This document shows, in pieces, positions 1-47,464 of a stretch of DNA of 47,464 nucleotides. Both the position numbers and the translations under genes were made by a program. The notes beneath the pieces were generated by a model. The model was not told the origin of the DNA. It did no database searches and saw nothing but the letters and a program-made list of their open reading frames with translations. The number at the start of each line of letters is the position of its first letter. Position 1 is the first letter of the stretch. The stretch is from a virus: positions 1 through 47,464 of the IMG/VR virus record IMGVR_UViG_3300025652_000128; one strand, given 5' to 3'.

Positions 1-165
1 CCTCGCCTTGGCCTTCGCCTTGGCCTTCGCCTTGGCCTTCGCCCTCGCCTTGGCCTTCGCCTTGGCCTTCGCCTTGGCCTTCGCCTTGGCCTTCGCCCTC
101 GCCTTCGCCCTCGCCTTCGCCTTCGCCCTCGCCTTTGCCTTCGCCTTTGCCTTCGCCTTTGCCGT
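1..165. repeat. Hexanucleotide low-complexity repeat, left window end
   Basis: Units GCCTTG, GCCTTC, GCCCTC and GCCTTT follow each other without interruption. On the minus strand they encode Gly-Gln, Gly-Glu and Gly-Lys pairs of the CobT-like linker. The same array closes the window at 47226-47464. The true copy number cannot be trusted because assemblies often end or collapse in such arrays. Confidence 0.9.
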
Positions 166-946
166 CTTCGGGCGTGTTCTGCGCGGGGGTTTGGAGCAGC
201 GCCGCAAGAAGTTCTGCTGCTAATTTGATGCGGGTCGCTGCTGCCAGTCTGCCGGGACGAGCGTCCTGTTGGCTCGCCAATCCCGTGACCGTTTCAACTG
301 CCGTCTCGACTAGGGCCAGAACAGCGGGGTCCGCTATCTGGCGGACGCGTGCCAAGTTCACGTCCAGCTTGGGCGTGTTCTGGTAGCCTCGGGCGTTGAT
401 GCTCGCCCCTAGAAGCACCTGCGCTTGGTGCGCCGGGTCGGTGGGTAGAGTGGCGTGAGGCCAGATCATGACTTGCTCGTTCAACTCGCCCAATAGGTCG
501 CGCGCTGCGCCTGCGAACTTGTTTCGGGGCTTGCTCGCCCACGTTTCGATATACATGTCCTCGATGGCGTTCGTCATCTGGTGCAACTGTGGGAGGGGCA
601 CGCCATGCACCCTTGCCGCGACTTGCAGTCTGTTGCTCAGTTTCTCCATGTCGGACAAAACCGCGTGCAATGTCTCATGGACAACGTAGGCCATAAGCGT
701 CCGGGCGAATTTCCCGGACACCTGTTTATCTGGGTCATACGTTGGGAGGCTGATCGTTAACTCTCCGGCCGTCGCCGATATTCTGGCGGTCTCACCTCCG
801 AGCAAATCGACGTTCACTTGGTGGATATCGGATCCGGACTGGCCGGTGGTCATCGCTTTGACCGTTTTCGTCACTGCGCTTGCGAAGTCCTCGTAGGACA
901 CCCAAACGGCAAAGTCATAAAGGTTTTTATCTGCGGTGGTTTTCAT
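1..946 (-). CDS. CobT-like protein, N-terminal part with HExxH zincin-like domain (gene cut by window end)
   Basis: The minus-strand frame starts at ATG 946 with a GGAG sequence just upstream (AAAGGAGACACATC) and stays open to base 1. Residues 1-260 form a folded-looking domain. HETLH at residues 90-94 is an HExxH zinc-binding motif, and it is followed by NAIEDMYIE at 126-134. This HExxH...N-x-x-ED-x-x-IE pattern occurs in phage and bacterial VWA proteins annotated as CobT-like or DUF2201-like putative metallopeptidases. From about residue 262 the chain becomes alternating Gly with Lys, Glu or Gln and runs off the window. The frame continues into the VWA domain at 46252-47464 if one base is added at the join, giving about 719 residues in all. 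It lies 25 bases downstream of the cobS-like AAA+ gene, so the two probably form an operon. Peptidase activity is inferred from the motif only. Confidence 0.75.
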   Translation of the reverse strand, partial: MKTTADKNLYDFAVWVSYEDFASAVTKTVKAMTTGQSGSDIHQVNVDLLGGETARISATAGELTISLPTYDPDKQVSGKFARTLMAYVVHETLHAVLSDMEKLSNRLQVAARVHGVPLPQLHQMTNAIEDMYIETWASKPRNKFAGAARDLLGELNEQVMIWPHATLPTDPAHQAQVLLGASINARGYQNTPKLDVNLARVRQIADPAVLALVETAVETVTGLASQQDARPGRLAAATRIKLAAELLAALLQTPAQNTPEDGKGEGKGEGKGEGEGEGEGEGEGEGQGEGQGEGQGEGQGEGEGQGEGQGEGQGE

Positions 947-971
947 GATGTGTCTCCTTTTTTCTGGTGTT

Positions 972-2474
972 TCAGTTGAAAGCGTTCTGCGGGATGTTGG
1001 CCGTCCACAATTGGCGAAGCGGCTCGCGGTCGTCATATGGTGCGGTTTGCAAAACCGCCAAGTGTAGCGCCTCCGCGCCGGACGCACCGGATGCGATGCA
1101 GCCTGCCAGCGCTTCCAGCCGCCGGAAACCAAGTCCGTGTGACAGGTTGCCTTCACCGGAGGCTTTGCGGGTCTTGCCTGCGAAATCCACAAGGATGCGC
1201 GCGTGTTTTGCGTCGATCCCGGTCCGCTGAACAAGCAGTTTGCTCTCTGCTTTGGCGGGCAGGTAGTCGATTGGTACTGTGATGCTGAACCGGTCCAGCG
1301 TGGCCCGGTTCATAACGCGAGTGCCTTCGTAAGCGCCGTTCTCGTCACCGGTGCCGGAAGTGTTGTCCGCTGCGAGGAAAACAACGCCGGGGGCAACGGG
1401 CACGATCTCGCCAGTGTCCGGGATTTGGAGCGTGCGGTCCGCGTCCAGCACTGATTGCAGCACCATCATTGCGCCGGGGCGTGCGGCGGATGGCTCGTCA
1501 ATCAAAATGACCGTGCCGGGGCGACGGATGGCTGCCGTCAATTGTCCGTCCTGCCAGACTGTTGATCCGTCCACTAGGGCGGGCATCCCAACAAGCGTCG
1601 GTGCGTCCGTTTGATCCGTGCACGATATGCGGACAAATGGCCGGTTGAAGCGTGCCGCGACTTGCTTGGCGAAAGTCGTTTTGCCTGTCCCGGCTTGGCC
1701 AGTCAGGAAAACATTGCGACATGCGGCAAGTTCGGCGAGGACAAGCGCCGTGTGCTCGGACCAAACATAGCTTGCGTCCGTGGCTGGTGCGTCTGGTGCG
1801 TCATATACATCGAAAGTAGCTGCCGCCTGTTTGGCCGTCATCGGTGTTTCGATCCCGGACGCGTCCAGCCGCCGAGGCTCCGTGATTTTAGGAATGTGTC
1901 CCTTGATCTTTGCCGGGTCGATTGCTGCGCGCTCCACGATGCGAACGATTGCCGCCGGGGGTGGCGTGCAAGCTTTGACGGCCATGCGGTGCAACAGCGC
2001 CTTGTATCCGTCAAAGTCTCCGGATCCCATCAGGCTTTGCAGCTTCACCACTGCGGCCCGCGCGGTCTTCTCCACGTCTCCGTCCTCGCCTTCGCCTTCG
2101 CCTTGGCCCTCGCCTTGGTCCTCGCCTTGGTCTTGTTCCTCTGGGACGTCCGCTGTTGGTGCGCCGTTGTTAGTGTTGGTCGCCAATGCCAGCACTGCGG
2201 CCCCGCCGAGCCCTTCCGTTGCCGCTCTGGCGTTTACCGCGTCCATTGCTTGAGCGGACGTCATGCCGTTCGCCTTGGCTTGGTCGTACCATGTCGCCTC
2301 GCGTTCGGTCGGCTGATCGAAGCCCAACAGCGTGGCGTATTGGCTCAGGTCCGCGACGCTTGCGCCTGTTACTAGCTGTGGGTCGCTGCCCACAATCGCC
2401 TCGCGGTCTGGGTGGTTGCGGATGCGGCTCTTGATAATCGTCCGGGCGGAACCTTTGAATGTCATGCTTGTCAT
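972..2474 (-). CDS. CobS/MoxR-like AAA+ ATPase
   Basis: The product is 500 residues. ATG 2474 is chosen because AAAGGA lies about nine bases upstream; the open frame beyond it is repeat DNA. Residues 1-110 look like an N-terminal recognition region. Residues 112-133 are an acidic Gln/Glu-Gly stretch that echoes the linker of the neighbouring CobT-like protein. The AAA+ core follows: Walker A GQAGTGKTT at about 259-267, Walker B VILIDEPSA at about 322-330, a sensor-1 Asn in AADNTSG at 368-374, and an arginine-rich segment RVMNRATLDRF near 386-396. CobS and MoxR ATPases work with VWA partners, which fits the adjacent gene. A TTGACA-like -35 inside a putative repressor operator lies just upstream, so expression is probably repressor-controlled. 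CobS, MoxR or another NorQ-type subfamily cannot be told apart by eye. Confidence 0.85.
   Translation of the reverse strand: MTSMTFKGSARTIIKSRIRNHPDREAIVGSDPQLVTGASVADLSQYATLLGFDQPTEREATWYDQAKANGMTSAQAMDAVNARAATEGLGGAAVLALATNTNNGAPTADVPEEQDQGEDQGEGQGEGEGEDGDVEKTARAAVVKLQSLMGSGDFDGYKALLHRMAVKACTPPPAAIVRIVERAAIDPAKIKGHIPKITEPRRLDASGIETPMTAKQAAATFDVYDAPDAPATDASYVWSEHTALVLAELAACRNVFLTGQAGTGKTTFAKQVAARFNRPFVRISCTDQTDAPTLVGMPALVDGSTVWQDGQLTAAIRRPGTVILIDEPSAARPGAMMVLQSVLDADRTLQIPDTGEIVPVAPGVVFLAADNTSGTGDENGAYEGTRVMNRATLDRFSITVPIDYLPAKAESKLLVQRTGIDAKHARILVDFAGKTRKASGEGNLSHGLGFRRLEALAGCIASGASGAEALHLAVLQTAPYDDREPLRQLWTANIPQNAFN
1103..1125. repeat. 23-bp direct repeat, copy 1
   Basis: This is an exact 23-base match to 3495-3517, starting CTGCCAGCGCTTCC. 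This copy lies inside the cobS-like coding sequence; the other lies just after the stop codon of the gene ending at 3493. Confidence 0.85.
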
Positions 2475-2521
2475 GTCTGTTTTTCCTTTGTCGGTTGTGC
2501 AGGGCGGATTGCCCCGTCCAT

Positions 2522-2551
2522 TCCTTACCAAATTTTTGTCGGATGTGTCAA
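2522..2551 (-). promoter_or_regulatory. Candidate promoter of the cobS-cobT-like operon
   Basis: On the minus strand a perfect TTGACA (2551-2546) is followed after 18 bases by TAAGGA (2527-2522), a weak -10 match. The -35 lies within the dyad at 2536-2551, so a bound repressor would block it. The TTGACA is seen directly; promoter function is inferred. Confidence 0.4.
2536..2551. promoter_or_regulatory. Putative repressor operator 1 (cobS-like leader)
   Basis: TTGTC-GGATGT-GTCAA matches the dyad TTGnC-N6-GnCAA seen at the repressor/cro region. It lies between the divergent cobS-like gene and the gene starting at 2837. Confidence 0.45.
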
Positions 2552-2561
2552 ACAACAAAAG

Positions 2562-2735
2562 GCGTCCGGGCGACAAAGGCGTCCGGGCGTCCGGGTCTGG
2601 ACGTCTGGGTCTGGGCGTCCGGACGTCTGGCCGCCGGGTCTGGCCGCCGGGTCTGGACGTCTGGGTCTGGGCGTCTGGCCGCCGGGTCTGGGCGTCCGGG
2701 TCTGGGCGTCTGGGCGTCCGGGGCGCGCGCGCGCC
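2562..2735. repeat. GC-rich imperfect tandem array of GTCCGG and GTCTGG units
   Basis: Dense imperfect copies of GGCGTCCGGG, GTCTGGACGTCTGGG and GGCCGCCGGGTCTGG follow each other and end in an alternating GC run (GGGCGCGCGCGCGCC). The array lies in the gap between divergent genes. All frames are open here, but only through low-complexity Arg/Pro/Asp/Gln repeats, so I do not read it as coding. It could be a replication, packaging or partition site. Confidence 0.75.
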
Positions 2736-2787
2736 GTCGGGCTGCCCAGCTTTCTGGTGCGGACAACCCGCTAAATCCGTGCTACGT

Positions 2788-2823
2788 AACCCGCACAACC
2801 CGCACAACCCGCACAACCCGCTG
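2788..2823. repeat. 9-bp iterons AACCCGCAC
   Basis: Three exact tandem copies of AACCCGCAC are followed by AACCCGCTG, and a fifth related copy lies at 2765-2773. The array ends directly before the GGAGG ribosome binding site of the gene at 2837. Short iterons next to a start codon can bind a protein; here that is only a suggestion. Confidence 0.75.
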
Positions 2824-2836
2824 GGAGGATTTCATT

Positions 2837-3493
2837 GTGACCGATATTTCAAAAGAAAAACGAGATAAACTTTTAGCCACGCTGGAGCGCATCGAAGCCG
2901 CGCCCGAAAAGACCCGCAGGACCAAGCGGCTCAATCTCAACCCCAAAGTCGAACAGCGCGTCACCCCGGAGGGCAAGTTGGCCCGTGGGGGGTGGCGTGG
3001 CCAGCCGGGGTCACTGGCCGCGCTGGACGTGCACCGGGGGCGGACGCTCATTCACTTGCTGCCCAAGTGTGCAGGCGTGACTAAGCTCGGCAAGCCTTGC
3101 GGCAAGCCTAAGATGCGAGAGAGTGAGTTTTGCTGGACGCACAACAGTCCGGGGTTCCTGTCGGCTCGGACCAAGAAAGACCTGCTCTGGAAACCTAGCC
3201 GCACGCGGGTTCTGCGAAGGGCGCTGGGCAATCTGGTTGCGACGCCGGGGATGGTGCCGGAGGAATTGAAGCAACAACCCGTGTTCATGGCGGTGGCGGA
3301 GATAGCCTACAACAACCGGTACATTCCCCGTGACAGCGGCACCCCGTTAGAGGTCCGGCTCAAACATGCGCGAAGGTGGGAGGTCGCCGGACGCCTCACA
3401 TTGGAGTTGGCCAATGCGTGGCACTCGCTAGTTGGGGATGGGAACCACGAGGGGTGGCACCGGGCCGTGGAGAAGGCGCGCAGACTAGTCTAG
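2837..3493 (+). CDS. Hypothetical protein with zinc-knuckle-like CxxxTxxGxPC...CxxH motif
   Basis: The product is 218 residues. GTG 2837 is the start because GGGAGGA lies eight bases upstream; the open frame before it is repeat DNA. The N-terminal third is basic (many Lys and Arg). A central motif reads CAGVTKLGKPC...CWTHN, of the C-x-x-x-T-x-x-G-x-PC...C-x-x-H kind common in phage proteins of unknown role, some of which sit near small terminases or endonucleases. The C-terminal half is helical and basic. It is the only plus-strand gene between the two minus-strand blocks and stands alone. I do not assign a function; DNA binding is plausible from charge and the Cys/His motif. Confidence 0.7.
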   Translation: MTDISKEKRDKLLATLERIEAAPEKTRRTKRLNLNPKVEQRVTPEGKLARGGWRGQPGSLAALDVHRGRTLIHLLPKCAGVTKLGKPCGKPKMRESEFCWTHNSPGFLSARTKKDLLWKPSRTRVLRRALGNLVATPGMVPEELKQQPVFMAVAEIAYNNRYIPRDSGTPLEVRLKHARRWEVAGRLTLELANAWHSLVGDGNHEGWHRAVEKARRLV

Positions 3494-3494
3494 T

Positions 3495-3517
3495 CTGCCA
3501 GCGCTTCCAGCCGCCGG
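3495..3517. repeat. 23-bp direct repeat, copy 2
   Basis: An exact copy of 1103-1125, starting two bases after the stop codon of the 2837-3493 gene and next to the palindrome AGACTAGTCT. It may mark an old recombination or duplication event. Confidence 0.85.
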
Positions 3518-3572
3518 GGGAGGTCGGGCGAGGGAAGTGTCTATTGTCTGCCAAAAAAGGCCCCTCTCTCTC

Positions 3573-3676
3573 TATACATATATATATACCCCTATATACC
3601 CTTTATATTTATATATTACATTATATTATATATTAACTTAGACATTAGACTTTGATACTTAAGCTTTTTGTTTTGT
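3573..3676. other. AT-rich tract, candidate replication origin or unwinding element
   Basis: About 100 bases of nearly pure A/T (runs of TATATA, TTATATTATATATTAA) stand out sharply in a GC-rich genome. They lie in the convergent gap 3494-3905, next to the primase-helicase gene. Short repeats ACACATAGACAG flank it near 3714 and 3882. An AT-rich unwinding element beside the primase gene is typical of phage origins, but no initiator site is proven. The rest of the gap shows no convincing gene. Confidence 0.5.
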
Positions 3677-3905
3677 TGGAGATTTTTGTCTGCTATCAAG
3701 CTGTCTAGCTGAAAACACATAGACAGCTTTTTCCCGCCCAAGCGGAACGGCGGCGCGCGGCGCAACCTGAACGGTAACGGTTGCCCCGCCCGACTAACGT
3801 CACGACGGTATCCAAAAACATGCTGACAGACGGGATAAAGAAAAAGTCCGCGACCAAAAGTTTTGGACGCGGACCATAGACACATAGACAGATGGGGGTT
3901 TGGGG

Positions 3906-6407
3906 TTACGGCATGTTGCTTAAGAGCCGATCCCGATCTTCCTTCATGATCCGCTCCAACTCGGCGGCTGCTTGGTCGGCCATCCACCGCCCGCCTTTGG
4001 TCTTCGCATCCACGACGTCCCTCGGCGTTAACGCAGGGCCCGCCCACATGGATGCGCGCGACACGCCTGAAGTCCGCACTTGGCCAAGGTTCGTACAACC
4101 CGCCGCCTTCATGCCTTGAACGATCACCTTGAGTGTAAGCCCGCCCGCCTTCACGGACGTGGGGGCCGCAACGGCGGCGTAGCTTTCAATCTCGTTTGCC
4201 GTCAGGAACCGCCGCCCGTGGAACCTGCCGCCCACAACGAACTGATCCAACACCCACTTGGATTTGTCACTGAGGTTGTGGGCGAGCATCGCGGCTTTGG
4301 AGCCGGACGTGTCAGGCGGCAGCAAGTGCGGGTTAAAGTTTGACAGGTCTCGGGCCAACAAGAACCCCATAACCCGCTCCGCCTCCGCAACGGACCCGAT
4401 CACCGGGGCCATGCGCTTGTACCAATCAGGGGCTTTTGGGTCCGCTGGTGACACGTAGGCCGCGATGCGCCTATCGTCGTCCTCCAGACCTCGCATCGCG
4501 TCCATATGGTTGGTGAAACCAATGAAGTTGGCCGTGGGCTCAAATGAGAAAGTCTTTGCGTACTTGCCGTTTATTTCGATCCGCCCGGCGTTCTGCCCGG
4601 TCCAGTCCTTCAACTTGTTGTACAAAGCCCCGTCCGCGCCGAACCGCAATTCCGGCATGACCACCATTTTCGCCCGTTGCCAAGAGTTGAACTGGCTTTC
4701 CAAGCGAGTGTTGTTCACGAACTGGACATTGTGCGCGCCCAAGATGTGAACCAACGGAGACAACCAAGTGTCTTTGCCGACCCCCTGCCCGCTGGCGATA
4801 AACAGCACCACAGGTGTTCTCTTGCCCGGAAACTGAACTTGGTAGGCCAACCAGTCCAACGCATAATTCCGGAAATCGTCGCAAGGCAACATGTATCCGG
4901 TCAAATCAAGCCACGCGTCCGGCACGCCCGCGCTCGCCACCAAGCCCCCCGGCGTCCACGTGTTGATCTGCTCAACCTTCTGTCCATGTTCGTTCACGGC
5001 CAACACGACGGGGTCCTCCACGCCGGGTTTGTAGGTCACTCCGTAAGCCGTCCGGCGATCAGGATGGTTGCGCAGGACATTGCACACCCGCTTCGCTCCG
5101 CTCAACCCGGCGGGATAGTGGGGCAGCACATCGGCGTGAAACTCCAGTTGCTTCTCGTCCATCAACTCCCGGTCCTCGGTGTCGAAGAAACCCTTGACCG
5201 GCCCAACCCAAACGAACCGCTCGACCAGACGCTCGGTGGCCGCGTCCAAGGCTTCCGCCGCCTGCGTCGCGCGCACCTCCATCCTCCGGGCCATTTCCTC
5301 GGCGTCATGCACAGCAGGGCTGTCGTCAACAACAGCCTGCCCAAACTTAACGCCGTGTTGCTCGAATGAGGCCCGCGCCTCGAAAGTCTGCGCGGACAAA
5401 GGCAGGTCCGCCGGGCGAGACCCAACAGCCTCCATCGCAGAAACGTGGTCCTCGTACTGCCCCCGGATCATCGCCGCGAAGTCCGGCGAGCGCAGCCCGT
5501 CGCAAGACGCGTGGTTGCAGTGACACAACCCGCCCCCTAAAAACGCAAAGCCAGTCTCTGGCCGGTCGCCATGTTCTGCCATGTTAGGACATAGCGCGTC
5601 GATCACCCCTTGGCGCGTCGAAGGGACGGGGTTAAGCCCCACCACACCGGCCATCCGGACAAGGGGGTCCTCCGCGTCCGCCACCCGAGCCAACGCGCCG
5701 TTGCCCACTGAGGCCAACTGACGGCCCGTCATAGCCATTTGCGGAACAGGCGCGTTCCTCCAATCTTCCCGGCCAAGCAACACTTGACCTATTTCGTCCA
5801 AAGATACTTTGTGACCTCGGTCCCACGTCACGGACGACACACTCGGCGGCCTCTCACCGGGCCCCCGGTATTTGGGCTTGGAATTCCAACCCATAGGGAG
5901 CCGCAGATACCGGGTCGGGTCATGCAGCGCGTCCGTCAGCTTCGCCTCAATCATGTAGGCCCGGATCAGCGCCAATTCGTCGCGCCTCTCGTCCGTGGTA
6001 GGATCACCGTCCAGCGCCCAGACCCAACTCTCATTGCCGGGCGATGTTTCGATCCGCACGGTCGGCTCCGGGAACCCCACCGCAAACATGGTGTCCCACA
6101 ACCCGCGATCCACCTTCGTTCCAATGTCGTCGGCGTACAACACGGGCTGCGATACGACTTCGCCAAGCGTCCGGTTGTTGGCCCCCGCCCGGATCAGTCC
6201 GGTGCAGAAGTACAAGTCCGCTTCGCGCGGGTCAGGCACGGCGCGCTTCAAACGCTCCAGCCCCTGCATCCCGAACCAAGACGCCCCCTTCTCTATGTCC
6301 GAAAAACCGGCGAGCCAAACTTGCTCGACCTTATCCACACCATACAACTCAACTAAGAAGCTTCGCACCACATTCCAATCAAGGCTCTTGTTCGTCGGGT
6401 CCGTCAT
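3906..6407 (-). CDS. Primase-helicase (AEP-like primase plus DUF5906-type helicase)
   Basis: The product is 833 residues. ATG 6407 is preceded by AGGAGAATAAA. The N-terminal third has the pattern of archaeo-eukaryotic-type phage/plasmid primases: LYADDIGTK, then RIETSPGNESWVWALDG, then RYLRLPMGWNSKPKY. The C-terminal half is a DUF5906/D5-like superfamily 3 helicase with Walker A ASGQGVGKDTW near residues 532-543 and the Walker B-like VVMPELRF further on. Such proteins prime and unwind phage DNA for replication, so this is the likely replicative core beside the family A polymerase. It is transcribed alone, separated from the integrase operon upstream by a terminator at 6484-6513. The start region of its leader has TTTTGTC and GACAAAC half-sites but with wide spacing. 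Confidence 0.85.
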   Translation of the reverse strand: MTDPTNKSLDWNVVRSFLVELYGVDKVEQVWLAGFSDIEKGASWFGMQGLERLKRAVPDPREADLYFCTGLIRAGANNRTLGEVVSQPVLYADDIGTKVDRGLWDTMFAVGFPEPTVRIETSPGNESWVWALDGDPTTDERRDELALIRAYMIEAKLTDALHDPTRYLRLPMGWNSKPKYRGPGERPPSVSSVTWDRGHKVSLDEIGQVLLGREDWRNAPVPQMAMTGRQLASVGNGALARVADAEDPLVRMAGVVGLNPVPSTRQGVIDALCPNMAEHGDRPETGFAFLGGGLCHCNHASCDGLRSPDFAAMIRGQYEDHVSAMEAVGSRPADLPLSAQTFEARASFEQHGVKFGQAVVDDSPAVHDAEEMARRMEVRATQAAEALDAATERLVERFVWVGPVKGFFDTEDRELMDEKQLEFHADVLPHYPAGLSGAKRVCNVLRNHPDRRTAYGVTYKPGVEDPVVLAVNEHGQKVEQINTWTPGGLVASAGVPDAWLDLTGYMLPCDDFRNYALDWLAYQVQFPGKRTPVVLFIASGQGVGKDTWLSPLVHILGAHNVQFVNNTRLESQFNSWQRAKMVVMPELRFGADGALYNKLKDWTGQNAGRIEINGKYAKTFSFEPTANFIGFTNHMDAMRGLEDDDRRIAAYVSPADPKAPDWYKRMAPVIGSVAEAERVMGFLLARDLSNFNPHLLPPDTSGSKAAMLAHNLSDKSKWVLDQFVVGGRFHGRRFLTANEIESYAAVAAPTSVKAGGLTLKVIVQGMKAAGCTNLGQVRTSGVSRASMWAGPALTPRDVVDAKTKGGRWMADQAAAELERIMKEDRDRLLSNMP

Positions 6408-6483
6408 TTTATTCTCCTAAATCTGGTTTGCCCAATCTGTCAGTTTGTCTAGCAAACAACAAGACAAAATCTACACGGCAAAC

Positions 6484-6513
6484 AAAAAAGAGCCGCAGCG
6501 CAAGCCACGGCTC
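6484..6513 (-). terminator. Rho-independent terminator of the repressor-excisionase-integrase operon
   Basis: On the minus strand GAGCCG pairs with CGGCTC (6508-6513 with 6490-6495), followed directly by six T residues (6489-6484). It lies 30 bases after the integrase stop codon. Confidence 0.8.
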
Positions 6514-6542
6514 AGTTTCAAAGACTACATAGCTATTCGCAG

Positions 6543-7634
6543 CTACGCGCGAACGGCCACCAACCCCACAGGCCCGGACGCGTTCACCGCCGCCAAGCCG
6601 AACCCCGGCTGGTAGTGGGCGTAATGTTTCTGCGTGACCTCCAAGGTATCCCCCAAGATAGCCGCGATCTGGTCCAGAGGCACACCCCACCCGGCCCGCA
6701 GCGTGGCCCACGTCCGCCGCAAATCGTGAATAGTGAGATTGGAAGGGAACTGGTATTTCTGCGTGAACCGCTTGAACGCCTGCCGGACCTTGCCGTCGTG
6801 ACCAAGCACGTGCACCCCGTCCGTTCCGTCCTCCCCGGCCCGTGCCTTCAAGTCCATCAGGACAGGCATCAGCTTATCACTGATAGGCACCGGCACCCGG
6901 CGCTTCTTCGTTGTGGCCCGCGTCGGGTCCCGAAAATCAATTAACTTGTTAACTAAATCTACCCTGTCCCACGTGAGCCCACGGATTGCGCTCTCGCGCG
7001 CCGCCGTCTCCAACGCCAGACAGATGAACGCGCCAACCCGACGATACTGGAAATGTGCACTCCCCACGCACACCACGGACGCACACGTAAACATGCGGTT
7101 CGCCCCGCCCTCGTTCAAGTAAAACAACCTCGGCGGGCTATCGGCAGGCAGGTCGAACGCGGGGATATCCGCCGGGTCGATCAGACTGCGCCGTGGGTTC
7201 GCGGCCCAATTCATCGCCGCGCGAAAGGCGGACAGGTCCCGCCTCACAGTTCCGGGCTTCACCCCGGCCTTGGCCCGCGCAAGCTTGAACCTCTCCACGT
7301 CCGCGAAACCAAGCGAACCCACATCCAAGGCCCCCAACTCCCGCCCGACAACCCGCAGCGAAAACATGTTCGTCGGGCTGGCGTTATTCACCTCCACGTG
7401 TTCGGCCACGTAGCGGTCGATCACATCTTGCACGGTCATGCCGCGCACGGACGCCTCGTAGCTGGCCCGTTGCGCTAGCCACACATCTTTGAAGCGTTCA
7501 GCCTCGCGCTTGTTCGGAGTGCCGCAAGACTGGCTGCGCGATCTACTGCGGCCCGCGTCGTCGTCCCGCTCAGACCACCGGATTTCCCACCGGCCTGACT
7601 TGTTTTGCGCAAGTTTGTATTCCGTTCCCGCCAT
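6543..7634 (-). CDS. int: Tyrosine recombinase/integrase
   Basis: The product is 363 residues. ATG 7634 has GAGAGG seven bases upstream. The N-terminus (W-E-I-R-W-S-E) resembles the arm-binding domain of phage integrases. A SAM-like core-binding domain spans roughly residues 70-160. The catalytic domain shows an Arg in TAARESAIRGLTW, a Lys-rich turn RATTKKRRVPVP, the HDLRRTWATL box and the nucleophile Tyr338 in QKHYAHY. It catalyses site-specific integration into, and with an excisionase excision from, the host chromosome. The gene overlaps the excisionase-like gene by 160 bases. A possible tRNA-type attachment site is not adjacent but near 18.6 kb, which is unusual. Confidence 0.93.
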   Translation of the reverse strand: MAGTEYKLAQNKSGRWEIRWSERDDDAGRSRSRSQSCGTPNKREAERFKDVWLAQRASYEASVRGMTVQDVIDRYVAEHVEVNNASPTNMFSLRVVGRELGALDVGSLGFADVERFKLARAKAGVKPGTVRRDLSAFRAAMNWAANPRRSLIDPADIPAFDLPADSPPRLFYLNEGGANRMFTCASVVCVGSAHFQYRRVGAFICLALETAARESAIRGLTWDRVDLVNKLIDFRDPTRATTKKRRVPVPISDKLMPVLMDLKARAGEDGTDGVHVLGHDGKVRQAFKRFTQKYQFPSNLTIHDLRRTWATLRAGWGVPLDQIAAILGDTLEVTQKHYAHYQPGFGLAAVNASGPVGLVAVRA

Positions 7635-7822
7635 GACGCTACCTCTCGTCTTTGTAAATAGTCTACCAAATCCTGCTTTAGAAAACGCACCGCGCGTCCA
7701 CCGTCCGACAACCTGACGGAGTGAAGATCACCCCCCGCACGCAGTCGGCCCACGGTCTTTTCTGAAACACCCAATTTCGAAGCCACCTCCCGAGTGGTTA
7801 ACAAATCCCCGGCGTCGAACAT
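7475..7822 (-). CDS. Excisionase-like helix-turn-helix protein
   Basis: The product is 115 residues. ATG 7822 shares its A with the repressor stop codon (TGATG). Residues 9-60 form a MerR/excisionase-type winged HTH: LTTREVASKLGVSEKTVGRL followed by a wing and FLKQDLVDYL. This domain is used by Xis proteins and by many small phage regulators. The HTH is complete by about residue 60. The C-terminal 53 residues are read in another frame inside the integrase gene and look unstructured. Position between repressor and integrase supports an Xis or recombination-direction role. Confidence 0.75.
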   Translation of the reverse strand: MFDAGDLLTTREVASKLGVSEKTVGRLRAGGDLHSVRLSDGGRAVRFLKQDLVDYLQRREVASWRERNTNLRKTSQAGGKSGGLSGTTTRAAVDRAASLAALRTSARLNASKMCG

Positions 7823-8232
7823 CAACGGATCTTACCGTCCAGAACCGCCACGACCTTACTGGCAGTTACCATGTCTGTCAGGACGTTCACCCGCAGGAAC
7901 ACCCCGCCGTCCACGACACGGATATCAATGGTCGGGGCACCCCCTGAGAAGGCCCTCTCGGCCAACACGTCCGGCGCGAGGTTCTCCGCCGACACGCCCA
8001 ACCCCGCAGCCAACTCGCGCAGACTTTGCTCGGTCGGGACCGTGGCCCCCTTCTCGTATGCGGACACCCGGTCCCGATGGCGAGCAACAGTGTACCCGCG
8101 CTTATCCACGGTCTCGCCCCACACTGCACGAGCAAGGTCAGACTGCGACCACCCCCGTGCCTTGCGGGCTTGCGCCAGTCTCTCTGGGAAAATCCCCGTC
8201 AACGGGATTTCACTCGATTGTTTCTTGTCCAC
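7822..8232 (-). CDS. CI-type repressor (XRE helix-turn-helix)
   Basis: The product is 136 residues. GTG 8232 is the start because GGAGG lies eight bases upstream. Residues 14-65 form an XRE HTH: FPERLAQARKARGWSQSDLARA, then RDRVSAYEKGATVPTEQSLRELAAGLGV. The C-terminal part (TIDIRVVDGGVFLRVNVLT) has no Ser-Lys LexA-type peptidase motif, so induction by self-cleavage is not supported. It faces the Cro-like gene across a 222-base divergent region with two dyad operators. It is translationally coupled to the excisionase-like gene. It is the best candidate for the lysogeny regulator that reads the TTGnC-N6-GnCAA sites. Confidence 0.85.
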   Translation of the reverse strand: MDKKQSSEIPLTGIFPERLAQARKARGWSQSDLARAVWGETVDKRGYTVARHRDRVSAYEKGATVPTEQSLRELAAGLGVSAENLAPDVLAERAFSGGAPTIDIRVVDGGVFLRVNVLTDMVTASKVVAVLDGKIR

Positions 8233-8267
8233 TTCTTAATCCTCCACATAAGCAACAAAAACACCAA

Positions 8268-8297
8268 ACACTAAGCACCATTTGACAAACAGGTCAA
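8268..8297 (-). promoter_or_regulatory. Candidate repressor promoter
   Basis: On the minus strand TTGACC (8297-8292) and TAGTGT (8273-8268) are 18 bases apart, 35 bases upstream of the repressor start. The -35 is part of operator 2, which suggests autoregulation. Confidence 0.5.
8282..8297. promoter_or_regulatory. Putative repressor operator 2
   Basis: TTGAC-AAACAG-GTCAA is a perfect 5-bp dyad in the repressor/cro divergent region and overlaps the candidate repressor -35. Confidence 0.6.
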
Positions 8298-8416
8298 TAT
8301 TTAACTGCGTCCACGCCCCGCCCGGCACACAAAACATGACGCCAAGTTATTGATAAAACAGCACAACGAAACGTCATCTTATATTTTTGTGGTGACTGTC
8401 GTTTTCGCGGGTTAGT

Positions 8417-8432
8417 TTGTCAACAATGACAA
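8417..8432. promoter_or_regulatory. Putative repressor operator 3
   Basis: TTGTC-AACAAT-GACAA (extending to TTTGTCA-ACAA-TGACAAA) is a dyad 23 bases upstream of the Cro-like start codon. Confidence 0.6.
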
Positions 8433-8454
8433 ACACTCACCCGGAGGCAGAATA

Positions 8455-8793
8455 ATGGCCCGACAATTTACAACAGGCGGCAACGTGTACTGGAACGATC
8501 CGCTGATAATAACGCGCTCAGGGACCAACCCCGAGGCGGTCCTTTCCATGCTGCGCCGCCACAAGCAGACCTATCAGGACCACGCTGGCGAGGTGCAACC
8601 CACGGTTGGGGCCGTGTACCAATGGCACAGCCGCAGCAAAATCCCTGAACACTGGCGCGCGGTCCTCGTATATTGCCTGTTGGTGGACGAGAAAATCACC
8701 GTGCCCGAGTTATTCCGGCTAGGCTCGGCGGCCCGCAGCGTGGCCCGCCGCCCCGCAGACCCCAAACAATTGGAACAGGAACTTGACGCGTGA
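8455..8793 (+). CDS. Cro-like small regulator
   Basis: The product is 112 residues. ATG 8455 has GGAGG seven bases upstream. It is the first gene of the rightward early block and faces the repressor. Residues 25-75 look like a helix-turn-helix (VLSMLRRHKQTYQDH, then PTVGAVYQWHSRSKIPEHWR), with the AVYQWHSRSKIP turn typical of Cro-type proteins. The C-terminus is basic and acidic without a known motif. Cro role is inferred from position and this helix pattern; a CII-like activator remains possible. The stop overlaps the next start (GTGA). Confidence 0.65.
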   Translation: MARQFTTGGNVYWNDPLIITRSGTNPEAVLSMLRRHKQTYQDHAGEVQPTVGAVYQWHSRSKIPEHWRAVLVYCLLVDEKITVPELFRLGSAARSVARRPADPKQLEQELDA

Positions 8794-9314
8794 GTTATCG
8801 CGTCTTTGTAGGTGTCGATCCGGGGCTCACCGGCGCGGTTGCGTGGGTGGGCGTCCCTGAACACGGCGATGGACCGCCAGTCCTACTGGACGTCCGGGAT
8901 ATGCCGACGGTCCGCGTCCGCGTGGGAAAAGGCCACCGCAACAAACTCAACTTACCTGCTCTCGCCGACGCCGTGAGCCACCCGGCGATCAGCCACCCCG
9001 AGATGTGCTTCATTGAAGAAGTCCACTCAATGCCCGGACAGGGCGTGGCGTCAACCTTTACATTCGGGCACGCATTTGGAGCAATCGAAGGCATCATGGC
9101 GGGCGCGGGCGTGCCCTACCGCTTAATCCCCCCAAAGGAGTGGCAAGCGCCGTACAAGATCAGGGGCCAAGAAAAAGACAAGTCCCGGCTGGTTGCCGCG
9201 CAGCTTTTCCCCGGTCGCTCGGAAATGTTCAAACGTAAAATGGACAACGGTCGGTCCGATGCAGCGCTCCTTGCGCTGCACGCCGCAGTTGTGACCACCC
9301 AGATGTTAAAATAA
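8790..9314 (+). CDS. RuvC-like Holliday junction resolvase
   Basis: The product is 174 residues. It starts at GTG 8790, overlapping the upstream stop, with AGGA upstream. It has the RNase H-fold resolvase pattern: GVDPGLTGAVAW (first catalytic Asp near residue 9), CFIEEVHSMPGQG (second acidic site near 71-72), and DNGRSDAALLALHA near 151-164. Length is normal for RuvC-family nucleases. Phage RuvC enzymes resolve branched DNA from recombination or before packaging. Here it precedes the helicase, Cas4-like and ssDNA-binding genes, which fits a recombination-replication module. Confidence 0.88.
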   Translation: MSYRVFVGVDPGLTGAVAWVGVPEHGDGPPVLLDVRDMPTVRVRVGKGHRNKLNLPALADAVSHPAISHPEMCFIEEVHSMPGQGVASTFTFGHAFGAIEGIMAGAGVPYRLIPPKEWQAPYKIRGQEKDKSRLVAAQLFPGRSEMFKRKMDNGRSDAALLALHAAVVTTQMLK

Positions 9315-9350
9315 CCGCACCGGGAAAATCACTGTTGCCTTTGCATGCTG

Positions 9351-9360
9351 TGTAGGTTAA
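9351..9360 (+). promoter_or_regulatory. TGTAGGTTA leader motif, helicase gap
   Basis: TGTAGGTTAA precedes the helicase gene. It is a variant of the recurring TTTTGTAGGTT motif. Confidence 0.4.
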
Positions 9361-9365
9361 AAAAT

Positions 9366-9381
9366 CTGACAAATCAGTCAA
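9366..9381. promoter_or_regulatory. Putative repressor operator 4 (helicase leader)
   Basis: CTGAC-AAATCA-GTCAA lies in the 80-base gap before the helicase gene, directly upstream of its start codons. Confidence 0.45.
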
Positions 9382-9394
9382 AATGGAAACAATC

Positions 9395-10897
9395 ATGCCC
9401 CCGTCGCAAGCATTGAAAGTCAAACACTACCAACAAGAAGGCATCGACTTTCTGACGGCTCGCAACCGGGCGTATATTTTTGACGACGCGGGCCTTGGCA
9501 AATCAATGCAGATGATCCTCGCCGCAAACAACCGGAACGCCCACCGGCTGCTTGTCCTCGCCCCGGCAATCGGACGAGTGTCTTGGGCCTTGCAGTTTGA
9601 AACGTGGGACGACACGAAACGCCCTGTCTACCAATGGCCTTCCGACACGGCGGGCATGATCCCGGCGTCCGGACCTTGCGCCATCATCGTATCAGTGGAC
9701 CTTTTGTCAAATCCCCAGAACTACGTCGCAATCCGCGCCGCGCTCAACGCGGGCGACCCAATGGACATGGTGATTATTGACGAGGCCCACTATTTGGCCA
9801 ACCCCACCGCATTGCGCACGCAAGCAATATACGGGACAGACTACACCGACAGCGTCTTGAAGGGTGCGAAAGGGTGTTGGGTGGCGACTGCCACGCCGAC
9901 GCCGAAACACGCCGGGCAACTTTACAGCCACCTTCGTGCAGTCACACCGGGACTGTTGCGTGACCTGTTCCCGGCCCTCGGACGCCTGCCGACGCAGGAG
10001 GAATTCGAAGATGAATTCTGCGAAGTCCGGCTCGACACCAAGCGCCGCCGGGGGGCGCTACCCGTGCGGATCGTTGAAGGCAACCGCGCAACGGAAATTG
10101 TCAGGCTCGCCGAAGCACTGGCCAACTACATGTTAGTGCGCCACAAAGCAGAAGTTTTGCAGGAGTTGGACCCCATCATCGCGTGCCTTCTTCCGTTGGA
10201 CGTGAAGGGCAATCACCCGGCGGCGGACGCACTCTTAACCAAAAGCGCGCGCGAAAACATGTCCGGAGACCAGTTTTTGAGTGAGTTAAGCGCTCTTTAC
10301 CAAGCCCCCACCTCCACCGGCATCATCAGCAGTGATTACGCCTCCTACCGCAGAGATTTGGGCGAAAGAAAAGCGCACGCGGCGATGCCTTGGATAATCG
10401 ACTACCTGACAAGCGACCCGGACCGAAAACTGGTTATCTTCGCGCACCACGGCGCTGTCATCGACTACATACAAAGCCGCCTCGCCGTCTTGCAAATTAC
10501 CCACGGGGTGATACGAGGCAAGACAAACACAGAACACCGCGCCCAAGCGGTGAAACTTTTTCAAGAAGGTAAACTCCGCGTTATTATCGGGCAGAACAAA
10601 GCCGCAGGGACCGCCATCACGCTCACGGCGGCGGACACGTGCTTACTGTTGGAGCCCCACCCCACCCCGGACGTCAACTACCAAGCTATTTCCCGCTTGC
10701 ACCGCATCGGCCAGCAAGGAAGCGTCAACGCGCATTTTGCCTTCGCCGCAGAGGAACCAACGGAACGGCGGATGGCCAGAATTCTCCAGCGCCGCGCACA
10801 AGACAACCTCCAACTGTTCGGAGGCACAACCGCGCAAGGCGTGATCCCTCGCCTCTTACAACCCACATCACCACTTCCATATTTCCCCACAACTTAA
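9395..10897 (+). CDS. SNF2-type DEAH helicase
   Basis: The product is 500 residues. ATG 9395 has GGAA six bases upstream; ATG 9383 in the same frame lacks such a site but cannot be excluded. Superfamily 2 motifs are clear: motif I DDAGLGKS near 30-37, DEAH at 129-132, motif III TATPTP, and the SNF2-type motif VI ISRLHRIGQQG near the C-terminus. Phage SNF2 helicases act in recombination-dependent replication or branch migration. The gene has its own leader with a TGTAGGTT motif and an operator-like dyad. It forms a short operon with the next gene, ended by a terminator at 11397. Confidence 0.88.
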   Translation: MPPSQALKVKHYQQEGIDFLTARNRAYIFDDAGLGKSMQMILAANNRNAHRLLVLAPAIGRVSWALQFETWDDTKRPVYQWPSDTAGMIPASGPCAIIVSVDLLSNPQNYVAIRAALNAGDPMDMVIIDEAHYLANPTALRTQAIYGTDYTDSVLKGAKGCWVATATPTPKHAGQLYSHLRAVTPGLLRDLFPALGRLPTQEEFEDEFCEVRLDTKRRRGALPVRIVEGNRATEIVRLAEALANYMLVRHKAEVLQELDPIIACLLPLDVKGNHPAADALLTKSARENMSGDQFLSELSALYQAPTSTGIISSDYASYRRDLGERKAHAAMPWIIDYLTSDPDRKLVIFAHHGAVIDYIQSRLAVLQITHGVIRGKTNTEHRAQAVKLFQEGKLRVIIGQNKAAGTAITLTAADTCLLLEPHPTPDVNYQAISRLHRIGQQGSVNAHFAFAAEEPTERRMARILQRRAQDNLQLFGGTTAQGVIPRLLQPTSPLPYFPTT

Positions 10898-10907
10898 AGG
10901 TCGAACA

Positions 10908-11351
10908 ATGAAATCCACCCCCACAGCTTCCGCGCCCACAATCACACTCAACATCACCGGCGGGACCGTCGCCGAAGTGCACGAAATGATTTTGCAGGTT
11001 GCCGCCGCGATCAACCCGGAACGCCTCCAGTCGATCAAAGTGCAAGACAACCCGCCAGCCGCGACAGCACAGATAGGCGAGCCAGCGCCAGCGCCAGCGC
11101 CCGAGCCAGCGCCAGCGCCCGAGCCAGAGCCAGCGCCAAGCACAGTGAAGGACATGTCGGACGCGGAGTGCTTGCGCATGGCATTGCGTGAAGTGCAGGA
11201 ACACTTCGCCAAAGACCCGAGAAGCATCTCGCACATCACGAAACTGCAAGGCCAATATGGCGTGAAGAAATTCACCGAAATCCCCCTAGAAAAAGGCCGG
11301 GACTTCCTGTCTGACGTCCGCCTCATGACTGCGGGCGCGGCAACGGCCTAA
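10908..11351 (+). CDS. Hypothetical protein with Pro-Ala-Glu linker
   Basis: The product is 147 residues, starting ten bases after the helicase stop, with AAAGGT upstream. Residues 1-50 resemble a small alpha/beta fold (ITLNITGGTVAEVHEMIL). Residues 61-78 are an alternating Ala-Pro-Glu linker. Residues 80-140 are helical and end in FTEIPLEKGRDFLSDV. I recognise no family. Co-transcription with the helicase suggests an accessory replication role. Confidence 0.75.
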   Translation: MKSTPTASAPTITLNITGGTVAEVHEMILQVAAAINPERLQSIKVQDNPPAATAQIGEPAPAPAPEPAPAPEPEPAPSTVKDMSDAECLRMALREVQEHFAKDPRSISHITKLQGQYGVKKFTEIPLEKGRDFLSDVRLMTAGAATA

Positions 11352-11396
11352 ACCCACCACCTCCCCGGCGTGCAAACAGCATCGCGCCGCAACTGG

Positions 11397-11429
11397 CCCC
11401 GGAAATTAGTTTTTCCGGGGTCTCTTTTT
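11397..11429 (+). terminator. Rho-independent terminator
   Basis: CCCCGGAAA pairs with TTTCCGGGG around a six-base loop (arms 11397-11405 and 11412-11420), followed by TCTCTTTTT. It ends the helicase operon, and operator 5 begins at its very end. Confidence 0.88.
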
Positions 11430-11443
11430 GACTTGTTTGTCTG
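11428..11443. promoter_or_regulatory. Putative repressor operator 5 (DUF2800 leader)
   Basis: TTGAC-TTGTTT-GTCTG has a good left half and a degenerate right half. TTGTTT (11433) and TATACC (11457) spaced 18 bases apart could form a promoter for the next operon. Confidence 0.35.
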
Positions 11444-11493
11444 TTTCGTCGGATGCTATACCTACACACACAACAAAAGAAAGAGCGCCCCAT

Positions 11494-12816
11494 ATGCCGC
11501 CCACCACCCACTCCAGTTTTTCGGCGTCATCGGGCGCGCGACTTCTGGCGTGTCCGGGATCGTTCGGCCTTGGCGAGCGCCTTGGCCCGCAAGGGCGCAC
11601 CTCCACTGTATTCTCCGCCGAAGGCACCTTGGCCCACGCGCTTGGTGAGGTTTGTATCTTCACCGGCAGGGACGCTTCCGAATTCATAGGCCAGACCCGG
11701 CACTCCGACGGCTTCACTTTCACGATAGATGAAGATTTTGCAGAGCATGTCCAAACATACGTGGACTTCGTGCGCGGCCTCATAGCCCTCGGGTACATAG
11801 TGGCGCTGGAGCGCACAGTGGACCCCTCGGTTCAATGGACTGAGCCCGGACGCCCGGACAACCTGCCGCCGCTGCCGCTGGAACTGTTCGGCACCGCCGA
11901 CGTGGTCGCCTACCACCCCGGCAAGTCGCACTTGATTATCGGCGACCTGAAATTCGGCGCAGGAGTTTCCGTGGAAGTTGAGCGGAACGCGCAGCTAACC
12001 TACTACGGCGCGGGCGCGATGAACCCCGGACTGCTGGCCGATATCTGCAACGACCACGGCCAGCAATACGCAGGCGTAGCAGCCGTCACGTTCGCAGTGA
12101 TCCAGCCGCGCGCACACCACCCGGATGGCCCGGTCCGTACGTGGGACACCACCCCGTCCGACGTTCGCAATTGGGCGCGCACCACTCTCTACAACGGCGT
12201 GTTGACGGCCATCGCGGACAACGGGCAGACACTGGCCGCGGGAGATTGGTGCAGGTTCTGTCCGATACTCGCGCACTGCGCCAAGCCTCGTGAAATGGCG
12301 GCGGCTGCGGCCAAAGCGATGTTCCTTAACACACCCCTCCACAACATACCTGACCCCGACGGCATGGGGGGCCAGTTACCCGACGTCCACCTGACGGACG
12401 ACCAAATAGCGGACCTCCTAGACCGCATCACGATCATCGAACCGTGGTTGAAAGCACTCAAGGTCCTTGGCCAGAAACGTATCCGCAAAGGCGCAACACT
12501 CACAGGGTGGAAGCTTGTGCCCGGACGTGGCCGGAGGGTCTACGCCGAAGCCGACGAAGCCGCGCTGGAAACCGCGCTACTTAACGCGGGCGTGAAACCC
12601 GCCGACCTGTTCGCCCGCAAAATGAAATCCCCGGCGCAACTCGAACGCGCCGTCGGCAAGCAGGAATACGCGGCCAAAGTCGCGCCTCATGTCGTCAAGA
12701 AATCTTCCGACAGCCAACTCGCTGCCGAAGGTGATCCGCGCGCCCGGATCGAACGCCGCAAGGCGAAGGACGCATTTGCCCCACAAACCGCAACTAAACC
12801 CAATCATGGAGAATAA
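11494..12816 (+). CDS. DUF2800 family Cas4-like nuclease
   Basis: The product is 440 residues. ATG 11494 is chosen over the in-frame ATG 11428 because the latter lies inside the terminator/operator and because the family-like N-terminus HSSFSASSGARLLACPGS begins here. PD-(D/E)XK nuclease features are visible: an early Cys (ACPGS), GTADVVAY, then the core IIGDLKFGAG, and a Cys pattern WCRFCPILAHC near residue 255-265 that could bind an iron-sulfur cluster as in Cas4/AddB-like exonucleases. DUF2800 proteins occur next to DUF2815 ssDNA-binding proteins and family A polymerases in many phages, as here. The likely role is DNA end processing in recombination. Confidence 0.85.
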   Translation: MPPTTHSSFSASSGARLLACPGSFGLGERLGPQGRTSTVFSAEGTLAHALGEVCIFTGRDASEFIGQTRHSDGFTFTIDEDFAEHVQTYVDFVRGLIALGYIVALERTVDPSVQWTEPGRPDNLPPLPLELFGTADVVAYHPGKSHLIIGDLKFGAGVSVEVERNAQLTYYGAGAMNPGLLADICNDHGQQYAGVAAVTFAVIQPRAHHPDGPVRTWDTTPSDVRNWARTTLYNGVLTAIADNGQTLAAGDWCRFCPILAHCAKPREMAAAAAKAMFLNTPLHNIPDPDGMGGQLPDVHLTDDQIADLLDRITIIEPWLKALKVLGQKRIRKGATLTGWKLVPGRGRRVYAEADEAALETALLNAGVKPADLFARKMKSPAQLERAVGKQEYAAKVAPHVVKKSSDSQLAAEGDPRARIERRKAKDAFAPQTATKPNHGE

Positions 12817-12818
12817 AA

Positions 12819-13451
12819 ATGGCAAAAACTGTTATGACGCCCATCGGCGTCCTCAACTTCCCTCACTTCTACACCGCGTCCACGAACAAAGAGAACCCCA
12901 ACCAAGGCCCCCGGTTTTCCGGAATGTTGTTGTTCGATGACCTCGGCACCCAATCCACCGCCTACAAAGAATTGCGCGCCAGCGTAATGGAGGCGATTGT
13001 GGACAAGTTTGGCGCGGCCAAAGCGGCGGACCCGGCCTTCATCCGCAGCCTGCGCCTCCCCTTCCGGGACGCCGCAGACAAGTCTTACAACGGCTTCGAA
13101 AACGGCTCCATTTTCATCTCCGCGTGGGCCCGAGAAGAAGATGGTGCGCCCGAAGTTGTGGACCTCCACGGCACAACCATCCAAGTGCCCGCCGACGTCT
13201 TTTCCGGACAGCTTGCGCGCTTCACCGTCCGTCCGTTTGCTTACGACAGCAACGGCAACAAGGGCGCGTCCTTCGGGCTGGAACACGTGCAGATCGTGAA
13301 AGCGGACATGCCCCGCCTCGACGGTCGCCAGAGCGCGGACAAGGCGTTCGCCGGAGGCATTGACGCGGACCAAGCCAAGGCCCTCGGCATCGACCTCTCC
13401 GGCGGCGGCTCCGGCTCCGGCCCCATTCTGGACGACGACCTACCCTTCTAA
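12819..13451 (+). CDS. DUF2815 single-stranded DNA-binding protein
   Basis: The product is 210 residues and starts two bases after the DUF2800 stop, with GGAG upstream. It matches the DUF2815 family, gp2.5-like ssDNA-binding proteins: the N-terminal TPIGVLNFPHFYTAST, then GPRFSGMLLF. The C-terminus is acidic and ends in DDDLPF, very like the DDDIPF tip that bacterial SSB uses to recruit partners. It coats ssDNA during replication and recombination. A perfect hairpin lies just after the gene. Confidence 0.9.
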   Translation: MAKTVMTPIGVLNFPHFYTASTNKENPNQGPRFSGMLLFDDLGTQSTAYKELRASVMEAIVDKFGAAKAADPAFIRSLRLPFRDAADKSYNGFENGSIFISAWAREEDGAPEVVDLHGTTIQVPADVFSGQLARFTVRPFAYDSNGNKGASFGLEHVQIVKADMPRLDGRQSADKAFAGGIDADQAKALGIDLSGGGSGSGPILDDDLPF

Positions 13452-13461
13452 GCACACGACA

Positions 13462-13482
13462 CCCCCCGGCACGTCCGGGGGG
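13462..13482 (+). terminator. Hairpin after the ssDNA-binding protein gene
   Basis: CCCCCCGG pairs perfectly with CCGGGGGG around the loop CACGT, 11 bases after the stop. No T run follows, so it may act as an attenuator or mRNA-stabilising hairpin rather than a full terminator. Confidence 0.6.
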
Positions 13483-13507
13483 CCACTTCCCTTTCGAGGA
13501 TACTCAC

Positions 13508-13765
13508 ATGGCCAGCACTTCCAACACCCGGCGCGACGCCGAAAACAACGCCCAACGCATATCCGACTATTGGGCCCGGCAGGGTTTTCGTGTCCTTACG
13601 AAAATCGTCCGGGAGCCATGGGTCCGAGGCGTGAACACTCCCGGTTACTCCGTCCGGACGGACATGCTGGACGGCCTCCCCTACGCGCACCCCCTGAACG
13701 TCAACCGCCGGGCAAGACAGTCCGACGAACAGAAGGAGAAACCAAGTGGCCCGAGAAGAAGATAA
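13508..13765 (+). CDS. Small conserved phage protein
   Basis: The product is 85 residues with GAGGATACTCAC before ATG 13508. The pattern ISDYWARQGF followed by YSVRTDMLDGLPY resembles small phage proteins of about 80 residues with a YxVRSDMVNGxP signature and no known role. The C-terminus is basic. It overlaps the next gene by 20 bases. Confidence 0.7.
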   Translation: MASTSNTRRDAENNAQRISDYWARQGFRVLTKIVREPWVRGVNTPGYSVRTDMLDGLPYAHPLNVNRRARQSDEQKEKPSGPRRR

Positions 13766-14108
13766 AGTCCCCGGATGGAAGGACGACGGCGACAAGGTTC
13801 GTATCGAACTGGTCCCGTCCGAGTTTGTGTTCGCCACTGCTGCCGTCCTGACCTTCGGCGCGAAGAAATATTCCGACCGGAATTGGGAAAATGGAATGTC
13901 TTGGGGCCGCGTGTTCGGCGCGCTGATGCGCCACTTGTGGGCTTGGTGGGCGGGGCGCGGCCCGGCGACCGTCAACTTCCTGTTTGGTGAATTGGACGAC
14001 GAAACGAAACTCTCGCACCTATGGCACGCGGCGTGCTGCCTCTCCTTTCTGATCGCCTACGAACAGCGCCCGGCGATGGCCCCCTTCGATGATCGGCCCA
14101 CGCCATGA
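13746..14108 (+). CDS. dATP/dGTP diphosphohydrolase-like protein (DUF5664/MazZ-related)
   Basis: The product is 120 residues. GTG 13746 has AAGGAG eight bases upstream. The sequence fits the phage family of all-alpha dATP/dGTP diphosphohydrolase-like proteins: a start region KVRIELVPSEFVFATAAVLTF, then GAKKYSDRNWENG, MSWGRVFGALMRHLWAWW, and ELDDETKLSHLWHAACCLSFL. The acidic and His residues in the last two segments are the usual metal ligands in this fold. In Z-genome phages a related enzyme (MazZ) turns dGTP to dGMP and dATP to dAMP. Here it precedes a family A polymerase and an HD phosphohydrolase. Family membership is by recall, not by search. Confidence 0.75.
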   Translation: MAREEDKVPGWKDDGDKVRIELVPSEFVFATAAVLTFGAKKYSDRNWENGMSWGRVFGALMRHLWAWWAGRGPATVNFLFGELDDETKLSHLWHAACCLSFLIAYEQRPAMAPFDDRPTP

Positions 14109-14455
14109 GTTACATATACCCCGCCGACATTCGGATCACGCGCCACGCCCGGCGCAGGTTCAAGGAGCGCACCGGCCTCCCCATTCGCGCCGTGAAAGCG
14201 GCGGCGGCTAACGCAATTGAGCGCGGCGAGAAGCTAGAGGACTTGCCGTTCTTCCAACGCACCCGGCTGCAAACGCTGGCGGCGAAGCATAGTCCGAACA
14301 CTGAGACAGATATCCGCGTGTTCAACGGCGTGGCCTTCGTGTTTCGGGTCGGGTGCATTGCCATGGACGGACGATATCAGACCGACGTCGCCGTCCTTGT
14401 GACCGTGCTGCCGAACTACGGGAGCGACCAATACGCAGAGAACGCGCATGAATGA
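14105..14455 (+). CDS. Hypothetical protein
   Basis: The product is 116 residues; ATG 14105 overlaps the upstream stop (ATGA). The N-terminus RITRHARRRFKERTG looks like the beginning of RelE/DUF4258-like small proteins, with a C-terminal beta-rich stretch (TDIRVFNGVAFVFRVGCIA). No antitoxin partner is evident. Tight overlap with genes on both sides places it in the DNA metabolism operon. Confidence 0.7.
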   Translation: MSYIYPADIRITRHARRRFKERTGLPIRAVKAAAANAIERGEKLEDLPFFQRTRLQTLAAKHSPNTETDIRVFNGVAFVFRVGCIAMDGRYQTDVAVLVTVLPNYGSDQYAENAHE

Positions 14456-16475
14456 CCCTAAATCAAACAGAGTATTGTCTATAGACTTTGAAACGACCAG
14501 CACCGTAGACCTCCGCAAGACGGGGGTTTTCCCCTACGCGCGGCACGAGGACACGAAGGTCTTGTGCATGGCTTACGCCTTTGACAACGACCCGGTGCAA
14601 GTCTGGCGGTGGGACCAACCGTTTCCTGCGGACGTGGCCGGGCATGTTCAATCCGGCCTGCCCGTCCGCGCATGGAACGCGCAGTTTGAGTTTGAAATCT
14701 GGAACAACACTCTGGCCCGCCACGTACTACTCCCCGCCCTGACCCGTGACCAGCTTTTCGACACCATGGCCCAAGCGGCCTACTACGGTCTGCCCCTTGG
14801 GCTGGACCAGTCCGCCGAAGCTGCGGGCCTTAGCCTGCGCAAAGACAAAGCGGGCCACGCGCTGATGATGCGGATGAACAAGCCCCGGACGAAAGCCAAG
14901 CCGGGCCAGCCCGCAACGTGGTGGCACGATGACGACCCCGCCAAGGTGGACGCTCTCTGCGCCTACTGCGCGCAGGACGTTCAAGTCGAGCGCGCCATGG
15001 CCAACCGGCTGGCCCCACTACCCCCGCGCGAGCGCGAAATCTGGCTGCTCGACCAGAAGATAAACGCCCGAGGCATGGGCATGGATTTGAAACTGATCGC
15101 CGCGCTGGAGACAGTCGCCGCCAACGCGACCCGCGCAATCAACAGCGCACTCGATCGGCTCACCGGCGGCGAAGTTCGCACCGTAGGATCCACCCGCGCG
15201 ATGTTGGATTATCTCAAAAGCCTCGGTTGGAAAGGCGCGGACCTGACGAAAGACACCGTGGCGCGGGCCATCGCGGACCCCAACACGCGCGACTACGTCC
15301 GGGAAGTCCTGCAACTAAGGCAGGACGGCGCTAAAACCTCAACGGCGAAACTCCCGGCCATGCGGTTGGCCGCCACGGACGCCCCGTTTCCTGTGGAGTT
15401 ATTAATTGAGGGGGATTTTCCTTGCGTCCGTGGGCTGCTCCAGCATTACGGGGCGTTCCGGACAGGCAGGTGGGCCGGGAGACTGGTCCAACCGCAGAAC
15501 ATGCCGCGTCCGTCACTCAGCCAAGATGAACTAGACCTAGCCATCGAAATCATTCTCGGCGGCTGCTTCGACCCAGAAACACTGGAGTTGGTGTTCGGCG
15601 TGTCCGCCATGGAACTAGTGTCCTCCTTGCTCCGCTCCGTCCTCACCGCACGCCCCGGCTGTTTATTGGCCGTGGTGGACGCCTCGCAGATCGAAGCGCG
15701 CGTCCTGCCGTGGCTGGCGGACGAACAGAAAGGCTTGGAAGTTTTCCGGCAAGGACGAGATGTTTACATCGCCGCCGCCGCAGACATTTACCGCACCCCG
15801 GAGGAAAGCGTAAGCAAGGACATGCGCCAGATTGGCAAAGTCGGCGTGCTGGCCCTTGGCTTCGGCGGCGCAGAGGGCGCGTTCCAAACAATGGCGGCGA
15901 ACTACGGCGTGGAGGTGACAGACCAGCGCGCAGGCGAAATCAAGGACGCGTGGCGAGCGGCCAATCCTAAGATTGTGCAATTCTGGAAGGACCTCGACGC
16001 GGCGTTCTTGCAGTGCGTCCGGGCTCACGGTCAGGTGCTGGCGGTCAAGGTGGGCCACGTCAAAGTTGGCCGCGTGGGCGCGCACGTCGTCATTGTCCTG
16101 CCGTCAGGACGGTCGCTTTGGTATCGGGACGTTCAGGAAGGGACCAACAAATTCGGCCAACCCTGCTCCACCTACATGGGTGTGGACCAATACACCCGGC
16201 AGTGGAAACGGCTGGACACCTACGGCGGCAAGCTGGCTGAGAACGTTACGCAAGCTGTGGCGCGTGACTGCTTGGCCGAGGTTATGTTGTCGGCTGACAA
16301 GATAAACATAGCTGTGCTGTTGACCGTCCACGACGAATTGATCACCGAGGCGGCGGCAGGGGCCGAAGCCTCAACCCTGACAGCGCTAGAGGGGTTTATG
16401 TCCACCCCGCCCACGTGGGCACCCGGCCTTCCGGTAGGCTCCGACGGGTGGGCAGGCAAGCGTTACAGAAAATAA
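14448..16475 (+). CDS. Family A DNA polymerase with 3'-5' exonuclease domain
   Basis: The product is 675 residues. The 3'-5' exonuclease (DEDDy) domain is intact: Asp13 and Glu15 in SIDFETTS, AWNAQFEFEIW near 75-85, and YCAQDVQVE near 171-179. Polymerase motif A is VVDASQIEAR with Asp411, motif B is R460-x3-K464, and motif C is VHDE with His628, Asp629 and Glu630. There is no 5'-3' exonuclease domain. In motif B the residue equivalent to E. coli Phe762 is Leu468, and that equivalent to Tyr766 is Phe472. Leu at 762 has been associated with temperate or slower phages in virioplankton surveys. It is the replicative polymerase and sits beside HD and diphosphohydrolase genes as in DpoZ-type clusters. 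Confidence 0.93.
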   Translation: MNDPKSNRVLSIDFETTSTVDLRKTGVFPYARHEDTKVLCMAYAFDNDPVQVWRWDQPFPADVAGHVQSGLPVRAWNAQFEFEIWNNTLARHVLLPALTRDQLFDTMAQAAYYGLPLGLDQSAEAAGLSLRKDKAGHALMMRMNKPRTKAKPGQPATWWHDDDPAKVDALCAYCAQDVQVERAMANRLAPLPPREREIWLLDQKINARGMGMDLKLIAALETVAANATRAINSALDRLTGGEVRTVGSTRAMLDYLKSLGWKGADLTKDTVARAIADPNTRDYVREVLQLRQDGAKTSTAKLPAMRLAATDAPFPVELLIEGDFPCVRGLLQHYGAFRTGRWAGRLVQPQNMPRPSLSQDELDLAIEIILGGCFDPETLELVFGVSAMELVSSLLRSVLTARPGCLLAVVDASQIEARVLPWLADEQKGLEVFRQGRDVYIAAAADIYRTPEESVSKDMRQIGKVGVLALGFGGAEGAFQTMAANYGVEVTDQRAGEIKDAWRAANPKIVQFWKDLDAAFLQCVRAHGQVLAVKVGHVKVGRVGAHVVIVLPSGRSLWYRDVQEGTNKFGQPCSTYMGVDQYTRQWKRLDTYGGKLAENVTQAVARDCLAEVMLSADKINIAVLLTVHDELITEAAAGAEASTLTALEGFMSTPPTWAPGLPVGSDGWAGKRYRK

Positions 16476-16498
16476 TGGCATCGTTGTCGTTTTTGTAT

Positions 16499-16514
16499 TT
16501 GACAGATCAGACAA
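16499..16514. promoter_or_regulatory. Putative repressor operator 6
   Basis: TTGAC-AGATCA-GACAA lies in the gap after the polymerase gene, ahead of the second early operon. TTGACA could also be a -35 element. Confidence 0.45.
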
Positions 16515-16521
16515 AGGTGTG

Positions 16522-16532
16522 TTTTGTAGGTT
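16522..16532 (+). promoter_or_regulatory. TTTTGTAGGTT leader motif, second early operon
   Basis: An exact copy of the motif, eight bases after operator 6 and about 38 bases before the start at 16570. Confidence 0.5.
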
Positions 16533-16569
16533 TTGCAGACACTCATGCACAACAAAAAAGGATACTGAA

Positions 16570-16770
16570 ATGAAACTAGCACTGGACGTCTTCGCCGTCG
16601 CCGCAGCGTATTTTGGGTTTTACGGCTACGTGTTCCCCGAGATGCTGCTCCGCGCAGAGATGAATTTTTTCGTGGCCTTCGCCGCCGCCTGCCTTGCCGT
16701 TGCCGGGCCTCTGCTGTGCGCCGCCTTCCTTGGCTACCGCCACCCCAAACTTCTAGGAAAAGATCAATGA
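16570..16770 (+). CDS. Small membrane protein
   Basis: The product is 66 residues. ATG 16570 has AAAGGA nine bases upstream; the longer open frame from 16519 covers the leader motif and is rejected. Two hydrophobic segments are seen: about 5-22 (VFAVAAAYFGFYGYVF) and about 31-53 (FFVAFAAACLAVAGPLLCAAFL). It probably spans the inner membrane twice. Function is unknown; superinfection or host membrane modulation is only a guess. Its stop overlaps the next start. Confidence 0.7.
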   Translation: MKLALDVFAVAAAYFGFYGYVFPEMLLRAEMNFFVAFAAACLAVAGPLLCAAFLGYRHPKLLGKDQ

Positions 16771-17507
16771 CCATCATAGCGTTCGACAAAGACCCGCGCG
16801 ACGAAGCCAACCCGTGGACGCAAACGGCGTCTGGCATTAAGTTGGACCTGCTGGCCCCCACCCCGGACATGATCCATTGGCCGGACGTGGCGCAGGGCTT
16901 GTCCCGAGCGAACCGTTTCAACGGCATGACCGCCGAGCCGTACTCAGTCGCAGAACACTGCTGCAAAATGTACGACTTCATAACCTCCGACGGCGCGCCC
17001 CCTGCGGCACGAGCGTGGGCACTGCTTCATGACGCGCATGAAGCCTACATCGGCGATATCGTCACACCGGTGCCCCCGGCCCTTGGCATGTACGCCGCCC
17101 GGCACGTTCGGTTCACCGACGAGGACGCCCCCGAGGGCAGCAAAGAGAGCGAAATGATAAACGCCGTCATGGTGCGCGCGATCCCCCATATAATCTTACA
17201 AGCACTGGACGGCTTGAAGCACGAATTAGACCACGCCATTTTTGGAGCCGCCGGGTTCCCCCCTCCATGCAAGGCCAGCCGCGCCGAAACGCTTGTACTC
17301 AAAATGATAGACAAAGCCTTCGGCTTGGCGGAGCGCAACAAGCTTATGGGCCCCCCGCCGGAGAAATGGCCGGACGAAGATGAATTGAGCAAGATGCAAA
17401 ATATAGATGTAGAATTTGAGTGCTGGCCCCCGGAGCGCGCCGCCAAGGAATATCTAGGCCGTCTTCTCGAATTGGGCATCTGCCGCCCTCCGTCAACACT
17501 GAATTGA
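16767..17507 (+). CDS. HD-domain nucleotide phosphohydrolase (DatZ/YfbR-like)
   Basis: The product is 246 residues. ATG 16767 overlaps the upstream stop, with GGAA upstream. HD motifs are clear: RFNGMTAEPYSVAEHCC (first His), ALLHDAHEAYIGDIVTP (HD pair plus the downstream Asp). The order RFNG...YSVAEH...LLHDAxEAYxGD is shared by YfbR-like dNMP phosphatases and by DatZ, the dATP triphosphohydrolase of Z-genome phages. The protein is longer than DatZ by about 70 residues because of a C-terminal extension. It is expected to hydrolyse a deoxynucleotide; which one cannot be read from sequence. Confidence 0.85.
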   Translation: MTIIAFDKDPRDEANPWTQTASGIKLDLLAPTPDMIHWPDVAQGLSRANRFNGMTAEPYSVAEHCCKMYDFITSDGAPPAARAWALLHDAHEAYIGDIVTPVPPALGMYAARHVRFTDEDAPEGSKESEMINAVMVRAIPHIILQALDGLKHELDHAIFGAAGFPPPCKASRAETLVLKMIDKAFGLAERNKLMGPPPEKWPDEDELSKMQNIDVEFECWPPERAAKEYLGRLLELGICRPPSTLN

Positions 17508-17519
17508 AGGAGCGATCAG

Positions 17520-17777
17520 ATGGATGAGAGATTGAGCAATGGACAGCTTGTTTCGCGTTGTGCGGATGCTTGGGAGGCGGTGCCGACCGCTTCATGGTGG
17601 CTACACAAGAAAACAGGAGGGGTGTACGAGGCCCAAGGTGTCGCTCTCACATCAAGCGATCTAGAACCCGTGGTGATCTACACGAGCATGAAGGGGGGTG
17701 GACCATCATTCACCCGCCGCGCTTGTGAGTTTCTAGATGGACGGTTTGAGCGGATCAACGACAAGGAGGGCGAGTAA
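17520..17777 (+). CDS. DUF1653-like small protein
   Basis: The product is 85 residues; GAAGGAG precedes ATG 17520. The region WWLHKKTGGVYEAQGVAL, then LEPVVIYTSMKGGG and FLDGRFERI, follows the DUF1653 pattern (short beta-rich domain: K-G-x-Y-x-V-x-G-V-A, then P-x-V-x-Y, then F-x-E/DGRF). Role unknown. The stop shares an A with the next start (TAATG). Confidence 0.7.
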   Translation: MDERLSNGQLVSRCADAWEAVPTASWWLHKKTGGVYEAQGVALTSSDLEPVVIYTSMKGGGPSFTRRACEFLDGRFERINDKEGE

Positions 17778-18082
17778 TGGCTGGAAGTGAACGGGCGACA
17801 GCGTTTTTGCTTTGGAGGGAAGGGGTGTCCGTCGGCTGGAGGTGCACCGTCGCGGAGTTGGCGGACGCGGTGGGCGTGTCGGCGTCATATGCCCGGAACA
17901 TAGTAAGGAGCCGGGGCTGGCCACTGCAACCTGACGGCGCGCCATATGAAAGCAGAGCCCGCCAAGCCCGTGAACGCACCCGCTGCGACGCACCCCGGCG
18001 CGATCTGATCAAGATAATTAAAGACCAAACGTCCCACCCCAACCGGCGGACGGAATTCAGACAGATGGAGAACGAAACATGA
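17777..18082 (+). CDS. Small helix-turn-helix protein
   Basis: The product is 101 residues. Residues 22-46 form an HTH (CTVAELADAVGVSASYARNI) followed by RSRGWPL, which suits a DNA-binding wing. The C-terminal half is basic. It overlaps both neighbours by a few bases in an early operon. It may regulate early or late genes; the target is unknown. Confidence 0.65.
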   Translation: MAGSERATAFLLWREGVSVGWRCTVAELADAVGVSASYARNIVRSRGWPLQPDGAPYESRARQARERTRCDAPRRDLIKIIKDQTSHPNRRTEFRQMENET

Positions 18083-18195
18083 TGACCTTTTGGCCACTGG
18101 CGGTTGCCTTCCTCGCTGGAGTGTCGCTTTGCGTTGGCGTCCTTGCGATCCTCATATTGATGATCAACAATGACCCGCCCGGACCGAGGTTCTGA
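18079..18195 (+). CDS. Single-pass small membrane protein (38 residues)
   Basis: ATG 18079 overlaps the upstream stop (ATGA). The chain starts MMTFWPLAVAFLAG and continues through a strongly hydrophobic segment ending ILILMI, then a short polar tail NNDPPGPRF. One membrane helix with the tail on the other side is predicted. Coupling on both sides supports it as a real gene despite its size. Confidence 0.6.
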   Translation: MMTFWPLAVAFLAGVSLCVGVLAILILMINNDPPGPRF

Positions 18196-18196
18196 T

Positions 18197-18469
18197 ATGG
18201 CAATCTCACCGAAGGACTTACGCATATCGTCCGTGACGATGGACCACGCGCGCGGCGCTTGGCCCGGATCACGTCCGCAGCGGTGGACCGCCCGGCACGT
18301 GCCTTCTGGGGTCGCCGTGTCTTGGACGGACTACGCCCGCCCCGGAGGCAGCAAGTCCCAGCACCACGCTCATCCACTGGTTCTTGCCGCGCTGGAGATG
18401 TTGGTGGACGATCTTGGCGGGGACGTCTTGCCAGAGGAAGTCAGGGAGGACTATCTTGACGCTGGATAA
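18197..18469 (+). CDS. Small hypothetical protein
   Basis: The product is 90 residues. ATG 18197 follows the previous stop by one base. The pattern SVTMDHARGAWPGSR, HVPSGVAVSWTDYARPGGSK and HPLVLAALEMLV is loosely like small phage proteins labelled release-factor-like, with G-V-x-V-x-W and a C-terminal helix, but no GGQ motif is present. I do not assign a function. It is the last early gene; its stop codon lies inside the left arm of a large inverted repeat. Confidence 0.6.
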   Translation: MAISPKDLRISSVTMDHARGAWPGSRPQRWTARHVPSGVAVSWTDYARPGGSKSQHHAHPLVLAALEMLVDDLGGDVLPEEVREDYLDAG

Positions 18470-18498
18470 TTGCTGGATAGACCCCCCTTAAATCCAGC
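18468..18498. repeat. 31-bp inverted repeat, left arm
   Basis: This arm (AATTGCTGGATAGACC...AATCCAGC) is the perfect reverse complement of 18730-18760. Each arm can also fold on itself through GCTGGAT and ATCCAGC (7 bp). Confidence 0.92.
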
Positions 18499-18530
18499 AA
18501 AACCGGACGTTTTGTCTGCTTCTGTCCCGA

Positions 18531-18540
18531 CAACCTACAA
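18531..18540 (-). promoter_or_regulatory. TTGTAGGTTG motif in the convergent junction
   Basis: A minus-strand copy directly beside the terminator stem at 18541. Confidence 0.4.
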
Positions 18541-18568
18541 GGCTCCACTCCGGTGGGGCCTTTTTCTT
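18541..18568 (+). terminator. Rho-independent terminator of the early block
   Basis: GGCTCCAC pairs with GTGGGGCC (8 bp, one G-T pair) around the loop TCCG, followed by five T residues. It lies about 70 bases after the last early gene. Confidence 0.88.
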
Positions 18569-18585
18569 ATGGCTGCGGACGCGGT

Positions 18586-18596
18586 TTTTGTAGGCT
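18586..18596 (+). promoter_or_regulatory. TTTTGTAGGCT motif before the tRNA-like element
   Basis: A plus-strand copy that runs into the acceptor-like GCTGCGG of the tRNA-like element. Confidence 0.45.
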
Positions 18597-18661
18597 GCGG
18601 ACGCGGGGTCACTCCGTTGGTAAGGGTGAGGTCCGGGGTTCGATCCCCCGCCGCAGCACCA
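18594..18661 (+). other. tRNA-Thr(GGT)-like fragment, degenerate tRNA or attachment site
   Basis: The 3' half is a textbook tRNA: anticodon loop TTGGTAA, stem strand GGGTG, variable AGGTC, T arm CGGGG-TTCGATC-CCCCG, acceptor strand CCGCAGC and encoded ACCA. GCTGCGG at 18594-18600 can pair with the acceptor strand. Only 16 bases separate it from the anticodon loop, so the D arm is missing. CACTC could pair with GGGTG only by leaving a nine-base loop. It is either a decayed tRNA gene or the phage copy of a host tRNA-Thr 3' end (attP). The integrase gene is 11 kb away. Confidence 0.55.
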
Positions 18662-18707
18662 TTTTCCCCCACATAAACAAGCACTTAACCGAAGGCCCGA
18701 AACCCTG

Positions 18708-18718
18708 TTTTGTAGGTC
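18708..18718 (+). promoter_or_regulatory. TTTTGTAGGTC motif in the convergent junction
   Basis: A plus-strand copy between the tRNA-like element and the right arm of the inverted repeat. Confidence 0.45.
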
Positions 18719-18729
18719 CGTCCAGCATC

Positions 18730-18760
18730 GCTGGATTTAAGGGGGGTCTATCCAGCAATT
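18730..18760. repeat. 31-bp inverted repeat, right arm
   Basis: A perfect reverse complement of 18468-18498, placed just downstream of the tailspike gene on the minus strand. The two arms enclose 231 bases holding a terminator and a tRNA-like element. Confidence 0.92.
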
Positions 18761-18768
18761 CGTTCTCC

Positions 18769-21700
18769 TTATGCCGCCACGAACGTGCCGACGGCGTAGG
18801 CGCTGCCATTCCAGTCGGCCACGGATTTCAGGTCCACGAGCGGCGTCATGCCTGCGACGGTCCCGGCGTAGACCGCGTTGCCGCCGCCGTCGTAGAAGTC
18901 GGCGTAGACCGCCGTGGTGTTATCTTCGATGGAGTACCAAACGTTCGAGACATGCAGCGTGCCCATCGCGCCGCCAGCTATGTTGCCAGCGCCGATAAGG
19001 ATTGGTGACTTCTGTGCGTTCCCGTTGAGGGCAGTGTCGAGCGCAAGCACACCGTCGATCCAGATTTGCTGGGAGCCTACACGTGTCTTAACAAGCCACT
19101 TCTGGTCGGTAGCCGTGGCCATGGCTGAACCGGTCAGGTAAACCGACCCCATAGACGAGCCTGCGGTATTCTCAGCTTTCAGGAACCACCGCTGGTTGCT
19201 GTCAAACAGTGACAGGTGCCAGTCGCCTGTGCCGTTGCCTGAGTTGAGAACGAACCCGACACTCGGCACGGCGGCGGGGATGCTCACCGTAAACGCCAGC
19301 GTCACATAAGGCACCGACGTGCCCATAGCCGCGTCCATGTCGATCCACGCCGTCGTACCGTCAAGCACAACTGGCTCAACCGTAGCCGGGGCAGGCCCGG
19401 CCAAGGTCAGCGCCACGGACCCGCTGTTCGCGGAGAATGTCCCTGCGCCTGCCTGACGCTGCGTCGGTACGACATCCTCCATCGTCACGAACATATCCAT
19501 TCCCCCGGCGATCACGTTCGCGCCGACTGCGCCGAGGTCTTTGAAGTATCCGCCGGGGGCTGAGTAGATCGCCGACATTCCTGCGTCGCTGTCCAGTCCG
19601 AGCAGCGCGCCGCTGTGGCTGGCGAACAGTCCGATCTCTCCGATCCACGGGCGGACGTGGGCCGGGACCGTGCCGAGATACTGGCCGCCCAGATACATCG
19701 TTTTGTTCGTGCCGAGCGTGTCCGTGTCGATGGTGGACAAGTCCCAGTCGCTATTGCGGATGTAGCCGTCGATCACGCCGTTGAACGCCACGCGGACGAT
19801 GCCGTAGCGGAAGTCGTACTCCACCGCCATATCCACCTGCACGCCTTCGGCGTAGGTGTCCTTACTGGTAAACTTCAACATCGGTATCGTGTCGGCGCTG
19901 TTCTTGAGGTACAGTTCGATCCGCCCGCTTGACGTCCGAGATACCTCGAAGGTGTTGCCTTGGCTGTCGAACACGCTGCGCTGCGAGCCGTCCGCCCCGG
20001 TCGTCGCCGTGAAGGAGACCAAGAAGCCGCCGATGAGGCCAGCCGCCTTGCCCGCCTTGTACGTCCCGGACCAGCGGGCGTCGGCGTTCCATTGTGTCCT
20101 CGTGTATGAGTGGGCTGTGCCGCCGGGTGCGGGCGTCGGCACCGCGAAGTCGTTCGTCACCGCGCCAGCGCCGAGGTAGTTCGGGGAGGATGGCCCGCCC
20201 ATGTCGTGGTCCAGCAACCAACTCCCAGTCTTGATCGTGAAGGCGTCGCGTATTTCGTGCGCCTCCACCCTGTCGAACCCCTTGATTGGGTGGCCTTCAA
20301 ATTCGTCGCGGTAGTGGTCGTCCCCCATCCAGAAGTTTTCGTAAGCCTCCACCGTGGCGTCCGTGACGACGTAGCCGTTGCCGCTGTCGCCGTCGAATTC
20401 GTAGGTCGTGTTTCGGTAGGGCGCGAGGTTCTTGCCGATCTGCAAGTTCTCAACCGCGTCCATGTAGAACCCCGGCGTGCCGCTGCCGTACAGCGTCGCC
20501 CGCAAGTTCACGTTGCCCATGACCTTGGCGGCGCGACAGCCCGCGATCATCTGGCCGATGTTGCCGGTCACGTTGAGGTTGTACAGCATGTTGATGTCGG
20601 CGTAGGTGTCCTGCCCGTTGCCGGGGTAGGCAGCCCCCGGAAGGTTCGGGTCGTTGAATTTGGAGCCCGTCGAGGATGACGTAGGTACGGGGAAACCAAG
20701 TGCCGCGTGCAAGTCCACCCGCTTCCAGAAGGCCACGTCGGAGTAGATACCCGCGACAGTGACGCCGCTCATGGTGGCGCTCGCCGAGGGGTCGCCTGAG
20801 CCGCCTGTCGATGAGTGGGGGTCAGTCGCCGTCACGCCTGTCGTGTTGTCGGAAGGTGACGCCCAGACGCCGATGTGGACGCTGTCGTAGGCGAACATGT
20901 CATTCGCCGCGCTGCCCCAAGTGGTGAAGTTCGTATATACGTCTTCAATTGTGACGTTCGTATATCCGCAGCGATCCGCACCAAGGAACATACCCCGTGC
21001 AACATCATGGATATAGCAGTTCGTCGCGTCACTGTCCGGGCCCTTGAACGAGATGCCCTGCGACATGACGCTGTTCGAGTATCCGCTGCCCGCCTTGCGG
21101 AAGCCGCTGTTTGCGTAGGTGCCGTCGCCCGTCACGACGTCCACGAAGGAGGTCGAGGACACTTCGACGTTCTCGAACTTGATGAAGCTGGAGGCGTTGG
21201 CCACCATCAGCGGGGCGCTGTTGTAGCCCGCCGCTATGTCGCCGCCGCTGTAGCCTGTCGCGGGGTCGTCGTGGTGGACGTGGACGTTCGTCAACCTGAT
21301 CTTCGTGTTGCCGTCGAAAACGATGGGGCCGATGGTCGCCCCCCACTCGTTGAGCGACGGTTCGGCGGCGCTGTTCTGGGTGAAGCCCTCGTAGGTGATA
21401 AGCTGCTCAGAGGTGAAGACGCGAGCGGGTGGTATCCAAAGCAGGAAACCTTCATCTGTGATATAGTCTTTGGACCTACCGACCATTGTGACCGAGCCGT
21501 CCAGTGGCACCGCCGCGTATGCTGTCGCCCGTTCGGCGTATGACGCAAAGTGCCGCTGCCCTGCGACGCCTGTGACCGTGGTAGCTCCGATCACGACAGG
21601 CCCCACCGCGAGCGGGGAGGTGTTGGGGGTTAAGACGCCCGCCGCGACGGTAAACTCACCGTAAACGCCGTCCGCCTCACTTGTGGCAACGCCGCCGTGC

Positions 21701-21891
21701 CCCACTGGGGTGAGCGTGCCGAAGTTGATCGCCGACGACACGCCGGGGTTCTCGTACCCGGTGGTCCACTCCGCGTCCACTCCAAGAGAGGGGAACCTCG
21801 CGTCCACCCCCGGCGAGGGGAACCTCGCGTCCACTCCAAGAGAGGGGAACCTTGCGTCCTGACCGGGGTTTTCGAAGCGTCGGTGTGCCAT
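18769..21891 (-). CDS. Tailspike, beta-helix receptor-binding protein
   Basis: The product is 1040 residues. Residues 11-37 hold three nine-residue repeats (x-DARFPSLG). A virion-anchoring and parallel beta-helix region follows, with many short Gly/Asn-rich strands (IVFDGNTKIRLTNVHVHH, SYATNCYIHDVARG-like turns) as in pectate-lyase-fold spikes. The C-terminal half looks like two LamG/concanavalin-type jelly-roll units (GSWLLDHDMGG...; AWIDMDAAMGTSVPYVTLAF). Such spikes bind or cleave surface polysaccharide. It is the last late gene and has its own leader with the TTTTGTAGGTT motif, so it may be expressed separately. No catalytic residues can be named. Confidence 0.8.
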   Translation of the reverse strand: MAHRRFENPGQDARFPSLGVDARFPSPGVDARFPSLGVDAEWTTGYENPGVSSAINFGTLTPVGHGGVATSEADGVYGEFTVAAGVLTPNTSPLAVGPVVIGATTVTGVAGQRHFASYAERATAYAAVPLDGSVTMVGRSKDYITDEGFLLWIPPARVFTSEQLITYEGFTQNSAAEPSLNEWGATIGPIVFDGNTKIRLTNVHVHHDDPATGYSGGDIAAGYNSAPLMVANASSFIKFENVEVSSTSFVDVVTGDGTYANSGFRKAGSGYSNSVMSQGISFKGPDSDATNCYIHDVARGMFLGADRCGYTNVTIEDVYTNFTTWGSAANDMFAYDSVHIGVWASPSDNTTGVTATDPHSSTGGSGDPSASATMSGVTVAGIYSDVAFWKRVDLHAALGFPVPTSSSTGSKFNDPNLPGAAYPGNGQDTYADINMLYNLNVTGNIGQMIAGCRAAKVMGNVNLRATLYGSGTPGFYMDAVENLQIGKNLAPYRNTTYEFDGDSGNGYVVTDATVEAYENFWMGDDHYRDEFEGHPIKGFDRVEAHEIRDAFTIKTGSWLLDHDMGGPSSPNYLGAGAVTNDFAVPTPAPGGTAHSYTRTQWNADARWSGTYKAGKAAGLIGGFLVSFTATTGADGSQRSVFDSQGNTFEVSRTSSGRIELYLKNSADTIPMLKFTSKDTYAEGVQVDMAVEYDFRYGIVRVAFNGVIDGYIRNSDWDLSTIDTDTLGTNKTMYLGGQYLGTVPAHVRPWIGEIGLFASHSGALLGLDSDAGMSAIYSAPGGYFKDLGAVGANVIAGGMDMFVTMEDVVPTQRQAGAGTFSANSGSVALTLAGPAPATVEPVVLDGTTAWIDMDAAMGTSVPYVTLAFTVSIPAAVPSVGFVLNSGNGTGDWHLSLFDSNQRWFLKAENTAGSSMGSVYLTGSAMATATDQKWLVKTRVGSQQIWIDGVLALDTALNGNAQKSPILIGAGNIAGGAMGTLHVSNVWYSIEDNTTAVYADFYDGGGNAVYAGTVAGMTPLVDLKSVADWNGSAYAVGTFVAA
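21778..21861 (-). repeat. 27-bp coding repeat in tailspike N-terminus
   Basis: Three near-identical 27-base units encode QDARFPSLG, VDARFPSPG and VDARFPSLG, flanked by ENPG on both sides. Units 1 and 3 are almost identical in DNA. Confidence 0.85.
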
Positions 21892-21924
21892 GGGCGTGCG
21901 TCCGTAATGTTTGTTGGTTGCGTT

Positions 21925-21935
21925 AACCTACAAAA
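21925..21935 (-). promoter_or_regulatory. TTTTGTAGGTT leader motif, tailspike gene
   Basis: An exact copy on the minus strand about 33 bases before the tailspike start. TGGACG lies 17 bases before TAGGTT and could serve as a poor -35. Confidence 0.5.
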
Positions 21936-21981
21936 CCACGGGCGCACCGTCCACAAATAAAGGTGATTTCCTCCGGGGGGC

Positions 21982-24900
21982 TTATTTGGCTTTAGGCCCG
22001 ACCGCCACGTCCGCGAACGCAGACGCCGCCGTGTTGGACGAAAGATACTGCATAACTGAGTAGCGCAGGACTGCCGAGCCGCCGCCGGGAACCGGGACGG
22101 CGGACAGGCCGACGTTCACCAACGGGATCGCCGTCAGACGGTAGAGCGATTTAGCCGCCGTGTGTTCCGCCGTGTTGGTGTTGGCTGAGTTGCGCGGCCC
22201 TATCCCCGGAATACCCTTGATAATGTTCTGAGTGTTGGACGCGATGTAGGCGGGGGTTGCGCCAACCAAGAGGGAAGTCAGATCGCGCTCGTACCGCAGC
22301 CCGTTGTAGGCGTTATAAATGACGTCGCCGGGGCCGAGGATGCCCGTCCGGGAGAGGGCCAGTTTGACCATCCATTCTTCCCATTCGTCGTCCGCTTTTT
22401 TCTTCTCCCACTGCTCTTGGTCGTAGAGCGCAGCGCGCACCGTCCCAACAACAAACTGCCCCGCAAAGAGGGTGGCAAAACCTGCCGCCGTGGCAAGCGC
22501 GGGCAGGGACGCGGACGCCGCCGCCTTGGCTTTGCCTGCGCCCAACTCGCGCTCAATCTCATAGACGCCTTTCATCCGCCGGGCCGTTGCCGCGTGGACG
22601 TTTTCGAAGAACGTGAAGATGAACGACATTAGCGAGTAGGCCAGCCGCCCCATCGGCGTGGACGCCAACATGGGTTTGTCCGCCCGGCGCGGGTTCTGGA
22701 TGGTCTGGTCCACGAACCGTCCCATCATCGCGCCGTAGACTTTGCCCTCCGGCGTTTGCAAGTCGGCCATTGTCGGCAGCTTGTCCCGAGCGGCGAGCCA
22801 CTTACGCATGGTTTCGAAATTCTTCGGACCCACGCCTAGCTCTTGGAATTCGCGCTCAACCAGTCTCTTGTTCACTGCGGACGCCTTGGGGTCCGCGTGC
22901 GCACGAGCCATGTCGCGCAGCCAGTAAGAGCCCCCGGCGAGAACCGCCCGGCGTTGGGCGTTGGTTAGCTGCGACAAGAAGTTAGCCCGGAAAAACCTCG
23001 TCATGATGGTGTTGCCGGACACGATGTTGCCGTGATCGCCTGCAAGCCGGTTCAGCAGCACCGTGTCATGCAGGGGCGTGGACACAATGCCTATCATTTC
23101 CGCGAGCGCAGCCAACTCTTTTACGCTCTTGTTGCCGCGCACGGCTTCGCGCAGGTAGGTGCTAAACGTCCGCGCGGTCGTGGTCACGTCGCCGGTCCGC
23201 ATCATTACAGTGAGCGGTTCCGCGACGGAGGACCACGCGGCGCGCGGCAGCAACGTAATGTAGCCGAGGACGAACAGCGCAGCGGACAGACGGTCCGCGT
23301 GCTTCATGCCGTTGGAGCGGTTGCGCCCGGTAATTTCCTCAATTGCGTTGCGGGCGGCGTCCACTTCGTCGGACTTCGCGCCTTGGTCCACGGCTTCGTT
23401 CATCGCCATTTCTTTAATGTTATCGCGCTTAACATCTGTCAGGTCGCGCAGAATGTTGAGGCGGCCTTGCGCGGTCTTGTAGTTGTATTTTGTCGGGCTG
23501 CGTTCGATGGCCGATTTTATTTCCGGGCGGGACAGAACGCGGTCGATCTTGTCGTAACCCCCTGCGGCCCCGAACCGCTCATGGTATTGCGCGCGGGCTT
23601 CCACGCCGTGGACGTAGCCCAAGACGCTGGTCAGCACGTCAGTGTCGTACCAATCCGCCATGATCGTGTCGGCTTCCTTGGGGTGTGTCCGGACCTTCAT
23701 GAAGTTGGCGTCCGGGCCGAGGCTGTCGAACGAGGTGCTTTCCCCTGAAATGACGCGGGTTTTCCAGTCAAGCGCCGACTGGTTCGCGTAATCAAAACGG
23801 ACCGCGTCCGCGAGGTCGTCCATTGCGTCGTTGATCATTGTCTCGTCGTCGGCGTCAATGGCGTCTTTAAGTGCCTGAATTTCGTCCACGTAAAGGTCCT
23901 GCCGATCAAGCGGGTCCACGCGCTTGGCGGTTTGGCGCGCAAGCTTGAGCATGTCCTCCGGGCTGATATCCTCCATTAGCCGGTCGAACACAACTTCGTA
24001 TAGACGCGTAGCGTCGCCCACAAACTTGTCGGGGTCGTCGTTTACGCGCGCAGGCAGTAGCACGCGCGGCAAGTAACCGGTGTCCTCAACGTAACCCAAC
24101 TCCAGCCCGGCGTTCAGCGCCCGTCGGTAGGTGGCGTCCATGATGCGGCGCAGTGCAGCCGCAACCGTCCGGTGTTGCTTCGTCGCACCCGCCGGGGTTT
24201 TGCCAAGTAAGCTGTCGCGGATAATATCGTTGTCCGACTTCTTGAGCCGCCCTGTCACCCAATTCTCCAGCTTGTTTGACCGAAGAATGTTGCGTATTTG
24301 CGACCCGGTTGAGTTGGTCAGTTGTTCGCGCGCTTCCTCAAAGGTCTGGGCAATCGTGTCGCCGGAGCCGTGTTTCGTCATAACGCGCTCGAGCATCTCG
24401 TTCAGGAACAGTTGCGCGCCCTTTGGCGCACGACGAACCCGCGCCATCGTGGCCCCTCGCAGAGAGAACAAGTAGAACCGCCCAATGTCCGCCATGCGCT
24501 GGCCCGCGCGGGCGACATACTGGCCGTTGTTTTCGCCGTCGCGCATACTAACGCCGGTGTTCATTGCCAGCGTGGACGCGCCGTTGCGCAGGGACGTGCG
24601 AAGGGGCTGGTTGGTCAGCTTCTTGAAGCCGTTCCGGATGCGGCGCAGTTCTTCTTTGACTGACGCCGTGTTGCTGTCGCTTTCATCCAGCACGCCCATC
24701 TTGGACCAATAGGCCGGGTCCAAAATGTCCAAGTCGGCGGGCCGCTGGGCTGCGTTGCCTGCCATGCCTTGGACGTCCGTGCCGATGTGGCCGAACAGAT
24801 CATCGAAAGCGGAGAAGATTGCCAGCCGCTCGGACGTCTTGGGGTAGAGCAAAGCCAGCGCCCGGTCTGCGGACGCGAGATAAGCCTTATCCCCCTTAGC

Positions 24901-27900
24901 GATAAACTCCGTTGTGCCCCCGGCCATTTCAACCTTGTGCGCAATGTACGCTTCGAAGGCTCGCGCAATCATCTCGTGGACGCTGGCGTAGTAATCCTTC
25001 ATTGACGGGAACGCGCGCGCCGAGTTGGCGCGGTAGGCGGACGGGTCTATCTTGATGCGTGTCGCGCCGGAGCGCAGCCGCTCCAACTGCTCGAGGGCCT
25101 TCACGGACGCCTTGGTGGGCTGGCCTTTCAAGGGACCGTGCTTGTGGACGGCTTGCGCCTTCTGCTCCAGCCGCATCATGTTGACGGCCAAACTGGCGTC
25201 GGTGAAGAACATTTTGTGGACCAGATTTACGAACGCCGCCTGCAAACTGTCGGACGGGTCCAGCCCGTCTGCTCGCGTCAGGTGCGTGAACAACCGGCTT
25301 TCCGTGCCGGGAGTTAGCGTGTCCAACAGGTAGTGGTCCAGTGCGTGCATCCACTCATGAGCGAAAGAATTGGACCGCTCCGGCATGTGGATTGTTGTTG
25401 TGGTTGAGTTGTACATGCCTAAATAGGACCGGTTGCTTTTGTCCATCGAAAGGTTCAAGCGTCCGCCGAGGCTCATAGCTTCAAGCGGCAGGCGCATCAC
25501 GTGCGCCATGAATTGAATGTTGCGCCAGCCGTCCAACAGGTTTTCCACCGCGTCGATAGCCCGGCCCTTGCCGGACCCGTTCGCGCCCCGCGCGACTGCA
25601 ATCCCGAATTGGCTGCGGAACAGCCGGGTAAGGAGGCCGATCTTTTGTTGCGGCGGCATGAGTACGCCGTCGTCCGGGTCCACCCCGGCGTCGCGGTAGG
25701 CTTGTTCGTAGATAGACTGCCGATTTGTGGAGGACGCCGTGCGGAGGTCCGGGTCCGGGTCTATCTGCTTTTCTTGGAGAGGCCGTTGTTTTGCATCTTG
25801 TTCGCGGCGCGGACCATCGACCGTTCCCCGTTTTTCAGTCCGCTTGCTCGCAGCGCTTCGGCCACTAGACTGTGTTTCCTGTCCGCGTCCGCTTGGGTCT
25901 GCTTCGGCAAAGAGGCTTCCGGTCCCGTCATTGCGGTTGGAGGCTTGCTCGCTTTGAATGTCATTGGTTAGTTCCATCCCATCTTTAATCGGCGCTGGCT
26001 CCACACCGGGGAGGGTTGCTTGGTCCGTCCGCTGTTCGGCGGCGCGGGTTGCGTATTCGGTCAGGAAGTCCTCCATGGCCTTGCGCGAAACCATCCGGGT
26101 GCCCGTGTCGTTATAGAAGGCCCCAAGCAACGTGTCCGTCAAGGGCGAATTGGGTTCGGCGAACGCGTCCGACTGCGCCCAATAGTCGGATAGGTTCATT
26201 TTGCGGGCCTTCAAGTCCGAAATGACCGCCGTCATTGCCCGCAGGTCGTCGGACAGGTCCACGTTCGCACTGACTTCGCCCCGGTCGATGGCGTTGCGCA
26301 GGCGCGAAAACGCGGGCGCAGCCGTAACCAGTGCGTTGGTCAGGGACGCCGTGTCGTCGTCCGTGCTTTCCGTCAGGCGGGTCAGCATCTTTTCATCGGC
26401 GTAGGCGTGTTGGAAGATCGCCGCTTGGAACCGGCGCTGGCCGTCGATGGTCAGCCCGCCCTCTTTCGTGACCAGCGCGCCTTGCGCGGACTGCGGCAAC
26501 CGGGCAACGAAAGCCCGGATGAACCCCCGGTTGCTCGCGGACATGAGGTTGCCGCCTTTGTAGTTGGACAACAGATCGTCGTCCACGAGCCGCGCGTCGG
26601 CGCGGGCGGTCTCGCTGCCGGACATGGTCAACGTGGCGGACTGGTTGCTGGCGACCGTGAAGTCGCGGGCGTCCGTCTCGGTCACACGGCGGCGCACCAT
26701 AACGGGGTTGCGCATGTTGGCCGCTGCCGGGAAACGAGCCACCATGGCGGCGCGGTATTCTTCGGCAGTGCCGCGTTCGTAGCCCCGGCGCAGGCCCATG
26801 ACCCGTCCGTTTCCGCTTTCGACCACGCGCCCATCGGGACCGATGATGGGAGCGCCCCGGTCGGTTTCGGGGCTGTCGCCCAAGCGGGCGGCGTTGGGGG
26901 CGTTGGCGATGCTTTCAATTTGGGTCTGCGATGCCGCCCGGTCACGGTCGCGGGGCTGCAACTCCTGCGGATAGTCTTTGCTGTCCGACGTGAGCAAGTC
27001 GTCCGCTTCCATCACTGTGGTCTCGACTTCGATTTCCTCGTTGTCGGGCGTGTAGATTTTCGACCGGGTCGGCGCTTCGACTTGTTCAGTAGGTTGTTCA
27101 GTAGGTTGTTCAGCAGGTTGCTCAACAGGCCCATCCACTGCGTCCGGGGCGTCCGGGGCGTCCGTGGGTTCAGTCTGCGCGTCCGCAGTGGCTGTTATGG
27201 TTTGCTCAACGGGGGCCTGAGCACTAATTTCCGGCTTGGCCACGGACGTGGCCGCGTCCGCAGTGTCACCCTGCTCGTCGAGGGTAAACCCTTCGGGCAA
27301 CGTATCCAGTAACTCTGACGGCTCGGGCGTTGCCGATGTGGGTTGCCGGTCTTGCTTCATGGCTTCAACAACGGTCTGACCCGCCGTGGTGATTGCGCCG
27401 GTCGCTCCGCCGCCCACGATTTCCGCGCCGATTTCTCCCACGTCGATCTTGCCGTCGGTCAGCATCTGGGCCGAGGCTTCGCCCGCGCCCTCGCCAGCCG
27501 CTTCCACCACGCCGCCGCCAACGGTCGCGGCTACGCGCGTCCCTTTACCTGCCTGCGCGGCTGAACGCGCCAAAGCCCCGGTGGCCCCGCCGGTCACGGC
27601 GTCCATTGCGCCGATGGCAACGGCGCGTTGCGTCGCCTTCGTCACCATGGCCGTGACGGCTTCGGGGTTTTCCATGGCCCACGCTTCCACGGCGGCTTTG
27701 TCGTTCGGGTCGATATTGAGCGCTGTCAGTTCTTCGCTGATACTCTGTGCAACGGACGCACCTTTCTCGGTTGCGCCACCCACGAGGCTGGCCGCTGCGG
27801 CTGCACCGCCGGGGCCTGCGATGCTCCCAAGGACACCCGCCGCGATGGTCGGCGCGGACGCGGGGAGCGAACGCAGCGCAAACGTCCGGGCTACGCCGCC

Positions 27901-28560
27901 CGGATCATCGGCAAACGCGCCGCCCATGTCTTTGACTTTCTCCCAAGTCGTGTCGCCCTGCGGCTGCGCGAACCGCTGCGCTGCCGGGTTCATCGGGATG
28001 GCCGAAGCTTCCGCCATTTGCTGCTGAATAAGGGGGGCGTTCTGCGCTATGAGCGAAGCGCCGTCCGCAGCCGTGCGGTCAAGCGCGCCTTGGCGTTCGC
28101 GGGTGCTGGAGGTTGTGGCGGCGGCACCGTACTGCGCGACTTGTTGCCGGAGCAAAGTGATTTCGTCCGCGACTTGGGCGCGTGTTTCGTCGTCCGGGAG
28201 GTTGGGCAGTTCCAACTCCAGCGCGTCCGCCTGTTGTGTAAGTTGCGCAGCCTCTTTGTCGGCGTACTGCACGCCGCCGATGCTGTCTTGCTGGTCCATG
28301 AGGCCAGCACCTTTGGCCACGCGAAGGCCCGGAATGATCGTGCGCGCCTGCGCAATGCCTGCCTGAATGTCGCCGCCCGCCGTGGATTGGTCGATAGGCT
28401 CCGGCGCGTCCAGCATGAAGCCCGGCGGGGGCGGCGGGATCGTGGTGTCCAGCGCGTCGGGCGCGTCCAGCGTGAAGCCGGAAGGGGGTGGCGGGATCGT
28501 GGTGTCCAGCGTGAAGCCGGAAGGGGGCGGCGGGATCGTGGGGTTCAGGGTGAGACCCAT
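21982..28560 (-). CDS. Giant polyvalent ejection protein (2192 residues)
   Basis: The N-terminus carries tandem TIPPPPSGFTLD units, and the motif recurs as TLPEGFTLD near residue 423. Small-residue hydrophobic stretches lie near 240-400. A ParB/DdrB-like domain spans about 510-800 (LQPRDRDRAASQTQIESIA, DGRVVESGNGRVMGLRRGY). A zincin-like segment near 1065 reads SFAHEWMHALDHYLL, an HExxH motif of the large polyvalent protein-associated type. A long helical region follows, then a membrane-like segment near 2010-2040 (ALATAAGFATLFAGQF). Polyvalent proteins are injected with phage DNA and act early in the host. Position beside the transglycosylase and internal virion proteins supports a capsid-internal ejection protein. 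Confidence 0.85.
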   Translation of the reverse strand: MGLTLNPTIPPPPSGFTLDTTIPPPPSGFTLDAPDALDTTIPPPPPGFMLDAPEPIDQSTAGGDIQAGIAQARTIIPGLRVAKGAGLMDQQDSIGGVQYADKEAAQLTQQADALELELPNLPDDETRAQVADEITLLRQQVAQYGAAATTSSTRERQGALDRTAADGASLIAQNAPLIQQQMAEASAIPMNPAAQRFAQPQGDTTWEKVKDMGGAFADDPGGVARTFALRSLPASAPTIAAGVLGSIAGPGGAAAAASLVGGATEKGASVAQSISEELTALNIDPNDKAAVEAWAMENPEAVTAMVTKATQRAVAIGAMDAVTGGATGALARSAAQAGKGTRVAATVGGGVVEAAGEGAGEASAQMLTDGKIDVGEIGAEIVGGGATGAITTAGQTVVEAMKQDRQPTSATPEPSELLDTLPEGFTLDEQGDTADAATSVAKPEISAQAPVEQTITATADAQTEPTDAPDAPDAVDGPVEQPAEQPTEQPTEQVEAPTRSKIYTPDNEEIEVETTVMEADDLLTSDSKDYPQELQPRDRDRAASQTQIESIANAPNAARLGDSPETDRGAPIIGPDGRVVESGNGRVMGLRRGYERGTAEEYRAAMVARFPAAANMRNPVMVRRRVTETDARDFTVASNQSATLTMSGSETARADARLVDDDLLSNYKGGNLMSASNRGFIRAFVARLPQSAQGALVTKEGGLTIDGQRRFQAAIFQHAYADEKMLTRLTESTDDDTASLTNALVTAAPAFSRLRNAIDRGEVSANVDLSDDLRAMTAVISDLKARKMNLSDYWAQSDAFAEPNSPLTDTLLGAFYNDTGTRMVSRKAMEDFLTEYATRAAEQRTDQATLPGVEPAPIKDGMELTNDIQSEQASNRNDGTGSLFAEADPSGRGQETQSSGRSAASKRTEKRGTVDGPRREQDAKQRPLQEKQIDPDPDLRTASSTNRQSIYEQAYRDAGVDPDDGVLMPPQQKIGLLTRLFRSQFGIAVARGANGSGKGRAIDAVENLLDGWRNIQFMAHVMRLPLEAMSLGGRLNLSMDKSNRSYLGMYNSTTTTIHMPERSNSFAHEWMHALDHYLLDTLTPGTESRLFTHLTRADGLDPSDSLQAAFVNLVHKMFFTDASLAVNMMRLEQKAQAVHKHGPLKGQPTKASVKALEQLERLRSGATRIKIDPSAYRANSARAFPSMKDYYASVHEMIARAFEAYIAHKVEMAGGTTEFIAKGDKAYLASADRALALLYPKTSERLAIFSAFDDLFGHIGTDVQGMAGNAAQRPADLDILDPAYWSKMGVLDESDSNTASVKEELRRIRNGFKKLTNQPLRTSLRNGASTLAMNTGVSMRDGENNGQYVARAGQRMADIGRFYLFSLRGATMARVRRAPKGAQLFLNEMLERVMTKHGSGDTIAQTFEEAREQLTNSTGSQIRNILRSNKLENWVTGRLKKSDNDIIRDSLLGKTPAGATKQHRTVAAALRRIMDATYRRALNAGLELGYVEDTGYLPRVLLPARVNDDPDKFVGDATRLYEVVFDRLMEDISPEDMLKLARQTAKRVDPLDRQDLYVDEIQALKDAIDADDETMINDAMDDLADAVRFDYANQSALDWKTRVISGESTSFDSLGPDANFMKVRTHPKEADTIMADWYDTDVLTSVLGYVHGVEARAQYHERFGAAGGYDKIDRVLSRPEIKSAIERSPTKYNYKTAQGRLNILRDLTDVKRDNIKEMAMNEAVDQGAKSDEVDAARNAIEEITGRNRSNGMKHADRLSAALFVLGYITLLPRAAWSSVAEPLTVMMRTGDVTTTARTFSTYLREAVRGNKSVKELAALAEMIGIVSTPLHDTVLLNRLAGDHGNIVSGNTIMTRFFRANFLSQLTNAQRRAVLAGGSYWLRDMARAHADPKASAVNKRLVEREFQELGVGPKNFETMRKWLAARDKLPTMADLQTPEGKVYGAMMGRFVDQTIQNPRRADKPMLASTPMGRLAYSLMSFIFTFFENVHAATARRMKGVYEIERELGAGKAKAAASASLPALATAAGFATLFAGQFVVGTVRAALYDQEQWEKKKADDEWEEWMVKLALSRTGILGPGDVIYNAYNGLRYERDLTSLLVGATPAYIASNTQNIIKGIPGIGPRNSANTNTAEHTAAKSLYRLTAIPLVNVGLSAVPVPGGGSAVLRYSVMQYLSSNTAASAFADVAVGPKAK
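28427..28555 (-). repeat. Tandem repeat encoding PPPPxGFxLD units
   Basis: Imperfect 36-base units on the minus strand encode TIPPPPSGFTLD and variants three to four times at the start of the giant protein. Confidence 0.8.
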
Positions 28561-28563
28561 GTG

Positions 28564-29184
28564 TTAGCCTTTCGGAAGCATTGAGGGGCGGCGCAGCGCC
28601 TGTTCGGCGTCATTTGCGGCCATCGTGGACCGGGACATTACTGCCTCGCGCAACATCTCCATGAAGGGCGCGGTGGCGTCGCCCCCTATGCGCGGCGCGG
28701 GGGTTCTTGCGGACATGGCGGGGCCCGTCGGTTGCGGCTCCGGGGGGAGTAGGTTCGCCAGTTCTGCGCCGGGGTCCGGGAGGATGCTAGGGGCTTGGCC
28801 CTGTGGAGGTTGGCCCATAGGTGCCGGGTTGCCGCCGAGAATACTTTGGATATAATTTCGGGTTTCGTCTGGAAGTGCACCAAGGTCGCCGTTCCATTTA
28901 TCTGCGTTTCCTGCGCCCCAATTGTATGCAGCCAGTGCGCGCGGCTGGTCGTTGTTATAGCGGGACAACATGGCTTGCATGTATTCCCGCCCAAACGCTT
29001 CGTTCACTTGCGGGTTGAACCGCTGCTCCCAATCCATCGGCGCAACACCAAACCCCGGATCGCGTGCCGTGTCGGGCATGATTTGCAAGATGCCAGCCGC
29101 CCCGGCGGGGGATACGGCGCGCGGGTTGCCGCCGCTCTCCTGCCGGATTTGGTTCGCGATAAGCTGTTCGAACGGAAGGGTCAT
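28564..29184 (-). CDS. Lytic transglycosylase (ejection-associated)
   Basis: The product is 206 residues. ATG 29184 shares a base with the upstream stop (TAATG). The SLT-type fold is clear: catalytic Glu16 in IRQESGGNP, then SPAGAAGILQIMPDTA, NVNEAFG-like and YNNDQPRALAAYNWGAG. The C-terminal 80 residues are Pro-rich and may anchor it in the virion. It opens peptidoglycan as DNA enters the cell. It lies directly upstream of the polyvalent protein with only three bases between them. Confidence 0.9.
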   Translation of the reverse strand: MTLPFEQLIANQIRQESGGNPRAVSPAGAAGILQIMPDTARDPGFGVAPMDWEQRFNPQVNEAFGREYMQAMLSRYNNDQPRALAAYNWGAGNADKWNGDLGALPDETRNYIQSILGGNPAPMGQPPQGQAPSILPDPGAELANLLPPEPQPTGPAMSARTPAPRIGGDATAPFMEMLREAVMSRSTMAANDAEQALRRPSMLPKG

Positions 29185-30314
29185 TACATCGGCACCCACT
29201 GGCCATTGCGCCACGCCACCTTGTTGCCGTTTGCGTCCGTGGCCGTAGGTTCAGCGGCGGCTCCGGTGCCGCCCGTGGCTGCTTGCGGGGCCGCGCCGGG
29301 TTGGGGCAGAAGCCCACCACCGGGAAGGCCGCGCTCCACGCGCTGCGACGGGCCGGGCCAGATGCGGTTCTCGAACTGGTTAGACTGGAGACCGGCGGCG
29401 GCAAGCACGTTCTCCACCGCAGAGGCTGCGTTCCGCGTCCGCTGGAATTCCGCAGCGGCTTCGGTCACAAGGCTTTGCAACAGTTCCGGCGGAACCTCCG
29501 CGCCCTTGAATTCCGCCGCCAAGCGGTCTCCTATCGTTCCGGTCAGCGCCTTCACCACGCCCGCCGACACGATTGGCGGGGCGGCCTTTCTCCCGGCGTT
29601 TGGGTTCTCTTTGAGAAATTGTTGCTTCAACAGTTCTGTTTCGTTGACGGACGTTTGCCGCCCCCCGGCTGCCTCGTCGGAGATACGCTGCTTCTCCAAC
29701 TCAGTGATGGAGGCCAGTTCGCTGTTTGCCATGCTCTGGTCGTTGACCATGCCTTGGCGGGTCTGTGCGTCCGCTTCGGCCTGTGCCTGCCCCGGCTGCG
29801 TCTGGCCGTAGTTGTCCACCACACCGGTGCCGAGGAAAACCTGGGCCATGTTGTCGGGGGTTTCAAACTGCGGATTGATCAACGTCGAGTAGCCCGCAAC
29901 CGTTCCGGGGTCGTTCAGGTCGATGCCCGCCGAGCCGAGCGCGCCGATAAGGGCTTTTCGGCCTTCGGGCGTGGCGGGGTCGATGCCCGTCAGTGCCCCG
30001 GCAAGGCCCATTAAATTGTCGTGAGTTTGCTGCTCGCGTCCGTCCGCGTTGCGGGTCGTGTCCGCCACGGCGTTGGCCTGCCCTGCCTGCGCCCCGTAGA
30101 GGTTCGCCTGCTGGTCGTACATGCCTGACCCGGCGCGCGCCCGGTAGTCGCCTGCCACTGCGTTGGCTTGGCCGGATTGCGCCTCCATAAGCGCCCGCTT
30201 GCCGCGCGCAAGATCGGCTTCGATCATGCCCCCGGCGTTCGGGGCGAAGATTTGGGCGAGTGCTTGGAACCCTTCGCGGATGCCGTTGCTACCTGTATTC
30301 ATGGAAGATTGCAT
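29184..30314 (-). CDS. Internal virion/ejection protein
   Basis: The product is 376 residues, with GAGG seven bases before ATG 30314. It is mostly helical, rich in Ala, Gln and Gly, with repeated QANAVA and QANLYGAQAG segments that resemble ejection proteins lining the portal barrel. The C-terminus is low-complexity and ends in WRNGQWVPM. No catalytic motif is seen. Position between gp14-like protein and the transglycosylase gives the role; it is inferred. Confidence 0.7.
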   Translation of the reverse strand: MQSSMNTGSNGIREGFQALAQIFAPNAGGMIEADLARGKRALMEAQSGQANAVAGDYRARAGSGMYDQQANLYGAQAGQANAVADTTRNADGREQQTHDNLMGLAGALTGIDPATPEGRKALIGALGSAGIDLNDPGTVAGYSTLINPQFETPDNMAQVFLGTGVVDNYGQTQPGQAQAEADAQTRQGMVNDQSMANSELASITELEKQRISDEAAGGRQTSVNETELLKQQFLKENPNAGRKAAPPIVSAGVVKALTGTIGDRLAAEFKGAEVPPELLQSLVTEAAAEFQRTRNAASAVENVLAAAGLQSNQFENRIWPGPSQRVERGLPGGGLLPQPGAAPQAATGGTGAAAEPTATDANGNKVAWRNGQWVPM

Positions 30315-30323
30315 CTGTTTGCC

Positions 30324-31016
30324 TCACATTACGCGCATAGGTGGACGAAGGGACGAGGACGGGGCGAGCGCCGAGCCCCCCATGGAGCCGCCGAAAAGGC
30401 CGGGGCCTGCCATGCCTAAAAATGAGCCAGCGCCGCCAAGCAAGTCGGCCAACATGTTGTCGCCGCGTGTGACTTGGGCCGGGGCAATGTTCTGCTCTTG
30501 ATTGCCCACGCCAAGGGAGCCGCGTCGCAGCCCGCCGATGGTGGAGAGGGCGTCCGCGCTGTTGCCGAACGTAAGGGCGCGGTTTCCGGACGTGGTGGCG
30601 TATGAGGACAGGTTGGCCAGCGCGGCGATGCGCTCGCGGCTTTTCGAGGCTGCTTCGTTTGTGCGCCGGGCTGCGTCCTGCCGGACGTCCGCGCTCGCAG
30701 TAGAAGTCAGCGCCGGTTGGTTCAGCGCGTCCGGGCGAGTGGATAGCGCCGAGATGAAGTCGTCCGCTGCGGTGTTCCGCTCCGTGTCGTAGTTCTCACG
30801 CGTGACGGCGTCCTCGGTGCCCCGGTACGTCGTTTCCGCTTCGTCCTGAAAGCCTTTCTGCCGGGTGATTTCAGCCTCGCGCGCCTGCTGCGAAATGTCG
30901 AAGGCGCTCTTGTTGGCTTGGTTCTGCGCGTTCACGTAGTTCTTGTTTGTCTTGGCGGTGCCGACGGCTCCCGCAGTGGAGAGGACGAGAGAGCCGATAG
31001 TGATGGGGTCACACAT
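30324..31016 (-). CDS. Internal virion protein (T7 gp14-like)
   Basis: The product is 230 residues with AAGGAT before ATG 31016. The start MCDPITIGSLVLSTAGAVG, a short hydrophobic segment after a Met-Cys, is typical of gp14-type internal virion proteins of podoviruses. A long Ala/Gln/Glu-rich helix follows and the C-terminus is Gly/Ser-rich (LLGGAGSFLGMAGPGLFGG), possibly membrane-active. It probably forms the outer-membrane part of the ejection channel. Confidence 0.7.
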   Translation of the reverse strand: MCDPITIGSLVLSTAGAVGTAKTNKNYVNAQNQANKSAFDISQQAREAEITRQKGFQDEAETTYRGTEDAVTRENYDTERNTAADDFISALSTRPDALNQPALTSTASADVRQDAARRTNEAASKSRERIAALANLSSYATTSGNRALTFGNSADALSTIGGLRRGSLGVGNQEQNIAPAQVTRGDNMLADLLGGAGSFLGMAGPGLFGGSMGGSALAPSSSLRPPMRVM

Positions 31017-31026
31017 GATGTTATCC

Positions 31027-31665
31027 TTAGTTCACGATCCGGGTGGAACCGGAGGTCGAGGTCCCGGTGCTGCCGGAGCGGTAGCGATCCCAAAGCGCGT
31101 CCTGCTGTTGGCCGTACCGAACCGCGCCGATGCCTTGGCCCACGCCGGAGAAGATATCTCCGAGGGGGTTGTAGCGCGGCTGTTCTTGGAACAAGCGTTG
31201 AGAGGCGGCGTTGGCTTCGTTGGCCGCGCGCGCACTGTCGCCGGTGGCGTTGAGTTGAGACACGAGAGTGGACCGTTCGCCCTGCACACGTCCGCGCAAG
31301 TTGTTGGTCGCGGCTGTTGCTTCGGATACCACTCCGGCGCGGGCGTCGTCGTACTGGCCTCCGAGGTCGCCGCGTCCGTCTGCGGCCATGGACGAATTTA
31401 GCGTCCCGGCGCGGGCCAGCGCGTAGGTGAGTTGGTCGTTCGCTTTGCCAAACTGGTCGTCGAGTTGGGGCTGATAGTAGTCCATATAGGACCCCTTAAA
31501 GCCGTCATAGAACCCGTTATCGAATTGCGAAAAGTTGCTGTCAATCCGCTCGGTGCCTTCGCGGATGCGCCCTTGCCGGGCTTCTTCCTCCCGGCGCGCG
31601 CGGGCGCTGTCCTCAAGCATCTGGTCTTGGTAGCTGGTGTCAACTTCTGGGCTAGAACCACACAT
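31027..31665 (-). CDS. Virion protein, helical
   Basis: The product is 212 residues starting MCGSSPEVDTSYQDQ. It is Ala, Gln and Asp rich and helical, like internal virion or tail-associated proteins next to gp14-type genes. No conserved motif is recognised. Only ten bases separate it from the next gene, so they are co-transcribed. Confidence 0.65.
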   Translation of the reverse strand: MCGSSPEVDTSYQDQMLEDSARARREEEARQGRIREGTERIDSNFSQFDNGFYDGFKGSYMDYYQPQLDDQFGKANDQLTYALARAGTLNSSMAADGRGDLGGQYDDARAGVVSEATAATNNLRGRVQGERSTLVSQLNATGDSARAANEANAASQRLFQEQPRYNPLGDIFSGVGQGIGAVRYGQQQDALWDRYRSGSTGTSTSGSTRIVN

Positions 31666-31694
31666 GGCTTAGGTCCACTTCTGGTTTCGGCACC

Positions 31695-32243
31695 CTATCG
31701 CAGTTCAGCGGACACGTTGCTGTTGCTCTGGGTCGTCCGGCGCTGGTCGATTTTGTCGATCACGCCTTTTGTCGTTTCTCGCGTCCATACGTAGTTTACA
31801 AAATCTTCGCCGTTTTTGCCCCAATTGTCCAATTTTTCTTTCGGTTTTGCTCCAAGAAATTCCAACCACTTACGTGCGTCCTCGTGCGTGGCCAGCGACA
31901 TGGCGTCCACGCGCGCGGCTCCGGAGTTGTAGAGGGCGGGCAGCATGAACCGGCGGACATGGCGCGTCAACAGGCCGATGGCTTCGGGCCACCGTGCCGT
32001 GCCGAAGGCCCACGCAGACCACACGTTTGGCCAGCGCGGGTGCGCGCCGATAACAGCTATCGGTTCGCCGTCGTCGGCGACGGCACACCACTGGAACGGG
32101 CCGGTGGATAGTGTGTCGTGGGCAAGCTTGTCCGTGTCCTCGCCATACCGGGTGGCGAAGATTTCCTCCCGGTCGCGCGGACGCATGTTGCGGGCGATGT
32201 GCGTGACGTCGGACAGTGTGTGCGTTGTGATTAGCCGAGGCAC
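31695..32243 (-). CDS. DUF2833/T7 gp13-like acetyltransferase-fold protein
   Basis: The product is 182 residues. GTG 32243 overlaps the upstream stop (TAGTG) with GGGGA upstream; the longer frame runs inside the upstream gene and is rejected. LSDVTHIARNMRPRDREEI, then CAVADDGEPIAVIGA and AWAFGTARWPEAIGLLTRHV follow the GNAT-like pattern of DUF2833 proteins, including T7 gp13, which are needed for assembly of internal virion proteins. Acetyltransferase activity is not implied. Confidence 0.75.
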   Translation of the reverse strand: MPRLITTHTLSDVTHIARNMRPRDREEIFATRYGEDTDKLAHDTLSTGPFQWCAVADDGEPIAVIGAHPRWPNVWSAWAFGTARWPEAIGLLTRHVRRFMLPALYNSGAARVDAMSLATHEDARKWLEFLGAKPKEKLDNWGKNGEDFVNYVWTRETTKGVIDKIDQRRTTQSNSNVSAELR

Positions 32244-33688
32244 TAGGATTTTTCCCCGGACTTGTAATGCAGCGCCATGGACGAGATTACCGCCGGGCCG
32301 CTTTCCACAGAAACCATCCGGGCTTGAATGTGCGTGCTGCGCATGTCCAGCGGTACGCGACCAAGCGCCCACGTGGGATTGGATACGCGGGCAACCTTGA
32401 GCCACGATGGCGTGGATAGCGACACGTTGATGTAGACGTCCCACACGCCGGAGCAGGTAACGTCCAAACCCGTCCACGCTTTCGAAGCGGCAGGATCGCC
32501 CGCGTCGAGGAAGGCGGTCTCCACCGTGGCCACAGTGTCGTCATAGCTGTTTTCTGCCGCGCCGGACGCGCTGGTGGCCAGATACGGGTTGACGTCCTCT
32601 GCGGGTGTTGCGCCGTACAGGAACAGTTGGTCGCCGGAGCGGAGTGCAACTCGGGCGTTGGCCTTGGTGGCCGCGTCGATTGTGTAGGGGAATTCGAACC
32701 GGGACCACGCCGCGATTTTGGTGGACGGGAACGTGGATAGCACGAACGCCTCGTTCTCCCAAATAAGCCAGAAACGGCCAGATAAGGGGTCAACTAGGGC
32801 CCGGATTTTCAGGGCAATTTCGTCCGTGAGCAGGCCGCGCTTGGCGGCAATCAGAACGTCAATGGGAGACCCGACGTCGTTCAAGGTCGCGGACGTGCTG
32901 CTGTCTCGGGCGCGCAGGCTACGGATGCCGGTGTTAGATAGGAACAGCACGTCGCCGTTGGAGGCTCGGGCAAGCCCGTGCGGGGCCAACAGCCCGGTGT
33001 TGCCGAGGACTTGCACCTGTTGGTTCAGGTCGGGGTCAGGGTCCATCGCCCAAACCTGAACGGCGGACTGTCCAAACAACGCAACGCTGGAGTAATACTG
33101 TTCGATGCCGACCAGTTCCTCCCCTGCGCTGTCTTGGATCGTAACGTCGATAATGCCAGCGCCTGCGCCTGCACCTGCGCCCCAATCGGTTGCGTCCGCC
33201 ACCGCGCTGAAACGCAGGTTCGGGCCGTCGGTGGCGTATAGTTTGGATTTGTGCGCGTAAACCGTCGTGCCTTGCGCGCCGGGGTCGGTGACTTCCACGT
33301 TGTTGTAGAAGTGGCGGACGCTGTCGTCGGTCATGCGCACAATCACGTAGTGAACCGCGCCAAAAAACTGCGCGTCCAGAACGTCCACAACGGTCTCCGC
33401 GTCGGAGGGGAACAGCCGGTGGTATCGGACGTAAGGAGGCAACAGTGGCTCGACAAGCGCGGGGTCCGCGTCACCGAACACGACGAGGCGGTAGCCGTTG
33501 AAGGACAGACCGTGCGTTAGCCCGGCGGGGAGCGTCCCTACGTCCGTGAAAAGTTGGCGTTTCTCGATTTCGCCGCCCGCCGATACAACGGCGTTCGTCA
33601 TCGTCCGCAGCGAGCCGGGGGTGGCCGCGACGGGTGACTTGCGGAGGTCAATCCCCTGCGCGAAGTCATCTAGCATAATGTAGGGCAT
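32243..33688 (-). CDS. Tail/head-stabilisation beta-propeller protein (P22 gp10-like)
   Basis: The product is 481 residues with GAGGAC before ATG 33688. It is beta-rich with repeated short strands (LTHGLSFNGYRLVVFGD, SKLYATDGPNLRFSAV, GDVLFLSNTGIRSL). The opening DFAQGIDLRKSPVAATPGSL is typical of phage packaged-DNA stabilisation or tail tubular proteins. It would close the portal channel below the adaptor. Confidence 0.75.
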   Translation of the reverse strand: MPYIMLDDFAQGIDLRKSPVAATPGSLRTMTNAVVSAGGEIEKRQLFTDVGTLPAGLTHGLSFNGYRLVVFGDADPALVEPLLPPYVRYHRLFPSDAETVVDVLDAQFFGAVHYVIVRMTDDSVRHFYNNVEVTDPGAQGTTVYAHKSKLYATDGPNLRFSAVADATDWGAGAGAGAGIIDVTIQDSAGEELVGIEQYYSSVALFGQSAVQVWAMDPDPDLNQQVQVLGNTGLLAPHGLARASNGDVLFLSNTGIRSLRARDSSTSATLNDVGSPIDVLIAAKRGLLTDEIALKIRALVDPLSGRFWLIWENEAFVLSTFPSTKIAAWSRFEFPYTIDAATKANARVALRSGDQLFLYGATPAEDVNPYLATSASGAAENSYDDTVATVETAFLDAGDPAASKAWTGLDVTCSGVWDVYINVSLSTPSWLKVARVSNPTWALGRVPLDMRSTHIQARMVSVESGPAVISSMALHYKSGEKS

Positions 33689-33698
33689 GACCTAGTCC

Positions 33699-34412
33699 TC
33701 AGTCGTGGCGGAAACGCTGGCCACGATTAGCCGGGCGGTTGCCTTTCGGGTACATACTGACCGGGCGGTTGTCCGGTTCAGACTGGTTGCGGCGTAAGTT
33801 GTCGTAACGCGCGAGAGCCTTTTGCAGCTTCATGCTTGCATCCTCTGCCTCTTGACCGGCTAGGATTTCAGCGGCGGCGTGCAGGACCACAACCGGGCCG
33901 TCGATGGTGGAGTAGTCCGTGTCTGGGTCGATCAACGGGTATAGCGCCCGCTTGCCTTCGAACCGGAGGGTGGCGTCGTTGGCCGGGAGTGGCCAGATTT
34001 CAAACATGTTGTTTTCGATGCGCTCCGCGCCGGACGCGAGATAGTGCGCCCACCGCTGGATATGTTCTTCGCGGGTTCCCGCGTTACTGTCCGTGCGGTT
34101 GTGTTCCGTGGCACGGATGCCGTAGCCGAGCAGGTCCCATTGCGTTTCTCCGGCGTTGCGGACGTGGACGTTGGACGTGCCTTCGTACATGATTGTGTCC
34201 GGGTAGGTCGCGTAACGCTGCCCGGCGGTGATTTCCACGTCGGCGGAAATGGCGAGCATCGGCCAATCAAAAGACATATAGACTTCTTCTTGGACGCGTT
34301 GGAGCAACGAGGTGTGCTGCTCCAACAAGTGGGTGGCGTGGGCCACGTCCTGAGAGATGCGCGCTTCGTGGCGCAGCATCGTCAGCATTTCGTTCAAGGA
34401 CATGATCCGCAC
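33699..34412 (-). CDS. Head-tail adaptor protein
   Basis: The product is 237 residues. GTG 34412 is chosen because AGGAG lies eight bases upstream. Helical N-terminus (LLEQHTSLLQRVQEEVYMSFDWPML) plus a beta-rich middle (YATYPDTIMYEG, ERIENNMFEIWPLP) match phage adaptor or tail-tube A proteins that bind the portal. The C-terminus is basic. Role is by position and pattern. Confidence 0.72.
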   Translation of the reverse strand: MRIMSLNEMLTMLRHEARISQDVAHATHLLEQHTSLLQRVQEEVYMSFDWPMLAISADVEITAGQRYATYPDTIMYEGTSNVHVRNAGETQWDLLGYGIRATEHNRTDSNAGTREEHIQRWAHYLASGAERIENNMFEIWPLPANDATLRFEGKRALYPLIDPDTDYSTIDGPVVVLHAAAEILAGQEAEDASMKLQKALARYDNLRRNQSEPDNRPVSMYPKGNRPANRGQRFRHD

Positions 34413-34426
34413 GGGGGCCGCTCCTG

Positions 34427-34858
34427 TTAGTGGGGAAGTTGGTCAATCGCCGGGAGGGCGGTCTTGGCCGGTTCTTTGGCCGGTTCTTTTTTCTTCGCGG
34501 CTTTGCTCCGGACCAAGGCTTTCGCTTCGGCGGCGGCTTCGGTCACGGCCTTTACTTCTTCCAGCGTCGGGATGCTGTCGTCCCGGACAGGGAGGGACGC
34601 GCGCCCGGCAAGCGCAGGGAAGTGCGATTTAACGGCACGTCCATATTTCAGTGAGAGGCGTTCCAGTTCTTCTTCATGGAGGCGGTCAGGGGTCTCGCCG
34701 ACTTCAACCATTGTGTGGACCGCGTCCACGCCGCCGTGGATGGCTTGCAGTACCAGCGCCTCTGGGTAGGTCACGGGGTTTTCGGCTCCGCGATACACCA
34801 CGTTCTGAGGGGAACCGGCAAGGTTGATGTAGCACGAGAGTAATTGAAATTTAGCCAC
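34427..34858 (-). CDS. Hypothetical head-associated protein
   Basis: The product is 143 residues. It lies between capsid and adaptor genes. Residues 25-60 include YPEALVLQAIHGGVDAVH; the C-terminal 50 residues are Ala/Lys/Glu rich and probably disordered. It may be a head completion or decoration protein; no family is recognised. Confidence 0.7.
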   Translation of the reverse strand: MAKFQLLSCYINLAGSPQNVVYRGAENPVTYPEALVLQAIHGGVDAVHTMVEVGETPDRLHEEELERLSLKYGRAVKSHFPALAGRASLPVRDDSIPTLEEVKAVTEAAAEAKALVRSKAAKKKEPAKEPAKTALPAIDQLPH

Positions 34859-34882
34859 AGGGTTTTCTCCGTTGGGTGGGAA

Positions 34883-34909
34883 CGCCGCCCCGGATGGTCC
34901 GGGGCGGCG
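34883..34909 (-). terminator. Strong hairpin after the capsid gene
   Basis: A 12-bp perfect stem (CGCCGCCCCGGA with its complement) closes a three-base loop, 11 bases after the capsid stop. No T run follows on the minus strand. It may protect or limit the very abundant capsid mRNA. Confidence 0.65.
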
Positions 34910-34919
34910 AGGTGCCTAT

Positions 34920-36026
34920 TTAGGCAATGTCGATCACGAGACCGGAGTTGAGTTGCGTGGCAACCATCTGTCCGGTGGAAGTGATAGAGCGATACAGCAC
35001 GAACTTATCGTGCGGACGCGCAGGGTTGTGGACCTTGCGCCATTCGGCTTCCATTTTCTCAAGGAAAATGTGGCGCTTGTCGAACCAGTAGCCGCGCTTG
35101 GCGAGGCCGAGGTCGTCCAAGGTCGGGTCGTACTGGATCGTGGTGCCGTCAAACAGCACTGGACCCATTACGCCGTCTTGGCTGCCTTTGAAGCCCCGGT
35201 CCGAGTAGTTGCCGTTGGCGCGGATTTCACGCTCGTAAGCGTCAATGAAGTCCGAGCCCGCCAAGAACGTGTCGGGCTTGCCGCCAAACTTCGTCAACTG
35301 ACGGCGTTCCCGCTGCAACTCTTGGATCAGCGCGCCGCCGTTCGCCGGGTCGGACGTGACTTCGTCGCCGCCGTGGACCGAGAGAGCGGGCGTAACGCCA
35401 ACTGCCACGCCGAAGGCTGCGGTCCGTGCGCGGTTGCGCAGGTACGCGTTTGCCGCCGTGGCGCGGTTCTTACCGCCGACGGTGCCGAGCGCCGGGTTGG
35501 CCACAAGGAAGTGGGTCAGCCCGTGCAGCGCCAGCGCGTCCGCCGTGCCGTCACCCCAATAGAGGTCGTTGGCAGAGCGGGCGTAGCGTTCGCCGAAGTC
35601 GAACAGCTTGTTTTCCCACATGTTGATCAGCGCGGTCTTTTCGCGTCCGGAGTGGTTGGACGAGCCGCCCATTTCGTTGGTTACGCTGATACCGTCGTGC
35701 TTCAACTCGGTGTGCGTGACCGAGATACCAATGTGCATCTCTTTCCAGTCGAAAGACAGGCGGTCAAGGTTGGCCGGATTGAAGAACGTCACGGTGTCGT
35801 CGTACTCGTAACCGGCGAGGCTGTCGTCAGTGCCTCCGGCCCCATACGCACCCTGAACGGCCACGCTGATTGCGCCTTTACCGCCGGGGAAGGTTTTGGA
35901 GCCGCTGTCCATGATGTTGACAAGCGGGCGGTCTTGGAGGGACTGCTGGAAGGCAGTGCCTTTGTTGAGGTAGAAGTCCAACGCCGAGTTGGCGATGAAG
36001 TCCATTTGTGCTACCGTCAGGGCCAT
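34920..36026 (-). CDS. Major capsid protein
   Basis: The product is 368 residues. It lies directly after the scaffold gene and before head completion genes. Sequence is typical of a HK97-fold podoviral capsid: an N-terminal FIANSALDFYLNKGTAFQQS, many Gly/Asp turns, and a C-terminal FVLYRSITSTGQMVATQLNS strand pair. A strong hairpin follows the gene. No cleavage site or protease gene is seen, which fits a separate scaffold. Confidence 0.85.
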   Translation of the reverse strand: MALTVAQMDFIANSALDFYLNKGTAFQQSLQDRPLVNIMDSGSKTFPGGKGAISVAVQGAYGAGGTDDSLAGYEYDDTVTFFNPANLDRLSFDWKEMHIGISVTHTELKHDGISVTNEMGGSSNHSGREKTALINMWENKLFDFGERYARSANDLYWGDGTADALALHGLTHFLVANPALGTVGGKNRATAANAYLRNRARTAAFGVAVGVTPALSVHGGDEVTSDPANGGALIQELQRERRQLTKFGGKPDTFLAGSDFIDAYEREIRANGNYSDRGFKGSQDGVMGPVLFDGTTIQYDPTLDDLGLAKRGYWFDKRHIFLEKMEAEWRKVHNPARPHDKFVLYRSITSTGQMVATQLNSGLVIDIA

Positions 36027-36051
36027 GATCTGAAACTTTCAAGTGTAGAGG

Positions 36052-37203
36052 TCAGCCGCCCAAGGCTTGATTGATAACGTCCTCGAGGGACGTTGGGACG
36101 GGCTGGACCCCGGAACGTCGGGGAGCCGCGTTGCCTGCCGTGGTGGGTGCGGGCCGTGTCGCTTTGCGGGCGGCTGCCTTTGGACGGAGCATTTGATTGA
36201 CTTCGGCGTAGGCGGCTTTTGCCTGCGTCAAAGCTTGCTCTGGTGTCTTGGGCAGTCCCTGTTCGGCAACTATTGCCTGCGCCACCCGGCGCATCGCGGC
36301 GGTTTTTTCGCCGAAGTCGGGGTCAGCCACTTGGATTTCGTTGAACCAAGTGTTGATGGCGGACGCGATATTCCGTTGCTGTTGAGCGCCTTGCGACTGC
36401 TGCACCTGTTGACGATTTCGCTCCAGCCGGTCGGTGGCAAGCTGTTCGTTGTAACGCGAACGGGCTACCATCTGGGCCGCTTCTGTCGTCATGTCGCCCG
36501 TTTCCACCTGTTCTTGCAGGTCTTGCGGGACGGCTTGTCCGGTGGCTTCAAGGGCCATTTGAACAAGCGGTGCAATCCGATCTAGGAAGCCTTGCAACCG
36601 TTGTGGATCGCCGGATTTCAGGTCCGCGCCCACTTTGAACAAGTCCGCGACTTCTGCATCATGCAGGTTGTTCTCGGACATGTACGTCCGCACCGCTTTG
36701 TAGTTGTTGGCTTCGCTCTTGAAGTTTGCCGCTTCGTCACGGGCTTCTCTGCGTTGGGCCAGCAATTTGCTGATGCGTCCACGGGCCTTTCGGCCCATCT
36801 GGTTGAGTTCTTCTTCGGAAGGATCGTCGTCGGGGGTCTCGCCAGCTTCGGGTTCCGCTTCGTCCGGGGCTTCGTCCGCTTCCGCGTCCTCTGCCTCGCC
36901 ATCGGCTTCGCCTTCATTGGCTGGTGTCCCATCACCTTCCTCGCCGTCAGCGTCCGCATCATCGTCAGTCTCGCCGTCCGTTTTCGGGGCGCTGTCGATG
37001 GCTTCGTCTGTCGGGGCGGCTTCGAAGGCCCGTTCGATGGCGTCAGCCATAGACTTGGGTTCTTCTATTCCTTCCGGTTGGTGGTCACTTTCGCCGCTGG
37101 ACGTGAGCGGAGTTTGATCGTCCGGGGTAGTTTCGGCAGAACCTGCAACCATGGGTGTGTCGGTCGCAGTCTGTTCGCCGTCTTTGTCTCGCGATGGAGG
37201 CAT
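36052..37203 (-). CDS. Scaffolding protein
   Basis: The product is 383 residues. ATG 37203 is chosen because AAGGG lies nine bases upstream; upstream in-frame starts lie in the leader motif. Residues 1-150 are very acidic (runs of Asp, Glu, Ala). The middle is coiled-coil-like (KLLAQRREARDEAANFKSEA), rich in Gln, and the C-terminus is basic (RPKAAARKATRP). Acidic N-terminus, helical core and basic tail are usual for podoviral scaffolds that direct capsid assembly. Confidence 0.82.
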   Translation of the reverse strand: MPPSRDKDGEQTATDTPMVAGSAETTPDDQTPLTSSGESDHQPEGIEEPKSMADAIERAFEAAPTDEAIDSAPKTDGETDDDADADGEEGDGTPANEGEADGEAEDAEADEAPDEAEPEAGETPDDDPSEEELNQMGRKARGRISKLLAQRREARDEAANFKSEANNYKAVRTYMSENNLHDAEVADLFKVGADLKSGDPQRLQGFLDRIAPLVQMALEATGQAVPQDLQEQVETGDMTTEAAQMVARSRYNEQLATDRLERNRQQVQQSQGAQQQRNIASAINTWFNEIQVADPDFGEKTAAMRRVAQAIVAEQGLPKTPEQALTQAKAAYAEVNQMLRPKAAARKATRPAPTTAGNAAPRRSGVQPVPTSLEDVINQALGG

Positions 37204-37245
37204 GTATTCGCACCCTTGTGAATTCTGATGCGGCAACATTGTCTG

Positions 37246-37256
37246 TTTTGTAGGTT
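37246..37256 (+). promoter_or_regulatory. TTTTGTAGGTT motif, scaffold leader
   Basis: An exact copy, but on the strand opposite to the flanking genes, in the portal-scaffold gap. Confidence 0.45.
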
Positions 37257-37303
37257 TCAAGCAAACTGCAAATTAGGGTATGCCCCTAATTTCGTTGGCA
37301 AAT

Positions 37304-37319
37304 CTGACAGACCCGTCAG
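37304..37319. promoter_or_regulatory. Putative repressor operator 7
   Basis: CTGAC-AGACCC-GTCAG is a perfect dyad in the 150-base gap between portal and scaffold genes. Confidence 0.4.
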
Positions 37320-37347
37320 ATAAAGTTAGAAGTTTGACGGGTCTGTC
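37306..37347. repeat. 13-bp inverted repeat between portal and scaffold genes
   Basis: GACAGACCCGTCA and its reverse complement TGACGGGTCTGTC are 16 bases apart. Each arm is itself an operator-like dyad, so the pair could bind two repressor dimers or fold into a hairpin. Confidence 0.75.
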
Positions 37348-37349
37348 TA
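37334..37349. promoter_or_regulatory. Putative repressor operator 8
   Basis: TTGAC-GGGTCT-GTCTA, partner of operator 7, lies five bases from the portal stop codon. Confidence 0.35.
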
Positions 37350-37353
37350 AGGA

Positions 37354-39528
37354 TCACATTCCTACTGAGCCGGGAGGGGGCGGCGGCGCGCCTTCCGGGG
37401 GCCGTGCTGCGGAGTTAACCTGTTGGGGTTGTGTGGACGGAGCGTTGTTGCCGCCCTGCCCTCCCTGTGCGCGAGGGTCCGTGGCGGGACCGCCAGCGCC
37501 AGCTTGCTCCGGACCGGCTGCCTGCTTGGCCGCGTTCATCATTTGGATTGACGGCATACCTGCGGCGAAGGCGTCCGCCAAGTCCAACCGGTCGTCCATG
37601 CGGCGCAACATTTCCTTGGCCATCCACTCGGGGGAGATGCCGGGGATTTGCATAAGCATGGGGAAGATCGCCTGCGCGTTCTGTATGTCCTGCGCCTTGT
37701 TCGGGCGGCCAGTGGACGCCGCTTCGATTTCCAGCATGATTTCCAGCGCCACGTTCTCGCGGTCCAGTTCGGGCCACACTGCGCCGGGGCCAAGTACCTT
37801 TTTCACCTTCTCGGCGCTGCACTCCAAGAGCAGAACCTGCCCGGAGGCCCGCGCCAACTCGGTTAGGAATTCATCCAGATCATCGACTACGGACGCCACG
37901 GACGTGGACCGGGAGCCCTCCGCGATTGCGGCTTCGGTTGCCGTGGAGCCGGACGTGCCGCCGAGGTTGGCTTCCTGTTGTCCGAGCGCCCGCAGGTAGT
38001 CCTCGAACACGGGTGACGGGTCGTACACCGAGGGGTCGATGGAGGGCCCGGAGTGCGATTGCAGCAAGTCGCTGATTTTCTCGCCGGGTTGCATCCCTGT
38101 GATTTCAACAACGGCGTGTGCTTCGGCTTCCGTTATCTTGGCCTTGTCGTCCTCACTCAGCCGCCCGGAGGCCATGTAGGTGCGCGGGCGCGCAGCCACG
38201 CGGTGTTCGCGCAGGCCCTGCCGGGTGCGGTTTAGTTCCCTCTGCATGTCGCGCATGAGCCGGGCGTCCGACATTGGGATCACGGTGTCGTCGTCGTAGA
38301 CCTCGTTGATCACGAAAGGGAACCACGGGAAGAACCGCTCCAAGTAGATATCCGGGGCCGCAGGCTCCACGAGAAAGTCGGGGTATCCGTCGCAGACAAC
38401 ATACACCATGCCGTCGGTGCGGGAGTACACCTCCCACAAACAATGGTACGTGTCGCCCTTCTTGTCTTTCACGCTGTCCGTCGGGCTATAGGCGTGGTGC
38501 CGTGTCCGGCGGTACGCTCGGGCCGTGGCGGCTTCCTCGTCGGACACTCCGGGGGCGCTGCTACTTACGTCCACGCCGTAGACTTCCTTGATCCGGTCGG
38601 CGGACAGGAAGTATTCTTCGGCCACCCACTGAGCGCCGACGAAGCCGCGAAGCTGTTTGATGTCCGGGTCCATGATGATCGCCGTGCTGTCGGGAAAGTT
38701 GTAGGTCAGGCCCTCGCGGATGATGACTTGTTCGGTCTGAGACAGATCGGCCAGAAGCAACCGGAGTTGTTCTTCCTCCGCGCTGCCCTCTAGGATTTCC
38801 CCGTCCGCCATGTCCGCAGAAAGACGCTCCATCGCGGACAACTGCTGCTCCGTGGTTTCGATGCGGCGGTCCACGTCCGGGTGTTTACCCATGATGCGCT
38901 CGTATCCAAGCTTGGTGTAGCCCACGCCGGTGGTCAGCGCGCGGCGGACCGTGCCTTTCATTTGGACCTTGAACGGGATCGGCTGTTCGTCAATCTCGTG
39001 TTCGTACATTAGTTCCAGCGTGCGGGCCATTTTGTCCAGCATCTGGTTTTGCGCCATGGTTTGTTGCGCGTCTTGCAACACCGCCATGGCTTGCATGTTC
39101 ATGGGGTCCATGCTGACCGCTTCCATTGCGGCGGATATGGACTGGCCGGAGCCGTCCCACACCGTGGAGAGCAACCGGGGCTTGCGCTTGGCCACCACTT
39201 TGGGGTTCTTGCCGTAGATCGAAGCCGTGCGGCTGATAACGTGGCGCAACGTGATGTTGGCGACATACCGATCTTCCGGCGTTTCGGTAAACTGCGCGGC
39301 GTCCGCTGCCGACTGGCCCGTCGCCCACTGCGCTCCGGCAGTGAACCGCATGTCCTCTATCATCCGCTTGAACGCCGTGTCGTGCCAGAACGATCTAGCG
39401 CGGCGGACACGGTCCGCCCACGCGTTCACTAGTTCGGCGCGGCCCGCTTCGGGCTCCGGGGTCTCGCGGCTGATGATCGCGGATTGGTCCACTGCGGTGC
39501 CCATTGTGCTTTGAAATTCGTTTTCCAT
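37354..39528 (-). CDS. Portal protein
   Basis: The product is 724 residues; ATG 39528 lies one base after the terminase stop. The N-terminal RAELVNAWADRVRRARSFW and the repeated Trp/Tyr/Arg-rich core (TTGVGYTKLGYERIMG, ERFFPWFPFVINEVYDDD) match large podoviral portal proteins of about 700 residues. The C-terminus is Gly/Pro/Gln rich (GGQGGNNAPSTQPQQ), as in barrel regions. It forms the dodecameric DNA channel and binds terminase. Confidence 0.88.
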   Translation of the reverse strand: MENEFQSTMGTAVDQSAIISRETPEPEAGRAELVNAWADRVRRARSFWHDTAFKRMIEDMRFTAGAQWATGQSAADAAQFTETPEDRYVANITLRHVISRTASIYGKNPKVVAKRKPRLLSTVWDGSGQSISAAMEAVSMDPMNMQAMAVLQDAQQTMAQNQMLDKMARTLELMYEHEIDEQPIPFKVQMKGTVRRALTTGVGYTKLGYERIMGKHPDVDRRIETTEQQLSAMERLSADMADGEILEGSAEEEQLRLLLADLSQTEQVIIREGLTYNFPDSTAIIMDPDIKQLRGFVGAQWVAEEYFLSADRIKEVYGVDVSSSAPGVSDEEAATARAYRRTRHHAYSPTDSVKDKKGDTYHCLWEVYSRTDGMVYVVCDGYPDFLVEPAAPDIYLERFFPWFPFVINEVYDDDTVIPMSDARLMRDMQRELNRTRQGLREHRVAARPRTYMASGRLSEDDKAKITEAEAHAVVEITGMQPGEKISDLLQSHSGPSIDPSVYDPSPVFEDYLRALGQQEANLGGTSGSTATEAAIAEGSRSTSVASVVDDLDEFLTELARASGQVLLLECSAEKVKKVLGPGAVWPELDRENVALEIMLEIEAASTGRPNKAQDIQNAQAIFPMLMQIPGISPEWMAKEMLRRMDDRLDLADAFAAGMPSIQMMNAAKQAAGPEQAGAGGPATDPRAQGGQGGNNAPSTQPQQVNSAARPPEGAPPPPPGSVGM

Positions 39529-39529
39529 G

Positions 39530-41080
39530 CTACCAACCTTCTCTGGATGCTCGGATTTTATGCGCCCGTTCGGCGGCGCGGGTCTCTGCGAACAAGTGTC
39601 GGAACGTGCCGGGCGCGCCCCTTTGGCGAATGTTGGTCAAGTCGGACGAGCCAACTTGCTGGTTCATTCCGATGCCGATGTATGCCAGCGCGTCCACGAA
39701 GTCGTCGTGCGCGCCGTGGGGGAATTTTAAAATTTGGTCTTTCGCTTCCGGCCACCAAGGGGCGAAGCTTGGGAAGTACACCTTGCCCATGGCCATCCGG
39801 CCTTGGATCGACTGCGCGCGGGTCTGCTTGTCCGCGATAGGGGTGATTTCGATGATTGCCGCGTAGGTCTGTTCTTCGCTCATGCGCTTGCGCAGGAACG
39901 GGCCGATGGATTTGGTGATGTGTCCGCGTTCGGCCCACCAAAATTGCGGATGGTGCTGTTGCATTAGGGAGAGCATCTTTTCGACGGCGACGTCCGCCGT
40001 GAATTGGCCCCACTGGACAGTCGGCAGAACGTAGATGTTGTTTTCCGGGTCCACGCCGACGGGGATCATCGCCGTCTTGTCTCGGTCCTGCTTAATGGAC
40101 ACGGCGTGGTCGGACGCCACGTAGTACCGCAGGTTGGAGGGCAACTCGTCCTGCTTGTAGGTCTTGACCCATGACGCTTGGAAGAACGAGCCTTCGCCTG
40201 CGGAGGGTCGGCCTTGGTACAAGGCTTGAAAGCCTCTGGCGTCCATGCGTTGTTGGCGCAGAAGAAACTCCCGGCTGAACCGTTCGGGCCAAAGAGCCTC
40301 GCCGGTCTTGCGGCCCAGAATATCGTTTTCGAGCGCAAGCGCCGGGAGGTCGATAACTTCCCACTCAGCGGCTTCGTCCTTGTTGTAGAACGGGTTCATT
40401 GGGTCCGTCAGGCGTCCGACGAGATCATCTTCGTGCCATCGCGTCTGGATTAGCATGATCCACGCGTCGTCCGTCATGAGGCGGGTGCCGATAACTTGGC
40501 TAAACCACTCCCAAAGCTGGTCGCGGATAAGTTTGCTGTCCGCCTCTTTCCGGTCTTTGATGGGGTCGTCGATGATAAGGCCGTGGCCGCCACGTCCGGT
40601 GATCGAACCGCCGCGCCCCACGAACGCCAACAGGCCCCCTTCGACGGTCTCCAGCCGCTGGACGGACGCGGACCCGTCTTTGAGCGTGTGCTTTGGGAAC
40701 ACGAGTTGGTGTTCCGGGGATAGGATGTAATCTCTGACGGCGCGGCCCACGTCGCCCGCGTAGTTCTCGTTATACGTGCCGAAGATGAGAGACAACTCGG
40801 GGTTGTGTCCGGACCAGTACGCCGCGAATTTCTTGGAGGCCAACTCGGTTTTGCCGTGGCGCGGCCCCATGTTTACGATGACGCGTTTTGTTTTTCCCGC
40901 CAAGAGGCTTTCAAGTTTCTGCGCGAGCAACACGTGGTGCCTCCCGGTGATGTACCGGGATTTCGGGACCGGGCTGTGGTCCTTGGGGTCGGGCATGGTG
41001 AAGCGGACGTATTGCAGCAAGTCGCCTTGCGCCTTGTCCGCCGCCAGAAGCCGTCTGAGGATATCTTCTTGAATGGTCAT
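39530..41080 (-). CDS. terL: Terminase large subunit
   Basis: The product is 516 residues. ATG 41080 overlaps the Rz1 stop (ATGA); a GTG at 41086 is an alternative. The ATPase domain has Walker A NMGPRHGKTE at 70-79 and Walker B GLIIDDP at 167-173, followed by a motif III-like LIQTRWHEDDL. The C-terminal nuclease has RYYVASDHAVSIKQDRDKT with candidate metal-binding Asp residues. It pumps and cuts DNA at the portal. Confidence 0.93.
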   Translation of the reverse strand: MTIQEDILRRLLAADKAQGDLLQYVRFTMPDPKDHSPVPKSRYITGRHHVLLAQKLESLLAGKTKRVIVNMGPRHGKTELASKKFAAYWSGHNPELSLIFGTYNENYAGDVGRAVRDYILSPEHQLVFPKHTLKDGSASVQRLETVEGGLLAFVGRGGSITGRGGHGLIIDDPIKDRKEADSKLIRDQLWEWFSQVIGTRLMTDDAWIMLIQTRWHEDDLVGRLTDPMNPFYNKDEAAEWEVIDLPALALENDILGRKTGEALWPERFSREFLLRQQRMDARGFQALYQGRPSAGEGSFFQASWVKTYKQDELPSNLRYYVASDHAVSIKQDRDKTAMIPVGVDPENNIYVLPTVQWGQFTADVAVEKMLSLMQQHHPQFWWAERGHITKSIGPFLRKRMSEEQTYAAIIEITPIADKQTRAQSIQGRMAMGKVYFPSFAPWWPEAKDQILKFPHGAHDDFVDALAYIGIGMNQQVGSSDLTNIRQRGAPGTFRHLFAETRAAERAHKIRASREGW

Positions 41081-41313
41081 TCGCACTCACGCTCAAAAGT
41101 CAGGTTCGTCTTGTAGTCGCGGCGCAGGTTCCAAGGCGCGTTTTTGGCCCGCCAATCGACTTCCTCTTGGGTGAAGCGCCGGGGTTCTTCGACGTCGCAG
41201 AATAGCGCCTCAGTAGACGGAGCCGTCACCGGGGGTTGAGGGGAGCAGCCAGCGAGGATCAGGGACGCGGCTAAGATCAGGTAAGTCGTCAACTGTTGCA
41301 TCGCTTTGCGCAT
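41077..41313 (-). CDS. Outer-membrane spanin, Rz1-like lipoprotein
   Basis: The product is 78 residues. ATG 41313 gives MRKAMQQLTTYLILAASLIL followed by the lipobox LAGC; ATG 41301 is an alternative. After lipidation at the Cys comes a Pro-rich stretch (SPQPPVTAP), as in Rz1, then a domain CDVEEPRRFTQEEVDWRA with extra Cys residues. It overlaps the Rz gene by 104 bases in another frame. It acts with Rz to fuse inner and outer membranes at lysis. Confidence 0.8.
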   Translation of the reverse strand: MRKAMQQLTTYLILAASLILAGCSPQPPVTAPSTEALFCDVEEPRRFTQEEVDWRAKNAPWNLRRDYKTNLTFERECE

Positions 41314-41491
41314 CCTCTTTGGTGTTTGCGGCGCGGGCCTGCCAAGCCATGAGCGCCAGTTCCTGCCGGGTGATTTTCGCCCGGAGGTCTTGGTTGGTCT
41401 TGTAGATGACGAAAACCCCGCCTGCGGACGTGATGGACACGATGACGGACCCGAGCAGGAGGTAGCCTCGTAGCGCCCCAAAAAGTGTCAT
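41210..41491 (-). CDS. Inner-membrane spanin, Rz-like
   Basis: The product is 93 residues; ATG 41491 overlaps the endolysin stop (ATGA). The N-terminal membrane helix is GYLLLGSVIVSITSAGGVFVI, followed by a short helical stretch KITRQELALMAWQARA and a Pro-containing tail. It is shorter than lambda Rz but pairs with the overlapping Rz1-like gene. Confidence 0.78.
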   Translation of the reverse strand: MTLFGALRGYLLLGSVIVSITSAGGVFVIYKTNQDLRAKITRQELALMAWQARAANTKEDAQSDATVDDLPDLSRVPDPRWLLPSTPGDGSVY

Positions 41492-41880
41492 GGCTTGTAC
41501 TCCCTCCAAGACAGTTGCCAGTGCGGGCCGTCTTTGAATGTTTTCCAGTCACCGCCCCATTCAATCTTGACGTTCTCGGCGGCTGCGGCTTCCTTCACGT
41601 ATGCCGCGAGAATGTAGAACAGCGGCCAATCCCACCGGATGCTTCCGGCGACATAGGGCGCGATATCCACGGCGTGGCCGGTGAGGTGACGGCTGTTCAG
41701 CGTCGTGGTCGCGCCTGCGGCCAGCAGTTTCTTTTGCCGGGCCAACGTGCGGACGCCTTCAACGATTGAGAAGTCCACCGTGGAGATTTCGAGGGCGTGG
41801 CGCATGACACAAATCAGGTCCGTGTGGACGCCCTCCAGTCGGCGCTCGCTGAGTTTGCCGAAGCGAAAGTCTTTGGTCAT
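41488..41880 (-). CDS. Endolysin, M15 peptidase (L-Ala-D-Glu peptidase-like)
   Basis: The product is 130 residues; ATG 41880 overlaps the upstream stop. M15/VanY zinc ligands are visible: His65 and Asp72 in SRHLTGHAVDIAP and His120 in DGPHWQL. The pattern is like T5-type endolysins. No signal peptide is present, so release depends on the holin. It cleaves peptidoglycan peptide stems. Confidence 0.9.
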   Translation of the reverse strand: MTKDFRFGKLSERRLEGVHTDLICVMRHALEISTVDFSIVEGVRTLARQKKLLAAGATTTLNSRHLTGHAVDIAPYVAGSIRWDWPLFYILAAYVKEAAAAENVKIEWGGDWKTFKDGPHWQLSWREYKP

Positions 41881-42365
41881 GGGCGAACCCCCGGTGCGTC
41901 CGTGTCGGCGTGAGGCACGAACAAGGTTGAGTGGGTGAGCCACGGCAGGAAACTTGCTGTATGGCAGTCGTGGACGGCGTAGGCGGACGCGTTGGCGAAG
42001 AACTCGTCTCGCGTCATGGTCATAATCCACGGACCCACGTCGATCTTGCCGGGGTCATAGTTGTGCCTGCGCGCCGTGGAGGACGCAGTGACCGGGATCG
42101 TGCGTCCGCCGGAGGTGGCGTAGCGCCATTCCACGTGGTCAATGGCGCAGTCCCGGTATTTCTCCACCGTGCCGGAAACGAGGACTTTACCTTCGATGGT
42201 CTCGGTCACGCGGAGGTCGATGAGCGCGGACACGACAGGCCACGTCCGGCCCTCGAAACGGGGGATGGTCTCCAACACAAGCGACGGCCAGAAAAACAGC
42301 AGGACCAATGTCAGCCAGCCGTAGCGCATGATTGTGGACCAAAGCTTGTTGCCGTGTGTTCTCAC
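41877..42365 (-). CDS. Membrane-anchored protein of the lysis cassette
   Basis: The product is 162 residues. GTG 42365 overlaps the holin stop (GTGA); ATG 42329 is an alternative. One membrane helix near residues 15-33 (GWLTLVLLFFWPSLVL) precedes a periplasmic-type beta-rich domain (VISALIDLRVTETIEGKV-like) with two Cys residues. No holin, antiholin or spanin family is recognised. Position between holin and endolysin suggests a lysis or virion-entry accessory. Confidence 0.68.
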   Translation of the reverse strand: MRTHGNKLWSTIMRYGWLTLVLLFFWPSLVLETIPRFEGRTWPVVSALIDLRVTETIEGKVLVSGTVEKYRDCAIDHVEWRYATSGGRTIPVTASSTARRHNYDPGKIDVGPWIMTMTRDEFFANASAYAVHDCHTASFLPWLTHSTLFVPHADTDAPGVRP

Positions 42366-42697
42366 TTCTTGCCCCCCGGAGGTGCGTCGTCCTTGGCGTT
42401 GCGGAACCAATTGATGATGCTGCCGGGGCTTTCGCCGTTCTGGGCCTTAAGGATGATAGAGCGCAGCGTATGCTCGCCGGTCAGGGCCATAAAGGCCGCG
42501 ATGGCGTAGGCCGCGCTTTCGCTCTGGATATCGAACCACTCCAGCACCAGCGGTGTCATGGCTACTGCCGCGAGGACGGAGCCTGTCGCGGTCGCGGCAA
42601 CACCTAATTTGGTTAGGCGTTCGGACGTCGTTATCTTGAAAACGATGGCCAGCCCAACGATTATCCAAAACTCTAAGGCTTGGTTAAAAAGTTTCAT
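42362..42697 (-). CDS. Holin-like membrane protein
   Basis: The product is 111 residues. Three hydrophobic segments are visible: about 8-22 (EFWIIVGLAIVF), 31-50 (LGVAATATGSVLAAVAMTPL) and 61-73 (AAYAIAAFMALTG). The C-terminus is polar and charged, ending GGKK. Three membrane helices and a charged tail match class I holins, and it precedes the endolysin. Confidence 0.75.
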   Translation of the reverse strand: MKLFNQALEFWIIVGLAIVFKITTSERLTKLGVAATATGSVLAAVAMTPLVLEWFDIQSESAAYAIAAFMALTGEHTLRSIILKAQNGESPGSIINWFRNAKDDAPPGGKK

Positions 42698-42700
42698 ATG

Positions 42701-45352
42701 TCAGTACCACTTTCCTACGGCGTGGAGGGACACCGTTACGGATGCGGTGCTTGCGCTTGTTCCTGTCCGCCAAGCCATGAGGCTCGTGACTGCGGTTGCG
42801 CTAAAGGATTGACAGGATGCGTGCACCAGCCGGGCCACGTCGGCCGCGGTGTTTACGCGGGGTGAGATTGAGAGCGCAGCGATGGACGAGAATGGCTCTG
42901 CCCACGTGTGGCTTGCCACTGCGGTTCGGTTCGGGTCCACGAACGTGCCGGTGCCGAGGGCCGTCGGGTCTCCGAGGGAGACGTCCGCCCATTGTTCCAT
43001 GGTCCCGTCCGCGTATTTGATCCAGCGGTTGGGCGATGTGCCGCCGCTTTCGATGATCGCCCCCGTGGGGGTTCCGCCAGACTGGCTAACTGTGCCGACG
43101 GGGCGGCCAATAGGCGTGCGGACGCCGCTCTGATCGCCGACAGACCAACCAATGCTCGGCTCGAAAATGAGGGCGCGGGTGTAGTCCATGAGGCCCGAAC
43201 CGGCGGGGCCGACGAGGGAGATGACCCCGGTCCCCGAGGTGTTCGTGACTTGCATCGCGTCGCCGCCGTCGAGGCTGTCTTTCGGGTGGACAGCCACCGC
43301 CCCCGCAGAGGTCTTGGTCAGAACGCCGGGCTGGGCGAAAGACAGCAATCCACGTGCGTAGCTTGTCGCGCCGGTGGTTGGGCTCGAACGCAGGTTGCCG
43401 CTTGCGACGTACCCACGAGAGTTTGCCGCCGCCCACGTGCCGGTGCCTTCGAAGGTAAACTCGTCGCCGGAGGCAACGGCGATGTTTTCACTGAACAGGT
43501 TGTTCGTTATCACGAAACCATCCAGTGTTCTGGACACGGCGGTTGTGTAGAAGCGGACATAGCTGTCCATCTGCACGTCCGCCGGGGCGAGGACGATGAA
43601 CGTGTTGTTTGCGAACAGGGACGCCGCTTCGCCGAAGCCTTGATCGACGTCCCAATGGACTACGCCGTTGTCGATGTAGTTGTTTGTTATCACTGAGTTT
43701 TTGGTTCTGAGGCACATGCTGATTGCCTCTTTCCCGACGGGCGTGGCCTTGGCTGGCGTGCCCTCGTCAGTGCTGCCGTTGAACGGGTGGTTGCCGATTA
43801 TCTGCATTTTGCTGCCCCACGCCCGGATCGGGACGAGGCAGTAGAACGGCGTGTTGTTGACAATGCGGCTGTCCGTGGTGCGGACGTCGATCAGGCAGGC
43901 GGTGCGCTCGTTCCAGTCGTCGAAGTTGGTCTCGTTGAAACTGTACTGGCACCAGCGGTTGTCGGCGATGGTGAGGTCGCCGTTCTGAGACCCCTTCGCG
44001 TAGACGCCAAACTCTTTGGGGGCGTGGCCGTAGGTGTTCCAGATGCCGCAGCGGTGTTTTGTGTCCTCAAACTCCACGAAGCCGTTGGCGACGTGGTTGC
44101 CTTCAAAGGCCATGTCGCGGAAACGAACGCTAGTGGCCCGGTCGGAGCCGACCTTGTTGACCTTGAACATTGGGTTGCCGTAGCCGTAGTCCGACCGGCG
44201 TTCGTCCTCCACGCCGGGCGCTCCCGCCACCCAACTTGCGGACGCGAGGGCAACGACACGCATGTCGCAAATGTCGATAAACTTGTAGCCCGACATGTCG
44301 ATTGTGTCTGATATGGCGATATCTTCACTCAGGCCGGTCACGGTGGCTTGCGCCGCTTGGGCGGGCCACTGCTCTTCCGTGAGACTGAGGGAATTGGCGT
44401 AGGTCGTGGCGCGCTGGAGGGGGGTCGTCATGTCCGTGACGCCGGGGAAGGTGTTCTGGCCGAAGTGCTGGACGGCGATGAAGGGGTCGGCGGGCGACCA
44501 CTTGCTGGAGCCCGCCGTCGTCATGGCTGTGCCTGCGGCGTCGCGCTTCAAATTCAAGATCACGCCGTTGGCGGCGTGGAACCGGAGGCGGGTCACGCTG
44601 CCGGAGATGGTGGCTGCCTCTGCGGTCGCATAGTCGGCGTAAGTGGGGTCCGTGGCGGGACCGGCAGGGCCGGTGTCTCCCGTCAGGCCGGTGGGGCCTG
44701 TGGGCCCGGTGGGTCCGGACAGTCCGGTGGGGCCTGTGGGTCCGGTTGGGCCTGCGGGTCCGGTTGGGCCTGCGGGTCCGCGAAGTGAACCGAGGTAGTC
44801 GTAGGACGCCGGGGCGTCGGCGATGGTTGCTTGCAGCAACATGAGGTCCGTGCCGGTGTCGTGGATCACGTAGTCGCCCACGCGGAGGGTGGCGGGCGGC
44901 GCAGCTTCGGGGTCGTCGGCGGTGAAAAGGAGGCGGGTGCCCGCCTCACCTGTCTGGCCGGTGAGTTGCAGTCCGGGGGTCCAGTCGCCGGGGGTGGCGC
45001 TGGCCTTGTAGTAAATCTGGCCGGTTTCGACGTCCAAGAACGAGAAGAACGCCGCTTCACTGTCGTAGGTGGTGCGGTCCGCCGTCAGACCTTCGGCGTC
45101 CGCCGTCAAAGATTGGCCGTCGTCGCCCCGGATGGACTGGAGGTCCGGGGGTAGGATCAACCATTCCTCCCTGATCCGACCGTCTGGGTCGATGGTTTGC
45201 CGAATAAAATCAATGACGTTGCCGAGGGTTGTCCACACCCGGTTCAGTTCGTTGTCAATCTGGGTGCCCTCGTGGGGCTGCGCTGGCTTTGTCTCAGAGA
45301 AGCTTCGGAACGAATACTGCCTTTGGGACTTTACAGGGACCGGTTCTGTCAT
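42701..45352 (-). CDS. Tail fibre/tailspike with collagen-like segment
   Basis: The product is 883 residues. Residues 1-60 ([20 protein letters not shown] and [19 protein letters not shown]) match the tail-attachment module of many podoviral fibres. A Gly-Pro-Thr collagen-like stretch spans about 189-226. A parallel beta-helix-like central region follows ([16 protein letters not shown]-like turns), then a C-terminal jelly-roll-like domain. It is one of two receptor-binding candidates and the gene before the lysis cassette, as in T7. Confidence 0.82.
44674..44787 (-). repeat. Collagen-like (Gly-X-Y) coding repeat in the tail fibre
   Basis: Minus-strand nine-base units encode GPA and GPT triplets about a dozen times. 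Such triple helices trimerise phage fibres. Confidence 0.88.
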
Positions 45353-45380
45353 GAGGTTCTCGCAAGGAAAGGTTGTCCTG

Positions 45381-45405
45381 TTTGTAGGCTGTTTAACCTA
45401 CAAAA
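45381..45405. promoter_or_regulatory. Inverted pair of TTTGTAGG motifs, tail fibre leader
   Basis: TTTGTAGG and CCTACAAA face each other across eight bases, about 30-50 bases before the tail fibre start. Confidence 0.5.
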
Positions 45406-45507
45406 GTAAGACAAAATTACGAAAACAGCGGTTTAGACGAGATCGTCAAAAAGTCTGTACAACACGCGCTTGGTATGTCGGGGCAATAGGAATATTGCGC
45501 GGCCCGG

Positions 45508-45560
45508 CGGGGGAGGCCGGGGGGTCGGGGTCGGCGTCCGGGGTCGGCGTCCGGACGTGG
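45508..45560 (+). other. G-rich intergenic tract
   Basis: Runs of five, six and four G residues lie close together, followed by GTCGGCGTCCGGG repeats, in the 339-base gap 45353-45691. The tract could form a G-quadruplex on the plus strand. The rest of this gap has leader motifs near 45381-45405 and open frames that look like GC-driven shadows. Confidence 0.45.
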
Positions 45561-45691
45561 CCATGGACGCCGCGTCCTCCGTGTGCCTCACGCCCTGCGC
45601 CCTGCGTCCTGCACCATCACCCCCTTTGCAGGGGAGCGCTCGACCCTTTGCCCCGTGTGCTTTGGGCGTGGTGCATCCAGCATATGCCGGA

Positions 45692-45934
45692 TCAAGCGCC
45701 GGATCTGGCTGCCACGATGGCTGCGAGGGCGTCCTCCATCTGGCTGCGCGACATCTCCTTGACTGGCGTCGTGAGGTCTTGAGGCTCGCGCTGGTTGCGA
45801 CCAAGCATCTGCGTCATCTCTGCCAGTGTCCGCGCGGCTTGCGCCTTTGCTGCGGCTGGTGCGTCGCCGTCTTGCATGATGGCGCGCAGTGTTTTCCTGA
45901 CTAATTCGCTGTCCGACAGTTCAACATCTTGCAT
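45692..45934 (-). CDS. Small terminase-like protein
   Basis: The product is 80 residues. ATG 45934 has AGGAG eight bases upstream, so the longer open frame is rejected. The sequence SDSELVRKTLRAIMQ, then AAAKAQAARTLAEMTQMLGR is like the helical N-terminal part of small terminase subunits in temperate podoviruses. There is no clear HTH. It lies at the head of the late block, apart from terL by about 4.6 kb. Confidence in the family is moderate. Confidence 0.5.
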   Translation of the reverse strand: MQDVELSDSELVRKTLRAIMQDGDAPAAAKAQAARTLAEMTQMLGRNQREPQDLTTPVKEMSRSQMEDALAAIVAARSGA

Positions 45935-45962
45935 CTCTTTCTCCTTTTGAGCGCGTGGCCGC

Positions 45963-45971
45963 ATCCTACAA
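45963..45971 (-). promoter_or_regulatory. TTGTAGGAT leader motif, small terminase-like gene
   Basis: A minus-strand copy about 29 bases before the start at 45934. TGTACA lies 18 bases before TAGGAT and could be a -35. Confidence 0.45.
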
Positions 45972-46104
45972 TGTCGGCTGGCTGACTGTACATCGGCACT
46001 TACGATAACCTACTTGCCCATTGTCACCGCATCCGCCGCATCTGCGGACGCCAGGCGCACCAAACAACCTGGCGCGAGATCCGGGCTGCGGACGTGGGGC
46101 GCAA

Positions 46105-46141
46105 CAAAAAAGCCCGGTCCGCTGTTGTGGCGGGCCGGGCT
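46105..46141 (-). terminator. Rho-independent terminator after the CobT-like gene
   Basis: A 12-bp stem (AGCCCGGTCCGC with its near-perfect complement, one G-T pair) closes a seven-base loop and is followed on the minus strand by six T residues (46110-46105). It separates the cobS-cobT-like operon from the late block. The remainder of 45935-46251 holds a leader motif at 45963 and no convincing gene. Confidence 0.88.
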
Positions 46142-46251
46142 TCATTTCGCTTGGTGGCGTTATATCGCTGCGCAGATTGCTTCGACCAGTGCGAAGGCTG
46201 CTGCGCTTGCGAGCAACAGCCTGACCGCTTGTGCGGGCCTATTGCGCCCCA

Positions 46252-47464
46252 TCACCTGCCAGCACCTGACGCCTTGCCGCTGGCCAGCAATACTTGCGCC
46301 ACCATCTCGGGCAACCGGGCGACGTCTGTACAGTTCACGGAAAAGGACGGGCCGAAAAGATCCACTATGGCGCTACAATTCAGCGCCACCGCGACATGCT
46401 CCACGCCTGACCGGCGGGCGCGTGCAAGCTGCTGTTGGGTCGCTGTTGGGTCGTGGGGGTCTCCGTCACACAACCAGACGCACACCCGGCGCTCGGTCCT
46501 GCGTGCCGCAAGTTGCCGGGTGGCCCATTTAACCTCTGCCGCCATTGGCGTCCCGCCTCTGGGCTGCAATTCGCCGCATGTCCGGACGAGATCCAGCACA
46601 CCTCTGTCACTTCCAAAGCGCTTCACCTGCGTGATTGTCTCAGGAATGTCGCTGCCTGCAAACATAGCGAGCGCGCTCTCTGCGCCTGCTCGTTTCAGCG
46701 CGGGCATCATCGCCTCTAACATCGCGATGGACGCCGCCCACAAATTTGTCTGCCCTTGGCCAATGGCGGTCTCGTCAAACATACTGCTGGACGCGTCCAG
46801 CATGATCTGGACCGCCGTTGTCACGCCGGGGGTCAGTTCTCGTGTGGTGTACAGATCCCGGCATCCGGCCAAGGCGCGAGGCATCGCTCGGGCGTCCAGT
46901 CGGCCAGCCAAGTTGCGCCGTGTGATTTGAAGCTGCTCCACGCTACGCAGTCCGCGCCGGAACGCGTCCGCCATTTGGCGCGCTGGCATCGCGCGCTTGG
47001 CCTCCGCCAGATAGCGGGCGTAATCTTTGAGGATGGGCGTGTAGTCGCGGAGCTGGTACATCTTGCGCCGCCGTTTTTGGTGGTCCTCGAAGGTCGCGGC
47101 GTCCGCGGACGGGACAACTGCGTAATTAGCGCCTGCCGCGTCCTTGCCGCTCCGGGTAGGTGCGAGGTCCGCCAATAGTTCTTCTCTTGTCTGGGGAAGA
47201 TCCGGGGCAATGTCGCCGGGGCCGCCCTGACTTGCGCCTTTGCCTTGGCCCTCGCCTTCGCCCTCGCCTTGGCCGCCGCCTTCGCCTTCGCCTTTGCCTT
47301 GGCCTTCGCCTTTGCCCTCGCCCTCGCCCTCGCCTTGGCCTTCGCCTTGGCCTTCGCCTTGGCCTTCGCCCTCGCCTTGGCCTTGGCCTTCGCCTTGGCC
47401 TTCGCCCTCGCCTTGGCCTTCGCCTTGGCCTTCGCCTTGGCCTTCGCCCTCGCCTTCGCCCTCG
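46252..47464 (-). CDS. CobT-like protein, C-terminal part: Gly-Glu repeat linker and VWA domain (gene cut by window end)
   Basis: This is the 3' part of the gene that begins at 946. From the window edge down to about 47226 it encodes alternating Gly with Glu, Gln or Lys. A basic helical stretch (QKRRRKMYQLRDY) follows, then a von Willebrand A domain. The MIDAS motif DASSS lies in VQIMLDASSSMFDE, with GGTPM and LCDGDPHD as later metal-site elements. N-terminal domain, acidic linker and C-terminal VWA is the layout of cobaltochelatase subunit CobT, whose partner CobS is an AAA+ ATPase. In cobalamin synthesis the pair drives metal insertion by CobN. No CobN and no ribonucleotide reductase is visible here, so a chelatase role is doubtful and a MoxR-VWA type remodelling role is more likely. 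A strong minus-strand terminator lies about 110 bases downstream. Confidence 0.8.
   Translation of the reverse strand, partial: EGEGEGEGQGEGQGEGQGEGEGQGEGQGQGEGEGQGEGQGEGQGEGEGEGKGEGQGKGEGEGGGQGEGEGEGQGKGASQGGPGDIAPDLPQTREELLADLAPTRSGKDAAGANYAVVPSADAATFEDHQKRRRKMYQLRDYTPILKDYARYLAEAKRAMPARQMADAFRRGLRSVEQLQITRRNLAGRLDARAMPRALAGCRDLYTTRELTPGVTTAVQIMLDASSSMFDETAIGQGQTNLWAASIAMLEAMMPALKRAGAESALAMFAGSDIPETITQVKRFGSDRGVLDLVRTCGELQPRGGTPMAAEVKWATRQLAARRTERRVCVWLCDGDPHDPTATQQQLARARRSGVEHVAVALNCSAIVDLFGPSFSVNCTDVARLPEMVAQVLLASGKASGAGR
47226..47464. repeat. Hexanucleotide low-complexity repeat, right window end
   Basis: This is the continuation of the array at 1-165. Joined end to start, the six-base period is broken by exactly one missing base: a five-base unit GCCTC appears where GCCCTC is expected. 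Adding one C restores both the period and the reading frame of the CobT-like gene. About 135 Gly-X residues are encoded in total if no units were lost. Confidence 0.85.

Follow-up and report, generated by a model that had tools for sequence, protein, structure and literature searches.

According to the available portions of two papers, true CobT works together with CobN (PMC8651126), and the published reading of CobS and CobT in phages is that of a cobaltochelatase (PMC8651126, PMC9503304), which the first of the two proposes to hijack the CobN of the host; the same portions call the 'peptidase' label mistaken. Excerpts of further work count cobS and cobT among auxiliary metabolic genes (PMC7029224; cobS in PMC11705849) and place cobS in the core gene set of the T4-like cyanophages (PMC3037559). 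The accessible part of PMC7824862 describes, from jumbo phages of group 2.2, a MoxR-vWA pair with a metallopeptidase at the N-terminus of its vWA member and suggests that the pair serves in virion assembly. The available text on NorQD proposes contact through a finger inserted in a pore, and that ATP drives a twist of the VWA domain against the N-terminal domain while the linker is stretched (PMC13036017).

Here we describe a gene pair from the IMG/VR virus record IMGVR_UViG_3300025652_000128, a stretch of 47,464 nt that is classed as linear and without end repeats, and that we call the window in its full length. Our analysis supports the view that an AAA+ ATPase of the MoxR/CobS type is paired with a VWA protein that bears an HExxH domain (Table 1). 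The best reading of this pair, which we favor on a slight balance of probability, is an AAA+-driven and probably zinc-dependent peptidase or remodelling complex.

Table 1. Positions in the window of the gene pair, its motifs and neighboring features.
Feature	Position	Strand	Remarks
Metallopeptidase-VWA gene, 5' part	1..946	-	Start codon ATG at 946; codes for residues 1-255 (N-terminal domain) and the first stretch of linker; overruns the record end
Metallopeptidase-VWA gene, 3' part	46252..47463	-	End of linker, finger-like segment, VWA domain; stop at 46252
Gly/Glu/Gln linker repeat, first record end	3..163	-	
Gly/Glu/Gln linker repeat, second record end	47235..47464	-	
HETLH, residues 90-94	665..679	-	Within predicted helix 78-97
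N126-x-x-E129-D130-x-x-x-E134, candidate third metal ligand(s)	545..571	-	Predicted helix 118-137; coordinates from start codon
MIDAS motif DASSS	46783..46797	-	D, S, S invariant in 47 aligned VWA domains
AAA+ ATPase, MoxR/CobS/CbbQ type	972..2474	-	Same strand, 25 nt upstream of the VWA gene
Presumed Walker A, residues 259-266 (GQAGTGKT)	1677..1700	-	Coordinates computed
Presumed Walker B, Asp326-Glu327	1494..1499	-	Coordinates computed
Probable terminator of the gene pair	46110..46142	-	GC-rich hairpin then T6; about 110 nt past the VWA stop
DNA primase-like gene, upstream of the AAA+ gene	3906..6407	-	phrog_1156 5.6e-31; DUF5906 over cut-off

The metallopeptidase-VWA gene is real, and the window record is cut within its linker repeat. 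The preliminary description had joined the two record ends into one split gene. That the halves belong to one gene stands, because a second viral contig (L001, IMGVR_UViG_3300006920_000105) carries both in a single frame of 663 residues (L001:6001-7992). The first 890 and last 999 nt of that gene are identical to the window gene, and the linker between them differs. The direct join does not stand: the record is linear, and no frame of the joined 2159 nt is open, the stops numbering 8, 9 and 22. Arithmetically, the frame would be regained if the ends overlapped by 5 bases, but inside a 6-nt repeat such an overlap is no evidence. This repeat, coding for Gly, Glu and Gln, occupies both record ends and bears out the long Gly-Glu linker described earlier, a low-complexity stretch. 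Roughly 58 plus 76 linker residues are visible in the window, against about 89 in L001 (41 G, 23 E and 11 Q). Downstream of the VWA gene, the hairpin and T-run are likely the terminator of the pair as judged from their sequence; the scan listed the plus strand only, and the minus-strand assignment of this stem was made by direct reading.

The HETLH motif that the preliminary description had taken as zincin-like lies where it was placed, as do the MIDAS motif of a VWA domain and the CobS/MoxR-like AAA+ neighbor that it had named. On its own, an HExxH motif is modest evidence, since 170 of 20,000 shuffles of the N-terminal domain produce one; what counts is conservation at the aligned position. 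HETLH is invariant across 61 aligned N-terminal domains, a set gathered partly with HExxH seeds. H90, E91 and H94 lie in predicted helix 78-97, and E129 and E134, in helix 118-137, are at least 90% conserved in the aligned domains; in a four-row alignment, H90, E91, H94, D99, N126, D130, I133 and E134 are all invariant. The hallmark of gluzincins, an HExxH on a helix with a glutamate downstream, is present in the sequence and the predicted helices. The AlphaFold model of the domain (61 rows; pLDDT 89.8, pTM 0.88) runs from a helix through three strands to the HExxH helix, a further helix and the N126-E134 helix, a predicted order of elements that is like that of a small gluzincin. Together with candidate metal-site residues that are nearly invariant in the phage relatives, this modeled order favors the remodelling or peptidase complex that had been suggested at the outset.

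A Foldseek search with the model of the N-terminal domain gave no PDB match at E <= 0.001, a result that weighs against the peptidase reading. When the Foldseek candidates were aligned with VIA-align, the first 19 rows (Z 7.6 to 5) were mostly titled zinc peptidases or metallopeptidases, and Z values under 8 may reflect merely a common arrangement. The top rows hold two proteins of unassigned function (one a DUF885 protein with the best Z, 7.6), APN1, ERAP1, IRAP, selecase and ZMPSTE24, with an M61 peptidase, BlaR1 and LTA4H also ranked high; the make-up of these model-based rows fits the HExxH motif. Matches in BFVD include viral proteins named CobT or VWFA and a protein of the haloarchaeal virus HHTV-2, with SprT-like proteins matching weakly. 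DUF2201_N (PF13203) was considered as the family of this domain and rejected, with 0 matches in the window and 1 among the 61 N-terminal domains (best E 0.058).

The VWA half scores over the cut-off of the VWA_2 profile, and its AlphaFold model (47 rows) has a pLDDT of 88.9. The top six Foldseek rows for this model are all NorD. Superposed on NorD chain 9qh8_G (E 2.8e-14), residues 32-276 of the model give a Z of 21.4 and an rmsd of 4.0 over 235 aligned residues, including the segment that precedes the VWA core, which by analogy may act as a finger. Solved CobT chains are absent from the structure-search rows listed (structure library to 2026-04-08); the link to CobT comes from sequence comparison alone.

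The partner ATPase matches AAA_5 (3e-19) and phrog_249 (3.4e-63) and exceeds the cut-off of CbbQ_C, and its score against the CobS model TIGR01650 is 106.2 bits, below the cut-off of 558.55. Five of its residues, K265, D326, E327, N371 and R395, are invariant in 10 aligned rows, and we take them to be Walker A, Walker B, sensor and arginine-finger residues. The AAA+ gene adjoins the VWA gene in 23 of the 27 viral loci found by searching with VWA sequences; in the other 4, the VWA frame begins at the contig edge. PADLOC returned no match for the VWA protein and only weak P-loop matches for the ATPase.

Sequence links lead from the window protein to gp41 of ICP2, to the 'CobT' of Microcystis phage Mae-Yong1326-1 and to a VWA protein encoded on a genomic island of Salmonella, the last of which matches 1431 plasmid records. 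The window protein is 14-36% identical to the relatives aligned. A tblastn search of the N-terminal half against the named phages found nothing at E 0.1, and the link was made through the VWA half and the alignments.

HExxH was counted among these relatives in sets gathered in several ways. The test free of selection for the motif searched viral contigs by the ATPase alone, giving at least 54 loci, and sought VWA partners with a profile that also detects proteins without HExxH (all 30 CobT loci were recovered). Every partner with an N-terminal region in this test carries the motif (17/17). No VWA frame was found at 37 of the 54 loci listed, several of which end near the ATPase and many of which have weak AAA matches. 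Among the 27 viral rows found with VWA seeds, 3 lack the N-terminal region and the remaining 24 all have HExxH, a count biased by the presence of HExxH in one of the two seeds. A further count of 28/28, from a genome search with a four-row alignment, holds by construction, as the sole seed had HExxH, and is no evidence on the motif. Two copies of L001 (L002 and L006) were excluded before counting. In the named phages, picked non-randomly from hit lists, HExxH is present in 12 of 13 (6/7 and 6/6), and among plasmid or island proteins in 2 of 3. Such pairs are widespread: with a protein of the cyanophage type, tblastn found 463 phage records, of which 365 belong to Synechococcus phages and 52 cover at least 80% of the query; the motif was checked in three of these, Syn19, Mosig and OC. 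HExxH is lost with the layout retained in Stenotrophomonas phage BUCTxx99 and on an Acinetobacter plasmid, which weighs against the peptidase reading; there the machine either works without the motif or is dead. One CobT-like protein of Caballeronia also lacks it.

The comparison with true CobT gives a clean division. Among 299 Pseudomonadota genomes, 91 match TIGR01651 and 79 exceed its cut-off; the best 30 of these 79, together with CobT from Shinella (90% identity to PDB 9uka in the part queried), served as the true CobT set. HExxH at the aligned position is missing from all 31, while the phage proteins keep it, an observation that speaks against a cobaltochelatase. Yet true CobT retains E129 in 31/31 and E134 in 29/31, and in each of the 29 segments located by pattern (2 of the 31 were not located) an HDxxxH precedes E..R.E. 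This HDxxxH does not occur in the first 300 residues of any of 51 viral rows; PDB 9uka carries HNxxxH. From these residues, true CobT may not be without a metal site but may have one of another kind, and because HDxxxH is conserved, the reading that CobT simply lost the site has to be softened. In one member of the CobT set, L141, a stray HExxH lies far upstream of the domain.

The two groups are nonetheless kin in both domains. A profile of the N-terminal domain finds its counterpart in solved CobT chains (21vu_H, E 1.4e-5; 9uka_G, 3.9e-4), with CobT gapped across the HExxH segment; the VWA domains are related at E 1.2e-18; and the CobT family PF06213 matches 26 of the 61 N-terminal domains at E <= 0.1. 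These likenesses favor a cobaltochelatase. Against it, the CobT model TIGR01651 (cut-off 759 bits) matches nothing at E <= 0.001 in the window, which carries the gene as two separate pieces, and the CobS score falls far short as given above. On a tree built from 85 VWA domains, 3 changes account for the HExxH state, and CobT forms one clade (SH-aLRT 100) that is placed, with weaker support (89), among HExxH proteins. This tree is quick and unrooted with several long branches, and the direction of change is not provable from such a tree; it kept 85 of 114 rows after removal of 7 near-copies or cut copies, 17 of the 31 true CobT and 5 rows in which the VWA segment is short. Where the preliminary description had envisaged clear orthology to true cobaltochelatase genes as a finding against its reading, CobT instead stands as a separate clade with HDxxxH in place of HExxH. 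At the level of sequence, then, 'CobT-like' is a fair name for the window protein and 'CobT' is not, and the residue criterion, HExxH in the mobile-element proteins examined and HDxxxH in true CobT, argues against the B12 label.

In the reading we favor, an AAA+-driven peptidase or remodelling complex, the products of both genes would form a single ATP-driven machine. AAA+ hexamers would grip the VWA protein via the finger beside its VWA domain, as NorQ holds NorD, and ATP turnover would twist the VWA domain and a MIDAS-bound target against the N-terminal domain, carried on its long flexible linker. The N-terminal domain would be a small gluzincin-type zinc metallopeptidase, with HETLH and a glutamate some 35-40 residues further on as its putative site, and would clip or edit the protein presented to it. 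The likeliest targets would be proteins at phage replication or recombination complexes.

An alternative that we consider unlikely is a NorQD-like chaperone for metal insertion or remodelling, in which HExxH holds a metal for delivery or structure and not for catalysis. It draws on the nearest VWA structures, those of NorD, which serves iron insertion, and on CobT, a chelatase subunit and the closest relative whose pathway is known, in whose matching domain an HDxxxH of its own is conserved together with E..R.E. The HDxxxH/E..R.E region may thus hold metal without cutting in at least one branch, to judge from its residues. In the loci read, however, no metalloenzyme client was recognised beside the pair. 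The Glu of HExxH, the catalytic base in zincins, is invariant in an alignment of relatives even in one row where both His are lost, a point that weighs against mere metal holding but is compatible with either reading.

Genomic context bears on the proposed targets, and on a further reading in which the pair is a MoxR-vWA chaperone with a peptidase for the processing of structural proteins as virions are assembled, the role put forward for jumbo phages of group 2.2. The available part of PMC7824862 describes the same layout, makes this proposal explicitly and cites an archaeal virus whose MoxR-vWA pair is needed for tail assembly; in the window itself a tail-fibre gene lies 900 nt downstream of the pair. 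(A ferredoxin label among the window genes was discarded, as that frame is endolysin-like.) We read the flanks of the 13 named phages, 3 to 6 kb per side where the record allowed, in which many genes are unlabelled. A labelled replication, recombination or repair gene is found in 11 of them: ICP2, Mae-Yong1326-1 (a RecA-family ATPase), RHph_X66, CRP-810 (endonuclease V), SSU5, BUCTxx99, T5S1, PhiR41_1, pJN2-26, Syn19 and OC. The flanks read of Mosig and ScarletRaider hold no such labelled gene, and a labelled head or tail gene appears in the flanks read of none of the 13. In Syn19 the order is gp47-gp46-[peptidase-cobS]-gp45-gp44. Relatives also occur on conjugative plasmids and on a genomic island beside a phage-type recombinase, the Bet recombinase that neighbors the pair's relative in Salmonella, a distribution that counts against a role in virions. 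Around the metagenomic loci (95 of 230 frames, the longer ones), the commonest families listed are primases and clamp loaders, with tail fibres present as well. Taken without a background rate, the neighbors are no more than suggestive, and they point to replication or recombination of DNA more than to the assembly of virions. Action on virion proteins, which the preliminary description had proposed as one option, is so far not borne out, the tail-fibre neighbor in the window notwithstanding, and we rate a virion-assembly chaperone as improbable.

The case for vitamin B12 is weak, as had been suspected from the window, which has no match to CobN (PF02514); the accompanying claim that ribonucleotide reductase is missing holds for the large subunit, whose profile (PF02867) was the only one used and has no match either. 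Both absences weigh against a cobaltochelatase, and the survey of bacterial genomes does so more broadly. HExxH relatives occur at 28 loci in 27 such genomes, and a PF02514 match is absent from 17 of these (11 of 19 in one batch and 6 of 8 in the other) while all 8 control genomes with true CobT have one; several of the 27 are metagenome-assembled and perhaps incomplete, so that absence is not absolute. The 10 genomes with a match (8 and 2 by batch) can be cited for a cobaltochelatase; since the family PF02514 includes magnesium chelatase too, they set an upper bound for CobN. The pair, with its HExxH, is also carried by Escherichia phage PhiR41_1, whose recorded host is K-12 MG1655, and the E. 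coli of the control set is not among the genomes with a CobN match. Given these counts and the E. coli case, a cobaltochelatase working with host CobN is unlikely as the general function of the pair. With HExxH setting these proteins apart from true CobT, TIGR profiles short of their cut-offs and a CobN match often absent, we regard a viral CobST that borrows host CobN and raises cobalamin during infection as very improbable.

A bolder version of the peptidase reading is conceivable, and we offer it tentatively as more doubtful than probable. The 'CobT' proteins of phages and plasmids would be ATP-driven metalloproteases whose substrates are proteins at sites of DNA replication or recombination, perhaps proteins stuck on the DNA that they clear away in the manner of Spartan or Wss1, and cellular CobT would be a descendant in which HExxH was rebuilt as HDxxxH and re-used in B12 synthesis. 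If this is true, phage cobST genes have widely been mislabelled as auxiliary metabolic genes for B12. Short of that, the phage proteins examined can be told apart from true CobT by a simple residue test, which favors the peptidase label and turns the default B12 annotation into a directly testable question. It also bears on the kinship between a chelatase subunit and a protease-like protein. The AAA+/metallopeptidase-VWA architecture has already been published, as the available part of PMC7824862 makes clear; the separation from true CobT is the useful addition, and among the matches listed from a mainly openly available literature we found neither it nor any comparison of phage CobT-like proteins with true CobT for HExxH.

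Among known systems, the phage 'CobS/CobT' pairs of ICP2, Mae-Yong1326-1, a cobavirus and SSU5, and the 'peptidase/cobS' of Syn19, are homologous to the window pair, with HExxH and VWA and, in those aligned, an acidic or Gly-rich linker. The Salmonella-island VWA protein, frequent on conjugative plasmids, has HExxH, N-EDxxIE, a low-complexity linker and VWA, with an AAA+ gene nearby in some cases; a Pseudomonas plasmid relative differs in having a DUF3150 gene between AAA+ and VWA. Cobaltochelatase CobS/CobT (PDB 9uka, 21vu) shares related VWA and N-terminal domains, with E129 and E134 largely kept, but true CobT is without HExxH, has HDxxxH and forms its own clade. NorQ/NorD (PDB 9qh6, 9qh8, 9qhd-g) combines an AAA+ protein with CbbQ_C, the VWA and finger that are the best structural match, and a flexible linker; NorD differs in that the two NorQD papers searched contain no wording on HExxH or zinc, and NorQD loads iron into cNOR. 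The MoxR-vWA pair of jumbo phages, compared by description only from the accessible part of PMC7824862, has the same gene pair and domain order, whereas the window belongs to a small integrase-bearing phage in which the context suggests replication rather than virion assembly.

Among relatives that retain the pair of an AAA+ ATPase and a VWA protein, the metallopeptidase-like HExxH motif is not universal. In Stenotrophomonas phage BUCTxx99 (L032:1846-3831) and an Acinetobacter plasmid (L036:2882-4804), its position reads DREVST and DQEVAK, respectively, and judging from these residues, both VWA proteins are candidate inactive versions. A Caballeronia protein (L035:3041-4777) also has no HExxH and clusters with an HExxH-bearing viral protein in the VWA-domain tree (support 99); it may belong to a group of CobT-like matches that score about 200-276 bits, far under the cut-off of the CobT profile TIGR01651. 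Two further loci, L064 and L065, from Kluyvera sichuanensis and a MAG labelled Clostridia, have VWA and ATPase frames with identical coordinates and scores, which probably reflects mis-binning.

Both window ends (3-163 and 47235-47464) lie within a low-complexity repeat, inside which the record is broken. The reading is continuous across this repeat, which is shorter there, in the near-identical viral contig L001. The window genome may be circular or permuted, despite its classification as linear.

Elsewhere in the window (Table), the large structural-region frames gave no PHROG matches at 1e-6.

Table. Other genes and frames of the window
Feature	Coordinates	Strand	Search or match
Large frame, structural region	18769-21891	minus	PHROG search
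Large frame, structural region	29184-30314	minus	PHROG search
Large frame, structural region	32243-33688	minus	PHROG search
Large frame, structural region	36052-37260	minus	PHROG search
Large frame, structural region	37354-39528	minus	PHROG search
2192-aa frame	21982-28560		scanned only as one of a group
Deoxyribonucleoside 5' monophosphate phosphatase family	16716-17507	+	phrog_318, 1.4e-43
Transglycosylase-like domain, virion-associated lysin type	28564-29214	minus	

The control genome of Caulobacter vibrioides has a CobT match above the cut-off, yet is not listed for the CobN/Mg-chelatase profile PF02514. A true CobT may thus persist there without CobN. The CobT-type HDxxxH was not seen in the first 300 residues of any of the 51 viral relatives; in the N-terminal domain of true cobaltochelatase CobT proteins (L124-L153, L034), HDxxxH followed by E..R.E is conserved in every located segment (29/29), and together these motifs possibly form a metal site.
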